A stretch of 64,000 bases of DNA from Bolinopsis microptera. Taxonomy: Eukaryota; Ctenophora; Tentaculata; Lobata; Bolinopsidae. Location: NCBI RefSeq assembly GCF_026151205.1, contig NC_087072.1, positions 2,685,375 through 2,749,374 of the forward strand, in the 5' to 3' direction. Within the stretch, counting starts at the first letter, position 1. Every line of letters begins with the position of its first letter. The notes under the pieces are model-generated. The model was given only the letters and a program-made list of their open reading frames with translations, was not told the DNA's origin and did not search any database. Both the position numbers and the translations under genes were made by a program. Positions 1 through 64,000 of the stretch are shown here, one piece after another.

Positions 1-197
1 TAATTTCAGTTTATTCATAATCAAAAGTTTTCCTGAATGCCTTATGCGGTAATTAATGTGCAGCCACCAGCCATATTTCACAACGTAAATTATCCCAAAC
101 TCAACAAAATTTGTATCTCTTATTTCCCAGCATGATTCCACCATGCCAACTTTAACAACATTACTTCTTTATCAACTCATTTCTGTCTCATCTCATT

Positions 198-665
198 TCA
201 AATATCTTCTCTTCTTCACGTCCGCATACCCTATTACACTAAATCATCTTTATTTTTAAACAACAACCCTTTATCAAATCTCCCTCTGTATCATCATACT
301 TCAAATATCTTCTTTTCTTCACGTCCGCATACCCTATTACACTAAATCATCTTTATTTTTAAACAACAAACCCTTTATCAAATCTCCCTCTGTATCATCA
401 TACTTCAAATATCTTCTTTTCTTCACGTCCGCATACCCTATTACACTAAATCATCTTTATTTTTAAACAACAAACCCTTTATCAAATCTCCCTCTGTATC
501 ATCATACTTCAAATATCTTCTTTTCTTCACGTCCGCATACCCTATTACGCTAAATCATCTTTATTTTTAAACAACAAACCCTTTATCAAATCTCCCTCTG
601 TATCATCATACTTCAAATATCTTCTTTTCTTCACGTCCGCATACCCTATTACGCTAAATCATGTT
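198..665. repeat. 104-bp tandem repeat, about 4.5 copies
   Basis: The unit recurs with starts at 198, 301, 405, 509 and 613, so the period is 103-104 bp. Copies are nearly identical and differ by single-base changes (for example an A-run of 2 versus 3, and ttacac versus ttacgc). The near-identity suggests recent expansion. No reading frame is conserved. It looks like a small satellite or minisatellite. Confidence 0.95.
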
Positions 666-3214
666 GCCAATCTTAGTTTCAAAGTTCGAAGGGTCGTACT
701 GAATCCGAAGTGTTTCTAATCACCAAGCGCGCTTTTGGTGGTATCACAACACTCAAATAACAGATAAGAAGCCCATCTACTAATTAAAACTAACACCTTG
801 TCAACAACCATTATAGCACCTCCTCCCAATACTTCACAACATCTTCTGAACCCCGTATCCCTTAGCCGGCTAATAATTTATACTGCAGTTTAATACATCT
901 CCCCATAATATAATTGTCTCACATTTCAACATCTCATAATATCCCGTAATCTTCTCAACTTTATCATATTCATACATCTCCTCTCATCATTCCCATCTTT
1001 ACCCAATTATACGGCCGTATATATTATCACAACTTACCCGTACGATATCTCATAATAACTTTTCAACTTCTACACTAAACAATTATCTCTTCAACCTACT
1101 TCTCTGCTGTGACTTCATAATTTTATGGCGATGACTGCAACAACTACTATCAATGTAAATAAATAAATTGCACTAACGGTGCACTAACAAAACAAGCAAA
1201 CTAAGGTTTGGTGTCTCTTCCAGCTTTTTTTTTTTTTTTTTTTTGTTGGTCCCCAACACGATTTGTTTAAAATTGTAAACGAATTACGATCACAATTCTA
1301 TGGACAGTTGGTACAAACTGTTACGGCTTACTAGCCGCTATAAACAAACTGTTACGGCTTACTAGCCGCTATAGGCAATGAGATGGATATTAAGTTAATT
1401 GTGGTATACTTATGATCCTGTTCGCAGGAACAGTTGGTATAAACTGCTATCAATGTAAGGCACTCGGTTTCGATAAGCTTGAGATGGCTTACACAATATA
1501 CAATAACGAAATTGAGATTTAGAAAAAAATATATGAGCTAGTTATTTACTAGCTGTCAAACGTAAGCACGATAACAATGACATGAAGCTTGAGGTGGCCT
1601 ATACCTATTAATAAAACATTTTACTTCATCAACAACCGTAGTTAAATTTGACGGGGATTTATACCTTGCAATTCCAGAGTCGCGCTTAGGGCTCCACATG
1701 TTATGACCGGGTTTATTTTAATTATGCGTTTATGTACAGTTATGTTAGGGTGTGGAGTTTACTGTGCCTGGTTACTTAAGATTAATATTAATTATGGAGA
1801 TGTTCGCTTTCTTAATTGTCTATATGGGGCTGTACGGTGCGGTAGAACGGCTGAGTACAGATGTTGTGTACTCAGGCCCGGCTGCAAGGAATATTCCATT
1901 GAATCACGGTCTCAGTCACGGCCTGACTTACAATTTATTATTTAGTTTATAAGGGCTCCTTAATCATGAGTCAGTGCCGATGCCTTTAATTCTAATGGTG
2001 TAGTTGTGGCCTAGTATTAGGTTAATTAACGGGACGGGGTTCGAACTACGACTCCGGAAATGCAGAAAGTATTCTAAGGATTCAATTTAGGTTTAGATGT
2101 TTAATTTGTAATTGGTTGTTGATGCAGTAAAGACGAGTATATAGGTGTTGCAACGAAATGGAACTAATAGTAGTAATCAGTTTAATATAATAATGCAATA
2201 TCAACAAAACGTAAAAGTAGTAATATCAGGTAAAATTATTTAAATGTCCAATCAACGATGGCGTCAAATACGTAGGAAGTAGGGAGGATCATGACATCGA
2301 GGTAGACGAAGGTGGACGAAGAGATAATCGGGCAGCTTGAGTGACAACCAACTATGAGGATTAAAGGCTATGGCGACTTATAAGTCAGGAAGATAGTAGG
2401 TTTGGAACGAATCCTGAAATGAGGGAACGATAACATTATAACGTATAATAACTGATGTAAGATAACTACCTAAATGTGCCGACGCACTTTAATAACTAAC
2501 GTAAGATGACTACCTAAATATGACGACGCACTTTACATATAAATATCTATATTGGGATCCCGAGCTCTCAGACGTACCTTTTAGGAAATATATGAGACAC
2601 GGATCCTTAGGGGGAAGGAGTCACCGAGGGTATTAGTCATTTAGGGATTGGTAGGGGTAGGGGTAGCTCTGGTATTAGGAAGTGTGAGCAAGCGTCAGCA
2701 TATCCGAGAGCTGCGGAAAATCCCCCCATTTGACTTGCTGCGACGAGCCGTTATATAGTGTGAGTACGGCGTCCCCCAGTCTGTGGTTATCTTCTTGTAG
2801 GATCAGGCTCATTTAGTGTTATCTCTGCGGCATTCTCAGGTTTCCAAGGTAAAAAGGTTATCTGTTTGGAAGTATGGGTTGCAGGACGGTCAGGTGACGT
2901 CTTTAGGTAAGAATCAAATTCAAATACATATAATTTAATCCGACAATATACGACAATAGAATCAACCAAGAGAATTATAGAATCAACCAAGATTCTATAA
3001 TTAACCAAGAAATAGAAGATGGAATGTCTGGGAATTGCCGAGTATTTTAAGATACTGTGTTTTTAGGACTAGACTTAATACCTATGGTGGCTAAATTAGG
3101 CAGGACATAACATTTAGCAGTGTTGAATATTGGAGCAATTATATAATGTATATCTCCATCATAATATAGGCTAGTGTAAAGATATATAATCAAGAATACA
3201 AACAAACGCGAACG
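666..3214. other. gene-less, AT-rich repeat-bearing stretch
   Basis: No exon-like open frames were found. It holds a T20 run at 1225-1244 and a 31-bp direct duplication (about 1313-1373, containing the word ttacggcttactagccgc twice). There are short diverged duplicates of a taactgatgtaagataactacc-type word at 2448-2530. The short open frames here have no recognisable composition. Confidence 0.6.
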
Positions 3215-4376
3215 GTATTAGTAACTCGCTAGATTATAGATGTTATTTAAACACATATGTTTACGTCAATTATTACTAAAATTAATATTCTTTTTGCTTT
3301 AATATAATTACATTGTACATGTCACATGGATTAATGGATTAGTTGAATGAAACGTGTGCTACAAATGTCTACGCCTCACGCAGAACTGCGTACCGCTCAG
3401 TACTAATTCATGCTTGAGCGGTACTGCTGTTCACAGTGGCGCGCACTCAATTTAATCACAATAAATAACGAGCGCGCGGTTTTTTGGAATCTCTCCATTA
3501 TTATATTAATTAGATCGCAGTGCTCACGGCCTGTACTGAGTAAACGACAGAAATATCTTTTAAATTATTTTGCTTCTGAAATTTTGGCTCTAGTAATTAA
3601 GAAATGTGACATGTAATTGTAAGTTAACAATTAAATAGATCCTGTGCGCGGCGCCTACAGCTGACCTACGAATTTCTGAACAATTTTAAATTGTGGCTGT
3701 GTGCGCGGCGTACTGTATATGTGTTTGAAATTGAAATATGAATTTATTTATGAATATAACATTATGTATTGATTATTTGTGGTAAATAAAAATTTTTCTT
3801 TCCTAAAAATTTTTCTTTCCTGATATAGTGATAAAAATGGGGCAAAATACGCTGCTTTTAGCTGTAACATAATGTCTGATGGTTGGATATGCTTTAAACT
3901 TTTCGGACACTTTCCTTGTAAGTCTATGAGTAAGCTTACCAATTTTTGTTGCAATCGGAGGTCGGGAAGGATACTTAATATTTATTTGTTTGAATAAAAT
4001 TGTGCTGGCCGAAATTAGCGCTAAAAAACCATCCTACAGTCGGCACGCGCGGCTCACTGTCGATGGCGCACTACCTAATACAACGTATGACAAGGAACAA
4101 TCTAAACGCTTTCCGGCCAGTTTTAAACCGTTCTGAGCACTTTTAGGAGAATGTTAATTTTTATTAATTTTTGTGCATTCCATGAACCTGGAAAATTTTC
4201 ATGCTCATTGGAAAAATGTCATATGTACCTTCAAATTTGAAATTATCCATTGCATTATAATGCACTAACCCATTAATTTCCACAGACGTCCAACATATTG
4301 CTCTATCCAGAGCCCTTGCGCTTGCAGTAGCGCGCGCCTGAAGTGGCGCGAAAGCATATGGTTATAGGTGAATCTT

Positions 4377-4474
4377 TGTATCACGTGGTGACCCCCACTG
4401 TCGCTTCACGGTAGAGTTTCTACGATACAGGGGAGCCGCGCACTCGTGCGCGGCAGGTCATACAACGTATGGCA
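4377..4474 (-). repeat. GC-rich hairpin repeat, copy 1
   Basis: This is the inverted counterpart of copies at 53671-53769 and 54350-54452. Shared blocks are a catac...gtatg mini-palindrome, a strong hairpin (9-bp stem gccgcgcac with a 2-base turn), and a gacccccac / cgtgatac block. The 4290-4376 segment resembles 5007-5095, so this is one part of a longer repeat. No coding potential was seen. Confidence 0.75.
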
Positions 4475-4574
4475 AGTGAATCCATCATATTGCTCTAATC
4501 AGATAGGCGCATATCATACAATATTGAATATCACCAAAAGAAGAATTCTATAACTTAATTAAACATGATTTCGA

Positions 4575-4840
4575 ACCAAAGGCATATCTACGAATTATCA
4601 AAATACCTGATGTTCGAAAAAGTCTGACAAGGTTTCGTATCAGCTGCCACAACCTCTACATCGAAAGGGGCATATGCGAAGCCCCCTTGTACCAAGAGAA
4701 GAACGTTGGTGCACCTACTGCTTTTTCAGCAAAGGGCTCAAGCCTATTGAGGACGAAAGTCACGTATTGATTGACTGTTTGCTCTACTCATCAGTTAGGG
4801 AAAAATTCAATTTCCATCCCCAAAACATTACTTAAATTAT
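4575..4840 (+). pseudogene. relic C-terminus of a non-LTR reverse transcriptase
   Basis: Conceptual translation, with one frame change near 4700, gives the usual post-RT segment: an arginine-rich LTRFRIS...IERG stretch, then a CTYC pair, then EDESHV-x4-C-x2-Y-x4-R. This C-x2-C ... H-x4-C arrangement is the C-terminal Cys/His motif of many non-LTR retrotransposons. The ORF2 at 55013-58660 ends with a similar motif. Frames are broken and nothing upstream is preserved, so it is a dead fragment. The lineage cannot be assigned. Confidence 0.65.
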
Positions 4841-5099
4841 TTCAGAATTACAACTATTGTGTACTCAATAAAGTAATTATCACTTTTGTATCCTTGTATC
4901 CTTGTATCCTTGTATCCTACAATAGGTTGTGGTGTATGGATCAGGTACTAAGTTTTGGATGTGACGTCGACTATAAGTGTAATTTCAAAAAACCCACCCA
5001 CCCCTTTGTGTTGCTCTAACCAGAGCCCTCTCGCTTGTGAAACAAGCACGTCACACAGTACGCGTATACACATGGTTATGTGAACCCTTTGTGCTTCGC

Positions 5100-5604
5100 G
5101 GTACTACTACTAGCTAACCGTTTATCATTTATCCAATAATAATTAAGACACGTACCCCTTTTGCCCGCTTTTGCGGTACTAACTGTGTCTTGGTACATAA
5201 AATAAGATACCCACAAGCATTTTTTTTTATTAGTAACTCGCTAGATGTGATTTAAGCACATTACATGTTTACGTCAATTATTACTAAAAATTTTTAAACA
5301 GATTTTATTGAATCTTTAAAAATATCGTTGTAATTAATGCAACAAATGAAAACTTATTATTCAAACAATATACACATAATATAGCAGTGCCCCTATATAA
5401 AATCTACCCTTTTAAGAATAAAAAAAAAGTTTTCTAAACAATCAAAAATTACCCTTGGCCTTGTGGCTCCAAGTTGAGATCTAGACTGTTTATATCAACA
5501 ATGTTTTTTCTCACACCTCTGTCTCCACGGAGAGAAATCACTGTTGTTCTTAGGATTTCAAAGCGAAGGCGCTTTCTAATGTATCCTACAGCATCCGAGT
5601 ACCT
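5100..5604. other. gene-less stretch downstream of the endonuclease relic
   Basis: AT-rich sequence with one arm of the direct repeat at 5228-5292. For the minus-strand relic that ends at 5605, this is the 3' side. No tail or terminal repeat was recognised. Confidence 0.5.
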
Positions 5605-6318
5605 CTAGCCAGTGTGGTACTCCATCTTACTGGCCAGCTTCTTAACCAGTCTTTCAGCTTCACCACCCATTCCACCAGAAGTCGAAAAAACTAAAGGTGT
5701 GAAGCTTCCTTTCTCCACTTCAAGAACCCTTGCGTTGTAACATCGCTTTTTCTCATTTTCATGGGACTGGTAGATCGCTGGGATCGATTTGCTTGCATTG
5801 GAGGGGGCTGGGGCATGAAATACCCTTACATCAAAAAATGCCCTCTCTGAAGCATTCCAAATCGATCTTGCAGAAATGTCCAGCCTAGCTTGGTCTCCTA
5901 GGACTGATCCCTTTGGTAACTCTAGACCATCAACTGGAAGAAGGACTGGCTCAGTCTGCACATCCTTGCATTTCACAGTTCTCATTAGTTCTGCAAAGGT
6001 GTCTCTCAGCGAGTTGTGTCGCAGTGACACATATCCACCGAGTTTGCAGATGAGCGCATGGTTTGCTGAGTATTTCTGGCCATATGTACATGTCTTAGGG
6101 CAGTCCTTTAAGTTCAGGTTGTAACTGAGAGCTATTGCGTCTGAGAACTGTTGTTTATTCATCAGATATCCAAACTCTTTTAAAGGTAGTGCTGTTAACC
6201 AAGCACTTGCCCCTTTCTCGGCAGCTAGTTGGAACATCAACTTTGCCAGTGGTGTTGACTCAAGCTCCTGGCATATTTCTGCTTGTTTTTGTCGATAGAA
6301 GAGATTTCGTTCAGACAA
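5605..6318 (-). pseudogene. orphan C-terminal domain of a retroelement with restriction-like (PD-(D/E)XK) endonuclease
   Basis: A 237-codon open frame begins at a TTG, has no ATG of its own and ends in a proper stop, so it looks 5'-truncated. It reads as an LPLKEFG-type segment, then a zinc-knuckle-like C-x3-C-x9-H-x4-C (CPKTC...NHALIC), then RHN-x2-RD, an acidic EP, and a R-L-D-(x15)-D-V-R-V block followed by a conserved GSFTPLVFSTSGG stretch. The order Cys/His motif, then R-(P/L)-D ... D-V, matches the C-terminal restriction-like endonuclease of R2/NeSL-type retrotransposons. Similar C-terminal segments are, from memory, common in cnidarian genomes. Known: such nucleases nick the genomic target for priming. 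Inferred: this copy is a truncated insertion. The frame is uninterrupted, so it is young or conserved. An unrelated domesticated gene is the alternative. Confidence 0.7.
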
Positions 6319-6839
6319 TAAAAGGGAAAAAATTCAAAAAATTCAACCCATTCCCTAAATTGAAATTTGAAGTAAAATGGGTTTTTGGGATTGGACACCC
6401 TCCTTAGTACCATGTACTAACTGTTTTTCGAGGAAATGAGCAGCAGACCCAACATTTAGTACAAAAGTACTAACTGTGTTTTGAAAGAAAAAGTGACCCA
6501 CCACCCCAACGTCACGTCCAGTACTGATTGCATGATCCCCGGTTTTATACAACATTTCATACTCAAGCTTAAGTAGAATACCTCCTATAGCTATCGTTGA
6601 GGCAACCAGCCACCGCATTTTACGGTCCTGAAACAAATTTGAAACAAATATTTTACGAGTATCACCTGTTAAACATTCATAAGATCGGTACAAAATCATG
6701 CTCCAACATTTAAAAAAAATTATTCTTTTTTTCAACACTGCTAAACAGCAAAAAATGCTTGCCCACAAACAGAGCCAGGGCGCAATTGTGATGAGAGAGT
6801 ATTTGTCAATGAAAAAGCTCTAGAAGAAGTACATGACTT
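6319..6839. other. gene-less stretch between two retroelement relics
   Basis: No supported coding content. Minus-strand open frames here have low-complexity, non-protein-like composition. The upstream (RT) part of the element that ended at 6318 is not recognisable. Confidence 0.5.
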
Positions 6840-7645
6840 TAAATTCTTAGCTTCAACTAGCAGAGACATCAATGCAAGGAAAGGCTGACTGCAGAGTCTA
6901 GACTTTCTACTTTCGAGAAATCTGACTTGTCTACGAAGATCAAGACCAAGATTTTTAGAACCACAGTAGAACCCGTTCTTCTGTATGGCGCAAAACGTGG
7001 ATCCTGAAGAATGAAACAATAAGTTTTCAAACTGAAATAAGTTTTATTTTACATTCCTTTAATCATAAATAAAATAAGAGCTTAAACCACGAATTAGTTA
7101 ACTAGAAGTAAACCTGAGGAAATATTCTTTGGTGATGTATATAATTATTTAAAAAACTTTGTTTGGTTGTATTTTTATTATTTAATGGCAAGTGGTTGAA
7201 TTTTAGTGAGATAAGGCCAGTTTCTCTATTGTCTTAGAAAAATGTATACTTTACAGTAGGCAATGCTGAGTGGTAGGAATGAGGGAACAAATCGCTTGGG
7301 GCTAACAATGGCCCATTTACAAACCACTTCAGACATGGCGATGTCATTTATGCTTGATTCGTCTGAAACTGACCCTATAAGAAAGCTGACACTAGAGCAC
7401 TAGACAGGGTCTATACAAGAATGCTACAAAGGGTCTTTGGCATCTCGTGGAAATCAAACACACCTAACTCCGTTCTTTACGGAAATATTCCACCGGCATG
7501 GTGAAAGATACCATAAAGACACGACGACTTCGTTTTGTAAAACATGTCTACTGTATACAGGACCAAACTCCGTTTCTGGCAACCATGCTATGGCCATTGC
7601 ATTGGTATCGAGAACGACCTTAGAAAACCTTTTCAGACTATATTA
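6840..7645 (+). pseudogene. decayed non-LTR reverse transcriptase, thumb/C-terminal part
   Basis: Plus-strand fragments in changing frames read as the post-catalytic part of a non-LTR RT. Near 6920-7000 there is KIFRTTVEPVLLYGA followed by a W-x-L segment. At 7395-7480 a LDRVYTRMLQRVFGISWK stretch continues into SVLYGN. After a frame change, 7500-7550 gives a TRRLRFVKHV-like basic stretch. These three blocks occur in this order at the end of many invertebrate RTs. There are stops and indels throughout, and no catalytic residues are present. Confidence 0.7.
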
Positions 7646-7892
7646 ATGGTGTTAGTTTCAATATGATCCCAAAAGATATATCAAGCAAAATAAAACAAAA
7701 TTCTGACCATTTTCGTTTTGAGAATGCTCGCATGAAGTTTCCTTTAGTCCCAAATAAGCAATTTTTTGTCTAGTGAAAGTTTTCAGTGTTTAAAGCTGTC
7801 TGGTCTTCAAGAATTCTATTATACTATTACTAAACAACTCATTCAATAGCATCGTTCATGAGACAGGAAACAAACGAGCGACATCTAACAAA

Positions 7893-10800
7893 ATGAGTGA
7901 TCACGCAGGCGTAGTAAGTTCTACCAATGTGTTCACTTTATTTTTGTCTGTATTTTTTATAGTTTTGCTATTTCAAAGCAAAGATTCCAATCTGTATATA
8001 TCTTTATTAGAATAAAAAATGTAAAATTATACTAAAGTATCCTATTTTTTCAGACACAACAGAAGTCGGTTGATAAACCAGCCATTGAGGAAAATGCCTT
8101 CGATGCTTTGGAGCGTGATTTTCAGGAGGTTTGTCCTAGCATTTAACCGTTCCGATTTTCATTCGAAAGATTATGTACACTTTCATTTCATCATCATATT
8201 ATACATTAGAAGTATTCATTTTGTTGCACATCATGCTATCGCCAGGTGCTCACTGAGCTGATGGGAGACAAGTCTCTGGAGAGGTTCAGAGCAGAGTATG
8301 AGAAGCTTCACAAAGCCCTCAAGAAGAGCTACGAGGGTGAAAAGAGACTGACACAGAAGTGTCGTGAACTCAATGCTGAGATTGTAGCAAATGCTGCTAA
8401 AGTTTCAACTGCTCTGAAACTGTCGCAGGAAGATCAGGGTACCATCGCCTCCCTCAAAAAGGTTTGTTTAGACTTAAAGAACTTGAATTTCCGTAGAATT
8501 TGAAGCACACTGTATTCAATATACGTGAGCAATGGATATAAGTGTGTAAATAATTCTGTTCTTTTGATTCTGTATCCTATATTTCGATGAACAATTCACA
8601 AACTTCTTGCACTAACAGGAGATAGAGAAGGCATGGAAGATGGTTGATGCTGCTGCCGAGAAAGAAGCTCGTGCTCGGGAAACAATCCAATCTCTAAAAC
8701 TAGAGATCGCTAATCTTAGTAAACTTGTTGAGCAGGGAGCAGGTTTAACCATGGGACAGGAACACAGGTGAGGGTCATCTTCACAAAATTACAATATACT
8801 TATAGTATAAGAATCAAACTCAAACTAAACAATTAAATCGAAAAACGTTACGTGTTTTTTAATTTTTACTAGTATACATATTTTCGGATAGATGTGCAAC
8901 AGTGGCAGGTTTTAGCCACATGGTTTATAATAAGATCTCAGCAATGACGTATTATTTTGATTTGCAGTGTAAACGAGCTTTTGAAGATAAAAGAGGAGTT
9001 GACTAAAGATCGAGATGAGAAGTTGACAGAGATCGTAGAGTTAAGACAGAGTCTGGTCGAGGCAGCAACTAAACAGGTCAGCTTCATTATTAACGGAAAA
9101 ATAACAATTTTTATCCAGTAATAATTCAACCTCAGGTTAGCTAAAACAACAGGAATAGTTCGTAATACTGATTACATTGAATCATACGATTAAATTTCAT
9201 TTAGTTTTGAGGATACCATTGGAATTATATCTCAGATTTGCTATTTTTCAGGCTAAAGCGGAATCTGAGAAGAGAGAGGCTGATGTCAAGATTCAAGAAC
9301 TCAAAGAGGACATCAACGTCAGAACGCACGAGGCGCAGCGTGAGGGACGCAAGCGTGATAAACTTGATCGCGAACTGAAGACTGCACGGCTGGATCTCGA
9401 GAGTAAAAACATCGAGATTAAAAATAAACAGTCGACATTACAAAAGTTACAAGAAGAATGTTCTAGATTGGAAGCCAATCTGAAGGAGCAAAAGGTTATT
9501 AATAAACTAAAATATAAACTAAAATAATTAAAATTTTGATTTCCTTACATTCTCACTTCGAAAAAAGTATAGGTAATTTTTACCGGACCCAGACCGGAGG
9601 GAACTACTCTGGCAAATACAGCCGAAACATTTCTCTCAGAAAATTATCCTCAGCTGATAAGCTGTCACGGTTGTAAACTTTTTCCTTGAGATAAAATTAA
9701 GATTGTTAAATTAATTGACTACAATTATAGATGTAATTTGATCTTAGCATTAATAAATGTCATCCCTTGGCATGCACCTACATGAAATTTCACAGTTATC
9801 ACCATTGAGTAGTATGTATATGATTGATGTTTCCTTATTGGTTACATTTGTAATATTTTGGCTTTCTGTCCTTAAATTTTACATGCTACAGATTGCAAAC
9901 GAGCGTGCAATGAAGGACAACGATTTGCTGAATGGGAGAATCCTAAAAACTCAGCAAGAAAATGAGCAGCAGATGATTCAAGTAAACATCTTGACAAACG
10001 AGAATCACGAGAAAAACTCTGAGCTGAAGTTGAAGGAAGAAGAGATCAACACACTGCGACAAGAGAACATGAAACTTGCCAAACTGAGGGAAACTATCCA
10101 GAGGAAGCTAAGAGGGGTGGAGGATCACAAGTCAGAGATCGAACAGGATAAGGAAACTCTTAAGTCTAATATCATCGGTCTCGAGAGAGGTATTGGTCTA
10201 GTTAATCTTCTTTTAGTTTTAAAACGCGATGCCGACTCAAGTGGCTTAATTTATGATTCTTAGGTTCTATTCATCCGTTTTGCAACAGTGCCAATTTTAA
10301 ACAAAATGAAGAAAAATGGTTGATCCTGATCGGTTTTATTTGCAGAGTTAGAGGCGATGAAGAAGAACGCAGAGATTGACAGAAAGAAGATAGACGAGTT
10401 GACCCGAGAGAAGGAGCTCCTCAACAAGAAGATGCTGAAAACAGCAGCCGACACAACCAAACAGCAGGATATCGTCAAACTGCACGAGCAGAGCAAGAAG
10501 AACCTGGAACATGAGATACAGAATTACAAGGAGGAGGCTCAGAAACAGAGGAAACTGATCTACCAGCTGGAGAAGGAGAGAGACAGATACATCAACGAAG
10601 CATCAGAGATGACGCAGAAGTGCTTGGGTTAGTTGGGGGAATTTTAGAGTCTACGCTTTACTAGCTCTAATTTATCAATATCTGATTCTCCCTTGATATA
10701 GAGCATAGATCATTGATAGTTTGAAAGTTGATAATTCTCAGAGAACTATTGTTAAAGGATGTTGAAATTATTTTAAGCTGACGAAGATTAAATTATCAGG

Positions 10801-13020
10801 TGCAATGGAAGAGGTCAAAATCAGGGAAATGCAGATCTTTGATTACAAGAAGAAAATCGCCGAAGCAGAAACCAAATTGAAACAACAACAGAACCTCTAC
10901 GAGGCCGTAAGGAGTGACAGGAACTTGTACAGCAAGAACTTGATCGAATCTCAAGACGAGATATTAGAAATGAAGAGGAAACTGAAGATTATGAATCACC
11001 AGATAGATCAGTTGAAGGAGGAGATATCTGCAAAGGATACTGCTCTATTAAAGGAACGATTAGATCACCAGGACGTGGAAAAACATAAGGAGCAACTCAA
11101 GGTACTGTATTGTTTGTAAATAGTAAATCATGAATTTTATCAACTCGATTGCCTTATTTTTTACGAATTATTTCATGATGCAAGGAAGAATTCATAGATC
11201 TTGATCAAAACTTTGAATTTCAGGCTGAACTTGCTCGAATGAGACAAGAAGTTGAGCACATGCGCCAACGATGCGGGGAACTTGAAGCAGAAAACGGAAA
11301 ACAACACAAAATAATCATGTCAGCTGATGCTGAGCGCTTGCGCCAGAAGAAGGAACTTGACCAAGTAATCAACGAGAGGGATATCCTGGGCACACAGCTG
11401 ATCAGGCGAAATGACGAGTTAGCCCTGCTGTACGAGAAGATAAAGATTCAACAGAGTACTCTGAACAAGGGTGAGATCCAGTATAGACAGAGGCTCGAGG
11501 ATATAAGACTCCTCAAACTCGAGGTCAAGAAACTAAGACGGGAGAAGAACATCCTGCTCAAGAGTGTTGCTAATGTTGACGAGCTAAGGTAACCTTGGTT
11601 TATCTCTTATCCCATTGCATAGCTTAGTCATCGGCCATTTTACTTTTTAGGCCTTTCACAATTACAATTATTGTAAATATTATTATAATATATGATTTTG
11701 ATTTGCTTTACTTGCTGAAATAAATCGTAAGCCAAATACCTGCTAACTAATATACCCCTCAGACGTGAGTTGTTCCACGTACAGAGGGAGTTGTTACGGG
11801 AGCGAACCCGCTGCAAGGCTCTCGAGGAGGAGCTGGAGAATCCAATGAACATTCACCGATGGAGGAAATTGGAGGGCAGTGATCCTTCCACTTACGAGAT
11901 GATCCAGAAAATACAAACCCTTCAGAGGCGACTCATTAGCAAGACTGAGGAGGTTTGGCTCGTTAGATTGTTGCCCTGTTTATTGCTCCTATACCATATA
12001 CTGTTAAGTATTGAAGGCAATGTTGCTTAATTCAATGTTTAAAAAAAGCTTTAGAAGTAGTAGCACATTCGCAAGCATGTTTTCTGATGGTTCGTCATGT
12101 ACAGGTTGTATCGAAGGAGATGGCAATCCAAGAAAAGGAGAAATTGTACATTGATTTGAAGCAAATATTAGCCAGACAGCCTGGTCCTGAAGTGGCAGAA
12201 CAACTCCAGATTTATCAGCAGAGTCTCAAAGAGAAGACCAAGCAGATGAAGGTGAATTTTCTTTTATTCAAATTTAAGCGCCAACAGACGCTTAATGCTT
12301 ATGTATATCTTACGTAATGACGTTATTAAAGCCGGGGCTGAAAAAGTCGTTTTTGGCCAAAAATGACCAAAAACTGACCAAAAAATGACCGAAATAGCTA
12401 ACAAATCCCCCAATAAAATCCTGGCTACTAGTTATGAGTACTGCATTCTATTAATTTGGAGAGTAGCCCTGATATATTATCTTCGATAATCCGTTAGTAA
12501 AGAATCGGTGGGCACTGGGCACTCGATGTTTGAAATTTACATTCAATTTATTCTGCAATTTGTTCTCTGTTAGGCAATTTGTTCTGTGTTTTAAACATGA
12601 GTCATCGCTTTAATGTGATCGCCATTCAGGCAATGAGTTCCGAATTGAACATGTGTGAAGCACAAAACGCTGAGTACAGATATGAAATCGAAACACTGGT
12701 CCGTGAATTGCACGATGCAAAGAACAAATACTACATGCAGAAACGAAAGGAGAGAAACCTCAAGTAAGATCCTTATAATTATGATTACTCTTAAAATACA
12801 TACATTATTCTGTTCAACTAGAAGTTTGTACGTTTATGATGTGATTTAGTTTATTGAAATCGTAAACACTGAATATTGACATGTGATTTAATATTTTAGG
12901 GAGCGTGAGAGACACATGGCTGGTGGAATGATCCCGCCTCTCATTTCTTCTCAAAGACAAGAGAGTGTCAATCGTTTTACTGGGGGTGGTTTTAATTTAA
13001 AACAGGCTCAAAAAGCATAG
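7893..13020 (+). CDS. CFAP58: CFAP58 (CCDC147), cilia- and flagella-associated coiled-coil protein, complete
   Basis: Fourteen exons close in phase: 7893-7913, 8054-8128, 8246-8461, 8619-8767, 8968-9076, 9252-9494, 9892-10189, 10346-10627, 10800-11101, 11224-11588, 11763-11952, 12105-12251, 12630-12763, 12900-13020. Together they encode 883 aa; vertebrate CFAP58 is about 870. The protein is heptad-rich and Glu/Lys/Gln-rich nearly throughout. Blocks strongly conserved with vertebrate CFAP58 include KLKQQQNLYEAVRSDRNLYS, RRNDELALLYEKIKIQQS and a C-terminal FTGGGF. Known: CFAP58 is an axonemal/IFT-associated protein needed for sperm flagellum and ciliary motility. All introns are GT-AG. The start gives a seven-codon first exon (MSDHAGV), which is short and the least certain part. 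An AATAAA follows the stop by 36 bp. No frameshift or premature stop was seen. Confidence 0.97.
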
Positions 13021-13055
13021 AGACAATTTTCAAAGAAAATATTCCATGAGCGTTG

Positions 13056-13061
13056 AATAAA
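13056..13061 (+). promoter_or_regulatory. polyadenylation signal AATAAA of CFAP58
   Basis: A canonical AATAAA lies 36 bp past the CFAP58 stop. The nearest gene on the other strand ends at 13977, so the two genes are convergent with under 1 kb between stop codons. Confidence 0.6.
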
Positions 13062-13976
13062 GGCAGTAAGCCAAAAGAAAGGAAGAACTTGAAGTCAATC
13101 AGAAAGCGGCCAAAATGATAAATCTGGGATTTTGTGTAGGTTTTAGGCCTGAGCCTCGATGGACGTAAGATTTTATTTATATCACACGATTTTGTAAATA
13201 GCAAATTATTTGTATCATATGAACGTTCATTTTAAGTGCTTTGTCTGCTTAGTTGGAGTTCCAAAATTAGAAGTGAGCCACAAATGACAGATTCCGCTAG
13301 CGTTGGATTGCTAGTTGTTTCCATGGTTGCCATGGTTACGGTTGAGTTAACTCATTAAAAGTTCAACTTTTCAGCTGAAATAGCGCGCATTTTACCGGCG
13401 CGCACTGTTTTGAATTTCTCGCCCAGAAGTCTTAACTGATAGTTGGATAATATCCGGTTGGATATGCAATATGCATGCTCGATGATCAACCATAATATTA
13501 CATTCACGGGAACACCAAGCAAGAATATTAAAATACACATGTCCTGAGATCTAATCAAGACAATTTTGTTAGGTTCAAATAGTAAAAGCAGTTACCTCTA
13601 AAATATGTATAAACAGCTCTTAAATAAAGTACAGCCCAACAATAAACAACGTATTATAATAAACATAGCAGAGAACAAGGATTTGCTGACTGGGTACTGG
13701 GTAGTGGACACACATGGTCAAGTCATATTCCATGATTCCTGTCATCAAAATTCTTGATGAGGATAATGTTAACACGCTAATGTTAACACGCCAGATAATT
13801 CATTTCTGCCCTTTCTAACATCTAAGAACATCCATTTATAGCATAGCCAAATGCAGCAACTGGTTCTAGATATATTACTCGTTTCTACGCTATTCTTATT
13901 CATTATTGCTACTCATTCATTACTCTTCTTCATCATTTTGGATTTGTATCGTAATTTTTACCTGGCTCTGGTATAG

Positions 13977-16900
13977 TTATCGGCAGCAGAATCTGAACAG
14001 GCACATCATGTCCTTTCTCACATAAGAGTTAAATATCGCCATCACTATAAAGTCAGCAAAACTTATGGAAACTAAGCAAATGGACATAGCGAACCACGGT
14101 TTTTCTGACATCCCTGTGTTCTTTTTGAAAGCAATGTCAACCCCAAGGTAGACAGTTAGAAGGACGAAGGTGATGGCGGTAGTGACCATGAAACACCGGG
14201 TAGTTGCCAACTGGTGCCTGGTTATGCTATTTGAGAACTTTCTCATGGGCTTCGGAGTTTCTTTAACCTGCTCTTCTCCACCTCCTCATTGTCCTCGAAT
14301 GACCGCTCGATGACTCGTGAGGGTAATCTGCTGAGATTAGGCATGTTCTCTACCAGCATACTTGCCTGAGGTGATAAGGATTATCAACTAGGAAGAGGGG
14401 CAAATACAGAGGTAATATGTGAAAGGTCGAGGAATTAAGTCTGTCGAAATCAACGTCATAAAAATATTTGTACAGAACTAGACAATGATAACAGAAATAG
14501 TGACGCTTGTACATCCTCATTGCTTTCAGGAGTTCTCTTATCTTATGTCACCACATTTAATTAAATGGCATTACCTTGATGACCGCCCATGTGGTAGGAT
14601 TGAGTGGAAATACCAAAAATAAATAGTGTTTTACAGAATTTTAAACTGACCGATACGGAAGGACCTTCTTGGAACAGATTGACCGATCTGGGAGTAGCAA
14701 GGGTCTCCTTTTCATCTCTAACGGCGTCAGCGACTGTTCCATTTCCATCTAGAGCTTTGGAGGTCCAGGAAACTTTCCGTTTAACTCCCCTTATGGAGTT
14801 CAATTTCATCGATGCCTCAGATTTGGGTCGAAAATCTTTTAATTCGATTGTTTCGTTTTGAGTCTTTTTCCTTTTCCTACTGGATTCACCAAAACCGTTT
14901 GAGCCACCAAGCCTGAAATAAAGTAGGATACGGCGGTAAGTTCAGAGTTGACGACTAAAACAGCAGCTTTATTACCGAGTCATTTAGATGCACCAGTAGA
15001 TCGTGGAAATTTGATAGTTACTAAAGTTAAAAGCTTTTAGTTTAAGCTATCGCATTACTTCGAATGTATCGCTTGTTCCTCCATTGGTTAACCACAGATT
15101 GTGATACAGATTACAGTAGTTACAAGCGGTCTAAGAATAAGAAACATATTTGTGCAAATTGTGGGAATTAGGATTAATTTGTTAATGATAAACTCAATCA
15201 GTTGTCCAGCTTTTCTTACCAAACAGATTTGTTTCCAAAGATAATCGATTCAGAGATGGTCTGCCTACCGAAAAGTGTTGATCTTCTTCGGTTCCCGTTC
15301 TCGATGGATTCAGCGCAACGCTTATAAAGGACATTGATGAGTTAAACGTAATTTCTTGTTATTTATTTTGTAACACGTAAAATTTCAGAATCAAAATGTA
15401 AGTTTAAAGAACATAATATAATTTAAAGTAGATCTTGTCGATTGGTTTGCCAACTCAGATGTTTATGTAATACCTCGGTGAACTTGTTGTAAGATCCTAC
15501 GAAGATACACAAAGTGACAATGACAGGCAAGTAAACGGTTAGCCCAAACGAAATATCGTTGAGCTCAGCGTAGCTGATCAGGCGAGCACATTCCAGATCT
15601 TTTGAATCGCTAACCGTTCTGGGGAAAAATGTATACTTGTCTTTTATTAATTGTATTTCGTATATTAGTTGCAATTACCCGAAAATAAAGTTATAATTAA
15701 TCAAGTTGGAAAAGATACGCTGAACAATATCTGAAGCAAATAGCCATACAGTCAGTATTACAAATATCAATTCTTCTACAGTGTTCTAACTTCTAAAGTT
15801 TACAAGAGAGTGATTACCCATCAAGAAGAGGGGACGATATGATAGTCTCATTGCCACTCTGTGTCCCATTCTGTGTCCCATTCTCCTCAATCCCAACTGT
15901 CTCCGACACCTCCGGGACGGAAGTGTCCGGGTGATAGCAGTGCTTCAGGTTAACATGGCACATCCCCATGAAGGACATATATTCCATGTTTATTGCGAAC
16001 CTATACCGAGTTGCCAGTTTCCAGCACCACGATAACAGAGCTATGAACAGCGACACAAATACACATGGTATCGTCGCCTGAGAAGGTGTGAAAATTATTG
16101 GTAGAGTTTATTAATGCTTTCCATACAAGTTACAACAATAAAGTCTTCATGTTATGTATCCTGGGAGAAACAGTAATATGATTTGAACGAATGTAGTAGC
16201 TGGGGAGCACAGTAAATATGTTTAAGGATGCTGCTTCCCAAAATCAATGGTGCCCGTTGAAATCACGCCACCCGCGAAGCAATAGCATTTGTATACTTTT
16301 CTAGAAGTCTGGCGTTGTTACCCACTGAACCCTGCCTAGCATAAGAAAAATTCTATTTCCGAATCTTTATGAAGAATATATGAAAGGTACCTGTTTTCTG
16401 GTGAGTTGGTGATACCGAAGGGGTCTGTAGATAAGAAGAAGCCTATCTAGAGCAGCCAGGAGGAGTGTGGTGGAGTTTACCGGTAGTCCAATTGTTACTA
16501 TGGCATCATTTAGCATACACACGTGCCGGTGCAACTGATGGAGGGTGAGTGTAAGGTTCAAGTGGTGAGGGTGAGTTGTGAGGATCAAGTGGTGAGGGTG
16601 AGTTGTGAGGATCAAGTGGTTCACTTCCTCATTAAACGGTATGATTTACTGCTTAATATAAGAAATCATTGTCTGTCCCATATTGCACGAACTGCTACGC
16701 ACAGAGTGCGTCGCCACTGCACTGCTAGTGCCACTGCTACCCACGTGCTATCACACCTAGATGTGAGACAAAGAAACAATAAAACTTACATATAATTGAT
16801 TGTTCTCGGCAAGTGCTGCGATGAGAAAAGTACCCAACATTACCATGACCTCTGCCGAAACGAACAGTTGAATTATCAACGGACTCAGCTGAAGAATGTA

Positions 16901-17416
16901 AAGATATTCTTCAACACAATATCGGATATTAATTATATATAAGTCACTGATAGATCAATGATTTAGCATGGTCACGTGATTAATAATTTTTTAATTCAAG
17001 CTATTCACTGACTTACAGTAAGTGGAAATAAATAAAAATGGCTGTATGTTTGACACTGAGTGAACAAGTAATAATATGTAACTAAGGAAGAACTGTTAGT
17101 ACAGTAAGACTAAGTTTGGGTATTATTTATAGTTTAACTGGGTACAAACCTTGGAGGATGCAACGTAGGGTTTCCTGATCTGAGTCACGATTACAAAACT
17201 GCCTCCAACAACCGTTATGCCGAGGAATGTAGCCACGACGATCAGCTCAACCATGTAATACCACTCCATGCTCCGACAGATCTGGGCGCCTTCGATAAGA
17301 TCAGAAGTTAATAATGTCGTCTTATTGCAACTGTAGGCTCTTTTAATGTGACATGATAAAAATAGATGTCCTAAAATAGATCTTCGAATTAGTCGAAATA
17401 AGACACATTGTCCCAT
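13977..17416 (-). CDS. class A (rhodopsin-like) G protein-coupled receptor, orphan
   Basis: Minus-strand exons carry the seven helices in order. TM1 is 17150-17416 (start Met uncertain: 17416, or the MEWYY Met near 17272). TM2 is 16790-16888. TM3 is 16391-16534, with the conserved Cys and a DRLLLIYRPLRY motif in place of DRY. TM4 plus ECL2 is 15818-16077, with an acidic ECL2 and several N-x-T/S sites. TM5 is 15474-15618, with the ECL2 Cys in DLECARL. TM6-TM7 and a short Cys-rich tail are 13977-about 14230. These first five exons join in phase. Intracellular loop 3 appears to use exons near 15220-15345, 14576-14913 and 14267-14365. They look coding (basic, Ser/Thr-rich) but the junctions do not all close in phase. 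TM7 has N-S-Y-V-R where NPxxY is usual, and TM6 lacks CWxP. Ligand unknown. The family call is firm; the exact CDS is not. Confidence 0.8.
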
Positions 17417-20400
17417 GATTCAGATTCAGTTACGAAGACAATTTTCATAATTATTATATTTCGGGTGAACGTTAGTTTCTCCAATCCCCATTAACAATTA
17501 CTCGAATTGACTAAATCTTCTGCAATTTTCTGAAATAATGATCAATAATTTTCTTACGGAAAGAAGAAATACGTTCATATATTTTGCTTGCTCGATGATT
17601 AATGATTCAAATGGGTGATCACTTTTCATATCTTCGCATTTACCAACATTTACCAATATATGGGCCACTTTAAGCGCTTTTGATCTTAAATCACTATCTA
17701 TCTACTGCTTACTCGATAATTTGATTCGACAACATTTCACCCCAAGTACTGAGCCTTGAACGTGACTTTGCACACCTAGCCACAACCAAACAATATCGCC
17801 AACATGGTTAGTAACCATGGTAACCATGGCAAAACGATAACCCAGGCTTGGGTACAATACCGCCTATTATAAAAAACACTCTGAAAATAAAAAACACTGT
17901 AAAATAACGGTAAAGTAGTACTTGCAAATACTAAAAGTAGTAAAATAATGAATGCGAATGGCAATGCTGGTGCTAAGACATTCCTAAGACATCAGGTAGT
18001 TATGATAAATGACAGTGTCTTATTTTTAGTCTTTCCCGCTTACAGAGTTGCGAAGAAAGAAGAAATCTAAGACTATTCGCCAAAAAAGCCAAGGCTGAAT
18101 CAGCACTTCAACAGTTTAATGTTGATGTACATGAATGGAGTTGAGATCTCATAAACTTACCAATGCCAGGTTATTTTATTGTCATAGAATACAGTTATTC
18201 CATAACTATGACTAAATACTTGATAGGAAACCATTTATGATATTTATGCATCACTAAAGAGCGCGTTTTATAGTCTCAAGGCTATAGTCCGTAAACACAT
18301 CCAACTATTCAAGTACTGCTATCAGCTTATAGTTATATATTTGAACCAAACACTTAAATTTGAAAATTTTTTGTAGGTTGTGATTTAAAATTTGTGACAA
18401 GTTAACCAAAACAAAAGAGTGGCAAAATGTATTGAAATTGTATCAATAATTTTCGTCATAGTTCCAACAAGAACACAAATTATTTGATTTTAAAAGTATA
18501 AAAGGGTTAAACCTTGCAACTACAGATTGATACTAAAAGAGAACTGAAAAACAAATCAAAACGACTCAATAACATTAACTGTCCAGTTCCACTCATTCTG
18601 TTATCTCCGCATACACCCGATACTTATTGAAGTGTAACACTGCTCGCCTGAACCAAGAAAAAATGAATCCAAAGTAAGGAGAGAGAAAAGAGACTCTTAC
18701 GAAACATACTGAGGTCCGTGTTTGGTATTATTGGTTCGAGGATGAGCATGGAGATAGCAGGTATCCATCAGGTGACTTGGTCACATGACTCAAACATAAT
18801 AGCAAGTCGGAGAACAAGGAGATGGAGCAGCCGTATTTAGCTCCCAAGAATAGGAGTTCCTGGTCAGAATACAGAAGATTTGGTGATGAGTTGTACTTGA
18901 AAATTTGCACTTCTTTGTTATATGATATTTTTTATCCTCGTCCAATTCTTCGTGATCGCTATAAGTATAATCTTGCCAGGATGAGTGTCAAAAATAGAAC
19001 TGTTTATGCAGTTTCGCCTCCGTGTGTATTTATATAGCTCATAGTTTGAGCTATACAAATAAATGCGAACCATATTTGTTTTGGCTGGTAATGAGTCATG
19101 ATTCTGGGTTTGATTGTTCGTTGCTGGAAGCCGTGGTAGGAGAAATCAAAATGAGAGTGCTCTTAAAGTTAATAGACTCTGATCCAGTGCCCTTTGTAGA
19201 AGTGATTCAGTTTGAGACTTTGAAAGATCAATCCTTATGAACTAGTTGTACTTGAAACCAAAATCATAAGCCATAATATGAACCATCGTTCAGCATTGTC
19301 TGTTTCCTTGCTTTTTACGATTACACAATTCCTCTATTGAACATGGTGTCTGCTGCTGCAGCTGCTGATCTTGCGTGATGAGTTACTCACCTTACAACCA
19401 TATCATTGTAAATATGTTTCTTATCAGGCTTAGTACATAATTACAATTGATTTACAATTTCCTCGGGTTCCACCAGTGGGTTTCCGATTTTTAATATTTT
19501 ATATATCTTAATTCTTTTAAAATTGTTTGATAAGTTTTGACAGGAGTTAGTTTAAATTTAATACCAGAAAACAAAGATCATCATGCACTCTACTTGATAT
19601 TTACCGGATATAGGTAAGGTCTAAGGATATCTGAAATTTTTAGATACATCGTGTGAAAAAATATAAAAAATATCGATTTTCAACTTAGTAGGGTCTAAAG
19701 AGCCCCAACAAATTTGATTCACGAATCGACGCGCATAACCTTTTAGACTTAGAGCAATTTGAAATTGGCCATGTAGATTGTAGAATTGCGATGCCGATAC
19801 GCGGTTTGGTGAAATAACGTATCTCGGTTCCTGATGAGAGTTTCGAGGTCAATAACCCCACCAAAATGACCGTAATCATCATGTTTATGGAAGCGGAGCT
19901 TAAAACCTTACCTGGGGACCCCAGGCTATTATGAATAAAGATTCGGCGGAATGACAGGCTGAGCGCCGCCCAGTAACTTAAAACCATGACCATATAGTTC
20001 TAAAATTACACGGCACGAATGAGTTATCAAGTTCTTATTAATATTACAGACTGCTCAGCAGATATTGGTACTGAGACCATATAGTTATAAAATTACACGG
20101 CACGAATGAGTTATCAAGTTCTTATTACAGACTGCTTATTGAGTTGCGTATCAGAAAGCAGTCTCAAAAGTTCAAATGTGATAAAGGCTAATAGAAGATA
20201 CCTTAGTAAACAGAATACTTGGTTTATGGTTATCTAAACTCTAACACTATAAAAAATGTCACAACCTAGCAGATGTTAAGCAAAGTATTCAGTAGTATCA
20301 CTGATATTTTATCAACTACAAGCAGCATCTGTCATTTGTAAATAAAGCCATTTAAAAATAGCTTTGAGGATGTCTTCAGAGACATTTTACTCTAAATTTT

Positions 20401-21521
20401 TGACAAATTTTGCAATTTTATTGCAATATATAACAATACTCGAATACAGATACAAATACATTTAATTTGTATCTGTAGATCGATGCCCCTAGCAACTTAA
20501 AGTGTTTCAGTGTTGCTCCTAGTAACTTAGGGTGTTGCTCCATGCAACTTGGCACTTGCTCGAATTTTGAATCGATTGATCTTCGTGGGTGGACAGCGTT
20601 CACTGAATTCAATACGGGGGATCAATGAGAGGAAGTCAGCAAATATTAATTATTTTATTGTGGTTCTATAGGAGGAAGCCACTGACAATCCACAAAGTTA
20701 AGTATTTACAAAGTCACGTTCTCCCCATTCTTTACCCTTTAATCATAGAGCCACTGAAATAAAGTTACCAATTTGCTCGATCGATCACACCACTACCCGC
20801 TCACTAGTGGTGAGTCACCACATGTCCTAGGAGTGAGACTGATCTTCAAGTCCTCACTGCACGGGCTCAAACATTGGCTGCATGTTGGTGACAGCGAGGA
20901 AATTGATTTACGATGAATTTTGGTACCTGCGTTCGATCTAATTACATCTTTGTGACAGATACAAATACTAAAACAAAAATAAAGAGAAACTTCTGAATTA
21001 CAAGTTATAGAATATTATTTGATTCTACAGACGCGACGCGACGTTTAAAAACTTCATGCGGTTGAACACCACATATATGCAGTCACAATGAGAAACAAGC
21101 CGAACCTCCTGATTTTGACTACCAACTAGAATAAAGCATTTAAGGGAGAGAATTGATCAAAATTTCGAATACTTTAACATTTAACTAGTTATCAACTTTA
21201 AACACCTGGAGTTGAGTGGGATAACATTTCCAATTGTAGCAGCATAATGCTGCTACAACTGCCAGCATTTAGCCTCTATATAACATGAAGTTTGAAGTTG
21301 AAGTGACATGATATTGATAGTAATCTTTAATTTCATCTGAAGTTCACATGTGAACCATGAGTCTAGCCCGATATCAAATAATAAACTTCACGTAAGATGT
21401 CAAGTTGTTATATGTCTTCGTAATGACAATGCAGTATAATTTTAAATAACTATAACGATACTCATCATCTAAGTCTTACTGCTTATAATTCACGATGCGA
21501 AGTCGCTGGTTATGTGTACCC
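17417..21521. other. gene-poor intergenic stretch
   Basis: No exon chain was found. A direct tandem duplication with a period of 87 bp lies at about 19988-20160, with near-identical halves sharing accatatagtt and ttacacggcacgaatgag. A hydrophobic open frame at 17776-17964 has a composition possible by chance. The 5' end and promoter of the GPCR should lie just above 17416, but no TATA-like or initiator signal could be singled out. Confidence 0.5.
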
Positions 21522-21592
21522 GGATGCAGTGGCGCAGTCAGTTAGCGTGTCAGACTATTAATCGAGAGGTTCCTGGTTCGAATCTTTCTAAT
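21522..21592 (+). pseudogene. tRNA-derived sequence (SINE head or tRNA pseudogene)
   Basis: It contains an RNA polymerase III A box (tggcgcagtcag at 21530) and a B box (ggttcgaatct at 21575-21585) at tRNA spacing, with a ctATTaa anticodon-loop-like segment between them. The anticodon and T-stem partners do not pair properly (cctgg faces ctttc), so a functional tRNA is unlikely. A Lys/Asn-type tRNA ancestor is possible. Confidence 0.65.
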
Positions 21593-23039
21593 ATACCTTT
21601 TGTAAACAAAATTAGTATTTCCAGGTCAAGAAAACAAATTAAATATCACAAATAGAAACCGGATATTAATCGTCAAAAAGTACATGAAGTAATAAATGTA
21701 TCATAGCTGAAACGGTAAATGTAACATGCTTTCGCAAGAGACCATATTGAGTGTAATACTAACCTATGCACCATGAATCCCTAACCCTTAACGTGGCTTA
21801 AAAACCATAAATCCTTGATAAAAATGGTAAAGGGTGATATAATATGTTTGTCCCCACCGTATTATCATCAAAACATCATTGGCGATTGTCGGCTAATCAG
21901 GTTCCACACCGCATTATATAATCCATGTTAAAGCTAACGTTTGGAAAACCTTACTCTCTTATTGCTTATCATGCTGGTTAGCTCCTCTCGTTAAAGGTGT
22001 TAACCTTCCTGCACCTGTTTAGACTTTAGCGCTATACTGTGGCAGCAGTGGATGACAAAGGTTAAGTGACTGTGTTCTCAAATTTTATGGAATAGCTTGA
22101 TCAGCTCCTATTGATGTGGGATGCAGTGCAAAATTTCAATTAAATTCAGGGACAACCAAGCAGTTCTAGTTGCTTAATTTTCCATTTTGTCCGGTTTCAG
22201 AACGAAATGTTGAAACTCACGAAAGCAGCATTTGGCAATAGCAGCTCAGCCTCAAACAGTTCGCTGGTTGAGTATCAGAAATAAGTCACAAAGAAAGTTA
22301 ACAAAGGAGCATCTTTTTTAAAAAGAGAGGCTGGGCCCACGAGATGATAGCATGAGGATGCTCTGCCTGCCTCTGGGGTATGGTAACCCTGGGGGAGGTT
22401 GTCGGAGATATCAAAGTGTATAGTGGAGGATGGTGGCAAGTGTTATGAGGGGGGGGGGGGATAAAGGAGCACCTGAAAACAGGTTAGGCAGCACGCAAGA
22501 CTCCTGTAGAGTGTGGAGGCCACCATCCGCGTCATTAAAAAGTACCAAACCTACGGTTTCTACAGAAGCTAGCTACTGTAGGTCAAATTTCAATCTAAGG
22601 TGTTATTTCTGAAACTTAATGAGAAACCGTCAAAGAGGGTTACATAGTACTTGTGCGTTTGCAGCTTACGGGCACTCTCTCTACACAGATTGCGCCCTTT
22701 GTTACTCTGTGCTTGGGATCCCTAATGCGTGACAATCACAAAGCCCTCACTTCGAGTGTGGTATGCCCATAACTTTGGGGTTTGTATGAGACAAAAACTT
22801 GCTTTTTTTTGCACTGCAGCATTCAAAGACTGGATCAGAATTTAACAAAGGATACATAAGATCATATATAAGGAGATTGTAAAATCAAATCTAAAAGTTG
22901 GAGCTGAAGAAATGGGAGCATACGATGGTGAATAAACAGATCCCGTAGTATTGATAGTCCAGTCATTTATGGACATCTACTTGCAAAGTTGCAAATCTTC
23001 AGATTTCGTCTAATCTGTAAGGAATCCTTGAAGGTAAGG
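21593..23039. other. gene-less stretch with one copy of a dispersed repeat
   Basis: About 22320-22620 resembles 27640-27850: both share agaggataacatgat-like, tctgcctgcctctg-like and actcctgtaga-like blocks with scattered differences. It also contains a G10 run near 22446. No coding potential was seen. Confidence 0.5.
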
Positions 23040-23599
23040 ATTTTAGGCCATATGTTCATTGTTCATTGATAACTTCTATATAAACATGCATAAGCAGCTT
23101 CGTTTAAGCCAAATCTGAAGTCTCTACGATCTTCAGAAGCAAAGGACAGTTGCATCATTGGGTCAACATGGGCGTGGCTCTCCTGAGCGTTGCCGGTTGC
23201 CCATGGTAAAAATGGGACTCCAAACGGAAATCATTCATTCATACCATAAGGGACGTTTGTGCAAAGTTTCAGGAGTATCTGAAGATTTGCAGGTACTTAC
23301 CCAATATTCAATAATGTCCATAAATGACTAAAAAGGATTCTGCGAAATTTATGAGCACACCAAACACTAAACAAAATCTGCTCTATTTAAGGGTTACGAT
23401 TTTGGTTAATGTCAGGGCTGGAGTAGGATCTATCAGCTTTAGGGGAGATAGTTACCGACACCGTATGAAACGATTTGACGATTTTAAAATAAAAGAACTT
23501 CAAAGACTGCTCTCTAAAGGAAATTATATATGAACAAAATTTCCAGGAAAAATGTCAATTTACTGAGTCGATTAACAGCACTGATTAAACCCCCTGCAG

Positions 23600-23872
<273 letters not shown>

Positions 23873-24520
23873 CAGACCAAAGGCCGCACAGTTTATCCGA
23901 GCAGCTTTGTACCTGCCTAGGTTGATCATTAAAGTGTTCAACTACAGTTTCTCATCACTAAACATTTTACCTGATAGTCATTATTTAAATGATATCTGAA
24001 AGTGAGGTACAATGAAACGCTACTTTAATTGTAAATCGTAACTAAAATGCTCAACAAATATATGAAAAATACAATCTAGAATCACACACACACTATTTCA
24101 GTCAACCTAAAGTCTAAGAGCCAAGCTGAAGACTTTAGACCCATTTAGGATTGCAATTTGCAAAGTCAAACTATCAACGATAAGTAGGGACTTAAGAACT
24201 ATTAAAAATCGCCCTTGCCGTAAATGGCGTAATTTTGTGCAGTCGTTGAGTAAAGTAAAAAGGTATACAAACTATAAATCATTAAGATGGAAATTCAACC
24301 ATTTATATACAAGAGGAGGTCAGGAGGGTGGCTTGTCTGTAACCTGGCACGGTTGGACAGCACACAAAGTGATGGTAAACATGAGCAGCGATTCTCTCCC
24401 CTCTAGCTAAAACTCAACCAGCTAACTAATTTTATATACTCTAGCTTAATATCTCCAAATACCATATAAAGCAGAAGCGCACCAGACAACATAACTGGAC
24501 TATAAGCTCTAAAAATATTG

Positions 24521-24757
24521 TCATCTAGCGACAGTTGTCGAGTCTACTGGTTTCCTGCGCTGGGTCTTAGGAACGGAGTCCAGTTGGGGTCGGGTGACGG
24601 TGGTGCGGGTTGTCTGACTGCGGGAGCTGGTACCCGCACTGGATCTGTTGACCTGTGCAAGGCCGGGCTGACTCCGTGCCAGAACAACAGATTGGACAGT
24701 TCGCCGTGTTGCGGGAAGTGGTAGTGGAGGCTTGTAAGTGATAGGACTAACCCCTTT
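24521..24757 (-). CDS. candidate basic Ser/Thr/Arg-rich terminal exon, copy 1
   Basis: This copy of the exon at 26630-26866 keeps the same open frame and the same stop, with few replacements. It reads as a proline stretch (PPLPLP), then RRTVQS, then a TSSRSQTTRTTVTRP-like stretch, then KPVDSTTVAR and stop. The function is not recognised. See the second copy for context. It could be a spare exon with no transcript. Confidence 0.4.
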   Translation of the reverse strand, partial: KGVSPITYKPPLPLPATRRTVQSVVLARSQPGLAQVNRSSAGTSSRSQTTRTTVTRPQLDSVPKTQRRKPVDSTTVAR

Positions 24758-25542
24758 CTTGGGATGGAGAAAAACATTCTGGGAAAAAGGTGTTGTAGTG
24801 TTTGCTGGTGCTACTCTGGGGGGGAGAGAAGGGGTTAAGTTCAGTTAAATAGTTTCCAAGGGGGTTTTTTTTTTAATTATTGGCAAGGGGGAATAAGTTT
24901 TAGTGGGACAGCAAGGGTCTGTAATTATAAAATTTTAAAAAAAAATTTTTATTTAAAATTTTTTGCGAGGTAAATAATAACTAAAAAAAAGCTCCGATTT
25001 TATATTTTGAAAATTCGTTTAAAGATTAAGATATTGTGGTTAAATCTTACTTCCGAGAGGTGGACAGTTCTGTTTCACGAGCTTTTTGTGAGTTATAATT
25101 TCTTATCATTATAAATAAACCGTTATATAACTAGTTTAGAATCTAAAATGTTCATTTTCAGTTTTACTTCTATATAAAATCATAAGCACTTGTTTAAGCC
25201 AAATCTGAAGTCACTAACGTCTTCAAGAGCAAGGACAGTGAAATCTTTTTAATGACTATATTTTTATAGTCACAGAAGGATTCTGCGAAATTTATGAGCA
25301 CACCAAACACTAAACAAAATCTGCTCTATTTAAGGGTTACGATTTTGGTTAATGTCAGGGCTGGAGTAGGATCTTTTAGCTTTAGGGGAGCTAGTTACCG
25401 ACACCGTATGAAACGATTTGACGATTTTAAAGTAAAACAACTTCAAAGACTGCTCTCTAAAGGAAACTATATATGAACAAAATTTCCAGGAAAAATGTCA
25501 ATTTACTGAGTCGATTAACAGCACTGATCTAAACCCCCTGCA

Positions 25543-25989
<447 letters not shown>

Positions 25990-26629
25990 CCCTGCAGACC
26001 AAAGGCCGCACAGTTTATCCGAGCAGCTTTGTACCTGCCTACTAGGTTGATCATTAAAGTGTTCAACTACAGTTTCTCATCACTAAACATTTTACCTGAT
26101 AGTCATTATTTAAATGATATCTGAAAGTGAGGTACAATGAAACGCTACTTTAATTGTAAATCGTAACTAAAATGCTCAACAAATATATGAAAAATACAAT
26201 CTAGAATCACACACACACTATTTCAGTCAACCTAAAGTCTAAGAGCCAAGCTGAAGACTTTAGACCCATTTAGGATTGCAATTTGCAAAGTCAAACTATC
26301 AACGATAAGTAGGGACTTAAGAACTATTAAAAATCGCCCTTGCCGTAAATGGCGTAATTTTGTGCAGTCGTTGAGTAAAGTAAAAAGGTATACAAACCAT
26401 AAATCATTAAGATGGAAATTTATATACAAGAGGAGGGTGGCGTGTCTGTAACCTGGCACGGTTGGACAGCACACAAAGTGATGGTAAACATGAGCAGCGA
26501 TTCTCTCCCCTCTTGCTAAAACTCAACCAGCTAACTAATTTTATATACTCTAGCTTAATATCTCCAAATACCATATAAAGCAGAAGCGCACCAGACAACA
26601 TAACTGGACTATAAGCTCTAAAAATATTG

Positions 26630-26866
26630 TCATCTAGCGACAGTTGTCGAGTCTACTGGTTTCCTGCGCTGATTCTTAGGAACGGAGTCCAGTTGGGGTC
26701 GGGTGACGGTGGTGCGGGTTGTCTGACTGCGGGAGCTGGTACCCGCACTGGATCTGGTGACCTGTGCAAGGCCGGGCTGACTCCGTGCCAGAACAACAGA
26801 TTGGACAGTTCGCCGTGTTGCGGGAAGGGGTAGTGGAGGCTTGTAAGTGATAGGACTAACTCCTTT
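26630..26866 (-). CDS. candidate basic Ser/Thr/Arg-rich terminal exon, copy 2
   Basis: The open frame follows a pyrimidine-rich gtttctccatcccaag acceptor-like site and ends in TGA at 26630. It is proline-rich at the start, then Arg/Thr/Ser-rich and strongly basic, resembling the TTLL4 terminal exon at 31627-32211 in composition. Inference: an alternative 3' exon of that gene or the end of a separate downstream gene. The last confirmed TTLL4 exon already has its own stop, so linkage is unproven. The plus strand is also open here but has a less protein-like composition. Confidence 0.45.
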   Translation of the reverse strand, partial: KGVSPITYKPPLPLPATRRTVQSVVLARSQPGLAQVTRSSAGTSSRSQTTRTTVTRPQLDSVPKNQRRKPVDSTTVAR

Positions 26867-27160
26867 CTTGGGATGGAGAAACACTTCTAGTGAAGGTGTT
26901 AGTAGTAGATTGCTGGTGCTACTCTGTGAGGGAGAGAAGCTGGTTAATGTTAGGTAAATAGTTGTGCAAGTGAAGAAGATTTAGAGGTAAATAATAAACT
27001 AAAACAAACTGACCGATTTTATTATTTTTGTAATCGCTTAATATTGTGGTTAAAATCTTACCTTCCGAGAAGGTGGACAGCTTCTGTTCAACGAGCTTCT
27101 GTGAGTCTTCTTATCACTTATAAATAAACCGTTATATAACTAGTTTAGAATCTATAAAAT

Positions 27161-29419
27161 AGTTACTAAATTCAGCAGTTTTATTGCTATTATATTTTAC
27201 AACTTTTTTTAATCCAGGAGTCCCCACTGATTTCAACAGAGTGAGCTAAGAATCAGTCGAATCTATTTTTTTGAATGTAATATATGTCAGAAACATCTCT
27301 TTAAAGAGTCCCCCTAAATCTAAGAAGTTACCCTTTGCTCTATATTCCAACAATTATATACTATAATCCATTTGCTATTTTATAGCTTCAGTTCGATAGG
27401 AATCTTGTGATCAAGAATATAAACTGCACTACAGTCTACAGCTAAAGAGCATACACTTGCTGACTGGATGAATCACGTGTTGTCTACGTGATTAAAGTGA
27501 GTAGTATAATCTTATTGTTCAAAAACCAAACAGGGGATAATTGTGTATCCAACGATATCTTTCTAGTTTCTATGTTCCCTCGAATTTTTTTGACATAAAT
27601 GCTGGCCCTAGTAAATAGTAAAGGTGGTCTTTAGTTGTTGTTTTTTAAGAGAGGATAACATGATAATGCTTTGCCTGCCTCTGAGTACCGGGGTAAAATG
27701 AGTGGATATGTAAAGGTACAGGTGGTGGTGGGGTAACGTGTAAACGTGATGTGGAAATGTATTATTATTTATTAATGTGATAACCAGAGAGGGTGATGTG
27801 GACCGCATGAGCTTTAAGTCACTCCTGTAAAGGTGGTTTTAAAGACATAAAGGCGTTCATTAACTTGCAGTTTCAAAATATAGAATAGCAATCATAAACA
27901 TAATATGTAACCATAAGTCAGTTTTATAAAGGTTTTATGATGTGAGATTTTGCATATGTTTTATATGGGGTTTGAGTTTCAAAGAAACTCAGACTACTCC
28001 ATGCTGGCACACGCCGTGTCGCCTTTCCTTAATCCTTATACTGCCCTTATTATCAACACAAAATATATGATGATCTGATAGCTACTCTGGATGACTTTGA
28101 TACCGGTCTGGTAATTTAGCCATCTGTCGACGGACACTTAACACACGATTGACACACATCAAAAAGTCACCCAGCACAACGTAAGCGCACTTTAAGTACC
28201 CGTTTAGTGTCGTTTGATTCTGTGTGCGTCGACCGTGTGTTAACCGTATATCAACCCTCAGTTAAGTGTTCATGCGTTAATTGTGTGTTCAGTGGACCAT
28301 TATTATACTGCATCATGCAAATCTAGGAAAAGAGGGATGATCTTCAAAATTATGAATTGTAACATTTAACCAGAATTTATATCTAGATTCTGACAGCTTG
28401 CTTAACGCTTACATTCTCGATTTTTGATAGGATATCGAATCACGAATGCAATATCTAATGAACACAAATTATAAAATGAACTTTCCCTGCTTTTACATTA
28501 AAACTAAAATCAAAAAATTACTAAAATGTACATGCTTATAAAAGTAATAGAACTCCTACGCAACTGCAAGTGTAATATAAAGTGTTCTCCACTTATTTAT
28601 TTTTAACTCAAGTTTCATAACTTCACCTTTATTAATCATTACTCAAGTTTAAAAACTCACCTTATATCTTAATAAATAAATTTAAATCAATTTAAGTCGT
28701 CAAACCAGTCAGTGCCAATTTAAGAAGGGAGAATTAGGGAAAATTGCGAAATATTCGAGTTTCCAGATGTCTACAATATGTCATTTCTCATTGTGAAAAT
28801 ATGATCGGTGTAAAACCAAGAATTTCCAAAATATTGATTACGTAATCAGTAATATGTGAACGACCCCCTTTATATGGCGTTATCTGAGCAGCGTTTTCTT
28901 GTACTCGAGTTTTCTTGTGTGATTGGTCCATAATAAAATAAGATGGTGGACACTGGAATTTGATAATGAGTTGAAAATGCAGGGAGGTGTGAAATTAAGT
29001 GACCGCGGCTTGTACAATTATTGTGACGGACCATGCACGCGTGCGAGATATTGCCGCGCCGCGCGCTCGTGGCATGTTACACTAGTTGCTTCGGAGGATA
29101 CTTGAAACTATTATATGTTTTCGCCGCACACGTAAAAAAATCTACCAGAACAGTAGTGACAGAGACTGGCAATTATTCGGAGGCTGGCGAACCAAAGCAT
29201 AATATGCTTTGCATATACCCGATATGTCATATGTTTGAAGCGTATTTCTAGGCTCATTTTGTCGGACTCCTTTCATTTATGCTTTGATCTTGTCCTGTGC
29301 TCCAGGACGTGCTCATTTCATCGAAATTTTAGAGTCAAACTCAGCGGAAAAACTATAATCGATATCCCATGGACACCGAATACGGATATGCTTTGATTCT
29401 ATTTAAGTTCATCTGTTAT
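27161..29419. other. gene-less stretch
   Basis: Carries the second copy of the dispersed repeat (about 27640-27850) and an imperfectly palindromic segment at about 28120-28290, rich in gtgt/acac words. No exon-like frames with splice signals were found. Confidence 0.5.
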
Positions 29420-29665
29420 TTTATACAATTTTCATCACTGAATCTCTCAGCAACTTGTATACAAAGTCCAAATTAAACAAAGAGTATACCCATGAAACCG
29501 ACGTTTCATGGCCTATGGCCTTATGATAAGGTTTCTCAAGGTCTAACCGTGTCAAAGACCAATAGGTGCCGAAACGTCGGTTTTATAATTATACTCTCAG
29601 TCTCATTCGTCCTTTGTATACAAGTTGTTGTGAGACGTGAAGTCAGTGATGAAAATTTATCCAAA
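29420..29665. repeat. foldback (inverted-repeat) element, about 245 bp
   Basis: The left half (ttttcatcactga ... acttgtatacaaag ... gagtata ... accgacgtttc) is mirrored on the right (gaaacgtcggt ... tatactc ... ctttgtatacaag ... tcagtgatgaaaa). The arms are about 85-95 bp with short indels. It would form a long hairpin and is MITE-like. No clear target-site duplication was found. Confidence 0.75.
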
Positions 29666-31626
29666 TAATGTACTCAATGTAACTGACGCTCAGTAAGTTA
29701 ATCTGTGTAAACCGCATAGGAAACTAATCGCTTTATTACGTAAGTACTATTGCTACAGAAAACACAACTTCATACAAAATATATATTGGTAAACGTGCGT
29801 TATTTTTAGACTTAAAAATTCCCTTTAAAAAAACTTGGTCCTAGTACTAGTACTGGGTCTGGTACTAGGACCCAGTACTGCATTTTGTACCAGTGGTGTA
29901 TTATAGCAAACGGTACCACAGACCCTGGAAGGCAGAGGGCGCAATATTGCTGAAATTTAGGCCGTCTTCATGGACAACCGTCCCATTTAGCAGCGAAACC
30001 ACCAATATCCCACCCTTTTCAGTTTTAGTCGATGCGAAGAAGAGGCGCAAGAACGTTGCCAGGGCCACAAGGACTTAGGGGCACCATAAAATAGGCAAAC
30101 GCAAACAGTAAAAATTCACAACGAATTGTAGGAGGGAGAGGGGGTGACCATCTTCAATGTTGCCCCACTGCAATTAGCAAAAAATGTATACTTCAGCGAT
30201 CTTATTATGAGAATTTGAGGCATAGTCATTGCACCTATTTCCTTATAAGGATAGTTTAATCTTAAAAAATACGAATTGTAAAACATTTTTTTAATTCGTT
30301 TAGTCCAGCCTATGTCAGCGTGTGTATTTCATGGAGAGCTAAGCCCAGAACTTCGACACCGATGACATATTGCCCTGCCTTTTTGAGTTAGTGGCACATT
30401 AGCCATCGCTCACACCATACGAAATCATTATCCTGGTTAAAGGACACAGCTAGCTGCTAATGATCGTGATCAGGAGATCATTGGTTAGAACAAAGGGTAA
30501 CTGATGGATTTATGACGGTTAATTTCACAGATACTGCAGACGATCTTATGCGGTAATTTCTGCCATTAGTTAATGGAAATTGACATAATGTAACGAGTTT
30601 TATCTATTTTTTCACCATTAAAAGCTCTTAAAAGTCGGATCACGAGGAATGTGTAACCGTTTATCGATCAATTAGACGTATTATATTTATACTGATAAAC
30701 ATACACGACTAAAAGTATTTCCTCAGTCACCGCTCAACTCAGGGCACAAGATAAATCGTAGACAATTTATCTAATGATTATCTATGAGAAGACTAATGTT
30801 CACTAATGATCTTATCGAAATTTATGTAATGACAAAAACCACAAAAATTACCGCATTCCACTACGATAACCGCAGTCCAAAATTAGGTTTTAACCTAATT
30901 TAACCTAACCAACCACACAGCAATACAAGTTTCTGCAACTATTCCACCTTAACCGCCTCCCCGCACACTTCCACAAAAATAATCACTACCCTTGGAAAGT
31001 TACAGGCCACCGAAAGCTGCACATGCATGCGATATAGTGCACGGAGCACTCCGGTACTCCGCGATACAAGTACATTTCAACGAGAGCCTGTACGACAGTG
31101 TACTAATCCAATAAGATGGAGGGATGTTCGTCAGGTGAAGAACTCGTGAAGCGATGTCCGATACGAAACATGCATCCGTCAAGCAGCGGCATAGTTTTTA
31201 GTGCACTTCATCATGCTCCCACTAATCACTACACTTCAGATTATCATTAGCAAATACATGCGCCATGTGCTTAAAATAGATTATCATTATCTTTTCTTTC
31301 TCATCGCTAAATGATGTGATGTGAAAGTGAGACTGGCTGGGGGTCATTAATCTTGAAGCTCGACCAAACGCGAGCAGTGAGCAGTTAGAAAAGAAACAAT
31401 TTCAGGAATAGATATTCGATGCTAGGGGAGGTTGGGGATGCGTTTTTAAATACAAGTGAAACGATTTTTCATGCTATTTATCAAAATGAAACTTCCAATA
31501 ATCCGTTCATTATTAAGTGAAATGTTAGGTTAAGCTCATAAATGTACTATTACATATATATATATATGTAATAATGTTCAATTCAAGACTAGCAAATATT
31601 TAACCCTAAGAAGTATCCAGCATATC
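29666..31626. other. gene-less stretch
   Basis: Short palindromic words at 29829-29890 (cctagtactagtactggg / cctagtaccag). An AT palindrome lies at 31550-31570. The 3' UTR of TTLL4 should lie just below 31627, but no AATAAA could be assigned with confidence. Confidence 0.45.
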
Positions 31627-34600
31627 TCAAGCATTGCTATCTGACACACTTGGTATCCATTGAGTCACTATACAGCCACTGTCCTGCCGTGTCCGACTGG
31701 ACGTTTCCCAGTTCTGGAATCTGACTAGTTTCAGTTTGTTTAGACTCTGCTGTGCTCGATGGTAGTTAGACTGCCAGTCCACGCTGGGAAAGTGGGTGAT
31801 GGTGTCGGGTGCGGGTGACTCGCTGTTTGTCACCACACTGCACGCATGAGGCGTCCTCTTGGCGTAGTTCCGAGCTGCCACTGACGGTACCGAGCTACGT
31901 TGTACGGTTGTGCTACGTTGCACGTAATAAGGCACCGAGCTACGCTGAACCGCGGCGGTTCTCAGCGCTACAGATTGCGCTACAGATCGCCCCGGGGTAC
32001 TGCGCTGCGTGCCACCAGAAGAAGGCGCAGAGTGAGACGGTCTGCTCTTGTAGCGCACAGCGGGGGAATTGTAAGGATTTGTTGCAGTGATGAGAGTGGT
32101 AGATACAAGTTCTGGTTTGTTGGGGGTGCTAGCACCAGACTGGCTGCTCTGTACTGGAGACGATGGAGTGGGCATTGGGACCCGTGGTACAAACACTCGA
32201 CTTGTGGGTTCCCTGATAAAACTCCAGATTCAAGATGGGAAAGTATCATGCTTTGGGAACATTTGCTTTTCACAACAGCCTCGTTGATGGGATTATTTTA
32301 TACACAGAACATATGCAGACATATCTAGTAGTAAACCCGCGATGAAACATTGAGCCAGAAGTGAACCCTGTCTAGAACCAGCAACAAAATTGTTATCTAG
32401 TGATAGAGAGGACAAAATTAGCATCGTGCCTTATTTTTGCAAAAATATTTCGATTTTAGGTGCAGTCCTTTTACTACAACGTAATATGAAGGGTTCAATT
32501 TGGTTCACTATTGACTTCGTTTAAACTAAACGGTCTGCTTATCTTTATGTTGAACATGCGAACATCACATGAATTGTATGCAAGATAAGATGCACTTGAG
32601 ATGCAATGTACGGTCAGTTGTTTCATGCAAACATAAGAACAAACCACTCAAGAAAATATTGAATGAATAACATGAATAACATGAACTTAAACTGGTATCT
32701 CTGATTAATTGAGGATTGTGAAGTTATACCAAGAGCTATTAAATACCAATGAGCATTCTCATTTTGCAATGATCGAAGTTTCTTATTAATAAATAAAAAC
32801 GACCACCATGTTCGGTGTATTTATTTTCTCGTCACCACGCGGTTAACTCAGCACGCTAAACATGCCAACTTGTGTTCCATCCAGAGTACATTATTGATTG
32901 TTTTTATCTACTCAAAGCCAATGAAATGACAACGAAACACCATTTTACCACACCATCCTAGATGATGCAAATCACTTGGCCAGCTGAAGATTCTCAGACA
33001 CGCATTGTACATGACGACATGCTTAACATTCTTCATGCGCCAGATCAGCTGTTTTATTGCTTCTCAAGGTGGAGTAATTGAAGATGGAGCTCTGGTTCAC
33101 GGGCAGCGGAATTTTTTAAATGCCAAGTAGCTCAGAAAGCTACAGGAGAGGGCCGGCCCGTGATATTTGTTCTCACGACGAAGATTTGACGCACGAGAAA
33201 AAGAAATGAACTATGAAGGCTTGTAATGAGCGGCAAGTTGACATCTAGATTGTAAGGTGTACGTGCTCCAATAATCTAATAGGCAGAGGCACATATTAGG
33301 TGCGATGGGTGCGGGATCGCACAATTTACCGTTTTCCGCACATTTCCGCATAATTTATTGTTTTCCGCACACTTCCGCAAATTTTGTAATTTTCTGCATA
33401 TTTCCGCATAATCTAGAATTTTCCGCGTAATTTCGCATAATTTTGAAATTTTCGCGTTAAGATTTTCGAGTGTAAAAACCAAAATATGTTAAAAGTCGGG
33501 CCCTTTTAGGACCGTGACTCAGGCCCTTTTAGGACCGTGACTCAGGCCCTTTCGGGACCGTGACCCAGGCCCTTTTGGAACTCATACCTAGGCCACGTGA
33601 CCCAGTTACCACGTGACCCAGGCCCTTTCGGGACCGTGACCCAGGCCCTTTCGGGACCCTGACCCAGGCCCTTTCGAGACCGTGACCCAGGCCCTTTTGG
33701 AACTCATACCTAGGCCACGTGACCCAGTTACCACGTGACCCAGGCCCTTTCGGGACCGTTACCCAGGCCCTTTCGGGACCGTTACCCAGGCCCTTTCGGG
33801 ACCGTGACCCAGGCCCTTTCGGGACCGTGACCCAGGCCGTTATGGAACCCTCGTCGTTACCGTACTTCGATCATACCTGCAGCCCTTTTTATCTGGTAAT
33901 GAGCTCTATTCGTTGTAGCGTTGGCTTTATGGTGGGCTTAATGGATCTTGGATCAAACGGTTTACAAGTACTGACGATCAATGCCAACAAGCGTGTCACA
34001 TATTCGCGATCACGCATGGGATCTGATCGACTCTATCAAGAGGCGTCTTCAAATAACTGTCTCCTGATCTCTACCAGATCAAGTCACTGTTCTCAGATAA
34101 CTGAATCTCAATAAGGTTCAATCATGGTCTTAGTAAAGACCTACACCCTCAGTAACACATAAACAGACCTATTTTTGATAAGAGCGGCGGTTATACGTTT
34201 AGAATTTCCAAAGTCCTTCAGAAAATGCAAATAAAACCGCACAATTCCCGCACAAATTTCGAAAAAATCGTCGCACATTTGCCGCATAATTGGTAACAAT
34301 TTACCGCACCTTACCGCACATTTTACCTTTATAGTCGGGTGCGGTACCGCATAATTTCGATATTTTTACCGCACCTAATATGTGCCTCTGCTAATAGGTA
34401 TATGTAATAACATACCCAACATACACATGCGTTACCATGGATACATATAATAACAATAATGAAATATTTGATGTGGTAATCTATTTAAGATTGTTACAAA
34501 ATGGTGGGCAGAGGAGCAAGTATAATATTATGTCAATTCATCTTAAGGGGGGGGGGGGGGTCTTCTTAAGTCTTCTACAGTGTTTAAGTCGATTACCAAA

Positions 34601-37600
34601 TTAAGGAAACTACTTTTACCATCAGTATTACAAACTGTGGATGTGGATTCTGGTTGGGAGGTGAGGTATATTTGTTGACCTGAAACTTGACACGTGATCA
34701 ATCCATGCAATTATGCCATATATACAACATGTGACATTGTGACGTCATCAAAACATGCATCACCTCCCAATAATCCCATATATGGCATAATTGTATGGAT
34801 TGATCACGTGTCAACTTTCAGGTCAACAAATATACCTCACCTCCCCACCAGAATCCACATCTATTACGCACGAATAAACATTGATCTTAAAACTATAAAA
34901 CTACCTTAAAAGTAATTTCAGGCTGTTAATATAGTTGTACAATGTAATAGTGATTGGCATGTAACAGTTGACACGCAGAAGAGATATGCTAAGATTACAT
35001 TGAATGCTTACAGGCTGTATATAAATTGACACGTGCTATTTATTTCCACCTAAATGTATAATTTTAGTTACAGTAAAAACGAGTAATATAACAGCTATGT
35101 ACAAATTATTGATACAATGGTTTTACAAATTCATTTATTCGGCTGATTTATATTCATCAAAGAACTGATTCGACTACTTTTAAAGCAAATTGCTATATTG
35201 GCGTTAGTTTTAAATCTTCCATTTATTCAGTATAAATGTTATGCATAAGGACGGAATTTGTAAACATAACAAACCTGATCTTATCGTATCGTTTCAGGTT
35301 TCTGAGGTTTTGCTTGCACCAAATGTTTTCAGCGTTTGTCGGAGTGCGAGTAAATTGTACCTGTGTGTTACATTCCGTGTAAATGAGTTTTTACCAGGAT
35401 ATATTAACAGATCAGCTGTGAGTTTTATAGGCTCAATATTTTGACGCTTGTGTGTATATACAATATACTTTGATGATCATTATTAACTGAATTAATGACG
35501 TCAAAAGAGCAAACCTGCGACTCAGCTAATTTCTGAAGTCTGGCAACACCACGATGTGGATCCTTAGCGTATTTCTTAATCCACTGTAACACGAGCAGAT
35601 CGTAGAATTTGGGCAACACGAAGTATTTCAAATATTTACCCCCGGACTCGGTGGGGAATATTAACTCCAACTCTCCTCTTCTTGAAATCTGAGGAAAAAC
35701 AGAAATATTCATGGAGATGAAGATAAGGAGTCGCGAACAGCTCCTTATTGTTTATGTGTGAATATCGTGCTTTTCGTACTTGAATTCAATCAGAATGCGC
35801 TGCACCAGAGCAGGACTGCTGTGATTGGTCGTTTACTCTTCAATTGTTTTAAATTAAAACGTTTATTTAAACATGTTAACATATCAAATTGTTTTGATCA
35901 GTGTTGATTTAGCTTTGGAAAGCTGTGCTGCAACAGAGTGGTCTGGAAAACAGATATCTGTAATCTATTGAATAGCAAGCAGAGAGCAAGTTTTTAGAAC
36001 ATGCAGCAATATCAATATGAATTCCATTGTTTAGGGCGCAGAAAATGTATTGCAATAAATATTAACAGGTATTGTTCGTAAAACGAGAAGAAAGTAACAC
36101 GGCGAATAATTGTGGCCATTACTTAGTTATAAGATAAAACAATGTTTATTACTAAATGTTAATTCCATACCTCGTCCTCAAACTTCATAAGCACTCTGAT
36201 ATCATCAGGAGTGAGAGTATCAAGTATCTTCTCCGAGACTGAGCCATCTGTTGGGTACTTCTGAGCAAAGTATGCATGCTTAGCTTTCTCGTCACTTGAT
36301 AGCTGGATTCCTTAGAATATTACAGTTTAAGTGATTTAAAACTACGTCAGTAGAAACGTATGAGGTCTTGCAAATGGAATGCATGACATCCTAACAGTTT
36401 TCTATTATACTCTACATTTCTATCAGGAATTCTGATTAACAACATTATAAACATATTCCTTACCGGGATTAAAGTAGAGTTGTTTATCAGTGACATTGTC
36501 ATTGTTCTCACCGTTACAACCCTCCTGCCTCCCCCCAACAATGACATTACCCCCAGCGGGAGTGCTGGTCCCGGAGTGAGGACCTCTACTGGAGGGTGCT
36601 GTAGACCGGGTCCTGGTGGGGGTCTGGGGTACCAGGAACCCTGCCGTGTTGAACAGGTCCTTTACCAGGCCGTATTTTATGTGCTTGTCAAGCGGGGCAC
36701 TGGTGTGGAGACTTGGGGATATGTTTACCTGTAGAGTGTAAAGGTTAGAGTTAGAGTTAGAGTTAGAGTTAAAGGTTAGGGGTTAGAGTTAGAGTTGGAG
36801 TTAGAGATAAAGTAAGAGTTAGAGTTAGAGTTAGACTTTAGAGTTAGAATTAGAGTCAGACTTTAGAGTTAGAGTTAGAGTTAGAGTTAGAGTTAGAGTT
36901 AGAGTTAGAGTTAGAGTTAGAGTTAGAGTTAGAGTTAGAGTTAGAGTTAGGGGTCAGCACCGGGTCAAAATGATAAGTTTGCAGGTGCCAGATTTATATT
37001 TCTTTCATTTAAAAAATAGTCATGTATTATATACGAAATTTAGTCATTTTCCGATACGAGATTGGGGACGGGTTCTATAAACAAACAAACTAACAAACAA
37101 ACATATACGAAATTAAATTGATCGAAGTTTGACTGCCTCATAGTATTTAATCCTTGATATAATGCATTAGGATGCAATTTTTACATATTCTGAATCACTA
37201 GCAGTAGCAGGCGAATTCTAGATTTATCGAGCAATTGTAACATCTGTATCCGTCCGTCGAATTCTAAGTAATGAAATAAAAATTTCTTCATCGAGAACGA
37301 TCTATGAATTCCATGTTATGAAATTATACAAATGTCCTTCATCGTATCTAATCATTGCACTTCAAGTTACCGTGTGATATGCATCATGCATCTTCATTGC
37401 CAACAGAGATTAGTTTTGGAAGCTTAAGAATAGGAATGAACTTTCTAGCGAAAGAAAGACCGGGCTTCTCTCATCTTACAATTTCCAGCCGATTACAGCT
37501 ACATACTCGGAATATTTCTGCTGTTATCAACGATGAACCGACGTTTTAGCAACATAAAATGAAGTATCAATTGAAACTAATGTGCGACATTATGCCAATT

Positions 37601-40600
37601 GTGTTTAATTATGAAACTGCACACGTTTATCTTAATGACACACTACATGTGACAGTGTTAGTGTAACTAGCGCAGTCTAATAAAAGTACAACAAAAAGAC
37701 AGCACATAGAAACGTAGATGTACGTTTCTATGTATGTATAGTGTATACATTTGGAACGTACATACATTTGGAACGTACATACATTTGGAACGTACATACA
37801 TTTGGAACGTACATACATTTGGATCGTACATACATTTGGGACAAATTCTTTACATTATTCTTTACATTTTGCAAAACAGTTTTTACTCACCTCTATGATC
37901 CAGGGTTTCAGATGCTGATCAAGAAATATGTCAAATCCGAACAGTTCATGACATGTATGTCGGTATTTGCAATGACTCTTGGATAGACTCGTTACAGTGG
38001 GAACTGAGGCTATGATCGTTTTAACAACAATGTTCTTTATTTTAGCTTTTATCCCTTCGACATCCTGTCCCGCCACTTGTAAATATTTCCACAGAGCTTT
38101 CAAACCCCTGGAAATAGGAATATTTGATGAGTAAAAATAAAATGGAGGTTCAGTTTCTCGATATTTAAATTAACAGTGACTGCTACATCTTGATATCTGA
38201 CAAGGAGCATTAAAGGTACATGATCGAGCTGCTGCCCTTTCGTCAGGTGGAATTTTCAATTCATTTGTGTTCATCAGACAAGCTGTCACAAAAATGAAAA
38301 TGTAATGAATGAAAAACGGTGATTGCATCTGACATTGTGACCAAATACTGCCACTTACTTAATAGATAATGAACAAAATATGCTGGCGTGAATACTTTTG
38401 AACTACATATTCAGACCCCTGTCACGTCAATCAATAGCAGGTTTTAAAAACAGTTCAGACATTGAAAAGCATTCCAAAGAAAAACCATTTTAAAACCACT
38501 AAATATCTAAATTTGAACATTACTTCATCCCCGTTGAGACAATGACTATGAAAAACACACAAAGGTTTCTTACCACTTGTGACTTTCAGTTCCGGTCTCA
38601 TCCTCATTTTTGATGTAAGCATCGTTGAACTTGTTGACACTGTAGTTGGTGAGATGAACATACCGGTTAGACAGTGACTTGCTCGAATGTGAGTATCTGA
38701 AATGTTAATGTAACAAATTCCACAAATGTTGTGGCTTACAAATAGGTTACACCCAAAGTGATGACACACGAATCAACAAAAAGGAGGTATATTATCCTGT
38801 ATATATTCTACACTTCTGCCCTGATAGATGCATTGATGATTTAATTTCGTAATGGTATATATTACAATATGAGATAGCATGAATGTAATGCCATAGTATA
38901 TCACTATTTATGTAACTTAATAAGGGAAGTATAACTGCGCAATGCTGCAGCTCATTTCGGTCAAAATTAGTGGCAGTATCGAGATAGCCCGACCACTGGT
39001 CCGCGGACCACTGTCTGCGGACCACTGTCCGCGGACCACTGTCTACCAGATCATATTACTGTATAATAACAGTATCCCCTGAATCAAGCAGGGTTCACAT
39101 GACCCTGTAGCATCTTCTGATGCCGGAGGTCTTGCTAACTCCTCTGCTCATGCTCCTCGTGTCCGCTCCAAATGTAACAACTGCGTTGTTATGAATGTCC
39201 ACCGAGAATCTTCAGTCCTCGATGGGATCCTACATTCTACTACAAAAAAGATAACAAAGCTTTGTCCTGAGCATCAACTCCCGGACTCCATTCCACCAAC
39301 TCCTCAAGACACGATAGATAGAGCTCTTTAGGAGGTTTTTCTGGAATAGGAAGTCTCGAGCATTCTCTAGGGAGGCGGTGGGTCCATTAATTTCGTCCAT
39401 TAGACAGAAGAGTACCATGTCAGGAATTGGAATAGTTGTTGTTGTTGATGATGGCAACTGATAATACTTCACCAAAAACGAACGACTTATATACCACATT
39501 TTAATCGTAATCATTTATTTCATTGAGCAATCAATATTATTCGTAACTAATTATTTCCGAGAGACCACATTTGAATCGTAATCAATAGTTTGATCCAGTA
39601 ATTTACTACGCTACAATTAATTATGCTAGTCGTAACTAATTGCATCCAAGATACCATACATACCATTCATATGATCTGGTAACCAATCAACTATTCACAA
39701 ACACCTGTTGCTTGATTCAGGGGATACTGTTATTATACAGTAATATGATCTGGTAGACAGTGGTCCGCAGACAGTGGTCCGCAGACAGTGGTCCGCGGAC
39801 CAGTGGTCGGGCTATCTCGATACTGCCAAATTAGTGAGAGTGGTTTCCAATTACTATTTGTTAATGACCCAATGCTCAGATCTACATTCGTCGTGGAACT
39901 AATCAAAATCCGCATCTTTGGATGTTCAAATATACAATCTCTGTAACAAATCTGTCTATTAACATCCTCCAAAATAATGATGATGTGATGCATTGATTTG
40001 TGGCCGTCAATCGTCAGTAACCAAACTGCCCATTTTATAAGCCAACTATTGGTTCTTTCTTATCTTCAATCTTATCTCAGAAACAATAGAAATGTATGCG
40101 GAGTGTACGTGACGACGAGAGCTGAGAAACACTAAAAGTAGTTCTGCAGATGTCGACGGAACTGCACCTCAACCGAGCCCTGAACTTACTTGGAACTGGC
40201 GAATCTAACAAGTCCGTTATCGTACATGTAAATACACAGCGGGTCGTAGGATGACACGTACACGTATATCCTCAGGTCGAACTTTCTGCCGTTTATAAGA
40301 TACGGACTGGCCAGATATCTCTGGATTATTATGTTTCGTTTCCTTGGTATCTGGTTCAGTTTGTGGATGACTTTGATACCAATACCACGTGCAGATGCAG
40401 GCTGAAAACAAGGTCTGTTAGAGTCGGGGAGTGTGTAGTGATAAAATATGACAAAATGTGAATCAAATACAGTAGCTGTCAGCTCTTGTATTTCAGCTCT
40501 TGTATTTCAGCTATTATATCGTTAGCTGATGCAATGTTCTAGATCCATCGACAATATTGCGTGGCTATAAGACAAACTGCTATAGAAGTTTTAAGGGTTA

Positions 40601-43600
40601 AAATAATGAAATGTACCGGCTTTAAGGGTTAAAATAGTGTTCAAATGTACCGGTTTTAAGGGTTAAAATAGTGAACTGTACCGGTTTTATGGGTTAAAAT
40701 AGTGAAATGTACCGGTTTAATAATCCACTTTTGTTTGTGTCCACTCTCGTCCCAGTATCGTTTAAAAGTCTTCCACTCACTCGGCAAACAGAAGGTGAGA
40801 GGGATAAAGTCATACTCCTGAGTAAACGTGATTACTAGGTTAGCTAGGACACAACTTCTAATTCTCAAATCGTTTTGTCAACTAGATATTAACGAGGTGT
40901 TTTACAGTTTACTATTACATGGTTAGAACTTTTATCTGATAATTAGGTTTTATAAAACCGAATTTGCCATGGAAATATTAGAGAATATTTAATTTACCAA
41001 CTGTTTACTGTGACTATTATAGTGCAGGTTTAACGAAATATTTGGTTGAGTGAAGTATAGTATAAGAGACGAATATTAAGCATCAGATACTCCTATCAAA
41101 TAACCTATCTTCTCTCAGTTAAACTGAGGTAAGGTAACAGTGCAATGCTCGCTGTGTTATTTGATATCCTAATGACGCGTACATTACGAGAGGCCGGGCC
41201 TCGCTACTCTCTACAGTTGTTGCATATAACTTGGTGGTTGCTTAGCAACGGCAAGTAGAACTCTAACACTTTTATCTTTTGAAATGTGTGAGATTTCGAG
41301 ACATGGAGAGATCCGTAAATTAGAAGTTTGTCAAGGGTGAATATTTGAATATATTTTGTCATGGTAACAACTTGCAAGACTAACAAATAGTAATTCATAC
41401 TGAGAGAAATATTAAATTGAAGGAATGTGTTTACCTTCTTGGAGTGTTTTATCTGAGCTTTGTTCAGGTTTTTCCAGAGTTTGTCTTTTCGACCAATCTC
41501 GAAAGTTCCAGGATAATGGTTGACTTTTTGATGAGGATGTATGTTTCTAAAAGCTGCTGCCTTCATATGCTTACCCCAATATCCAATCCACTCCCGTCGC
41601 TCTAGGATATCTTTTTTGTAATTCAGCCTCGGTTCAACAAATTTGTATGTCTAAACTGTCTATTGTAACAACCTCACGAGTCTTTACAAAGTCACGTGGC
41701 TATAATGAGTAGGAGAAGGAAGTTATATTTTTGGACAGAAGTCGTGTTTTTATTTCTCGGTTATCGTAAGTGTCAAATCTGTAAGCTTTGTGTCAAATCT
41801 CTAGCCTGTGTAGTGTGTACAGTCAAAATATGTAACGATGTTTTCTTAACAAGCCTAATATCAGCCAGTTAACTAAGACTCACTGGTTGAGGGCACAAAG
41901 CCAGTTCGAGCGATGACATTCTTTACAACATTAGGTGTTATTGTACTCATCTTCCATTTTAGCTGCTTTTGTAGCGCTCTTGGTAGCTTAGATACTGAGG
42001 ATGATCATAATTTATTTGAATACAAGTTAAACATAACAGTAACGATTACTATATTTGCAGTATTTACCCGGACATATTATATGACTATTATAATCTCAAC
42101 TTTAAATATAAGGCCTTGCCCTTAATGGCTCACATTTTTCTACCCAATGACCTTCTGCTCACTGATTTTGCACCCAAGAGGTTAAGTTATTAAGTTTAAC
42201 CCAAACCTAACCTTCCTTTATAATGTAAACTAATTGACATGGTATGCAGGACAATTGAATAAGTTAAATCACATATTCAACAACGTTTGTTAACAATACA
42301 AGCGGCACAAGTTAGCCACCCTCCCAGAGCAGCAGGGACAAAAGGAAATCGCGGCATGTACGAAACCGCGAAATTTCACATTTTCCGCGACAAATCGCGA
42401 TTTTTTACGTTTTTCGCGACAGATGGCGAAATTTCCCATTCTCCGCGACAAATCGCGATTTTTTCAGTCCTCCGCGAAAAATCGCGCATTTTCCTTTAAA
42501 TCTGAAGACCAAATTTGTGTATTTTCCTTTAAATCTGAGGACCAAGTTTGCGTACTTTCCATAAAATCTGCGGGCCAAATGTCACGTTTTCTACAAGTAT
42601 TAAGTATAATATGAAACTAATCACATTTACAGCCTTCCGTGAGTTCCGATTGTAGGTACATTTTCGATACGTACCTCTTAAGGCGGAGCTTCCGAGCTTC
42701 CGGAGCTTCCGAGCTCGTATTGCGAAGGGAAGGCCTTCCGAGATCGCATTACAAGGGGAGCCCTCGAGTCCAAAATCGTGTATCGAAGCGTATGTGTGAC
42801 CTTTGAAAAATTGAAAAAAATATTTTCGGCTCATAATGATCAGGGTAGCATGAAACATGAACAAAAGTAGTTTCCAGAAAAACTTTGAAAAATTTTGACT
42901 TAGAAAATTTTCTGTCCGAGTCATTCTCGATACGTACCTCTGAAGGCGGAGCACCCGCTTCCGAGCTCGTATTGCGATGGGGAGGCCTGCCTTCCGAGAT
43001 CGCATTACAAGGGGAGCCCTCGAGTCCAAAATCGTGTATCGAAGGGTATGTGTGAACTTTGAAAACCGAAAAAATATTTTCGGCTCAAAATGATCAGGGT
43101 AGCATGAAACATGAACAAAAGTAGTTTCCAGAAAAACTTTGAAAAATGTTGACTTAGAAAATTTTCTGTCCGAGTCATTCTCGATACGTACCTCTGAAGG
43201 CGGAGCTCCCGCTTCCGAGCTCGTATTGGCGTATTGCGAAGGGGAGGCCTGCCTTCCGAGATCGCATTACAAGGGGAGCCCTCGAGTCCAAAATCGTGTA
43301 TCGAAGGGTATGTGTGACCTTTAAAAACCGAAAAAAATATTTTCGGCTCATAATGATCAGGGTAGCATGAAACATGCTACAAAAGTAGTTTCCAGAAAAA
43401 CTTTGAAAAATTTTGACTTAGAAAATTTTCTGTCCGAGTCATTCTCGATACGTACCTCTGAAGGCGGAGCACCCGCTTCCGAGCTCGTATTGCGAAGGGG
43501 AGGTCTGCCTTCCGAGATCGTATATGGAAGTTGACCAGTAGACATATAAAACTTGACCAGACGACATAAAGTTGACCAGTAGACATATAAAACTTGACCA

Positions 43601-46135
43601 GACGACATAAAGTTGACCAAACGACATATAAAACTTGACCAAACGACATAAAGTTGACCAGACGACATAAAGTTGACCAGTAGACATAAAAAACTTGACC
43701 AAACGACATAAAGTTGACCAGAAGACATACAATGGATTAAGAAATCGAACAGTATGTTAAATCAGTGTTGTTATTGAATCGTCACTTGTCAGATATTTCG
43801 TCATCGTTATTCGCTTGGTATTGTATTCGCTTGTTATAATGGACCGCTTTGTCAAACGGCCTGCCGACAAACCGGCTGGACCTTCGTCTAGCAAACGCTC
43901 GAAACAGGCTAAACAGGGCAATGTAACAGCTTCCACGAGAGTGGCTGAATTTGGCAAATCATCGTTTTATGCTGACAATGGGAAGCTATTTTGTAGAGCA
44001 TGTAATCTCGTCGTAGACCACATAAGGAACAATCATGGGCTTCCCTCGGGATGTGGTTAGAACTTCTAGAAGGTTCGTGCAGGGGGCCGGGGTAAGGATG
44101 TCGTCCAGGTTGATGTAAGCTTCAAGGGGTAGAGGTTGGATACTAGATGGGGATACACTAGGTAGGGATATGGGAATTGGGTTGAAAAGTTCGTAGTATT
44201 CCATTGCTATAGTTGTGAAGTGTAGATGGTCGTTCATGATGATGTCTCCTGTCGTCTGTTGAAAGTTATACAGTATCGATAACGAGATATGTCATACAGT
44301 ACGTATGACATTGCAACATTTGAGATCATGTCAAAAGTTATGGCAGCTCTTGTTGTTATGGACCCCCATGACCCATCAGCCTGTATCAGATCATATGATG
44401 AGATCACATCCTCATGGGACATGAGCCGATCAAATAAAATAGCCAAAGAATATGTGAACTCTAACTAAGCACTGTAAATACATTATTTTTTGCCGCGAAT
44501 TCGCCGCGATTTTTCGATTTTTTGCCGCGAATATGCCGCGATTTTCGAAATTCCCGCCGCGAATTAGCCGCGAATTAGCCTAGTTTGGCTTGTCGCGGTG
44601 CCGCGATTTTTGGCCAAAATAACCGCGAAATCCTTTTGTCCCTGCAGAGCAGGGACAAAAGGAAATCGCGGCATGTACGGAATCGCGATTTTTCCCATTA
44701 TTTGCGACAAATTTTATGTATAGTTTAATGCATAGTCTGTTAAAAATCGCGGTATCGTGAATTTTGGCCAAAATAATCGCGAAATCCTTTTGTCCCTGTC
44801 CCAGAGCCACATAAGTCAACCACAGCCAGGGGTTTAGGAAATTACTACGTCATCCCTCCTCTTAACTCAAAATACAGCTACCATGGTTACTGGTGAGCGG
44901 TGAGTGGTGAGTGGTGAGCGGTGCCACCAAGCACGATCCAGCACTCCATGCCAGTTGAGACACAGTATGCCACCAGAAGGTGGCTGTATGTCAAACAGTG
45001 GCTAACCAGTGTAAACAGTGTAACTTAAAAACTAAGTTTTATATCTGAGTTCTCCTACCTTTCTCATGTTCTGCAGGGAAGTATAGGACAGGAGGACAGT
45101 GTTTAAAGTGGGACTGAGTGATAGGGAGGTGTGTGGAGATGTCAGCATCACTCCCTAGTCCGCTATCAGTGGTGGTTACACTCTCGCTCACTTCGTCCCT
45201 GGGGGTCAAGGTGTCGGTAATATAAACTTATGTTATCCTTACAGTTGAACATGAAACAGTTTATTTACTGGGGAAACAACTTGGCTTCATCCTGAAATTT
45301 CCTTCAGAAAAGAACACAATGTCCGGTCTTATGACGTGCATACTTATCATCACCAGGCACATTTTGCGAATTGTTTTGTGATCTTATTCAGTAGTTATTA
45401 AAACTAGATATAGAGTATAACTAAAGTTGAAGCTGTATTTTGAGCATGTATTTTGGTATGAACTCCTCAAATTACACACGAAGAGAGGAATCTTAAACTA
45501 AATCACTGCAAAATGGTAAACAAATAGTCGAATGAGAGAGAGAACTGACTGTTTAGCGTCTAGAGAAGTCCAGGAGAGAGACGAGTTACACTGGCTGACA
45601 ACAGCACTGTCGTCTCCATCTATATCTGATAACTCGTCAAACTCGTCATCTGAAGAATAGCGTGTTAGGGAAATTAGTTTAGAGACTCCTTAATTAATGT
45701 TAATGGTGCAGTTAATCATTAGTTATAACTCCTCTATTGGGAATTAAAATGAGATATAAAACTTGGGTTACATCATAAGATAATAGAATAACTGAAAATA
45801 CAAAAGGCTAAAAGACGGATCAGTAAATAAACATCATCAGGATAAACATCATGAGGATGTGAAGAGGAAGGATGCAGACCTTCCTTCTCAAGGTAACTAA
45901 TAATACTGCAGGCATCCACCGCACGCAGCTCACTGCCATGTAGGTTGCACTCAGGGCGCACAGTGACAATGCCACACTTGCAGCAGGCAGCATTACTCAT
46001 CAGCCTTGCTCTGGGGAGAGGAGGCAGTGGTGGGAGGTAAGGTAGACGGGAGGTCAGGGAGAGGGAGCCGGGCATGCTGTGCCGCAGCTTCACCCTCCGT
46101 ATCGCATAGAGCTCCGGCAGTTTTGGGGGTGACAT
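31627..46135 (-). CDS. TTLL4: TTLL4-type tubulin polyglutamylase (tubulin-tyrosine-ligase-like)
   Basis: Exons in transcript order, phases closing from first to twelfth: 45880-46135, 45550-45649, 45059-45198, 41884-41994, 41435-41601, 40713-40817, 40190-40401, 38574-38696, 37891-38107, 36464-36728, 36171-36310, 35515-35688 (670 aa). Then comes a terminal exon 31627-about 32211 whose phase implies one missing exon between 32.2 and 35.5 kb. TTL-domain blocks in order: WKMSTITPN, GYWGKHMK, NHYPGTFEIGRKD, KWIIKP, ARGIGIKV, KFDLRIYVYVSSYDPL, HLTNYSVNK and CHELFGFDIFLD...KPWIIEVNISPSL (the Glu/Asn metal-binding pair). These follow human TTLL4 closely, including the LTPDDIR segment after the catalytic domain. 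Known role: ATP-dependent addition of the branching glutamate to tubulin and some other proteins. The C-terminal exon is basic and Ser/Thr-rich. Start: ATG 46135 follows an in-frame stop, but a strong acceptor ending at 46011 could mean an upstream first exon instead. Confidence 0.94.
33284..34390. mobile_element. non-autonomous hAT-like element, 1107 bp, in TTLL4 intron
   Basis: Ends are perfect inverted repeats of at least 20 bp beginning cagaggcacatattagg, flanked by the exact 8-bp target duplication ctaatagg (33276-33283 and 34391-34398). An 8-bp duplication with CAGAGG-type ends is typical of hAT. Subterminal regions are packed with ttccgca / ttaccgcac words, as expected of transposase-binding repeats. 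The interior is mainly a 23-bp tandem array. No transposase was found. Confidence 0.9.
33495..33845. repeat. 23-bp minisatellite inside the hAT-like element
   Basis: About 14 variants of a caggccctttcgggaccgtg unit, some alternating with an aactcatacctaggccacgtg variant. The plus-strand open frame across it is a by-product of the repeat. Confidence 0.9.
34640..34861. mobile_element. foldback element, 222 bp, in TTLL4 intron
   Basis: Arms of about 85 bp: gatgtggattctgg ... ttgacctgaaa.ttgacacgtg ... ggcatataattg-like sequence, mirrored up to ccagaatccacatc, around a spacer of about 50 bp containing gacgtcatc. Divergence is low. A tattac word lies near both ends (34626 and 34862), but not exactly flush on the left. 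Confidence 0.85.
36737..36955. repeat. (gttaga)n hexamer array next to a TTLL4 splice acceptor
   Basis: About 36 hexamers with a few variants (ggttaggggttaga, gactttaga). On the gene strand this reads (tctaac)n and ends 9 bases upstream of the acceptor of the exon at 36464-36728. Each unit contains the branch-point-like word ctaac. Confidence 0.95.
37744..37840. repeat. 17-bp tandem repeat, about 6 copies
   Basis: Unit tacatttggaacgtaca, nearly perfect, with ggatc and ggga variants at the end. It lies in the intron between the exons at 37891-38107 and 36464-36728. Open frames on both strands are repeat artefacts. Confidence 0.95.
38972..39827. mobile_element. non-autonomous hAT-like element, 856 bp, in TTLL4 intron
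   Basis: Long terminal inverted repeats (about 120 bp) start ggcagtatcgagatagccc and contain several copies of a ggtccgcagacagt-type word. They end near gcttgattcaggggatac. Flanks are the exact 8-bp duplication aaattagt (38964-38971 and 39828-39835). An 8-bp duplication suggests hAT, although the GGCAG start is not the commonest. No transposase frame was found. Confidence 0.85.
40600..40735. repeat. 31-34 bp tandem repeat that copies a TTLL4 5' splice site
   Basis: Four copies of a tgtaccggttttaagggttaaaatagtg-type unit with gtaccgg at 40613, 40647, 40678 and 40709. The last copy is the real exon-intron junction of the exon ending at 40713 (gene strand ...ccg|gtacat). The other three sit in the intron and each repeat the donor-like ccg|gtac. 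Confidence 0.9.
42665..43525. repeat. ~260-bp tandem repeat, 3.3 copies
   Basis: The word cgatacgtacctct recurs at 42665, 42928, 43182 and 43446, giving periods of 263, 254 and 264. Copies share an aaggcggagc...gagctcgtattgcg block and an aaatattttcggctca block. Open frames across it are by-products. It lies inside the hAT-like element. Confidence 0.95.
43530..43735. repeat. ~20-bp tandem repeat, about 10 copies
   Basis: Units of ttgaccagacgacataaag with gtagacatataaa variants alternate, following the ~260-bp array directly. On the minus strand it yields spurious repetitive frames. Confidence 0.95.
43839..44060 (+). pseudogene. N-terminal BED-type zinc-finger fragment of a hAT transposase
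   Basis: An ATG-led frame reads MDRFVKRP, a Lys/Ser/Pro-rich linker (GPSSSKRSKQ), then FYADNGKLFCRACN and VVDHIR before losing homology and stopping. The K-x-FCRxC signature is how ZBED/CGBP1-like hAT transposases begin. The His pair and the whole catalytic RNase-H-like domain are absent. Its presence inside an element with hAT ends supports the family call. Confidence 0.65.
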
Positions 46136-49100
46136 TCATTCCTCAAATTCCCCTCACCATCATTAAACTGTGATTATCAGCCTTGCTCAGACCGCTAATG
46201 AGGTTTGTTTTGAAACAAAAGTTTTAATATTTTACTTATCTGGAGAATATAATCGTAAAATATGTGCATAGGACTGCATAATTATAATACTCAGTGTTTT
46301 AATATGTACTAAGATCCGAGATCACAAGTTAGATTTTCATGTAAAATGTTGTGGTCATGAAAGATGCAGTATTGCAATTTGCAAAGAATGAGAAAAGACC
46401 TGCTGCCGAGTCGAATGTGGTTGAACGAAGCTAAAGTAATACTGATGAAAATTGCCTTGACAATGGTTGTGGGTTGATGAAAGCTCTCAAAATCGATTGT
46501 GAAATTTCTATCGTGGTTTTTGATAAAAAATTAAAGATAACAGTTATAGTGCACGTGATGGTAAATAGTTTAACAAAAGATTAAAAAGAAAAATAAGTTC
46601 TACCTGGCCCCGGCTGAGGAGTACTAACTACAGAGACCGAGTTATACCGAATCTTATCCGAGAAATAGCCTTGCCCATACACTCCCTGCAAAAGTCTGAT
46701 AGGGCTGGAAAGATCGGAAATCCATCACACCGAAACAAACCACTCAAAAAAAAGGAACACAAGTCAAGCGCGACTTCTAACAAACGTATCACAATCACAG
46801 ATATTTGAAAGTGGATGCTTGCTGAGGAGGAGGTGGCGGTGTTAAACAGTCTGACGAGTGAGGGCAGCTCGCTGAGTGGTGGGGGATCAAGTCACTCTGT
46901 GCTATGCAGCGTGCTACGTGCAATAATACTGCCTTCCCAGACTCGATACGAAGTATTGTGTTTAAAACAGAGGAGTAAATGAGCGCGATATGACTGCGGG
47001 TAAGCGTTTTGGAGGGAGGAGAGAAGATTTAACGTGACAAATTTGCACCATTCAATGGAATTTAAGAGTTGATATATTTAATATATATTATCATATTAAT
47101 TCCTTGCATTAGAATAAAGAGAGAAATCATATTTTTACGGTGATTTTGTCAAGCTGTTCCGACATAAATGATAAACAGTTCAATAGAATGATCAACAAAA
47201 CCGTTAAAAAACAAGGCTATGCTCAAATTACGATTTAAAACATGAGGACATTGTACCATTCTGTAATTAATTTTGAAAAGTTCTGAGCTACTTTCATTGA
47301 TGATAAGAAAATAACGGACCTTTCTGACACGTGACATCACTTAATTAATCTGATCTCAATTCACAAATAATACTTGTGTCAAGTGCCAAAACATATGCCA
47401 ATTGATTATTGAATAATTATCTTATCCATGATAAGATGTCAATATTGCGGGAACTCAGTTCAACAATCATAATGTATTAGATTAAATCATCCGTTCATTC
47501 GGTAGTGAACTCGGTACTTCAACATCAACAGGTGTTTTAAATCAAACAAAACTACTTAAAACTAAAATCGTGAAGAAAGGGCGATCAATCGTATCTTTCG
47601 GTAACACGAAACTATGAACTGCATTAAACATGGCAACATCGGCCCTAGCAACGGGCACCTGTGCAGGAGCTCAATTTGTGCGATATAGCGTTTTAAAGTA
47701 AAACCATTATTCAATAGTGAAGGTTGAAAGTTGATAGCGATGAAGAAATATTATGTGAAATACACAACAGTCCGGAGCAATCGAGCCAAGTTGGGATCAG
47801 AGAGCATGCTAGTAAACTCATAGCCCAAACGAGGTAGCATGAAGGGTAGTTAGGGAGACGAATAGGATATCATAAATTTGATGAGAAATCGCATTATAAA
47901 TACAATTACCGTGAAACTATGAGCACAGGAGAGAAAATGAATCGAGGACAAGGCTTCAGTATGAGCTGCATGAGAGGTAATCAAAAATGGAACATTTTTG
48001 GCTTGCATGAAATAACAATGAAAAGTTTCATAAGAAGACATGCATAACTTTAACTATGGATCATTGTAGTTAAATTGGTTTGAAGTACATTACAATAGAT
48101 TAAAACGGAGCCGCAAGGCAGTTTGATCTTAGAAACCACCGCTTAAAATCTAATCCTCTTCGGACAAGCAAAGAATTCACAAACAGCTGTAAAGAAGAAG
48201 TGATCCTGAAATGGAAGAATCACAGAGATTATCACGAAGCAAACAAACTTAACGAACATTATATACTGCACAGTGTTTGCACACTAAAAAATCGAAACTG
48301 AGACGGCTTGATAGCATATTGATAATAGACATTTTAGATTTTAAATAGAGTAAATTTCCAGTTGTAATGTTGTAGTAACAATATACGGCTTGACAAGCAT
48401 AAGCTGTATTGGATTTCTGCAGTGCCCATTGATCGCTTGCTGTCGCCAGAACGCCACTTCACATCAAAACATCATGGTTTGCCGGAGACATGAATCACGA
48501 ACATTCTTTTAAGATATAAAAGTCTCATGATACGTCACCACTCGATAAGTAAACATTAGTAAACAAGTTTAATCTAATTAAAAACTATCTACTATCATGT
48601 GCACTCTCTGTCTTGATACGGTCTTGTCAAGCACTTGTTATTGATAAGTGAGGTTGGAAGATGTAGAGCATGATCCTAACTTTATAACCGGCTGAGTGAC
48701 CCAGCCTACGTGTTTAGTAGACGTGTTCTCAAGTGTGTCTACTTAATATGTGATTGTGTGTGTACTTCCGTCATGGTTCAATTGTCACCTTCGATTGAAA
48801 TTTGACTTGTGGCAGTTGAACGTTCTCAGAGGGTTTATTGATTCAGATAAATTATAATGTTGGCTACTTTCTCGGATGCAATGGAAACCCTCCACTGCTG
48901 GTCAGATATTTAGGATATTAATCATGAAAATCTTCAGATTTATGTGACATTTTATGATATTGAAAAGGTTTGGTTTTTTACAAATTACTATTTGATACTA
49001 TGAACATGTTAGCCATAAAGACAAGCGGCTAAAGTGATTTAATAATCAAATGTTCAATGCTGTAAAGAGTCATTTAAATGCCAGTTCAAGGCCAACACCG

Positions 49101-49152
49101 AGAATAAGGTAGGTGCCATGAGGGCCAGGGTATCATGAGAATTCATATAGGC
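46136..49152. other. intergenic stretch with one candidate exon
   Basis: Minus strand 46604-46704 is bounded by an acceptor-like tttccag and a donor-like ccag|gtagaa and is open in one frame (VYGQGYFSDKIRYNS, then a PQPGP end). It could be a 5' exon of TTLL4, but its phase (1) does not join either possible start of that gene. The rest holds no supported coding sequence. Confidence 0.4.
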
Positions 49153-51196
49153 TTAAGGCTCACTTTCAGATTTTTCAAGCTTCCCCGACTCTTCAATGCT
49201 CGTGGTCTCTGTATGCTCGTCAGTGAACGTGTCAGACGGACTTTCAGCTAGTATGCAATAGTTTAGAACGTGGTATGTTAACGTTTCTTCAGATTAAGAA
49301 CACGATAATACAAAAATTAGGAAAACACAACAATCATCCACAATAAACTTACTGTTGTCGTCTTTAAAGTCAAACTCCGAGCAAGTTTGGTAGTCGTCTA
49401 ATTCGGATGGAAGAGTGCTTTCAGCGTAGTCCTGAAGAAAGAACATACTTACATACTGACAAAGAAGAAGAAAAAAAGAAAATTACGTATAGAACTGATA
49501 AAACCGCTGTTATCAGCAGTTCTGCAGATAATTATATCGTGCATGCACTAACACCTTAACAAGAGGGATCTTGTGGGCGTTTGTGCAGCGAATAAATGTG
49601 AAGCTTTTGCTATTATCATATTCTTTAAAACAACAAAAATCGTTGATACTAGAGGATTTGAAAAAATAGATATCAATGTAACCAAAGTATGCTTGTTATG
49701 GATTTGTTAAACTATCATTGGAGCGACTGCATGGAACCTGTGTAAGATTGAAATTCATTAAGTTTCGTAAGAGGTGGTAATAAGATCGGTTGCACGTGTT
49801 AAACTCTGTTGAATATAGCGCCCATGTTATACCGAAAAGGAATGCGTAACGTGGGAATCGGAGTGAAGTTAGACTGATCTACCAACTGATGAGCTGAGTG
49901 TCGACTAATTTAACATGCAAACTAAGTCTTCTGTTGGTAAGAAAATAATTTATATTCGCAAAATCTGATAAAAACAAACCTCATCATAAGGAAGTGAGGT
50001 TGAAGTTGTTGCAGTCACCACTGTATCCGCTGAAGGATGTTATTGTTAATCAGTGGGTTTGTGAAATTATCACGATTGGGTGGATGGTTTGGCAACTCTG
50101 TACTTCAGAAGCACCGAAACAGGGGACGGGTTTTAATTGTTCATCTGATAGCCATAAGATTCCAACAAACAGCTAAATGTCAGTTACAGAGGTGGAGCGG
50201 ATGAAATAGGGAAGAGATAAATGTGTGATTTTGTGATAAATATTAAACATGGATTGTCTCTAAACCACTGTACTAGCAAATAGGGACGAGGTAAGCCAGA
50301 AGAACGGATCTGACCTATAAATCTGTATTCTGTAATTCTAGGAGTTGATAAAAAGAATAAACCAGGTATTACCTTGTGATAGGAAACTGTGGTCAGAAAG
50401 TTGGTGTTGGTGTGACGGTTGTTTAAAATATTTGGCTCCTTTGGGCTTTGCCTTGATGGCAGTTATAGCCGGTGGTTTTACTGGTATGTTAGATATTATT
50501 TTGCCTACATCATTTGGCACTTTTAGTGTTGCAGTTCGTTTAAAACTGCCTGCTGCCTCCTGAGGTGGGCTATTCTTTTTCTCTGACACTTTTCCCTGCA
50601 AAGTTCAATGTTTTATCATGAAATTTTAAAAGCATGAACTAACAAACAAGCACTTAATATATAATGCGTTCGAAACTAATATTATGATAACATAACTTGA
50701 TGAACATGAAAACAATTGACAATTTCTCATTGTGCAGATCTGCAATCTGCAGCCGACAAACAATTAATGATTATCATCAAATATCTTCATTTAATACTGG
50801 TCTTTAAATTTATCATACACTCTACACTCGATAGTGCACAAAATGAACTTACAGTAGAAACATTTAATGTACCAATATAGCAGTAATGGCCAGTACAGGA
50901 TATCCTACCTTGTTTTTTAGTTTGCAAGTCTCCCATGGTACACTTGGTGGTTTTTTCCTACCATTCTTCCACAAAGACAGACATTTGCTGTCAATGTCAG
51001 ATGACCTAATATCTCCTTCTAGTAATTTCAGAATGGAATCTTTACTTTCCTTTTGAAGAGAGTTGAGTTGAGCAGAATCAATACAAGTCTTCAATTCAGC
51101 CAATGAACAGAACTTGACATCTTGTTTTAAATTTTGGAGCGGAAGTAATCTACAAGGAAAAGGATGCTGGTTTTTTCGAGTCTCTTTTTTGTCCAT
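49153..51196 (-). CDS. unrecognised 244-aa protein, five exons
   Basis: Minus-strand exons close in phase: 50909-51196 (ATG at 51196, first Met after an in-frame stop), 50373-50595, 49980-50029, 49353-49431, 49153-49247. All introns are GT-AG with good donors. The N-terminal half is basic and lysine-rich. It has a possible short amphipathic stretch (LAELKTCIDSAQLNSLQKES), then KNGRKKPPSVPW and a proline/lysine region (PVKPPAITAIKAKPKGA). The C-terminal third is acidic and Ser/Thr/Glu-rich, ending in ESEP. There is no signal peptide, membrane segment or recognised domain. The exact phase agreement of five small exons argues for a real gene. It may be a divergent member of a known family; no function is proposed. 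Confidence 0.75.
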
Positions 51197-51397
51197 CCCA
51201 TACAATCTTCATATTTGTCTGATGTAATGATGGGTATTGGGTTAAGCATAATACCAGTTTAGAGTTACTATAATCAAGGATTTGTTTTAATTCAAACTTT
51301 TCAGTGAGGCCCTTATCTGAGCTGATTCCAAAATATTCAAACTTATTATAATTCTTAAGGGTACGGGGGTAAAATTGACCAGCAATAGTAATAGTTA

Positions 51398-52005
51398 AGG
51401 GGGCCGGGGGGGGGGGTCTTCATCAAAATTCTCTCGAAATCAACTTTATAGTTGTTTCTGATAGAGGGGAGTGATATCTATCAGATGCTTTTGGTCCCAT
51501 GGAAAAATATTGTTCCTAGCCGAAATTATCGCCGGTCTAAGGTCAGCGCTTATGTGTAATTGTATTGCGCGAGCGATTTTCAATCGCAAATTCTGAAAAT
51601 CGAGTCTAAAAATCTATCTTCTCTCACATCAAAAAATCGTAAAAAAACGAGGTCCAAGATTTTCAAAATTGAATAAAAGATTTTTAAAGGCCTATCTCAA
51701 AATTTTGTATGATCATTCTCTTCTAAATGGTCCCTAGAACATATCCTGAAAGTTTCGGGGTGATTGCTCAAAAAATGTGGGAGAAGATAGATTTTTATAC
51801 TCGATTTTCAGAATTTGCGATTGAAAATCGCTCGCGCAATACAATTACACATAAGCGCTGACCTTAGACCGGCGATAATTTCGGCTAGGAACAATATTTT
51901 CCATGGGATCAAAAGCATCTGATAGATATCACTCCCCTCTATCAGAAACAACTATAAAGTTGATTTCGAGATAATTTTGATGAAGACCCCCCCCCCCGGC
52001 CCCCT
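51398..52005. mobile_element. Mutator-like (MULE) foldback element, 608 bp
   Basis: Two arms of about 240 bp (51398-about 51640 and about 51765-52005) are nearly perfect inverted repeats. They start agggggcc followed by exactly eleven G (eleven C in the other arm). The flanks are an exact 9-bp duplication taatagtta (51389-51397 and 52006-52014). Long inverted repeats plus a 9-bp duplication are the MULE signature. The centre (~120 bp) has no gene. The alternative reading is a TTAA duplication (piggyBac-like), because ttaa also borders both ends. Confidence 0.85.
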
Positions 52006-52084
52006 TAATAGTTAATAGTACTATGTTTACAGCACTGAAGGGGTATCCTAGGAAGTTTCTTAAACTTTTAACAGGTACCCCTCC

Positions 52085-52265
52085 TCATTTAACCCTCAAT
52101 TAAGTTTCCTATCATTCGGCTGAGTCGACCGAGGAGATCACATAGATCCAATGGATCCTTAGCTACTCCCTAGACTAGGTGACACTGGGATTCAAACCCT
52201 GAACCTTCTGCGCAGAAGGCGGATGCTCTAACCACTAGGCCACCTAGCCCCTAGCCACCTTGCCA
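52085..52265 (-). repeat. tRNA-derived SINE (tRNA-like head at 52177-52245)
   Basis: Read on the minus strand, 52245-52177 has a 7-bp acceptor-like pairing (aggtggc with gtcacct, one G:T), an A box (tagtggttagagc), a hairpin ccttctgcgcagaagg in the anticodon position with a 6-base loop, and a B box (gggtttgaatcc). The odd loop makes it tRNA-like rather than a working tRNA. The body toward 52085 continues with gtcgactcagccgaatg. Confidence 0.75.
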
Positions 52266-52282
52266 CCTAGCAATAACTTTGG

Positions 52283-52325
52283 CTTCGAGACAATTTTCAT
52301 GAAGACCCCCTGCCCCCGAGAGCAC
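52283..52325. repeat. solitary diverged end of the MULE-like element
   Basis: The stretch ttcgagacaattttcatg followed by aagaccccctgcccccgag matches the right end of the 51398-52005 element (ttcgagataattttgatg, then aagacc and a C run) in the same orientation. It is probably the remnant of a second copy, separated by the SINE. Confidence 0.7.
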
Positions 52326-52329
52326 ATAA

Positions 52330-53670
52330 AAAATCAAATAAATTAAATGACAGTCGATAACTCAATACATCGTTCAATAGACAATGTGCCTGTCCACTCA
52401 CAATAAAATGTATCAAGTTGAAATCACGTTTAGGTCAATATCTTGAAGCTATGGGGCAGCTGTTATCAACTGAACGTAAATTATAGTTTGAATGGTTCTA
52501 GTCAATAGAGCTTCAATATTTACACAATATGTATGTGTGCCTGATTCGATGGGGAATGGATGTACATGGGGTTCCCGGAGGCTGGTACTGCATATAATGC
52601 CAATAACTTGGGTTGTGGTCACATTGTAACACAGTATCAAATCTTATTGTTTTAATCTATAATTTCATAATATGAAGTCAAATCGAGGGTCCAACCAAAA
52701 AGGGTTTTAGTGAATGTCCCCTTAAATCTTGGTCACTAAGAAAAAGTAGTTTAGCACCTCAACCACAAGCTTGTTTAGGCAGTCTAATTTTGCAGGCGTG
52801 TAGGAAGGGGTCAAAAGCAGTAGGGCCACTTTTGGTAGGGCTACTTTTATCAATCCCCCTAAATTTCAGAGGGGGAAATATCTTCCCTCTTGATTGGACA
52901 TTGATTATAGAATTTTCAAATTAAGTTAAACTGGTTGTTCAGAGTGCTTAGTGGAATGTGCTTGATCCACTTGAAGCTGGCCTGCTTGCGTGCACAAAAG
53001 AGATATGCAACGTGTATCAAGAAAGTGCCTCTTGGAAGTTAACACCAGAACCAGCTTATATAACTTTTTGCACGACAGTCGCAATTTTGCAGTAAAATTT
53101 AGCATCAAGGCTAGAATTCATTCGAAAACCTTTTTCTAAAATTTTCCCAGGTTATCCCTTTTTGTATGCATTTCTTCAAAAAAATGTTGACATCGCCCAA
53201 CCTCTAAATTGGCCCAACATAATCTCACTGGTCTCATTCAAGCTTTTAGCCACAACCCCTTGCTTGGAATGAACAGATTACAGGATTTGGATTTTCAAAA
53301 ATTTTATTATTAGAGAAAATATGTGATGAGAGCCATTGTATACAAATCTTTAATAAGACCACAATATCTAGAGCATTGTGTTCAATTATGTAATCCAGTT
53401 GCGGCTCGTGGAAGTTGGGGGATCATTTTGGAGCCGGAGAGCGCCCAGAGGTGGGTACTCTCCCATACAGCCGTCGACTGGAAATCCTCAATTTGACAAC
53501 ACTGGCAGAGCAGCGAATATAATACGTGGCAAATATAATAAGTGGTGATCTTATCGAAGTTTTACTGAACTATTATTGGTTTGGACGATTATGGAGCGGG
53601 TTTGTTTGGATGAGCAGATCCTTGTAGGTTTAAATCCTACCAGGACGCGCGCCGAGTATGGAATAATTGT
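52330..53670. other. gene-less stretch
   Basis: No exon-like frames with splice sites. Short frames on the minus strand (52449-52640, 52926-53108) have no recognisable composition. Confidence 0.5.
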
Positions 53671-53769
53671 CATACGTTGTATGACCCGCCGCGCACGAGT
53701 GCGCGGCTCCCCCTGTATCGTCGAAACTCTACTATAGTGAAGCGACCGTGGGGGTCACCACGTGATACA
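53671..53769 (+). repeat. GC-rich hairpin repeat, copy 2
   Basis: Begins catacgttgtatg, continues with the gccgcgcac / gtgcgcggc stem, ccctgtatcgtcg, gaccgtgggggtcacc, and ends cgtgataca. About 600 bp later a third copy follows in the same orientation. Confidence 0.8.
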
Positions 53770-54264
53770 ATGGAATAACGAGTATCACCCGTTAAGGTAT
53801 TTGCTATACTTGAGATAAAAGTGAAACAAATTTTAGTGAAACAAATTTAAAATTTGATCCTTTATTTTACAATCATAATATAATAATATTTATAAGCCTC
53901 TGTTTTGAAAGTTTTAAATTTCAATATATCCGCATTTCTATTTAAAGTTCAATTTTATGTATAAGTCAATAACTGGCCGTCGCAAAGCCGTGCATTAAAA
54001 ACAGGATTAAATTGTTTATAGTTATACAACAACTTAAATTTAAAACTATCCGTGCACCGTGGTTTTTTGAATAAAAAAGCAAGCATGAAGCAACAAGTTT
54101 GGAGGACTTCGCCGCTTCGACGCGCCGCGCAAACTAGCATTCTTGCTTCGCATCGTCGATCGTTGCTTTGCCTCGCAAAGCAACGATCTCGATGGGTTGA
54201 CATCGTCAATCAAGCAACAAGTAATAAATTAGCAAGCGAAAGCTAGGTAATTAATCATTTGACA

Positions 54265-54600
54265 CACGTTGTAGTTGTAGCGCGAGATGCGCTACTGTGC
54301 CGCGCCGAGCTGCCATGAATTGCCATCGTCAATTAAACGTTGTAGTTGTCATACGTTGTATGACCCGCCGCGCACGAAGTGCGCGGCTCCCCTGTATCGT
54401 CAGGACGATACTATAGTGAAACGACCGTGGGGGTCGCAACGTTATACAACGTTAATTGTAGCGCGATGCGTTACTGTGCCGCACCGCGCACTCAATGAGG
54501 CTTCTCACGGCGAGATGCGCTACTATGCCGCACCGAGCTGAGATGAATTGACATCCAACATCGTCAATTAACACACACGTCGAGCGTGTTGTATATTCAA
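54265..54600 (+). repeat. GC-rich repeat cluster flanking the retrotransposon, with hairpin copy 3 at 54350-54452
   Basis: A gttgtagttgtagcgcgag-atgcgctactgtgccgcgccgagctg block at 54265-54312 recurs inverted at about 63150-63230 beyond the other end of the retrotransposon. The hairpin repeat (copy 3) lies between. Part of the block recurs again at 54458-54545. Confidence 0.7.
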
Positions 54601-54801
54601 TATTGACGGATGTGACTCGTCTAAATTTCTTCGAAGTAGCGCGCGCCACTTTCGTCTCGAAATGTTGCCCGATGGCAATGCAAGTGTTACGAAGTAGCGC
54701 GCGCTGGGCCAGACCATTAACAATGGTTAAGTTGTATACCTCGTTTTGTGCGCGGCGGCCAAAAGGCTTTTCTTTTTTATAAAAAATGAGCAATGAGGTG
54801 T

Positions 54802-54846
54802 AGGTTTACAAGGTTTACAAGGTTTACAAGGTTTACAAGGTTTACA
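54802..54846 (-). repeat. (gtaaacctt)5 array at the presumed retrotransposon 3' end
   Basis: Five perfect 9-bp units downstream of the ORF2 stop. CR1-like elements end in short tandem repeats rather than poly(A), so this is a reasonable 3' terminus. Confidence 0.8.
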
Positions 54847-55012
54847 AAAAATAGATCTATATTACAGTGAGATAATGTCAGATCAGCATAGCTAAAGGTC
54901 AAAGTCCGAAATCCAAATAGAAAATCCGTTACCATTAAGATGATTGATGAGTGTAAAGAAAAAGTGAAAATGAAGGGGCTGTGGAGGAAATGTGATATCC
55001 CGTACTGAGACA

Positions 55013-58000
55013 CTAATGTTCGTGTTTCTTCTTTATAGGGAATCGTGTTCTGCATAGCTGAGCGACGAACTTGGTGAATTCCACTATGTGCTCCGGTAGA
55101 AAGAGGCTCTTCATGTCATGAAATAGTAATGACTTTGTGGGCTCCTTCATGTTAGTCCTACTGGAATGGTACCTGGGACATGTTCTAAGGAAGTGTTCTT
55201 CATCTTCTATTATCGGATCAACACAAGGAAGATTAACAAAGAGCTCCATCATTGACTTTTCGCTGCAGAATTCACAAATTCTGTGATGTTGACTTCCAGT
55301 TCTGCTCCCATATCTTCCAGTTTCTACGTTTAGCTTATGTCCGCTCATTCGGATCCTAGCCACTAAGTTGCTTCCAGTTCTCGACGGTAGCGTGAGGTAC
55401 GGCTCCTGCTCGAAAGCACCTTTAACTTTATTATAGAACGTAAGCTTCTTATTGCTTTGTCTTTCTGTTTCCCATAGATTGATAAATCGGTTATGTGCCC
55501 TTTCCTGACATAACAATGGGTTGTATAGTTGATGTTCAAGTTTGTTCTCGTCGAGTATCGTTAGCATTGATTCCAGTGCTCTGAACCAACCTAAATCAAG
55601 TTTCTTCTGCTCAGCAAAAGCGTGCCTGGCTAGAGCTGGTGAGTCTTCTAGTTCAAGTCTTGCAAGGCGATTATGGAAATCGGTGACTTGTTTAACATAT
55701 CGAACTACAATAGGGGTTCTTCCGCAGTCTCCCCAAACAGCTGCGTTAGATGTCGATTTGCCAACTCCAAGGGTCCATTTAAGGATGGCGAGGTGCATTC
55801 TTTCGAATGGGTCAGCTGCAATGCCTGCCAGTGGGGATTGCTTCGTATTGTCAGTTGTGCTGGCAAAAGCCTTAATTCCTGAGCTACTGCTGATCCAGAC
55901 TTCCACTCCGTACGATACAACTGGCAGTATGAGGGAGTCGAGCAGTTTAAGAACTGCGACCTTGGATATATTGTTAAGGTCGACTTCACTTTTCAGTCCA
56001 AAGTATGCCCGGAGAGCTTTTTGTCGCAGAAGGTTTAGTGCTGTCTTAAAGCTGCCCGACAGTGAGAAGGTGATCCCTAAATAGCAATATGTTTTTGCTG
56101 ATGGGATTGTTGCTCCCATGTACTGAAAACCGTAACTCTCTTTGAGTTGCCTTCCACTTTTATTAAAAATCATGATGGCGGTTTTCTTGGTGTTCACCGT
56201 GAGCCCCCATTCTCTGCAGAATGACTCAAGTTCAGAGATCATGACCTGAAGACTTTCTTTCGAAAGTGCGAGGAGGACAAGATCATCTGCCCACAAGAGG
56301 TGGGTCAGAATAGTTTCATTCAGCATTGGACTTGAGATGTCTTGAACACTGTTCAGTCGTTCCGAAAGTTCGTGGATGTAAGTTTTGAAAAGTTCGGGGC
56401 TCATTGGGTGGCCCTGCTCCGTGCCTGCAAGAATATCAAATGAGTCTGATATTTTAGCGATCAGCTTGATCTTAGCTTTGGAATTCTTGTACATATGTTC
56501 TAGACATTTTAGGAATTTTCCATCTATACCAAGGGTTGAGAGCTTGTACAGAAGAGCTTCACGACTGATGGAGTCGAAAGCTTTGCGAAAATCCACGAAA
56601 CAAGAATAGAGTCTTTGTCCTTTGTTATTCACGTATTTGTCTACACAAGTGGAAAGGGTGAACAGATGATCCACAGTTCTAGCATTCTTACAGAAGCCAA
56701 GCTGGTTTACTGTGTCCGGGCAATGTTCCTTCCTGAATTTTAGCAAACGGTCCAATAGGATTGTCGCGAAAAGTTTACCAAGGTTGCTCCCGATCGCAAT
56801 GGCTCTGTAGTTATCGGGGTCGTAGATACATCCTTTCTTGTGGAGTGGGCTCACAATCGTAGTGTTCCATGGGTAGACACCAAGGTCCAAGCAACCATTA
56901 AAGAGCTTAACTAACACTGAGAGAGCGCAGTGGTTCTGGGCGGCAGACTTAAGCTGCTCATTGAGTAAACAATCTAGTCCAACTGCCTTACCGTTCTTAA
57001 GTGTTTTCACCGCATGTACAACCTCTTTCGATGATATCTCATCATTTAGTATGCTCATTATTTGTTCATTTGCTTTAGTCACTGTTCTATTCTGTGGGAA
57101 GTTTGTATCCTTCTTTTTGTAGAGATCCAGAAAGAATTGGTAGAACTTCGCCATGTCGAATATGTCCAGCTTGGAGGGTTTTTCGTTAAACTTCTTCAGT
57201 TTCTTCAAGTTCTTCCACGAAATCTTATTTTCCTGCAGAATTTCCTGGTTTAACTCTTGGAAGAAAACAGCCTTTTTCCTTTTTAACAATTTTTTATAGT
57301 CCTTCTTCCTAGAGTAGAAGCGGATTCGTAGAAGGGCGTCCGAGGGGTTTTTCCCGTACTTCTTTGTTAGAATATTAAGCTCTCGCTTAGTTGTAATGCA
57401 CTCAGCATCGAACCACTTTTGTTTTGGGCGGAGTTTACTGCGTCGTTTCTTTTTAGAAAAACACCTTATCTTTTGCTCACTATTGGCACAGTTTGAGGGT
57501 TGATCGGTGCAAAGTGCGCTTTCAAGAATGTGAACGAACTTCTCGTTTGTGGAGTAAATGTTTTCTGCAGAATCAAAGGTTGAGGTCGAAATATCCAATA
57601 GCTGTTTTGTTATTTCGGCCTTGTTAAGATTATCAGTAAACTGTTGGGCCGTTGCATCTCCATCCCATTTCGGTCTTTTAGGTGCATCTTGATGAAGCTC
57701 TTGAATTAATTCAGCGGCTATCATTTGGATTCTAACTGAGAGTTGACAGAGGATAGGTCTGTGATCTGATAGGTTAGTTAAGGAAAGAACTTTGAACCGT
57801 TTCACCATATTCCTGATGCTCGGTGAAACTGCTATGTAGTCAACGACACTTTGTCCGTTGTACTGATAGCAGGTGAGCTCACCAAAAATGTCACCAATGA
57901 CATTGCCGTTCAATAGAGTGAGATCACAGCTGCCCAGAAGGTCAAGGAATCTATTACCTCTTTCATTTAGTACAGAATCTTTACTGGCTCGGCAAGGTCT

Positions 58001-58660
58001 GGGTGCATTCGATTTCTTCTTTTTCATCCAGTCTTTTGTCACTGGGATGAAGTTGACACCACCTGTACGAGCATTTAGGTCACCTACTAGCATGATGTCA
58101 GAGTGACCAAGTTGCTCTCCGATAAAGTGGAGAAGAGCTTCAAGAGTATTCTCCTCAACTCCAAGACTCTTCATCCTGACTTTATAAGAGGAATTTTCGG
58201 GTGAGTCGTATATGTTTATCAGAGTGATGTTCTTTTCGGCCTTTGTGTACGTTTTCGAAATGGATACTGCTTGGATGTCTGTTGAACCTGTTTCGATTTG
58301 GGTAATGTACTTTTCGAGCGACCGTTGAACACCGATGCATAGGCCTCCTGATCTTGAGGATACCCTGTTTTTGTTAAAGCAGCGGTAGTTGGGCACCACT
58401 ACTTCTCCTTTTGTTTCTTGTAGACAAAATATCGGTGACATCTCGATGATCTCACGAAACTCATCAATCTCGGTCTTGTTTCCTAGTGAGTGGTGAGATA
58501 TGTTATTGATGTTCCATGACACAACTGAGAGGTCCTGATCATGGTTTTGTGCTGCGGTGTGGGATAGTTCATCAACTTTACTGCTATTGTCTCTCTGCAG
58601 TTTTCCCACAATTACGCTCCCTGTATTATTCATTATGATCGTTGCTTCGGGTGAACTCAT
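55013..58660 (-). CDS. retrotransposon ORF2: AP endonuclease and reverse transcriptase
   Basis: 1215 aa. Residues about 45-310 form the APE-type endonuclease, with the expected residues SWNIN (48-52), LQETK (80-84), LVGDLNARTG (191-200) and SDHRP (298-302). The reverse transcriptase spans about 530-880: GKAVGLD, then motif A FVDFRKAFD (near 688), EQGHPMSPELF (motif B) and LLWADDLVLLA (motif C, near 788). The C-terminus has CEFC ... EDEEHFLRTC-x-RY (from about 1129), a C-x2-C ... H-x4-C motif. All catalytic positions are present. The first ATG (58660) overlaps the end of ORF1 by 35 nt; a second ATG at 58633 forms ATGAATAA with the ORF1 stop. Expected role: target nicking and target-primed reverse transcription. 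Confidence 0.97.
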   Translation of the reverse strand: MSSPEATIIMNNTGSVIVGKLQRDNSSKVDELSHTAAQNHDQDLSVVSWNINNISHHSLGNKTEIDEFREIIEMSPIFCLQETKGEVVVPNYRCFNKNRVSSRSGGLCIGVQRSLEKYITQIETGSTDIQAVSISKTYTKAEKNITLINIYDSPENSSYKVRMKSLGVEENTLEALLHFIGEQLGHSDIMLVGDLNARTGGVNFIPVTKDWMKKKKSNAPRPCRASKDSVLNERGNRFLDLLGSCDLTLLNGNVIGDIFGELTCYQYNGQSVVDYIAVSPSIRNMVKRFKVLSLTNLSDHRPILCQLSVRIQMIAAELIQELHQDAPKRPKWDGDATAQQFTDNLNKAEITKQLLDISTSTFDSAENIYSTNEKFVHILESALCTDQPSNCANSEQKIRCFSKKKRRSKLRPKQKWFDAECITTKRELNILTKKYGKNPSDALLRIRFYSRKKDYKKLLKRKKAVFFQELNQEILQENKISWKNLKKLKKFNEKPSKLDIFDMAKFYQFFLDLYKKKDTNFPQNRTVTKANEQIMSILNDEISSKEVVHAVKTLKNGKAVGLDCLLNEQLKSAAQNHCALSVLVKLFNGCLDLGVYPWNTTIVSPLHKKGCIYDPDNYRAIAIGSNLGKLFATILLDRLLKFRKEHCPDTVNQLGFCKNARTVDHLFTLSTCVDKYVNNKGQRLYSCFVDFRKAFDSISREALLYKLSTLGIDGKFLKCLEHMYKNSKAKIKLIAKISDSFDILAGTEQGHPMSPELFKTYIHELSERLNSVQDISSPMLNETILTHLLWADDLVLLALSKESLQVMISELESFCREWGLTVNTKKTAIMIFNKSGRQLKESYGFQYMGATIPSAKTYCYLGITFSLSGSFKTALNLLRQKALRAYFGLKSEVDLNNISKVAVLKLLDSLILPVVSYGVEVWISSSSGIKAFASTTDNTKQSPLAGIAADPFERMHLAILKWTLGVGKSTSNAAVWGDCGRTPIVVRYVKQVTDFHNRLARLELEDSPALARHAFAEQKKLDLGWFRALESMLTILDENKLEHQLYNPLLCQERAHNRFINLWETERQSNKKLTFYNKVKGAFEQEPYLTLPSRTGSNLVARIRMSGHKLNVETGRYGSRTGSQHHRICEFCSEKSMMELFVNLPCVDPIIEDEEHFLRTCPRYHSSRTNMKEPTKSLLFHDMKSLFLPEHIVEFTKFVAQLCRTRFPIKKKHEH

Positions 58661-61600
58661 GTAAAGTTTGCCTAGTTAGGGTTGACGTTCTATTAAGGGC
58701 ATCTCGGCATCTGAGCCATAGTTTAGCTAAACCTTTGGGCGAAAGTCTCAGTGCTTCACCGTCTTTTGTAACATATCTCTCCAAGTAGCCGCTGAGGTTG
58801 TCATTACCGACTGTGCATATTCGGTCTTCATAGTAGTTCTCTTCTCTGAGCCATTTTATAAAGTCACCCATATATTGGTTGGCAGCTTGAATCCTTGTGT
58901 TGAGGTTAGGGTTACCTGGTGTTGGTATTATGAGCGAGTAACATATCTTGCAATTGGTTTCTTCTAAGGCCAATCGAAGGATACTTTTAAAGTTTCTTAT
59001 GAAAGTGGGGAACGTTAGCCCCCTCTTGATGTCATTTATTCCCAAGTGAATAAAGATTATCTCAGGGTTGAAGCTTTTGATTTCGGATATGAGCTTCCGT
59101 TTTTCCACTAAGTCACTAACTGAGCTGTATTGCACTTTTTTAATATCATAACTTCTGGAGAATTTTCGCTGGTCGAAGTCTTCATGGTAAGAATCATGCA
59201 CTAGGAGTACTTTCTTTTTTCTTTGATACTCGTGACTTGACTTTGTGAGTGATGCTTGTTGTGGTTTATGAGTTACTTCGGGAGATGCTTCATGCAAATT
59301 CCCTTCAGCCTCGCCTGGAGGTTGGTCAATTATCGACGCCGTAGGTTCCGCATTAGCCTCTATTATCTCCGAGTACAACGTGGTAGATGATGAGCACTTA
59401 TGAATGGTTTCATCGTGATTTGACTCAACTTCCTTTGATATCGCCTTTTCTTTATCTCTAGTTGACCTTAAGAGTTGTTGCAGACAATTGATGGTATCAT
59501 TTTGATTTGGCTCACAAGTAAAGTCGCTTAGCTGATCCATTATCATCTTTTCTTTATCTTTAACTGACTCTATAAGTTGTTGCAGGCCAAAGGTGATTCT
59601 TTCAATGTCATGAGCAGATGGTTCCTCCATATCGGCTGTTTCATTTGCACCGTTCAGAGAATGAGGGATCATTTCTTCGGTTTGAGTTGCAATCTCGTAC
59701 ACAGTTGTTTCTGTCTGGGCGCAACTATCCGTCGTCGACGGACTTGTAGATAAACTGTTTCTTAGGGTTTCTGTCTGGACGCCGATATCCACTGTAAATG
59801 GACCAGTTTCTTCATGGGTTAAAATTTCATTTGTTACAGTTTCTCGTTGAGAGTCGGCATCCTGTGAGCGGCAGATGGTTGCTGTTTTAAGGGGACTATT
59901 CATTTTTAAATCTCGGCTTTTTTCTGCATCACAGTGACAAGAGCAGAGGACAGGCTTTGGAGAGATGTTAACCAAGGACTCCAACCTATCAACCGTTTGG
60001 GCTATTGAGTTAAATTTATTCAGGGTCTCTTCAGAGCACCGTTGACTATCCGTATTTAGCGCTTTGATACTGATGAATAGGGTCTTATCATTTTCTTCCA
60101 GAAGGTGGAAGCGTTCAGCGATTTCAGTGTTGTTTTTAAGTGGGTTTTGTATTATGGCATCCATCTTCTTCGATAGTGCTGCAACCATACTTTCTTGCTT
60201 TAATAACCGATCATCTAGCTTCAGCATACAATTTTCCAGCGTTTTTAGGGGGCTTTCTACAACGCTTAGTATTGTTGCGTTAATATCATGAGGCTCAGGT
60301 GTTTGCTTAATTATGGTTGTCTTTATTCCCGGGCCAGGTTGTGCACAGACCGGTTCTGTACTAGTATAGTCGTCTTTGTGGTTCTGGCCCAACTTCGTCT
60401 TTCCTTTCTTCCCATGTTTCCCCTTCTTAGCATTTTTGTTTTTGACCGGGCTTTTATTGGCACCGTATAGATCAATGAACAGACCTGTGAGCTTGTTCTT
60501 TCTCTTTTCAGGCGTTCCGGCGATAGATGCACCTCGAGCGCTAAGTTCTTTCACTACTGCATCGTCTGTCAGGTATACGATCAGTTCTTTGATAACTTTC
60601 GGGTGAAGGGCATATCTATCACTTGTAACACTGTTTTGCAACGGAGAGTTACTTGATGCCACATTGCCCAGGTACTCAATGAAATACACTCGGCTCCAGT
60701 CTGCCGTTTTGTTGTAACATTTTATGTTGCACTCTTTTAGCCAACCTTTAACCACGGCCCCGTTCCTTAATCTGACAACTTCTTCGTGGGCGTTGTTTTG
60801 TAAGAATGGGGTCGGAATGGTAATGTTTGTAATCTTACTGTTATTATCATTACTGCCAGGTAAAGAGTCAGATTGCGGAGGGTTACCAACTCCTGCTGTT
60901 TCCTGCTCTGTCTCCTCCGGCAGATTGGTCACCTCTACCTTACCCATCTTAAGTTCGTCATTGACATGTTTCTCATTTGGGGCCACAGCAATCTCAGCAA
61001 CACTTCCCTCTCCTTTATTCGTTTCTGTTTCTGTATTGACTGCGATACCAACATTTGAAGAACGTTCTTGGGCGAGATATCCATCTTCATCATCTCTGTC
61101 GTTGGGTACATTGACATCATTTTCTGAAATAGAGTCAGTTTCAGAGTGATTCATAATTCCAACTTTTTCTGTTCCAGAGTCCTCTGGTTCTTGATCGCAT
61201 GAATCGTACTCACTGTCAGAGTCGGCATGATCAGGAACTGAGAGTTTCTTCTCGTGAAAAGGTTCAGAGTCTGTCTTCTTTTCTTCATCTTCTGTTGTGA
61301 CGTTCTTGCTATTTTCAGCTATCACACACTTTTTGTTGTCTTCCGCCATTGTTTCTTCTTGATGGCATGTGGTCTCCTTCCCCTGATCGTCACTGGCATC
61401 ATGTATTTTTCCATCTTCAACAACTACGCAATTTTGACAAGACCGTGACAAATTGCAGCCTTCATCACTGTTGCATGGAATGATAACTATGTGGTAATCA
61501 GGTATATGCATTTCAAACTTCCTTTCGGGAGCAAAACTTGGTATCATAGTTGCCCGAGTTTTCGAAGATATAGTTAAGAACGACCAGTTTCTCATTTCGA

Positions 61601-63098
61601 CATCATAGACGTTGAGTGATAAGCGGGCAGCACGTTTAGGTAGCAGGTCGAGTCCCCTGCTCCTACCGATATGCAAGATTCCAAGCGGGTAGCAATTATC
61701 ATCATCTAGTTTCATTCGTTTTGCTCTGTTCGACATGCTGGTGATTTTTAGACCGTTAAAGTTCTGATTGCATGATGTTGTGCGGGACATGTGACGGTTT
61801 ATTTGACCGAGCAGATAGAGGAGAGACTTTTGTTCGATCAGGTCACGTGGATGTTCGTCCAGTGAACTGATTCGTGTTACTCGATCAACCTCCTCTCGGC
61901 AGAACGTTATGGTAACTGTCGGGTTTGAGTTGTCAATCTGCATTAGGTCAGTTGACAGAGCTCTTTCCACCGCTTTAGAAATATTGCTCATATTCAAGCG
62001 GAATGGGTTATTCATGTTCAGTAAATCATTTTCCAAATGTATACCGGCACCGTCGGTGCCACAGTCGTGAGTGCCACTTTCCCTTATTCTAGTGCATCCA
62101 ACACCTCCCTGTGAAAAGGAGAGATTATGTGAATCATTTGAGGAAATCGTAGTGGTGGCTGGTTCAGAGTTATGTCTCATCCTCGCGACTGGTGTTTCAT
62201 TGAAAGCCGCGGATCTTTCGAGAGCAATCTTTTCTTTGAGTCTTCGTTTCAAAAGAGCTGTTGGGGTTGGTTTGTGGTACGGATCACGTCTGTATGAGCT
62301 CTCAGATTTGGAGCGTGACCTGCTTTTGAAATTCGTCCTCACTGGGGATGTGTAGTCCAGTTCGACATGTTTCCTCGGGGGTGTTCCTCTACTTTTTGGT
62401 ACTTTCGAGGTCGGTGTCAGGTAAAGGGGGGAGGGTGAAGGACTGCCTGCAGGTTCTGATTTATCATCATCATCATATTCAGTTTCCTGAGAAATATCAG
62501 ATAGATATGAGATGTCTCCGATAGTGTTCCCAACTGAGATGTTCAGGTTAACAGTGGTGTTGACTTGAGTGGCGTTAAACCCACTCACGTTACGTGCGAT
62601 GTCCCATACTCTGGAAATGCCTCTAACGATTGACATATCTCTGATATTAATGAAGTTTACCGAACCTTGATTGATATAGGTAGAATTAACAGGTAGTGGT
62701 AAAGGAGTCCACTGATCTCTTTTATCGTGAAGGTCGTTTGTCAAATCTACTTTTAAACTGTCATCATTTTTATCGATTCCTTCCTTCATTAATTCGGTTG
62801 AAGTAGGGCAAGGGGCTACTGCATCGTTTTCGCACTGCGTTTTCAGCTTCTCCCGTCTAAATCCCTCGTCTTCATCGTCTCCTCCATCACCATTTGATGA
62901 CGAGTTGCTATTGTTAATAGCAGAGCGCGGTCGCAGGGGCCTCCTTCCGGATATAGATGAGTTCCTCCCTGCAGATGTTGATTCTTTCGTTGAGTTGTTG
63001 GCACTGTTCTTGTCTCTTTCCTCATTTTCGATGACAGCAGCAACTAGGGGTAAAAAGAATATTAGTTTAAGCAGTTCAACATTTATTGAGTTTTGCAA
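58626..63098 (-). CDS. retrotransposon ORF1, 1490 aa, SGNH-esterase-like C-terminus
   Basis: Unusually long for an ORF1. The N-terminal ~400 residues are Ser/Asn-rich and disordered. An unrecognised ordered-looking region follows near 470-560 (GILHIGRSRGLDLLPKRAAR, then a second conserved-looking stretch), and then a long acidic linker. Near 840-870 there is a SAP-like helix-turn (ELSARGASIAGTPEKRKNK), then a Lys-rich tract (KKGKHGKKGK), then heptad-rich coiled coil about 945-1055. An SGNH/GDSL-like domain fills about 1294-1480: VLLVHDSYH (block I Ser), HLGINDI (block III G-x-N-D) and LSPKG (block V). The block V position that normally holds His is Arg (ALRLSPKG). Known: CR1-type ORF1 proteins carry esterase domains. 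Inferred: RNA-binding/multimerising chaperone. The hydrophobic first 20 residues are probably not a signal peptide (see finding on a splice-like site). Confidence 0.9.
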   Translation of the reverse strand: MQNSINVELLKLIFFLPLVAAVIENEERDKNSANNSTKESTSAGRNSSISGRRPLRPRSAINNSNSSSNGDGGDDEDEGFRREKLKTQCENDAVAPCPTSTELMKEGIDKNDDSLKVDLTNDLHDKRDQWTPLPLPVNSTYINQGSVNFINIRDMSIVRGISRVWDIARNVSGFNATQVNTTVNLNISVGNTIGDISYLSDISQETEYDDDDKSEPAGSPSPSPLYLTPTSKVPKSRGTPPRKHVELDYTSPVRTNFKSRSRSKSESSYRRDPYHKPTPTALLKRRLKEKIALERSAAFNETPVARMRHNSEPATTTISSNDSHNLSFSQGGVGCTRIRESGTHDCGTDGAGIHLENDLLNMNNPFRLNMSNISKAVERALSTDLMQIDNSNPTVTITFCREEVDRVTRISSLDEHPRDLIEQKSLLYLLGQINRHMSRTTSCNQNFNGLKITSMSNRAKRMKLDDDNCYPLGILHIGRSRGLDLLPKRAARLSLNVYDVEMRNWSFLTISSKTRATMIPSFAPERKFEMHIPDYHIVIIPCNSDEGCNLSRSCQNCVVVEDGKIHDASDDQGKETTCHQEETMAEDNKKCVIAENSKNVTTEDEEKKTDSEPFHEKKLSVPDHADSDSEYDSCDQEPEDSGTEKVGIMNHSETDSISENDVNVPNDRDDEDGYLAQERSSNVGIAVNTETETNKGEGSVAEIAVAPNEKHVNDELKMGKVEVTNLPEETEQETAGVGNPPQSDSLPGSNDNNSKITNITIPTPFLQNNAHEEVVRLRNGAVVKGWLKECNIKCYNKTADWSRVYFIEYLGNVASSNSPLQNSVTSDRYALHPKVIKELIVYLTDDAVVKELSARGASIAGTPEKRKNKLTGLFIDLYGANKSPVKNKNAKKGKHGKKGKTKLGQNHKDDYTSTEPVCAQPGPGIKTTIIKQTPEPHDINATILSVVESPLKTLENCMLKLDDRLLKQESMVAALSKKMDAIIQNPLKNNTEIAERFHLLEENDKTLFISIKALNTDSQRCSEETLNKFNSIAQTVDRLESLVNISPKPVLCSCHCDAEKSRDLKMNSPLKTATICRSQDADSQRETVTNEILTHEETGPFTVDIGVQTETLRNSLSTSPSTTDSCAQTETTVYEIATQTEEMIPHSLNGANETADMEEPSAHDIERITFGLQQLIESVKDKEKMIMDQLSDFTCEPNQNDTINCLQQLLRSTRDKEKAISKEVESNHDETIHKCSSSTTLYSEIIEANAEPTASIIDQPPGEAEGNLHEASPEVTHKPQQASLTKSSHEYQRKKKVLLVHDSYHEDFDQRKFSRSYDIKKVQYSSVSDLVEKRKLISEIKSFNPEIIFIHLGINDIKRGLTFPTFIRNFKSILRLALEETNCKICYSLIIPTPGNPNLNTRIQAANQYMGDFIKWLREENYYEDRICTVGNDNLSGYLERYVTKDGEALRLSPKGLAKLWLRCRDALNRTSTLTRQTLHEFTRSNDHNE

Positions 63099-63149
63099 GA
63101 TATCCGAAGTGTATGGTGTAGCAACTAATCATCAAACATCATATTACAT

Positions 63150-64000
63150 TAATTGACGATATCAATTCATCTCAGCTCCGGCGCGGCACAGTATGACAGT
63201 AGCGCATCTCGCTACAACATATTACACTTCAAATTTAACGGATGATTCTTATAAAATAATTGATAATTGTTTTTTCATATGACGGATTATACTCCATACT
63301 CGTCTAAATTTTTCCGAAGTAGTGCGGGCGCGCGCCGCTTTTTCGAGGCAAGTGCTACAAAGCTCAAAAACAATTAAATAATTTGATTCACGATGTCAAT
63401 CCTTCGCAGCTCGGTGAGGCACATAGGTGCATTTCGCCGATCTACCGGTTGCGAGAAGCATGATTTGATGCGCTCGCGACCCAGTAGTGCATCGCGCTAC
63501 AATTAAATAATTAGTCTTAAAACACAAGCTACTTGCCAGTGATTTAGTTTTATGGGAACCTACGCACGGTAGAGCACAGCAAGGCCGACCAAGACAAAGC
63601 TACTTGTCTATGTTACTGAAGGAAGTTGGGACAAACTCTAAAGAGGAACTGCGAACCCTGATGCCAGATGCGGGACAGGGATATATGGAGGGGGTTTTCT
63701 GGCGTAGATCGGACTTAGCAGTAGCTCCGACATAGTAGTAGTAGTAGTAGTTAAAACACAAAACACGGGTTTGATTGAAAAACCCACTTTGCACTTTCCG
63801 GTATTCACATTCGGAATCATACTATGGGGGCTGGAACTGAGACTTAATAATAGTATCTAGGGATCCATCGGTCACAGCTGCTGCACCAAGAACTTCTCTG
63901 AATCGACTCCAGGCAAGATAATCATAAGGATCATTACACTAAAATATACATCCCAATCGATGCTAAATAATTCAGAATTCAAGCCCCTAAAATTACCTTT
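63150..64000. other. repeat-rich flank beyond the retrotransposon
   Basis: 63150-63230 is the inverted counterpart of 54265-54330. 63299-63356 is a direct counterpart of 54608-54660 (cgtctaaattt..tc.gaagtag). A short (tag)n microsatellite lies at 63732-63751. No gene was supported to the window end. Confidence 0.6.

Follow-up and report, generated by a model that had tools for sequence, protein, structure and literature searches.

Why the ORF1 proteins of LINEs retain an esterase fold is an open question, and one locus of the ctenophore Bolinopsis microptera bears on it. In a 64,000-nucleotide stretch of contig NC_087072.1 (hereafter the window), an initial annotation had described an intact non-LTR retrotransposon with a giant ORF1 carrying a possibly inactive esterase domain. 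Is that domain still an enzyme and, if not, what might it do? Our analysis points to a LINE lineage in which an esterase-type ORF1 protein became a large, probably non-enzymatic scaffold. Of the observations behind the annotation, the open frame, the Ser and G-x-N-D block and the substituted Arg and His were confirmed; the intactness of the element was not. Its interpretation was supported for the SGNH fold and the inactive esterase and failed for intactness, and a DNA-binding SAP helix is no more than a candidate. The features discussed below are collected in Table 1.

Table 1. Features of the retrotransposon copy in the window (positions in the window; residues refer to ORF1).
Feature	Position	Strand	Basis
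Retrotransposon copy, 5'-truncated	54802..63103	-	Alignment of same-family copies
3'-terminal 9-bp repeat, 5.1 perfect copies	54802..54847	-	Repeat also ends other copies
ORF2 (1215 aa), coding for an APE-type endonuclease plus a reverse transcriptase	55013..58660	-	Pfam and PDB sequence matches
ORF1/ORF2 overlap	58626..58660	-	ATG codons in the ORF2 frame at 58660 and 58633
ORF1 of this copy, 1490 open codons	58626..63098	-	Opens with TTG; first Met codon is residue 104, none before it
Conserved N-terminal domain, residues 391-554	61437..61928	-	Six-sequence alignment, five groups
Acidic linker, residues 566-780	60759..61403	-	Charge and hydropathy
SAP-like stretch, residues 841-870	60489..60578	-	Conserved block in six aligned ORF1s
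Lys-rich tract, about residues 886-925	60324..60443	-	Sequence itself
Coiled-coil-like region, residues 946-1045, strongest 951-985	59964..60263	-	Heptad score
Three QTE motifs, residues 1103-1141 (VDIGVQTE, TDSCAQTE, YEIATQTE)	59676..59792	-	LC8-site likeness
SGNH-fold domain, residues 1291-1475, degenerate active site	58674..59228	-	Pfam, model, profile, alignments
Block V equivalent DGEALRLSPKG, Arg1451 at expected catalytic His	58731..58763	-	Sequence and copies

A 5'-truncated LINE copy with a long ORF1

ORF2 matches the Pfam families RVT_1 (3e-29) and Exo_endo_phos_2 (1.3e-7) and, by sequence, PDB entries for R2 and LINE-1 proteins. Dispersed copies of the element share a 3' end and many are 5'-truncated, as expected of a LINE, and by these sequence characters it is assigned to the APE-type non-LTR retrotransposons. 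Same-family copies are about 98-99.6% identical to the window element; alignments to L010, L012, L014 and L016 start at 63103, those to L010, L011, L015 and L016 run down to 54802-54810, and the 9-bp repeat also terminates L010, L011 and L015, each with different flanks. Because L010, L012, L014 and L016 carry common sequence 5' of 63103 that is missing here, the window copy is 5'-truncated at that point and not intact as first described. A candidate target-site duplication, CTACACC (63121 and 54803), was dropped since the element edge lies at 63103 and the repeats do not abut it. A splice-acceptor-like run lies at about 63051 and is present in all five 5' ends compared. The element is CR1/L2-like by anatomy, to judge from its short tandem 3' repeat and the domain order, and it is one of several related elements, apparently young, within one genome.

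The 1490-codon minus-strand frame of the initial annotation is real; when the same 8.1 kb was simulated 200 times with a first-order Markov model, the longest chance frame had 243 codons. Stop-to-stop frames reach 1215-2331 codons at nine of 16 distant loci and 262-756 codons at the remaining seven, so that 'giant' describes the former and not the latter. The ATG at 58633 sits in ATGAATAA together with the ORF1 stop, and ribosomes may reinitiate at this overlapping ATGAATAA to translate ORF2. Relatives of ORF2 (21 rows, 46-50% identity) have stop-free frames of 1183-1282 aa, several of them directly 3' of the ORF1s collected here. Of the six further ORF1 groups described below, four (B, C, E and G) have relatives that adjoin long open ORF2s.

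In the middle of ORF1, residues 566-780 are probably disordered, to judge from composition, with a net charge of -33 counted over residues 560-800. The SAP-like motif is a stretch conserved between groups; a Pfam search of residues 780-915, with hits admitted up to E 10, did not recover SAP, and the proposed DNA-binding helix is a candidate. The Lys-rich tract is plain in the sequence and present in five of six aligned ORF1s. Two heptad-like windows, at about 951-985 and 1198-1230, score 1.24 and 1.21, where the best of 20 whole-protein shuffles reached 1.19; the score is home-made and the excess over chance slight. The PLKxLExxxLKL-type start of the coiled-coil-like region is common to relatives. 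No RRM family was among the Pfam matches.

An SGNH-type fold with a degenerate active site

The C-terminal domain of ORF1 has an SGNH-type fold, as the initial annotation supposed. Pfam Lipase_GDSL_2 matches it with 30.6 bits (E 6e-7), just below the cutoff of 32.9, and a single-sequence AlphaFold2 model of moderate confidence (pLDDT 64.7) finds SGNH hydrolases with Foldseek, in a list that has designed scaffolds among its top entries and includes further Rossmann-like folds. A profile built from ten members of the family reaches the zebrafish ZfL2-1 ORF1p esterase (4c1b, E 0.019), in an alignment that covers the HVG block together with the VS strand. When hhalign compared the family profile against TesA of E. 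coli, nothing beyond the stretch of block III was aligned (probability 1.9%, P 0.026).

Within this domain the nucleophile region is retained, as claimed: Ser1303 (in LLVHDS) and G1353, N1355 and D1356 of the G-x-N-D block are present, with 52 residues from S1303 to N1355, H1351 at N-4 and S1388 at N+33. Elsewhere the active site is altered. Arg1451 occupies the block V position expected of the catalytic His, and the annotation's suggestion that other genomic copies be collected gave a clear answer: Arg1451 is present in all eight other copies covering the site and its codon is three substitutions away from every His codon, so it is not a private mutation. No His occurs in residues 1430-1476. 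The block I Gly is indeed replaced by His (H1301) in the window copy, at a position that is variable in the other copies (His in two of eight, Tyr in six), and none of residues 1304 to 1352 is Gly; the block II oxyanion Gly is therefore also gone. Thus neither the full S-G-N-D-H active site of type IV (esterase) ORF1s nor the Ser-Asp-His and oxyanion Gly/Asn set of an SGNH hydrolase is present, and we infer that the esterase is catalytically dead.

It is very improbable, in our estimate, that the esterase is still active, Ser1303 working beside either Asp1446 or Glu1448 and some other base while the substitutions only shift specificity. In favour of such activity, S1303, N1355 and Asp1446 are kept in 8/8 other window-family copies. 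H1351 and S1388, equally constant in these copies, correspond to H191 and S228 of ZfL2-1, where the H191F/S228A double mutant loses activity (PMC3905857, in excerpt), so that their retention might point to catalysis. Against it count the missing His and Gly in the intervals given above, the inactivity of ZfL2-1 H282S described in the same excerpts, and the lack of Ser and Asn in the six other groups.

Catalytic residues are lost, and core residues kept, across related groups

Six further ORF1 groups (B to G) in the same genome have an SGNH part 27-41% identical to that of the window element. The catalytic Ser is replaced by Ala (B, G), Asp (C, D), His (E) or Cys (F) and the Asn by Gly (B), Gln (C, D), Glu (E), Thr (F) or Leu (G); each is therefore lost in six of seven groups and kept only in the window family. 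These losses in related groups make the case for an inactive esterase stronger than when it was first proposed. The block V His is absent from all six assessable groups, the match of group F (L031, L033, L034) ending before block V. The columns of the ZfL2-1-type core behave differently, with the H191 equivalent kept in 7/7 groups and the S228 equivalent in six (Thr in F). In groups C, D and G the Asp1446 column holds a His, five residues ahead of the expected place; it may serve as a base, though these groups have no Ser.

It is unlikely that the domain is a relic in decay, free of selection and simply carried along in ORF1. Within groups, nonsynonymous and synonymous differences in the SGNH part number 12:5 in the window family (ratio 0.69), 55:25 in B (0.68) and 6:4 in C (0.45), compared with a ratio of 1.42 in the linker 1101-1290. 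Such weak recent constraint fits a relic, as does the ending of group F similarity before block V, and it also counts against a dead esterase maintained for another role; these counts, however, include neutral changes after insertion. Decay would not preserve identical non-catalytic residues, yet groups only 27-41% identical share one pattern, with 12 invariant columns in ten aligned sequences, D1302, H1351 and G1353 among them. The window-family count used the five gap-free copies of the eight covering the SGNH domain (L014 extends only to residue 1315); L029 has one stop in its SGNH part, L032 represents group E, L025 was compared by tblastn only and L021 was omitted from alignment A1. No SGNH match was found in L038, whose neighbouring ORF2 is about 47% identical, and no relatives outside this genome in viral_contigs or genome_contigs, viral and prokaryotic collections that are little informative here.

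A conserved N-terminal domain

An alignment of six sequences, drawn from five groups, covers residues 391-554 at 30-34% identity to the window element; this domain contains most of the 470-560 region, initially described as unrecognised. The description holds: Pfam and PDB searches with this domain gave no informative match and AlphaFold2 of residues 462-575 was uninformative (pLDDT 48.7). Two candidate identities gained no support. The first, a second, degenerate SGNH half-domain (ILHIGRS, IIPCNSD), reached a pairwise score attained by 24% of shuffles, with an hhalign probability of 0.8% between the two family profiles and an uninformative fold model; this is a weak negative, as hhalign gives 1.9% for the SGNH profile against TesA and 3.9% for the single SGNH domain. 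The second, an AlkB-like 2OG-Fe dioxygenase, came from likeness to a consensus; it gave an hhalign probability of 0.2% with E. coli AlkB and no Pfam or PDB match, in a test of little power since hhalign also fails for SGNH against TesA.

An array of QTE motifs

Three QTE motifs follow the coiled-coil-like region, the first two kept in 8/8 copies and the third in 7/8 at the positions checked. They resemble binding motifs of the dynein light chain LC8, and ORF1p might recruit LC8 through them for dimerisation or for transport of the RNP on microtubules; we regard this as a lead only, with a limited chance of being right. Motif 1 (VDIGVQTE) resembles the evolved consensus VSRGTQTE, the array lies beside a coiled coil as in EML3 (PMC3078936), and foamy virus Gag binds LC8 (PMC3705263, in excerpt). 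Three [TVIAG]QT[ED] within 40 residues appeared in 0/20,000 whole-protein shuffles, a pair of strict [TVI]Q[TV][DE] cores in a span of 40 in 12/20,000, and three [TVIA]QT[DE] in 0/20,000 shuffles of residues 1080-1160, for a pattern, however, that was picked after the sequence was seen. QT pairs in the linker are at composition level (754/5000 shuffles reach the count) and not above it in the other five groups tested. Group C carries ETQTT, SCQTD and ETQTI at the same place, but 166/5000 shuffles reach its TQT triplets, and B, D, E and F have no comparable array. LC8 recruitment is compatible with a non-enzymatic scaffold, and both can hold.

A putative non-enzymatic scaffold

In the scaffold that we favour, ORF1p would self-associate through its coiled coil and bind the element RNA by its basic tracts, with the conserved N-terminal domain contributing some further function. 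The SGNH fold could then provide a docking surface for negatively charged membranes, since in ZfL2-1 hydrolysis is abolished in S143 mutants and H282S, while liposome binding persists in active-site mutants (PMC3905857, in excerpt). Alternatively, RNA or protein might dock on it, a role played in Oskar by the inactive SGNH-like OSK domain. Any of these three partners would fit the present sequence data. A fuller version, in which an active LINE lineage turned its esterase into a pseudoenzyme with the core kept and, with the N-terminal domain, built a giant Gag-like scaffold with an LC8 array in some groups, is more speculative and on balance doubtful.

If a scaffold of this kind exists, catalysis would not be why LINEs retain the SGNH fold. 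In groups with the core and without the catalytic residues, natural elements uncouple the fold from its chemistry, and roles in membrane, RNA and protein binding thereby become directly testable. An LC8-recruiting array in some groups would imply microtubule transport or dimerisation, and both the shared N-terminal domain and the length of ORF1 add to the variety of ORF1 architectures known so far.

Comparison with known systems

The initial annotation suggested a distinct ORF1 architecture. Esterase ORF1s are already known as type IV, and the elements here share with them an SGNH-type domain in an ORF1 that precedes an APE-RT ORF2. That domain follows the coiled coil (slightly above shuffles), Pfam shows no RRM family, and the H191/S228 core residues occur in 8/8 window-family copies. 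Type IV ORF1s were found in only two vertebrate subgroups among 448 elements (PMC4120745), and elsewhere are reported from numerous animal phyla, with strong conservation of the active site (PMC3905857, in excerpt), which is degenerate here. What may be distinct is the catalytic loss, as our literature searches turned up no publication on a catalytically dead lineage of non-LTR ORF1 esterases.

Inactive relatives of the fold exist outside LINEs. Athena-L of bdelloid retroelements has GDSL-like domains described as being without catalytic residues, in a different retroelement type that is grouped with PC-esterases; the non-LTR esterases do not cluster with these derivatives (PMC5408684, in excerpt). 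The OSK domain of Oskar is catalytically inactive, SGNH-like and co-elutes with mRNA (PMC12247748, in excerpt), though Oskar is not a transposon protein. Pfam OSK matches in three of ten SGNH members are weak (best E 0.028, far below cutoff), so that the likeness is one of analogy, not membership.

The closest comparison is with ZfL2-1 (PDB 4c1a/4c1b), which also has a coiled coil, a basic tract and a C-terminal SGNH domain, and whose S143, N195, H191 and S228 have the same spacings as S1303, N1355, H1351 and S1388. Its H191 and S228, reported as transposon-specific (PMC3905857, in excerpt), are the core His and Ser kept in the window element. The ZfL2-1 esterase (residues 135-302) is active, yet its ORF1p is dispensable in HeLa cells according to the same excerpts. 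The window element, by contrast, is without the catalytic His and oxyanion Gly, and the other groups also without Ser and Asn; here the coiled coil and basic tract stand in reverse order, in an ORF1 that is several times longer and has a further conserved domain.

Structure of the element and its copies

The ORF1 frame reported by the initial annotation is far beyond chance expectation, its 1490 codons comparing with a longest frame of 243 in 200 Markov simulations of the element segment. It overlaps ORF2 by 35 bases in a different frame, and ORF2-frame ATGs occur at 58660 and 58633. The latter lies within ATGAATAA, which suggests that ribosomes may start ORF2 by reinitiation at this site. ORF2 matches RVT_1 (3e-29) and Exo_endo_phos_2 (1.3e-7) in Pfam and, in a sequence search of the PDB, R2 and LINE-1 proteins. 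The element ends 3' in a 9-bp repeat (5.1 perfect copies), which also terminates three other copies with different flanks, and its site is repeat-rich, with short repeats on either side (see table).

We searched the animal's own genome (264.65 Mb, 232 contigs; contigs C1-C13, of 15-26 Mb each and about 258 Mb in sum, suggest 13 chromosomes) and found at least 40 ORF1 matches, a lower bound with 31 of 356 candidates scored. Among the matches listed, 15 including the window belong to the same family (94-100% identity; some are fragments of a single copy) and 25, at 16 places, are distant (25-40%). Copies L010, L012, L014 and L016 run on past 63103 with a common upstream sequence that the window lacks; the window copy, described as intact, is therefore 5'-truncated at 63103. 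L012 and L013 (C13:11799703-11814688 of this genome, G000) are apparently one copy, its two parts separated at residue 144 by roughly 10 kb of other sequence. The reading frame of L010, L014 and L016 continues upstream without a stop for another 305-327 codons, about 290 of them common, and the last 288 show no sign of protein constraint (26 non-synonymous versus 2 synonymous differences, three pairs). ORF1 coding probably starts upstream of Met104, since the alignment with some distant relatives already begins at about residue 29 and the codon-usage signal sets in near 63050. Stop-to-stop frames at the distant loci reach 1215-2331 codons at nine of 16 places, in keeping with a giant ORF1, although these long frames may contain some flank; at the other seven they span 262-756 codons.

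Features of the element, its relatives and the surrounding window
Feature	Location	Strand	Description
ORF1	63098 to 58626	minus	1490 codons, starting at TTG
Related ORF2	C8:552779		after L025 (group B)
Related ORF2	C4:2510289		after L027 (group C)
Related ORF2	C6:11513669		beside L032 (group E)
Related ORF2	C1:5222742		after L036 (group G)
LINE fragment	4537-4799	plus	similar to the C-terminal end of a different LINE ORF2 (piecewise tblastn matches, E 0.01)
Open frame	5605-6333	minus	242 codons, also with a DVQTEP motif; no Pfam match at E 0.1
Coiled-coil frames	9159-10263		may be further CFAP58 exons
CFAP58 exon	11179-11592	plus	PF21771 at 6.8e-43
Tandem duplication	23333-26730		about 2.1 kb, surrounding long CT/GA runs
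Inverted repeats	38971-39828 and 51381-52022		large, near-perfect, 94-99% complementary
tRNA-like sequence	52177-52249	minus	Rfam tRNA match 30.9 bits, none by ARAGORN; perhaps a tRNA-derived SINE
Short repeats	53658-54646 and 63149-63506		mainly inverted, flanking the element

An SGNH fold with a degenerate active site

The proposed SGNH-like domain is supported from several directions. Pfam Lipase_GDSL_2 scores 30.6 bits (E 6e-7; cutoff 32.9), and eight of the ten members in the alignment hit this model with E values no higher than 1. An AlphaFold2 single-sequence model of residues 1288-1490 (pLDDT 64.7, pTM 0.66) had 61 Foldseek matches among PDB chains with E of at most 0.001; the best 50 are mostly SGNH hydrolases (4rsh 1e-5, TesA about 1e-4), with designed scaffolds ranking highest and a few other Rossmann-like folds, and GDSL lipases head the list from a viral library. 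A profile of ten domains matched the zebrafish ZfL2-1 ORF1p esterase (4c1b) at E 0.019, the alignment covering the HVG and VS positions; against E. coli TesA it aligned block III alone (probability 1.9%). S143, H191, N195 and S228 of ZfL2-1 are spaced like S1303, H1351, N1355 and S1388 of the window.

These four residues and Arg1451, in place of the block V His, are identical in all eight other domain-covering copies, so the Arg is not private to the window; its codon is three substitutions away from every His codon. The window copy contains no Gly across 1304-1352 and no His across 1430-1476. The block I His noted previously is present at position 1301 and is variable, being Tyr in six and His in two of the eight other copies.

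Distant relatives were sorted by eye into groups B (L020, L021, L022, L023, L025, L028), C (L026, L027, L030), D (L024), E (L029, L032), F (L031, L033, L034) and G (L036, L037). The catalytic Ser column holds Ala in B and G, Asp in C and D, His in E and Cys in F; the Asn column holds Gly in B, Gln in C and D, Glu in E, Thr in F and Leu in G. No His occupies the Arg1451 column in B, C, D, E or G (F is not assessable), and the Asp1446 column, five residues earlier, is His in C, D and G. The H191 equivalent is present in all six groups and the S228 equivalent in B, C, D, E and G (Thr in F). Over the window family and B-G, catalytic Ser and Asn are thus each found in 1/7 and block V His in 0/6, with core His in 7/7 and core Ser in 6/7. 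As far as sequence can tell, seven groups in this genome have retained the SGNH fold without its catalysis; we infer both the death of the enzyme and its replacement role.

Activity and selection

At least 38 ORF2 matches were found in the same genome, a lower bound with 38 of 6069 candidates scored. Among those listed, 17 including the window are 89-100% identical and 21 are 46-50% identical, with frames of 1183-1282 aa without stops; several of the latter directly follow relatives' ORF1s (see table), and none listed adjoins a D or F locus. L038 (G000:C4:16273000-16274600) has no SGNH match, though it adjoins an ORF2 of about 47% identity, and is either a truncated copy or the bearer of a different ORF1. 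Near-identical copies inside groups suggest recent insertion of their members.

Five gap-free copies show 88 non-synonymous and 43 synonymous differences from the window ORF1 (ratio 0.60; within-group ratios mix in neutral post-insertion changes). By residues the ratio is 0.24 (104-340), 0.50 (341-565), 0.18 (781-945), 1.03 (946-1100) and 1.42 (1101-1290), and for the SGNH part 0.69, with 0.68 in group B and 0.45 in group C. By this measure some parts of ORF1 are clearly constrained and the SGNH domain weakly; the case for the latter is based on conservation between groups.

Other regions of ORF1

A conserved domain at residues 391-554 is shared at 30-34% identity by six sequences from five groups (window, B, C, E and F). 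Of four members compared with Pfam, two gave matches, all below cutoff (best E 0.0087), and a PDB profile search reached no better than E 0.7. The SAP-like stretch (841-870), Lys-rich tract and PLKxLE coiled-coil start are common to most of six aligned ORF1s. Three QTE motifs lie between the coiled coil and the SGNH part. The specific pattern is rare in shuffled sequence, plain QT pairs show no enrichment, and among the groups examined group C alone has a comparable array. The first motif, VDIGVQTE, resembles the evolved LC8 consensus VSRGTQTE (excerpts of PMC3078936), and LC8 dimerises Panoramix through such motifs (excerpts of PMC7861614). Titles and abstract openings on LC8/DYNLL1 with ORF1 or retrotransposons yielded no LC8 binding by a LINE ORF1p; the array is a lead as a putative LC8-binding site.

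Comparison with known esterases

The element is of a known kind and its ORF1 variant is new. Our literature search found no catalytically dead non-LTR ORF1 esterase lineage described, and excerpts of PMC4120745 and PMC11203168 describe none. Excerpts of Schneider et al. (PMC3905857) present the active site of transposon esterases as strongly conserved, in contrast to its degeneration in the window family and B-G, and H191 and S228 as transposon-specific residues; the ZfL2-1 H191F/S228A double mutant lost activity and kept liposome binding. The nearest precedent, judging from excerpts of PMC5408684, is Athena-L, but it belongs to other elements.
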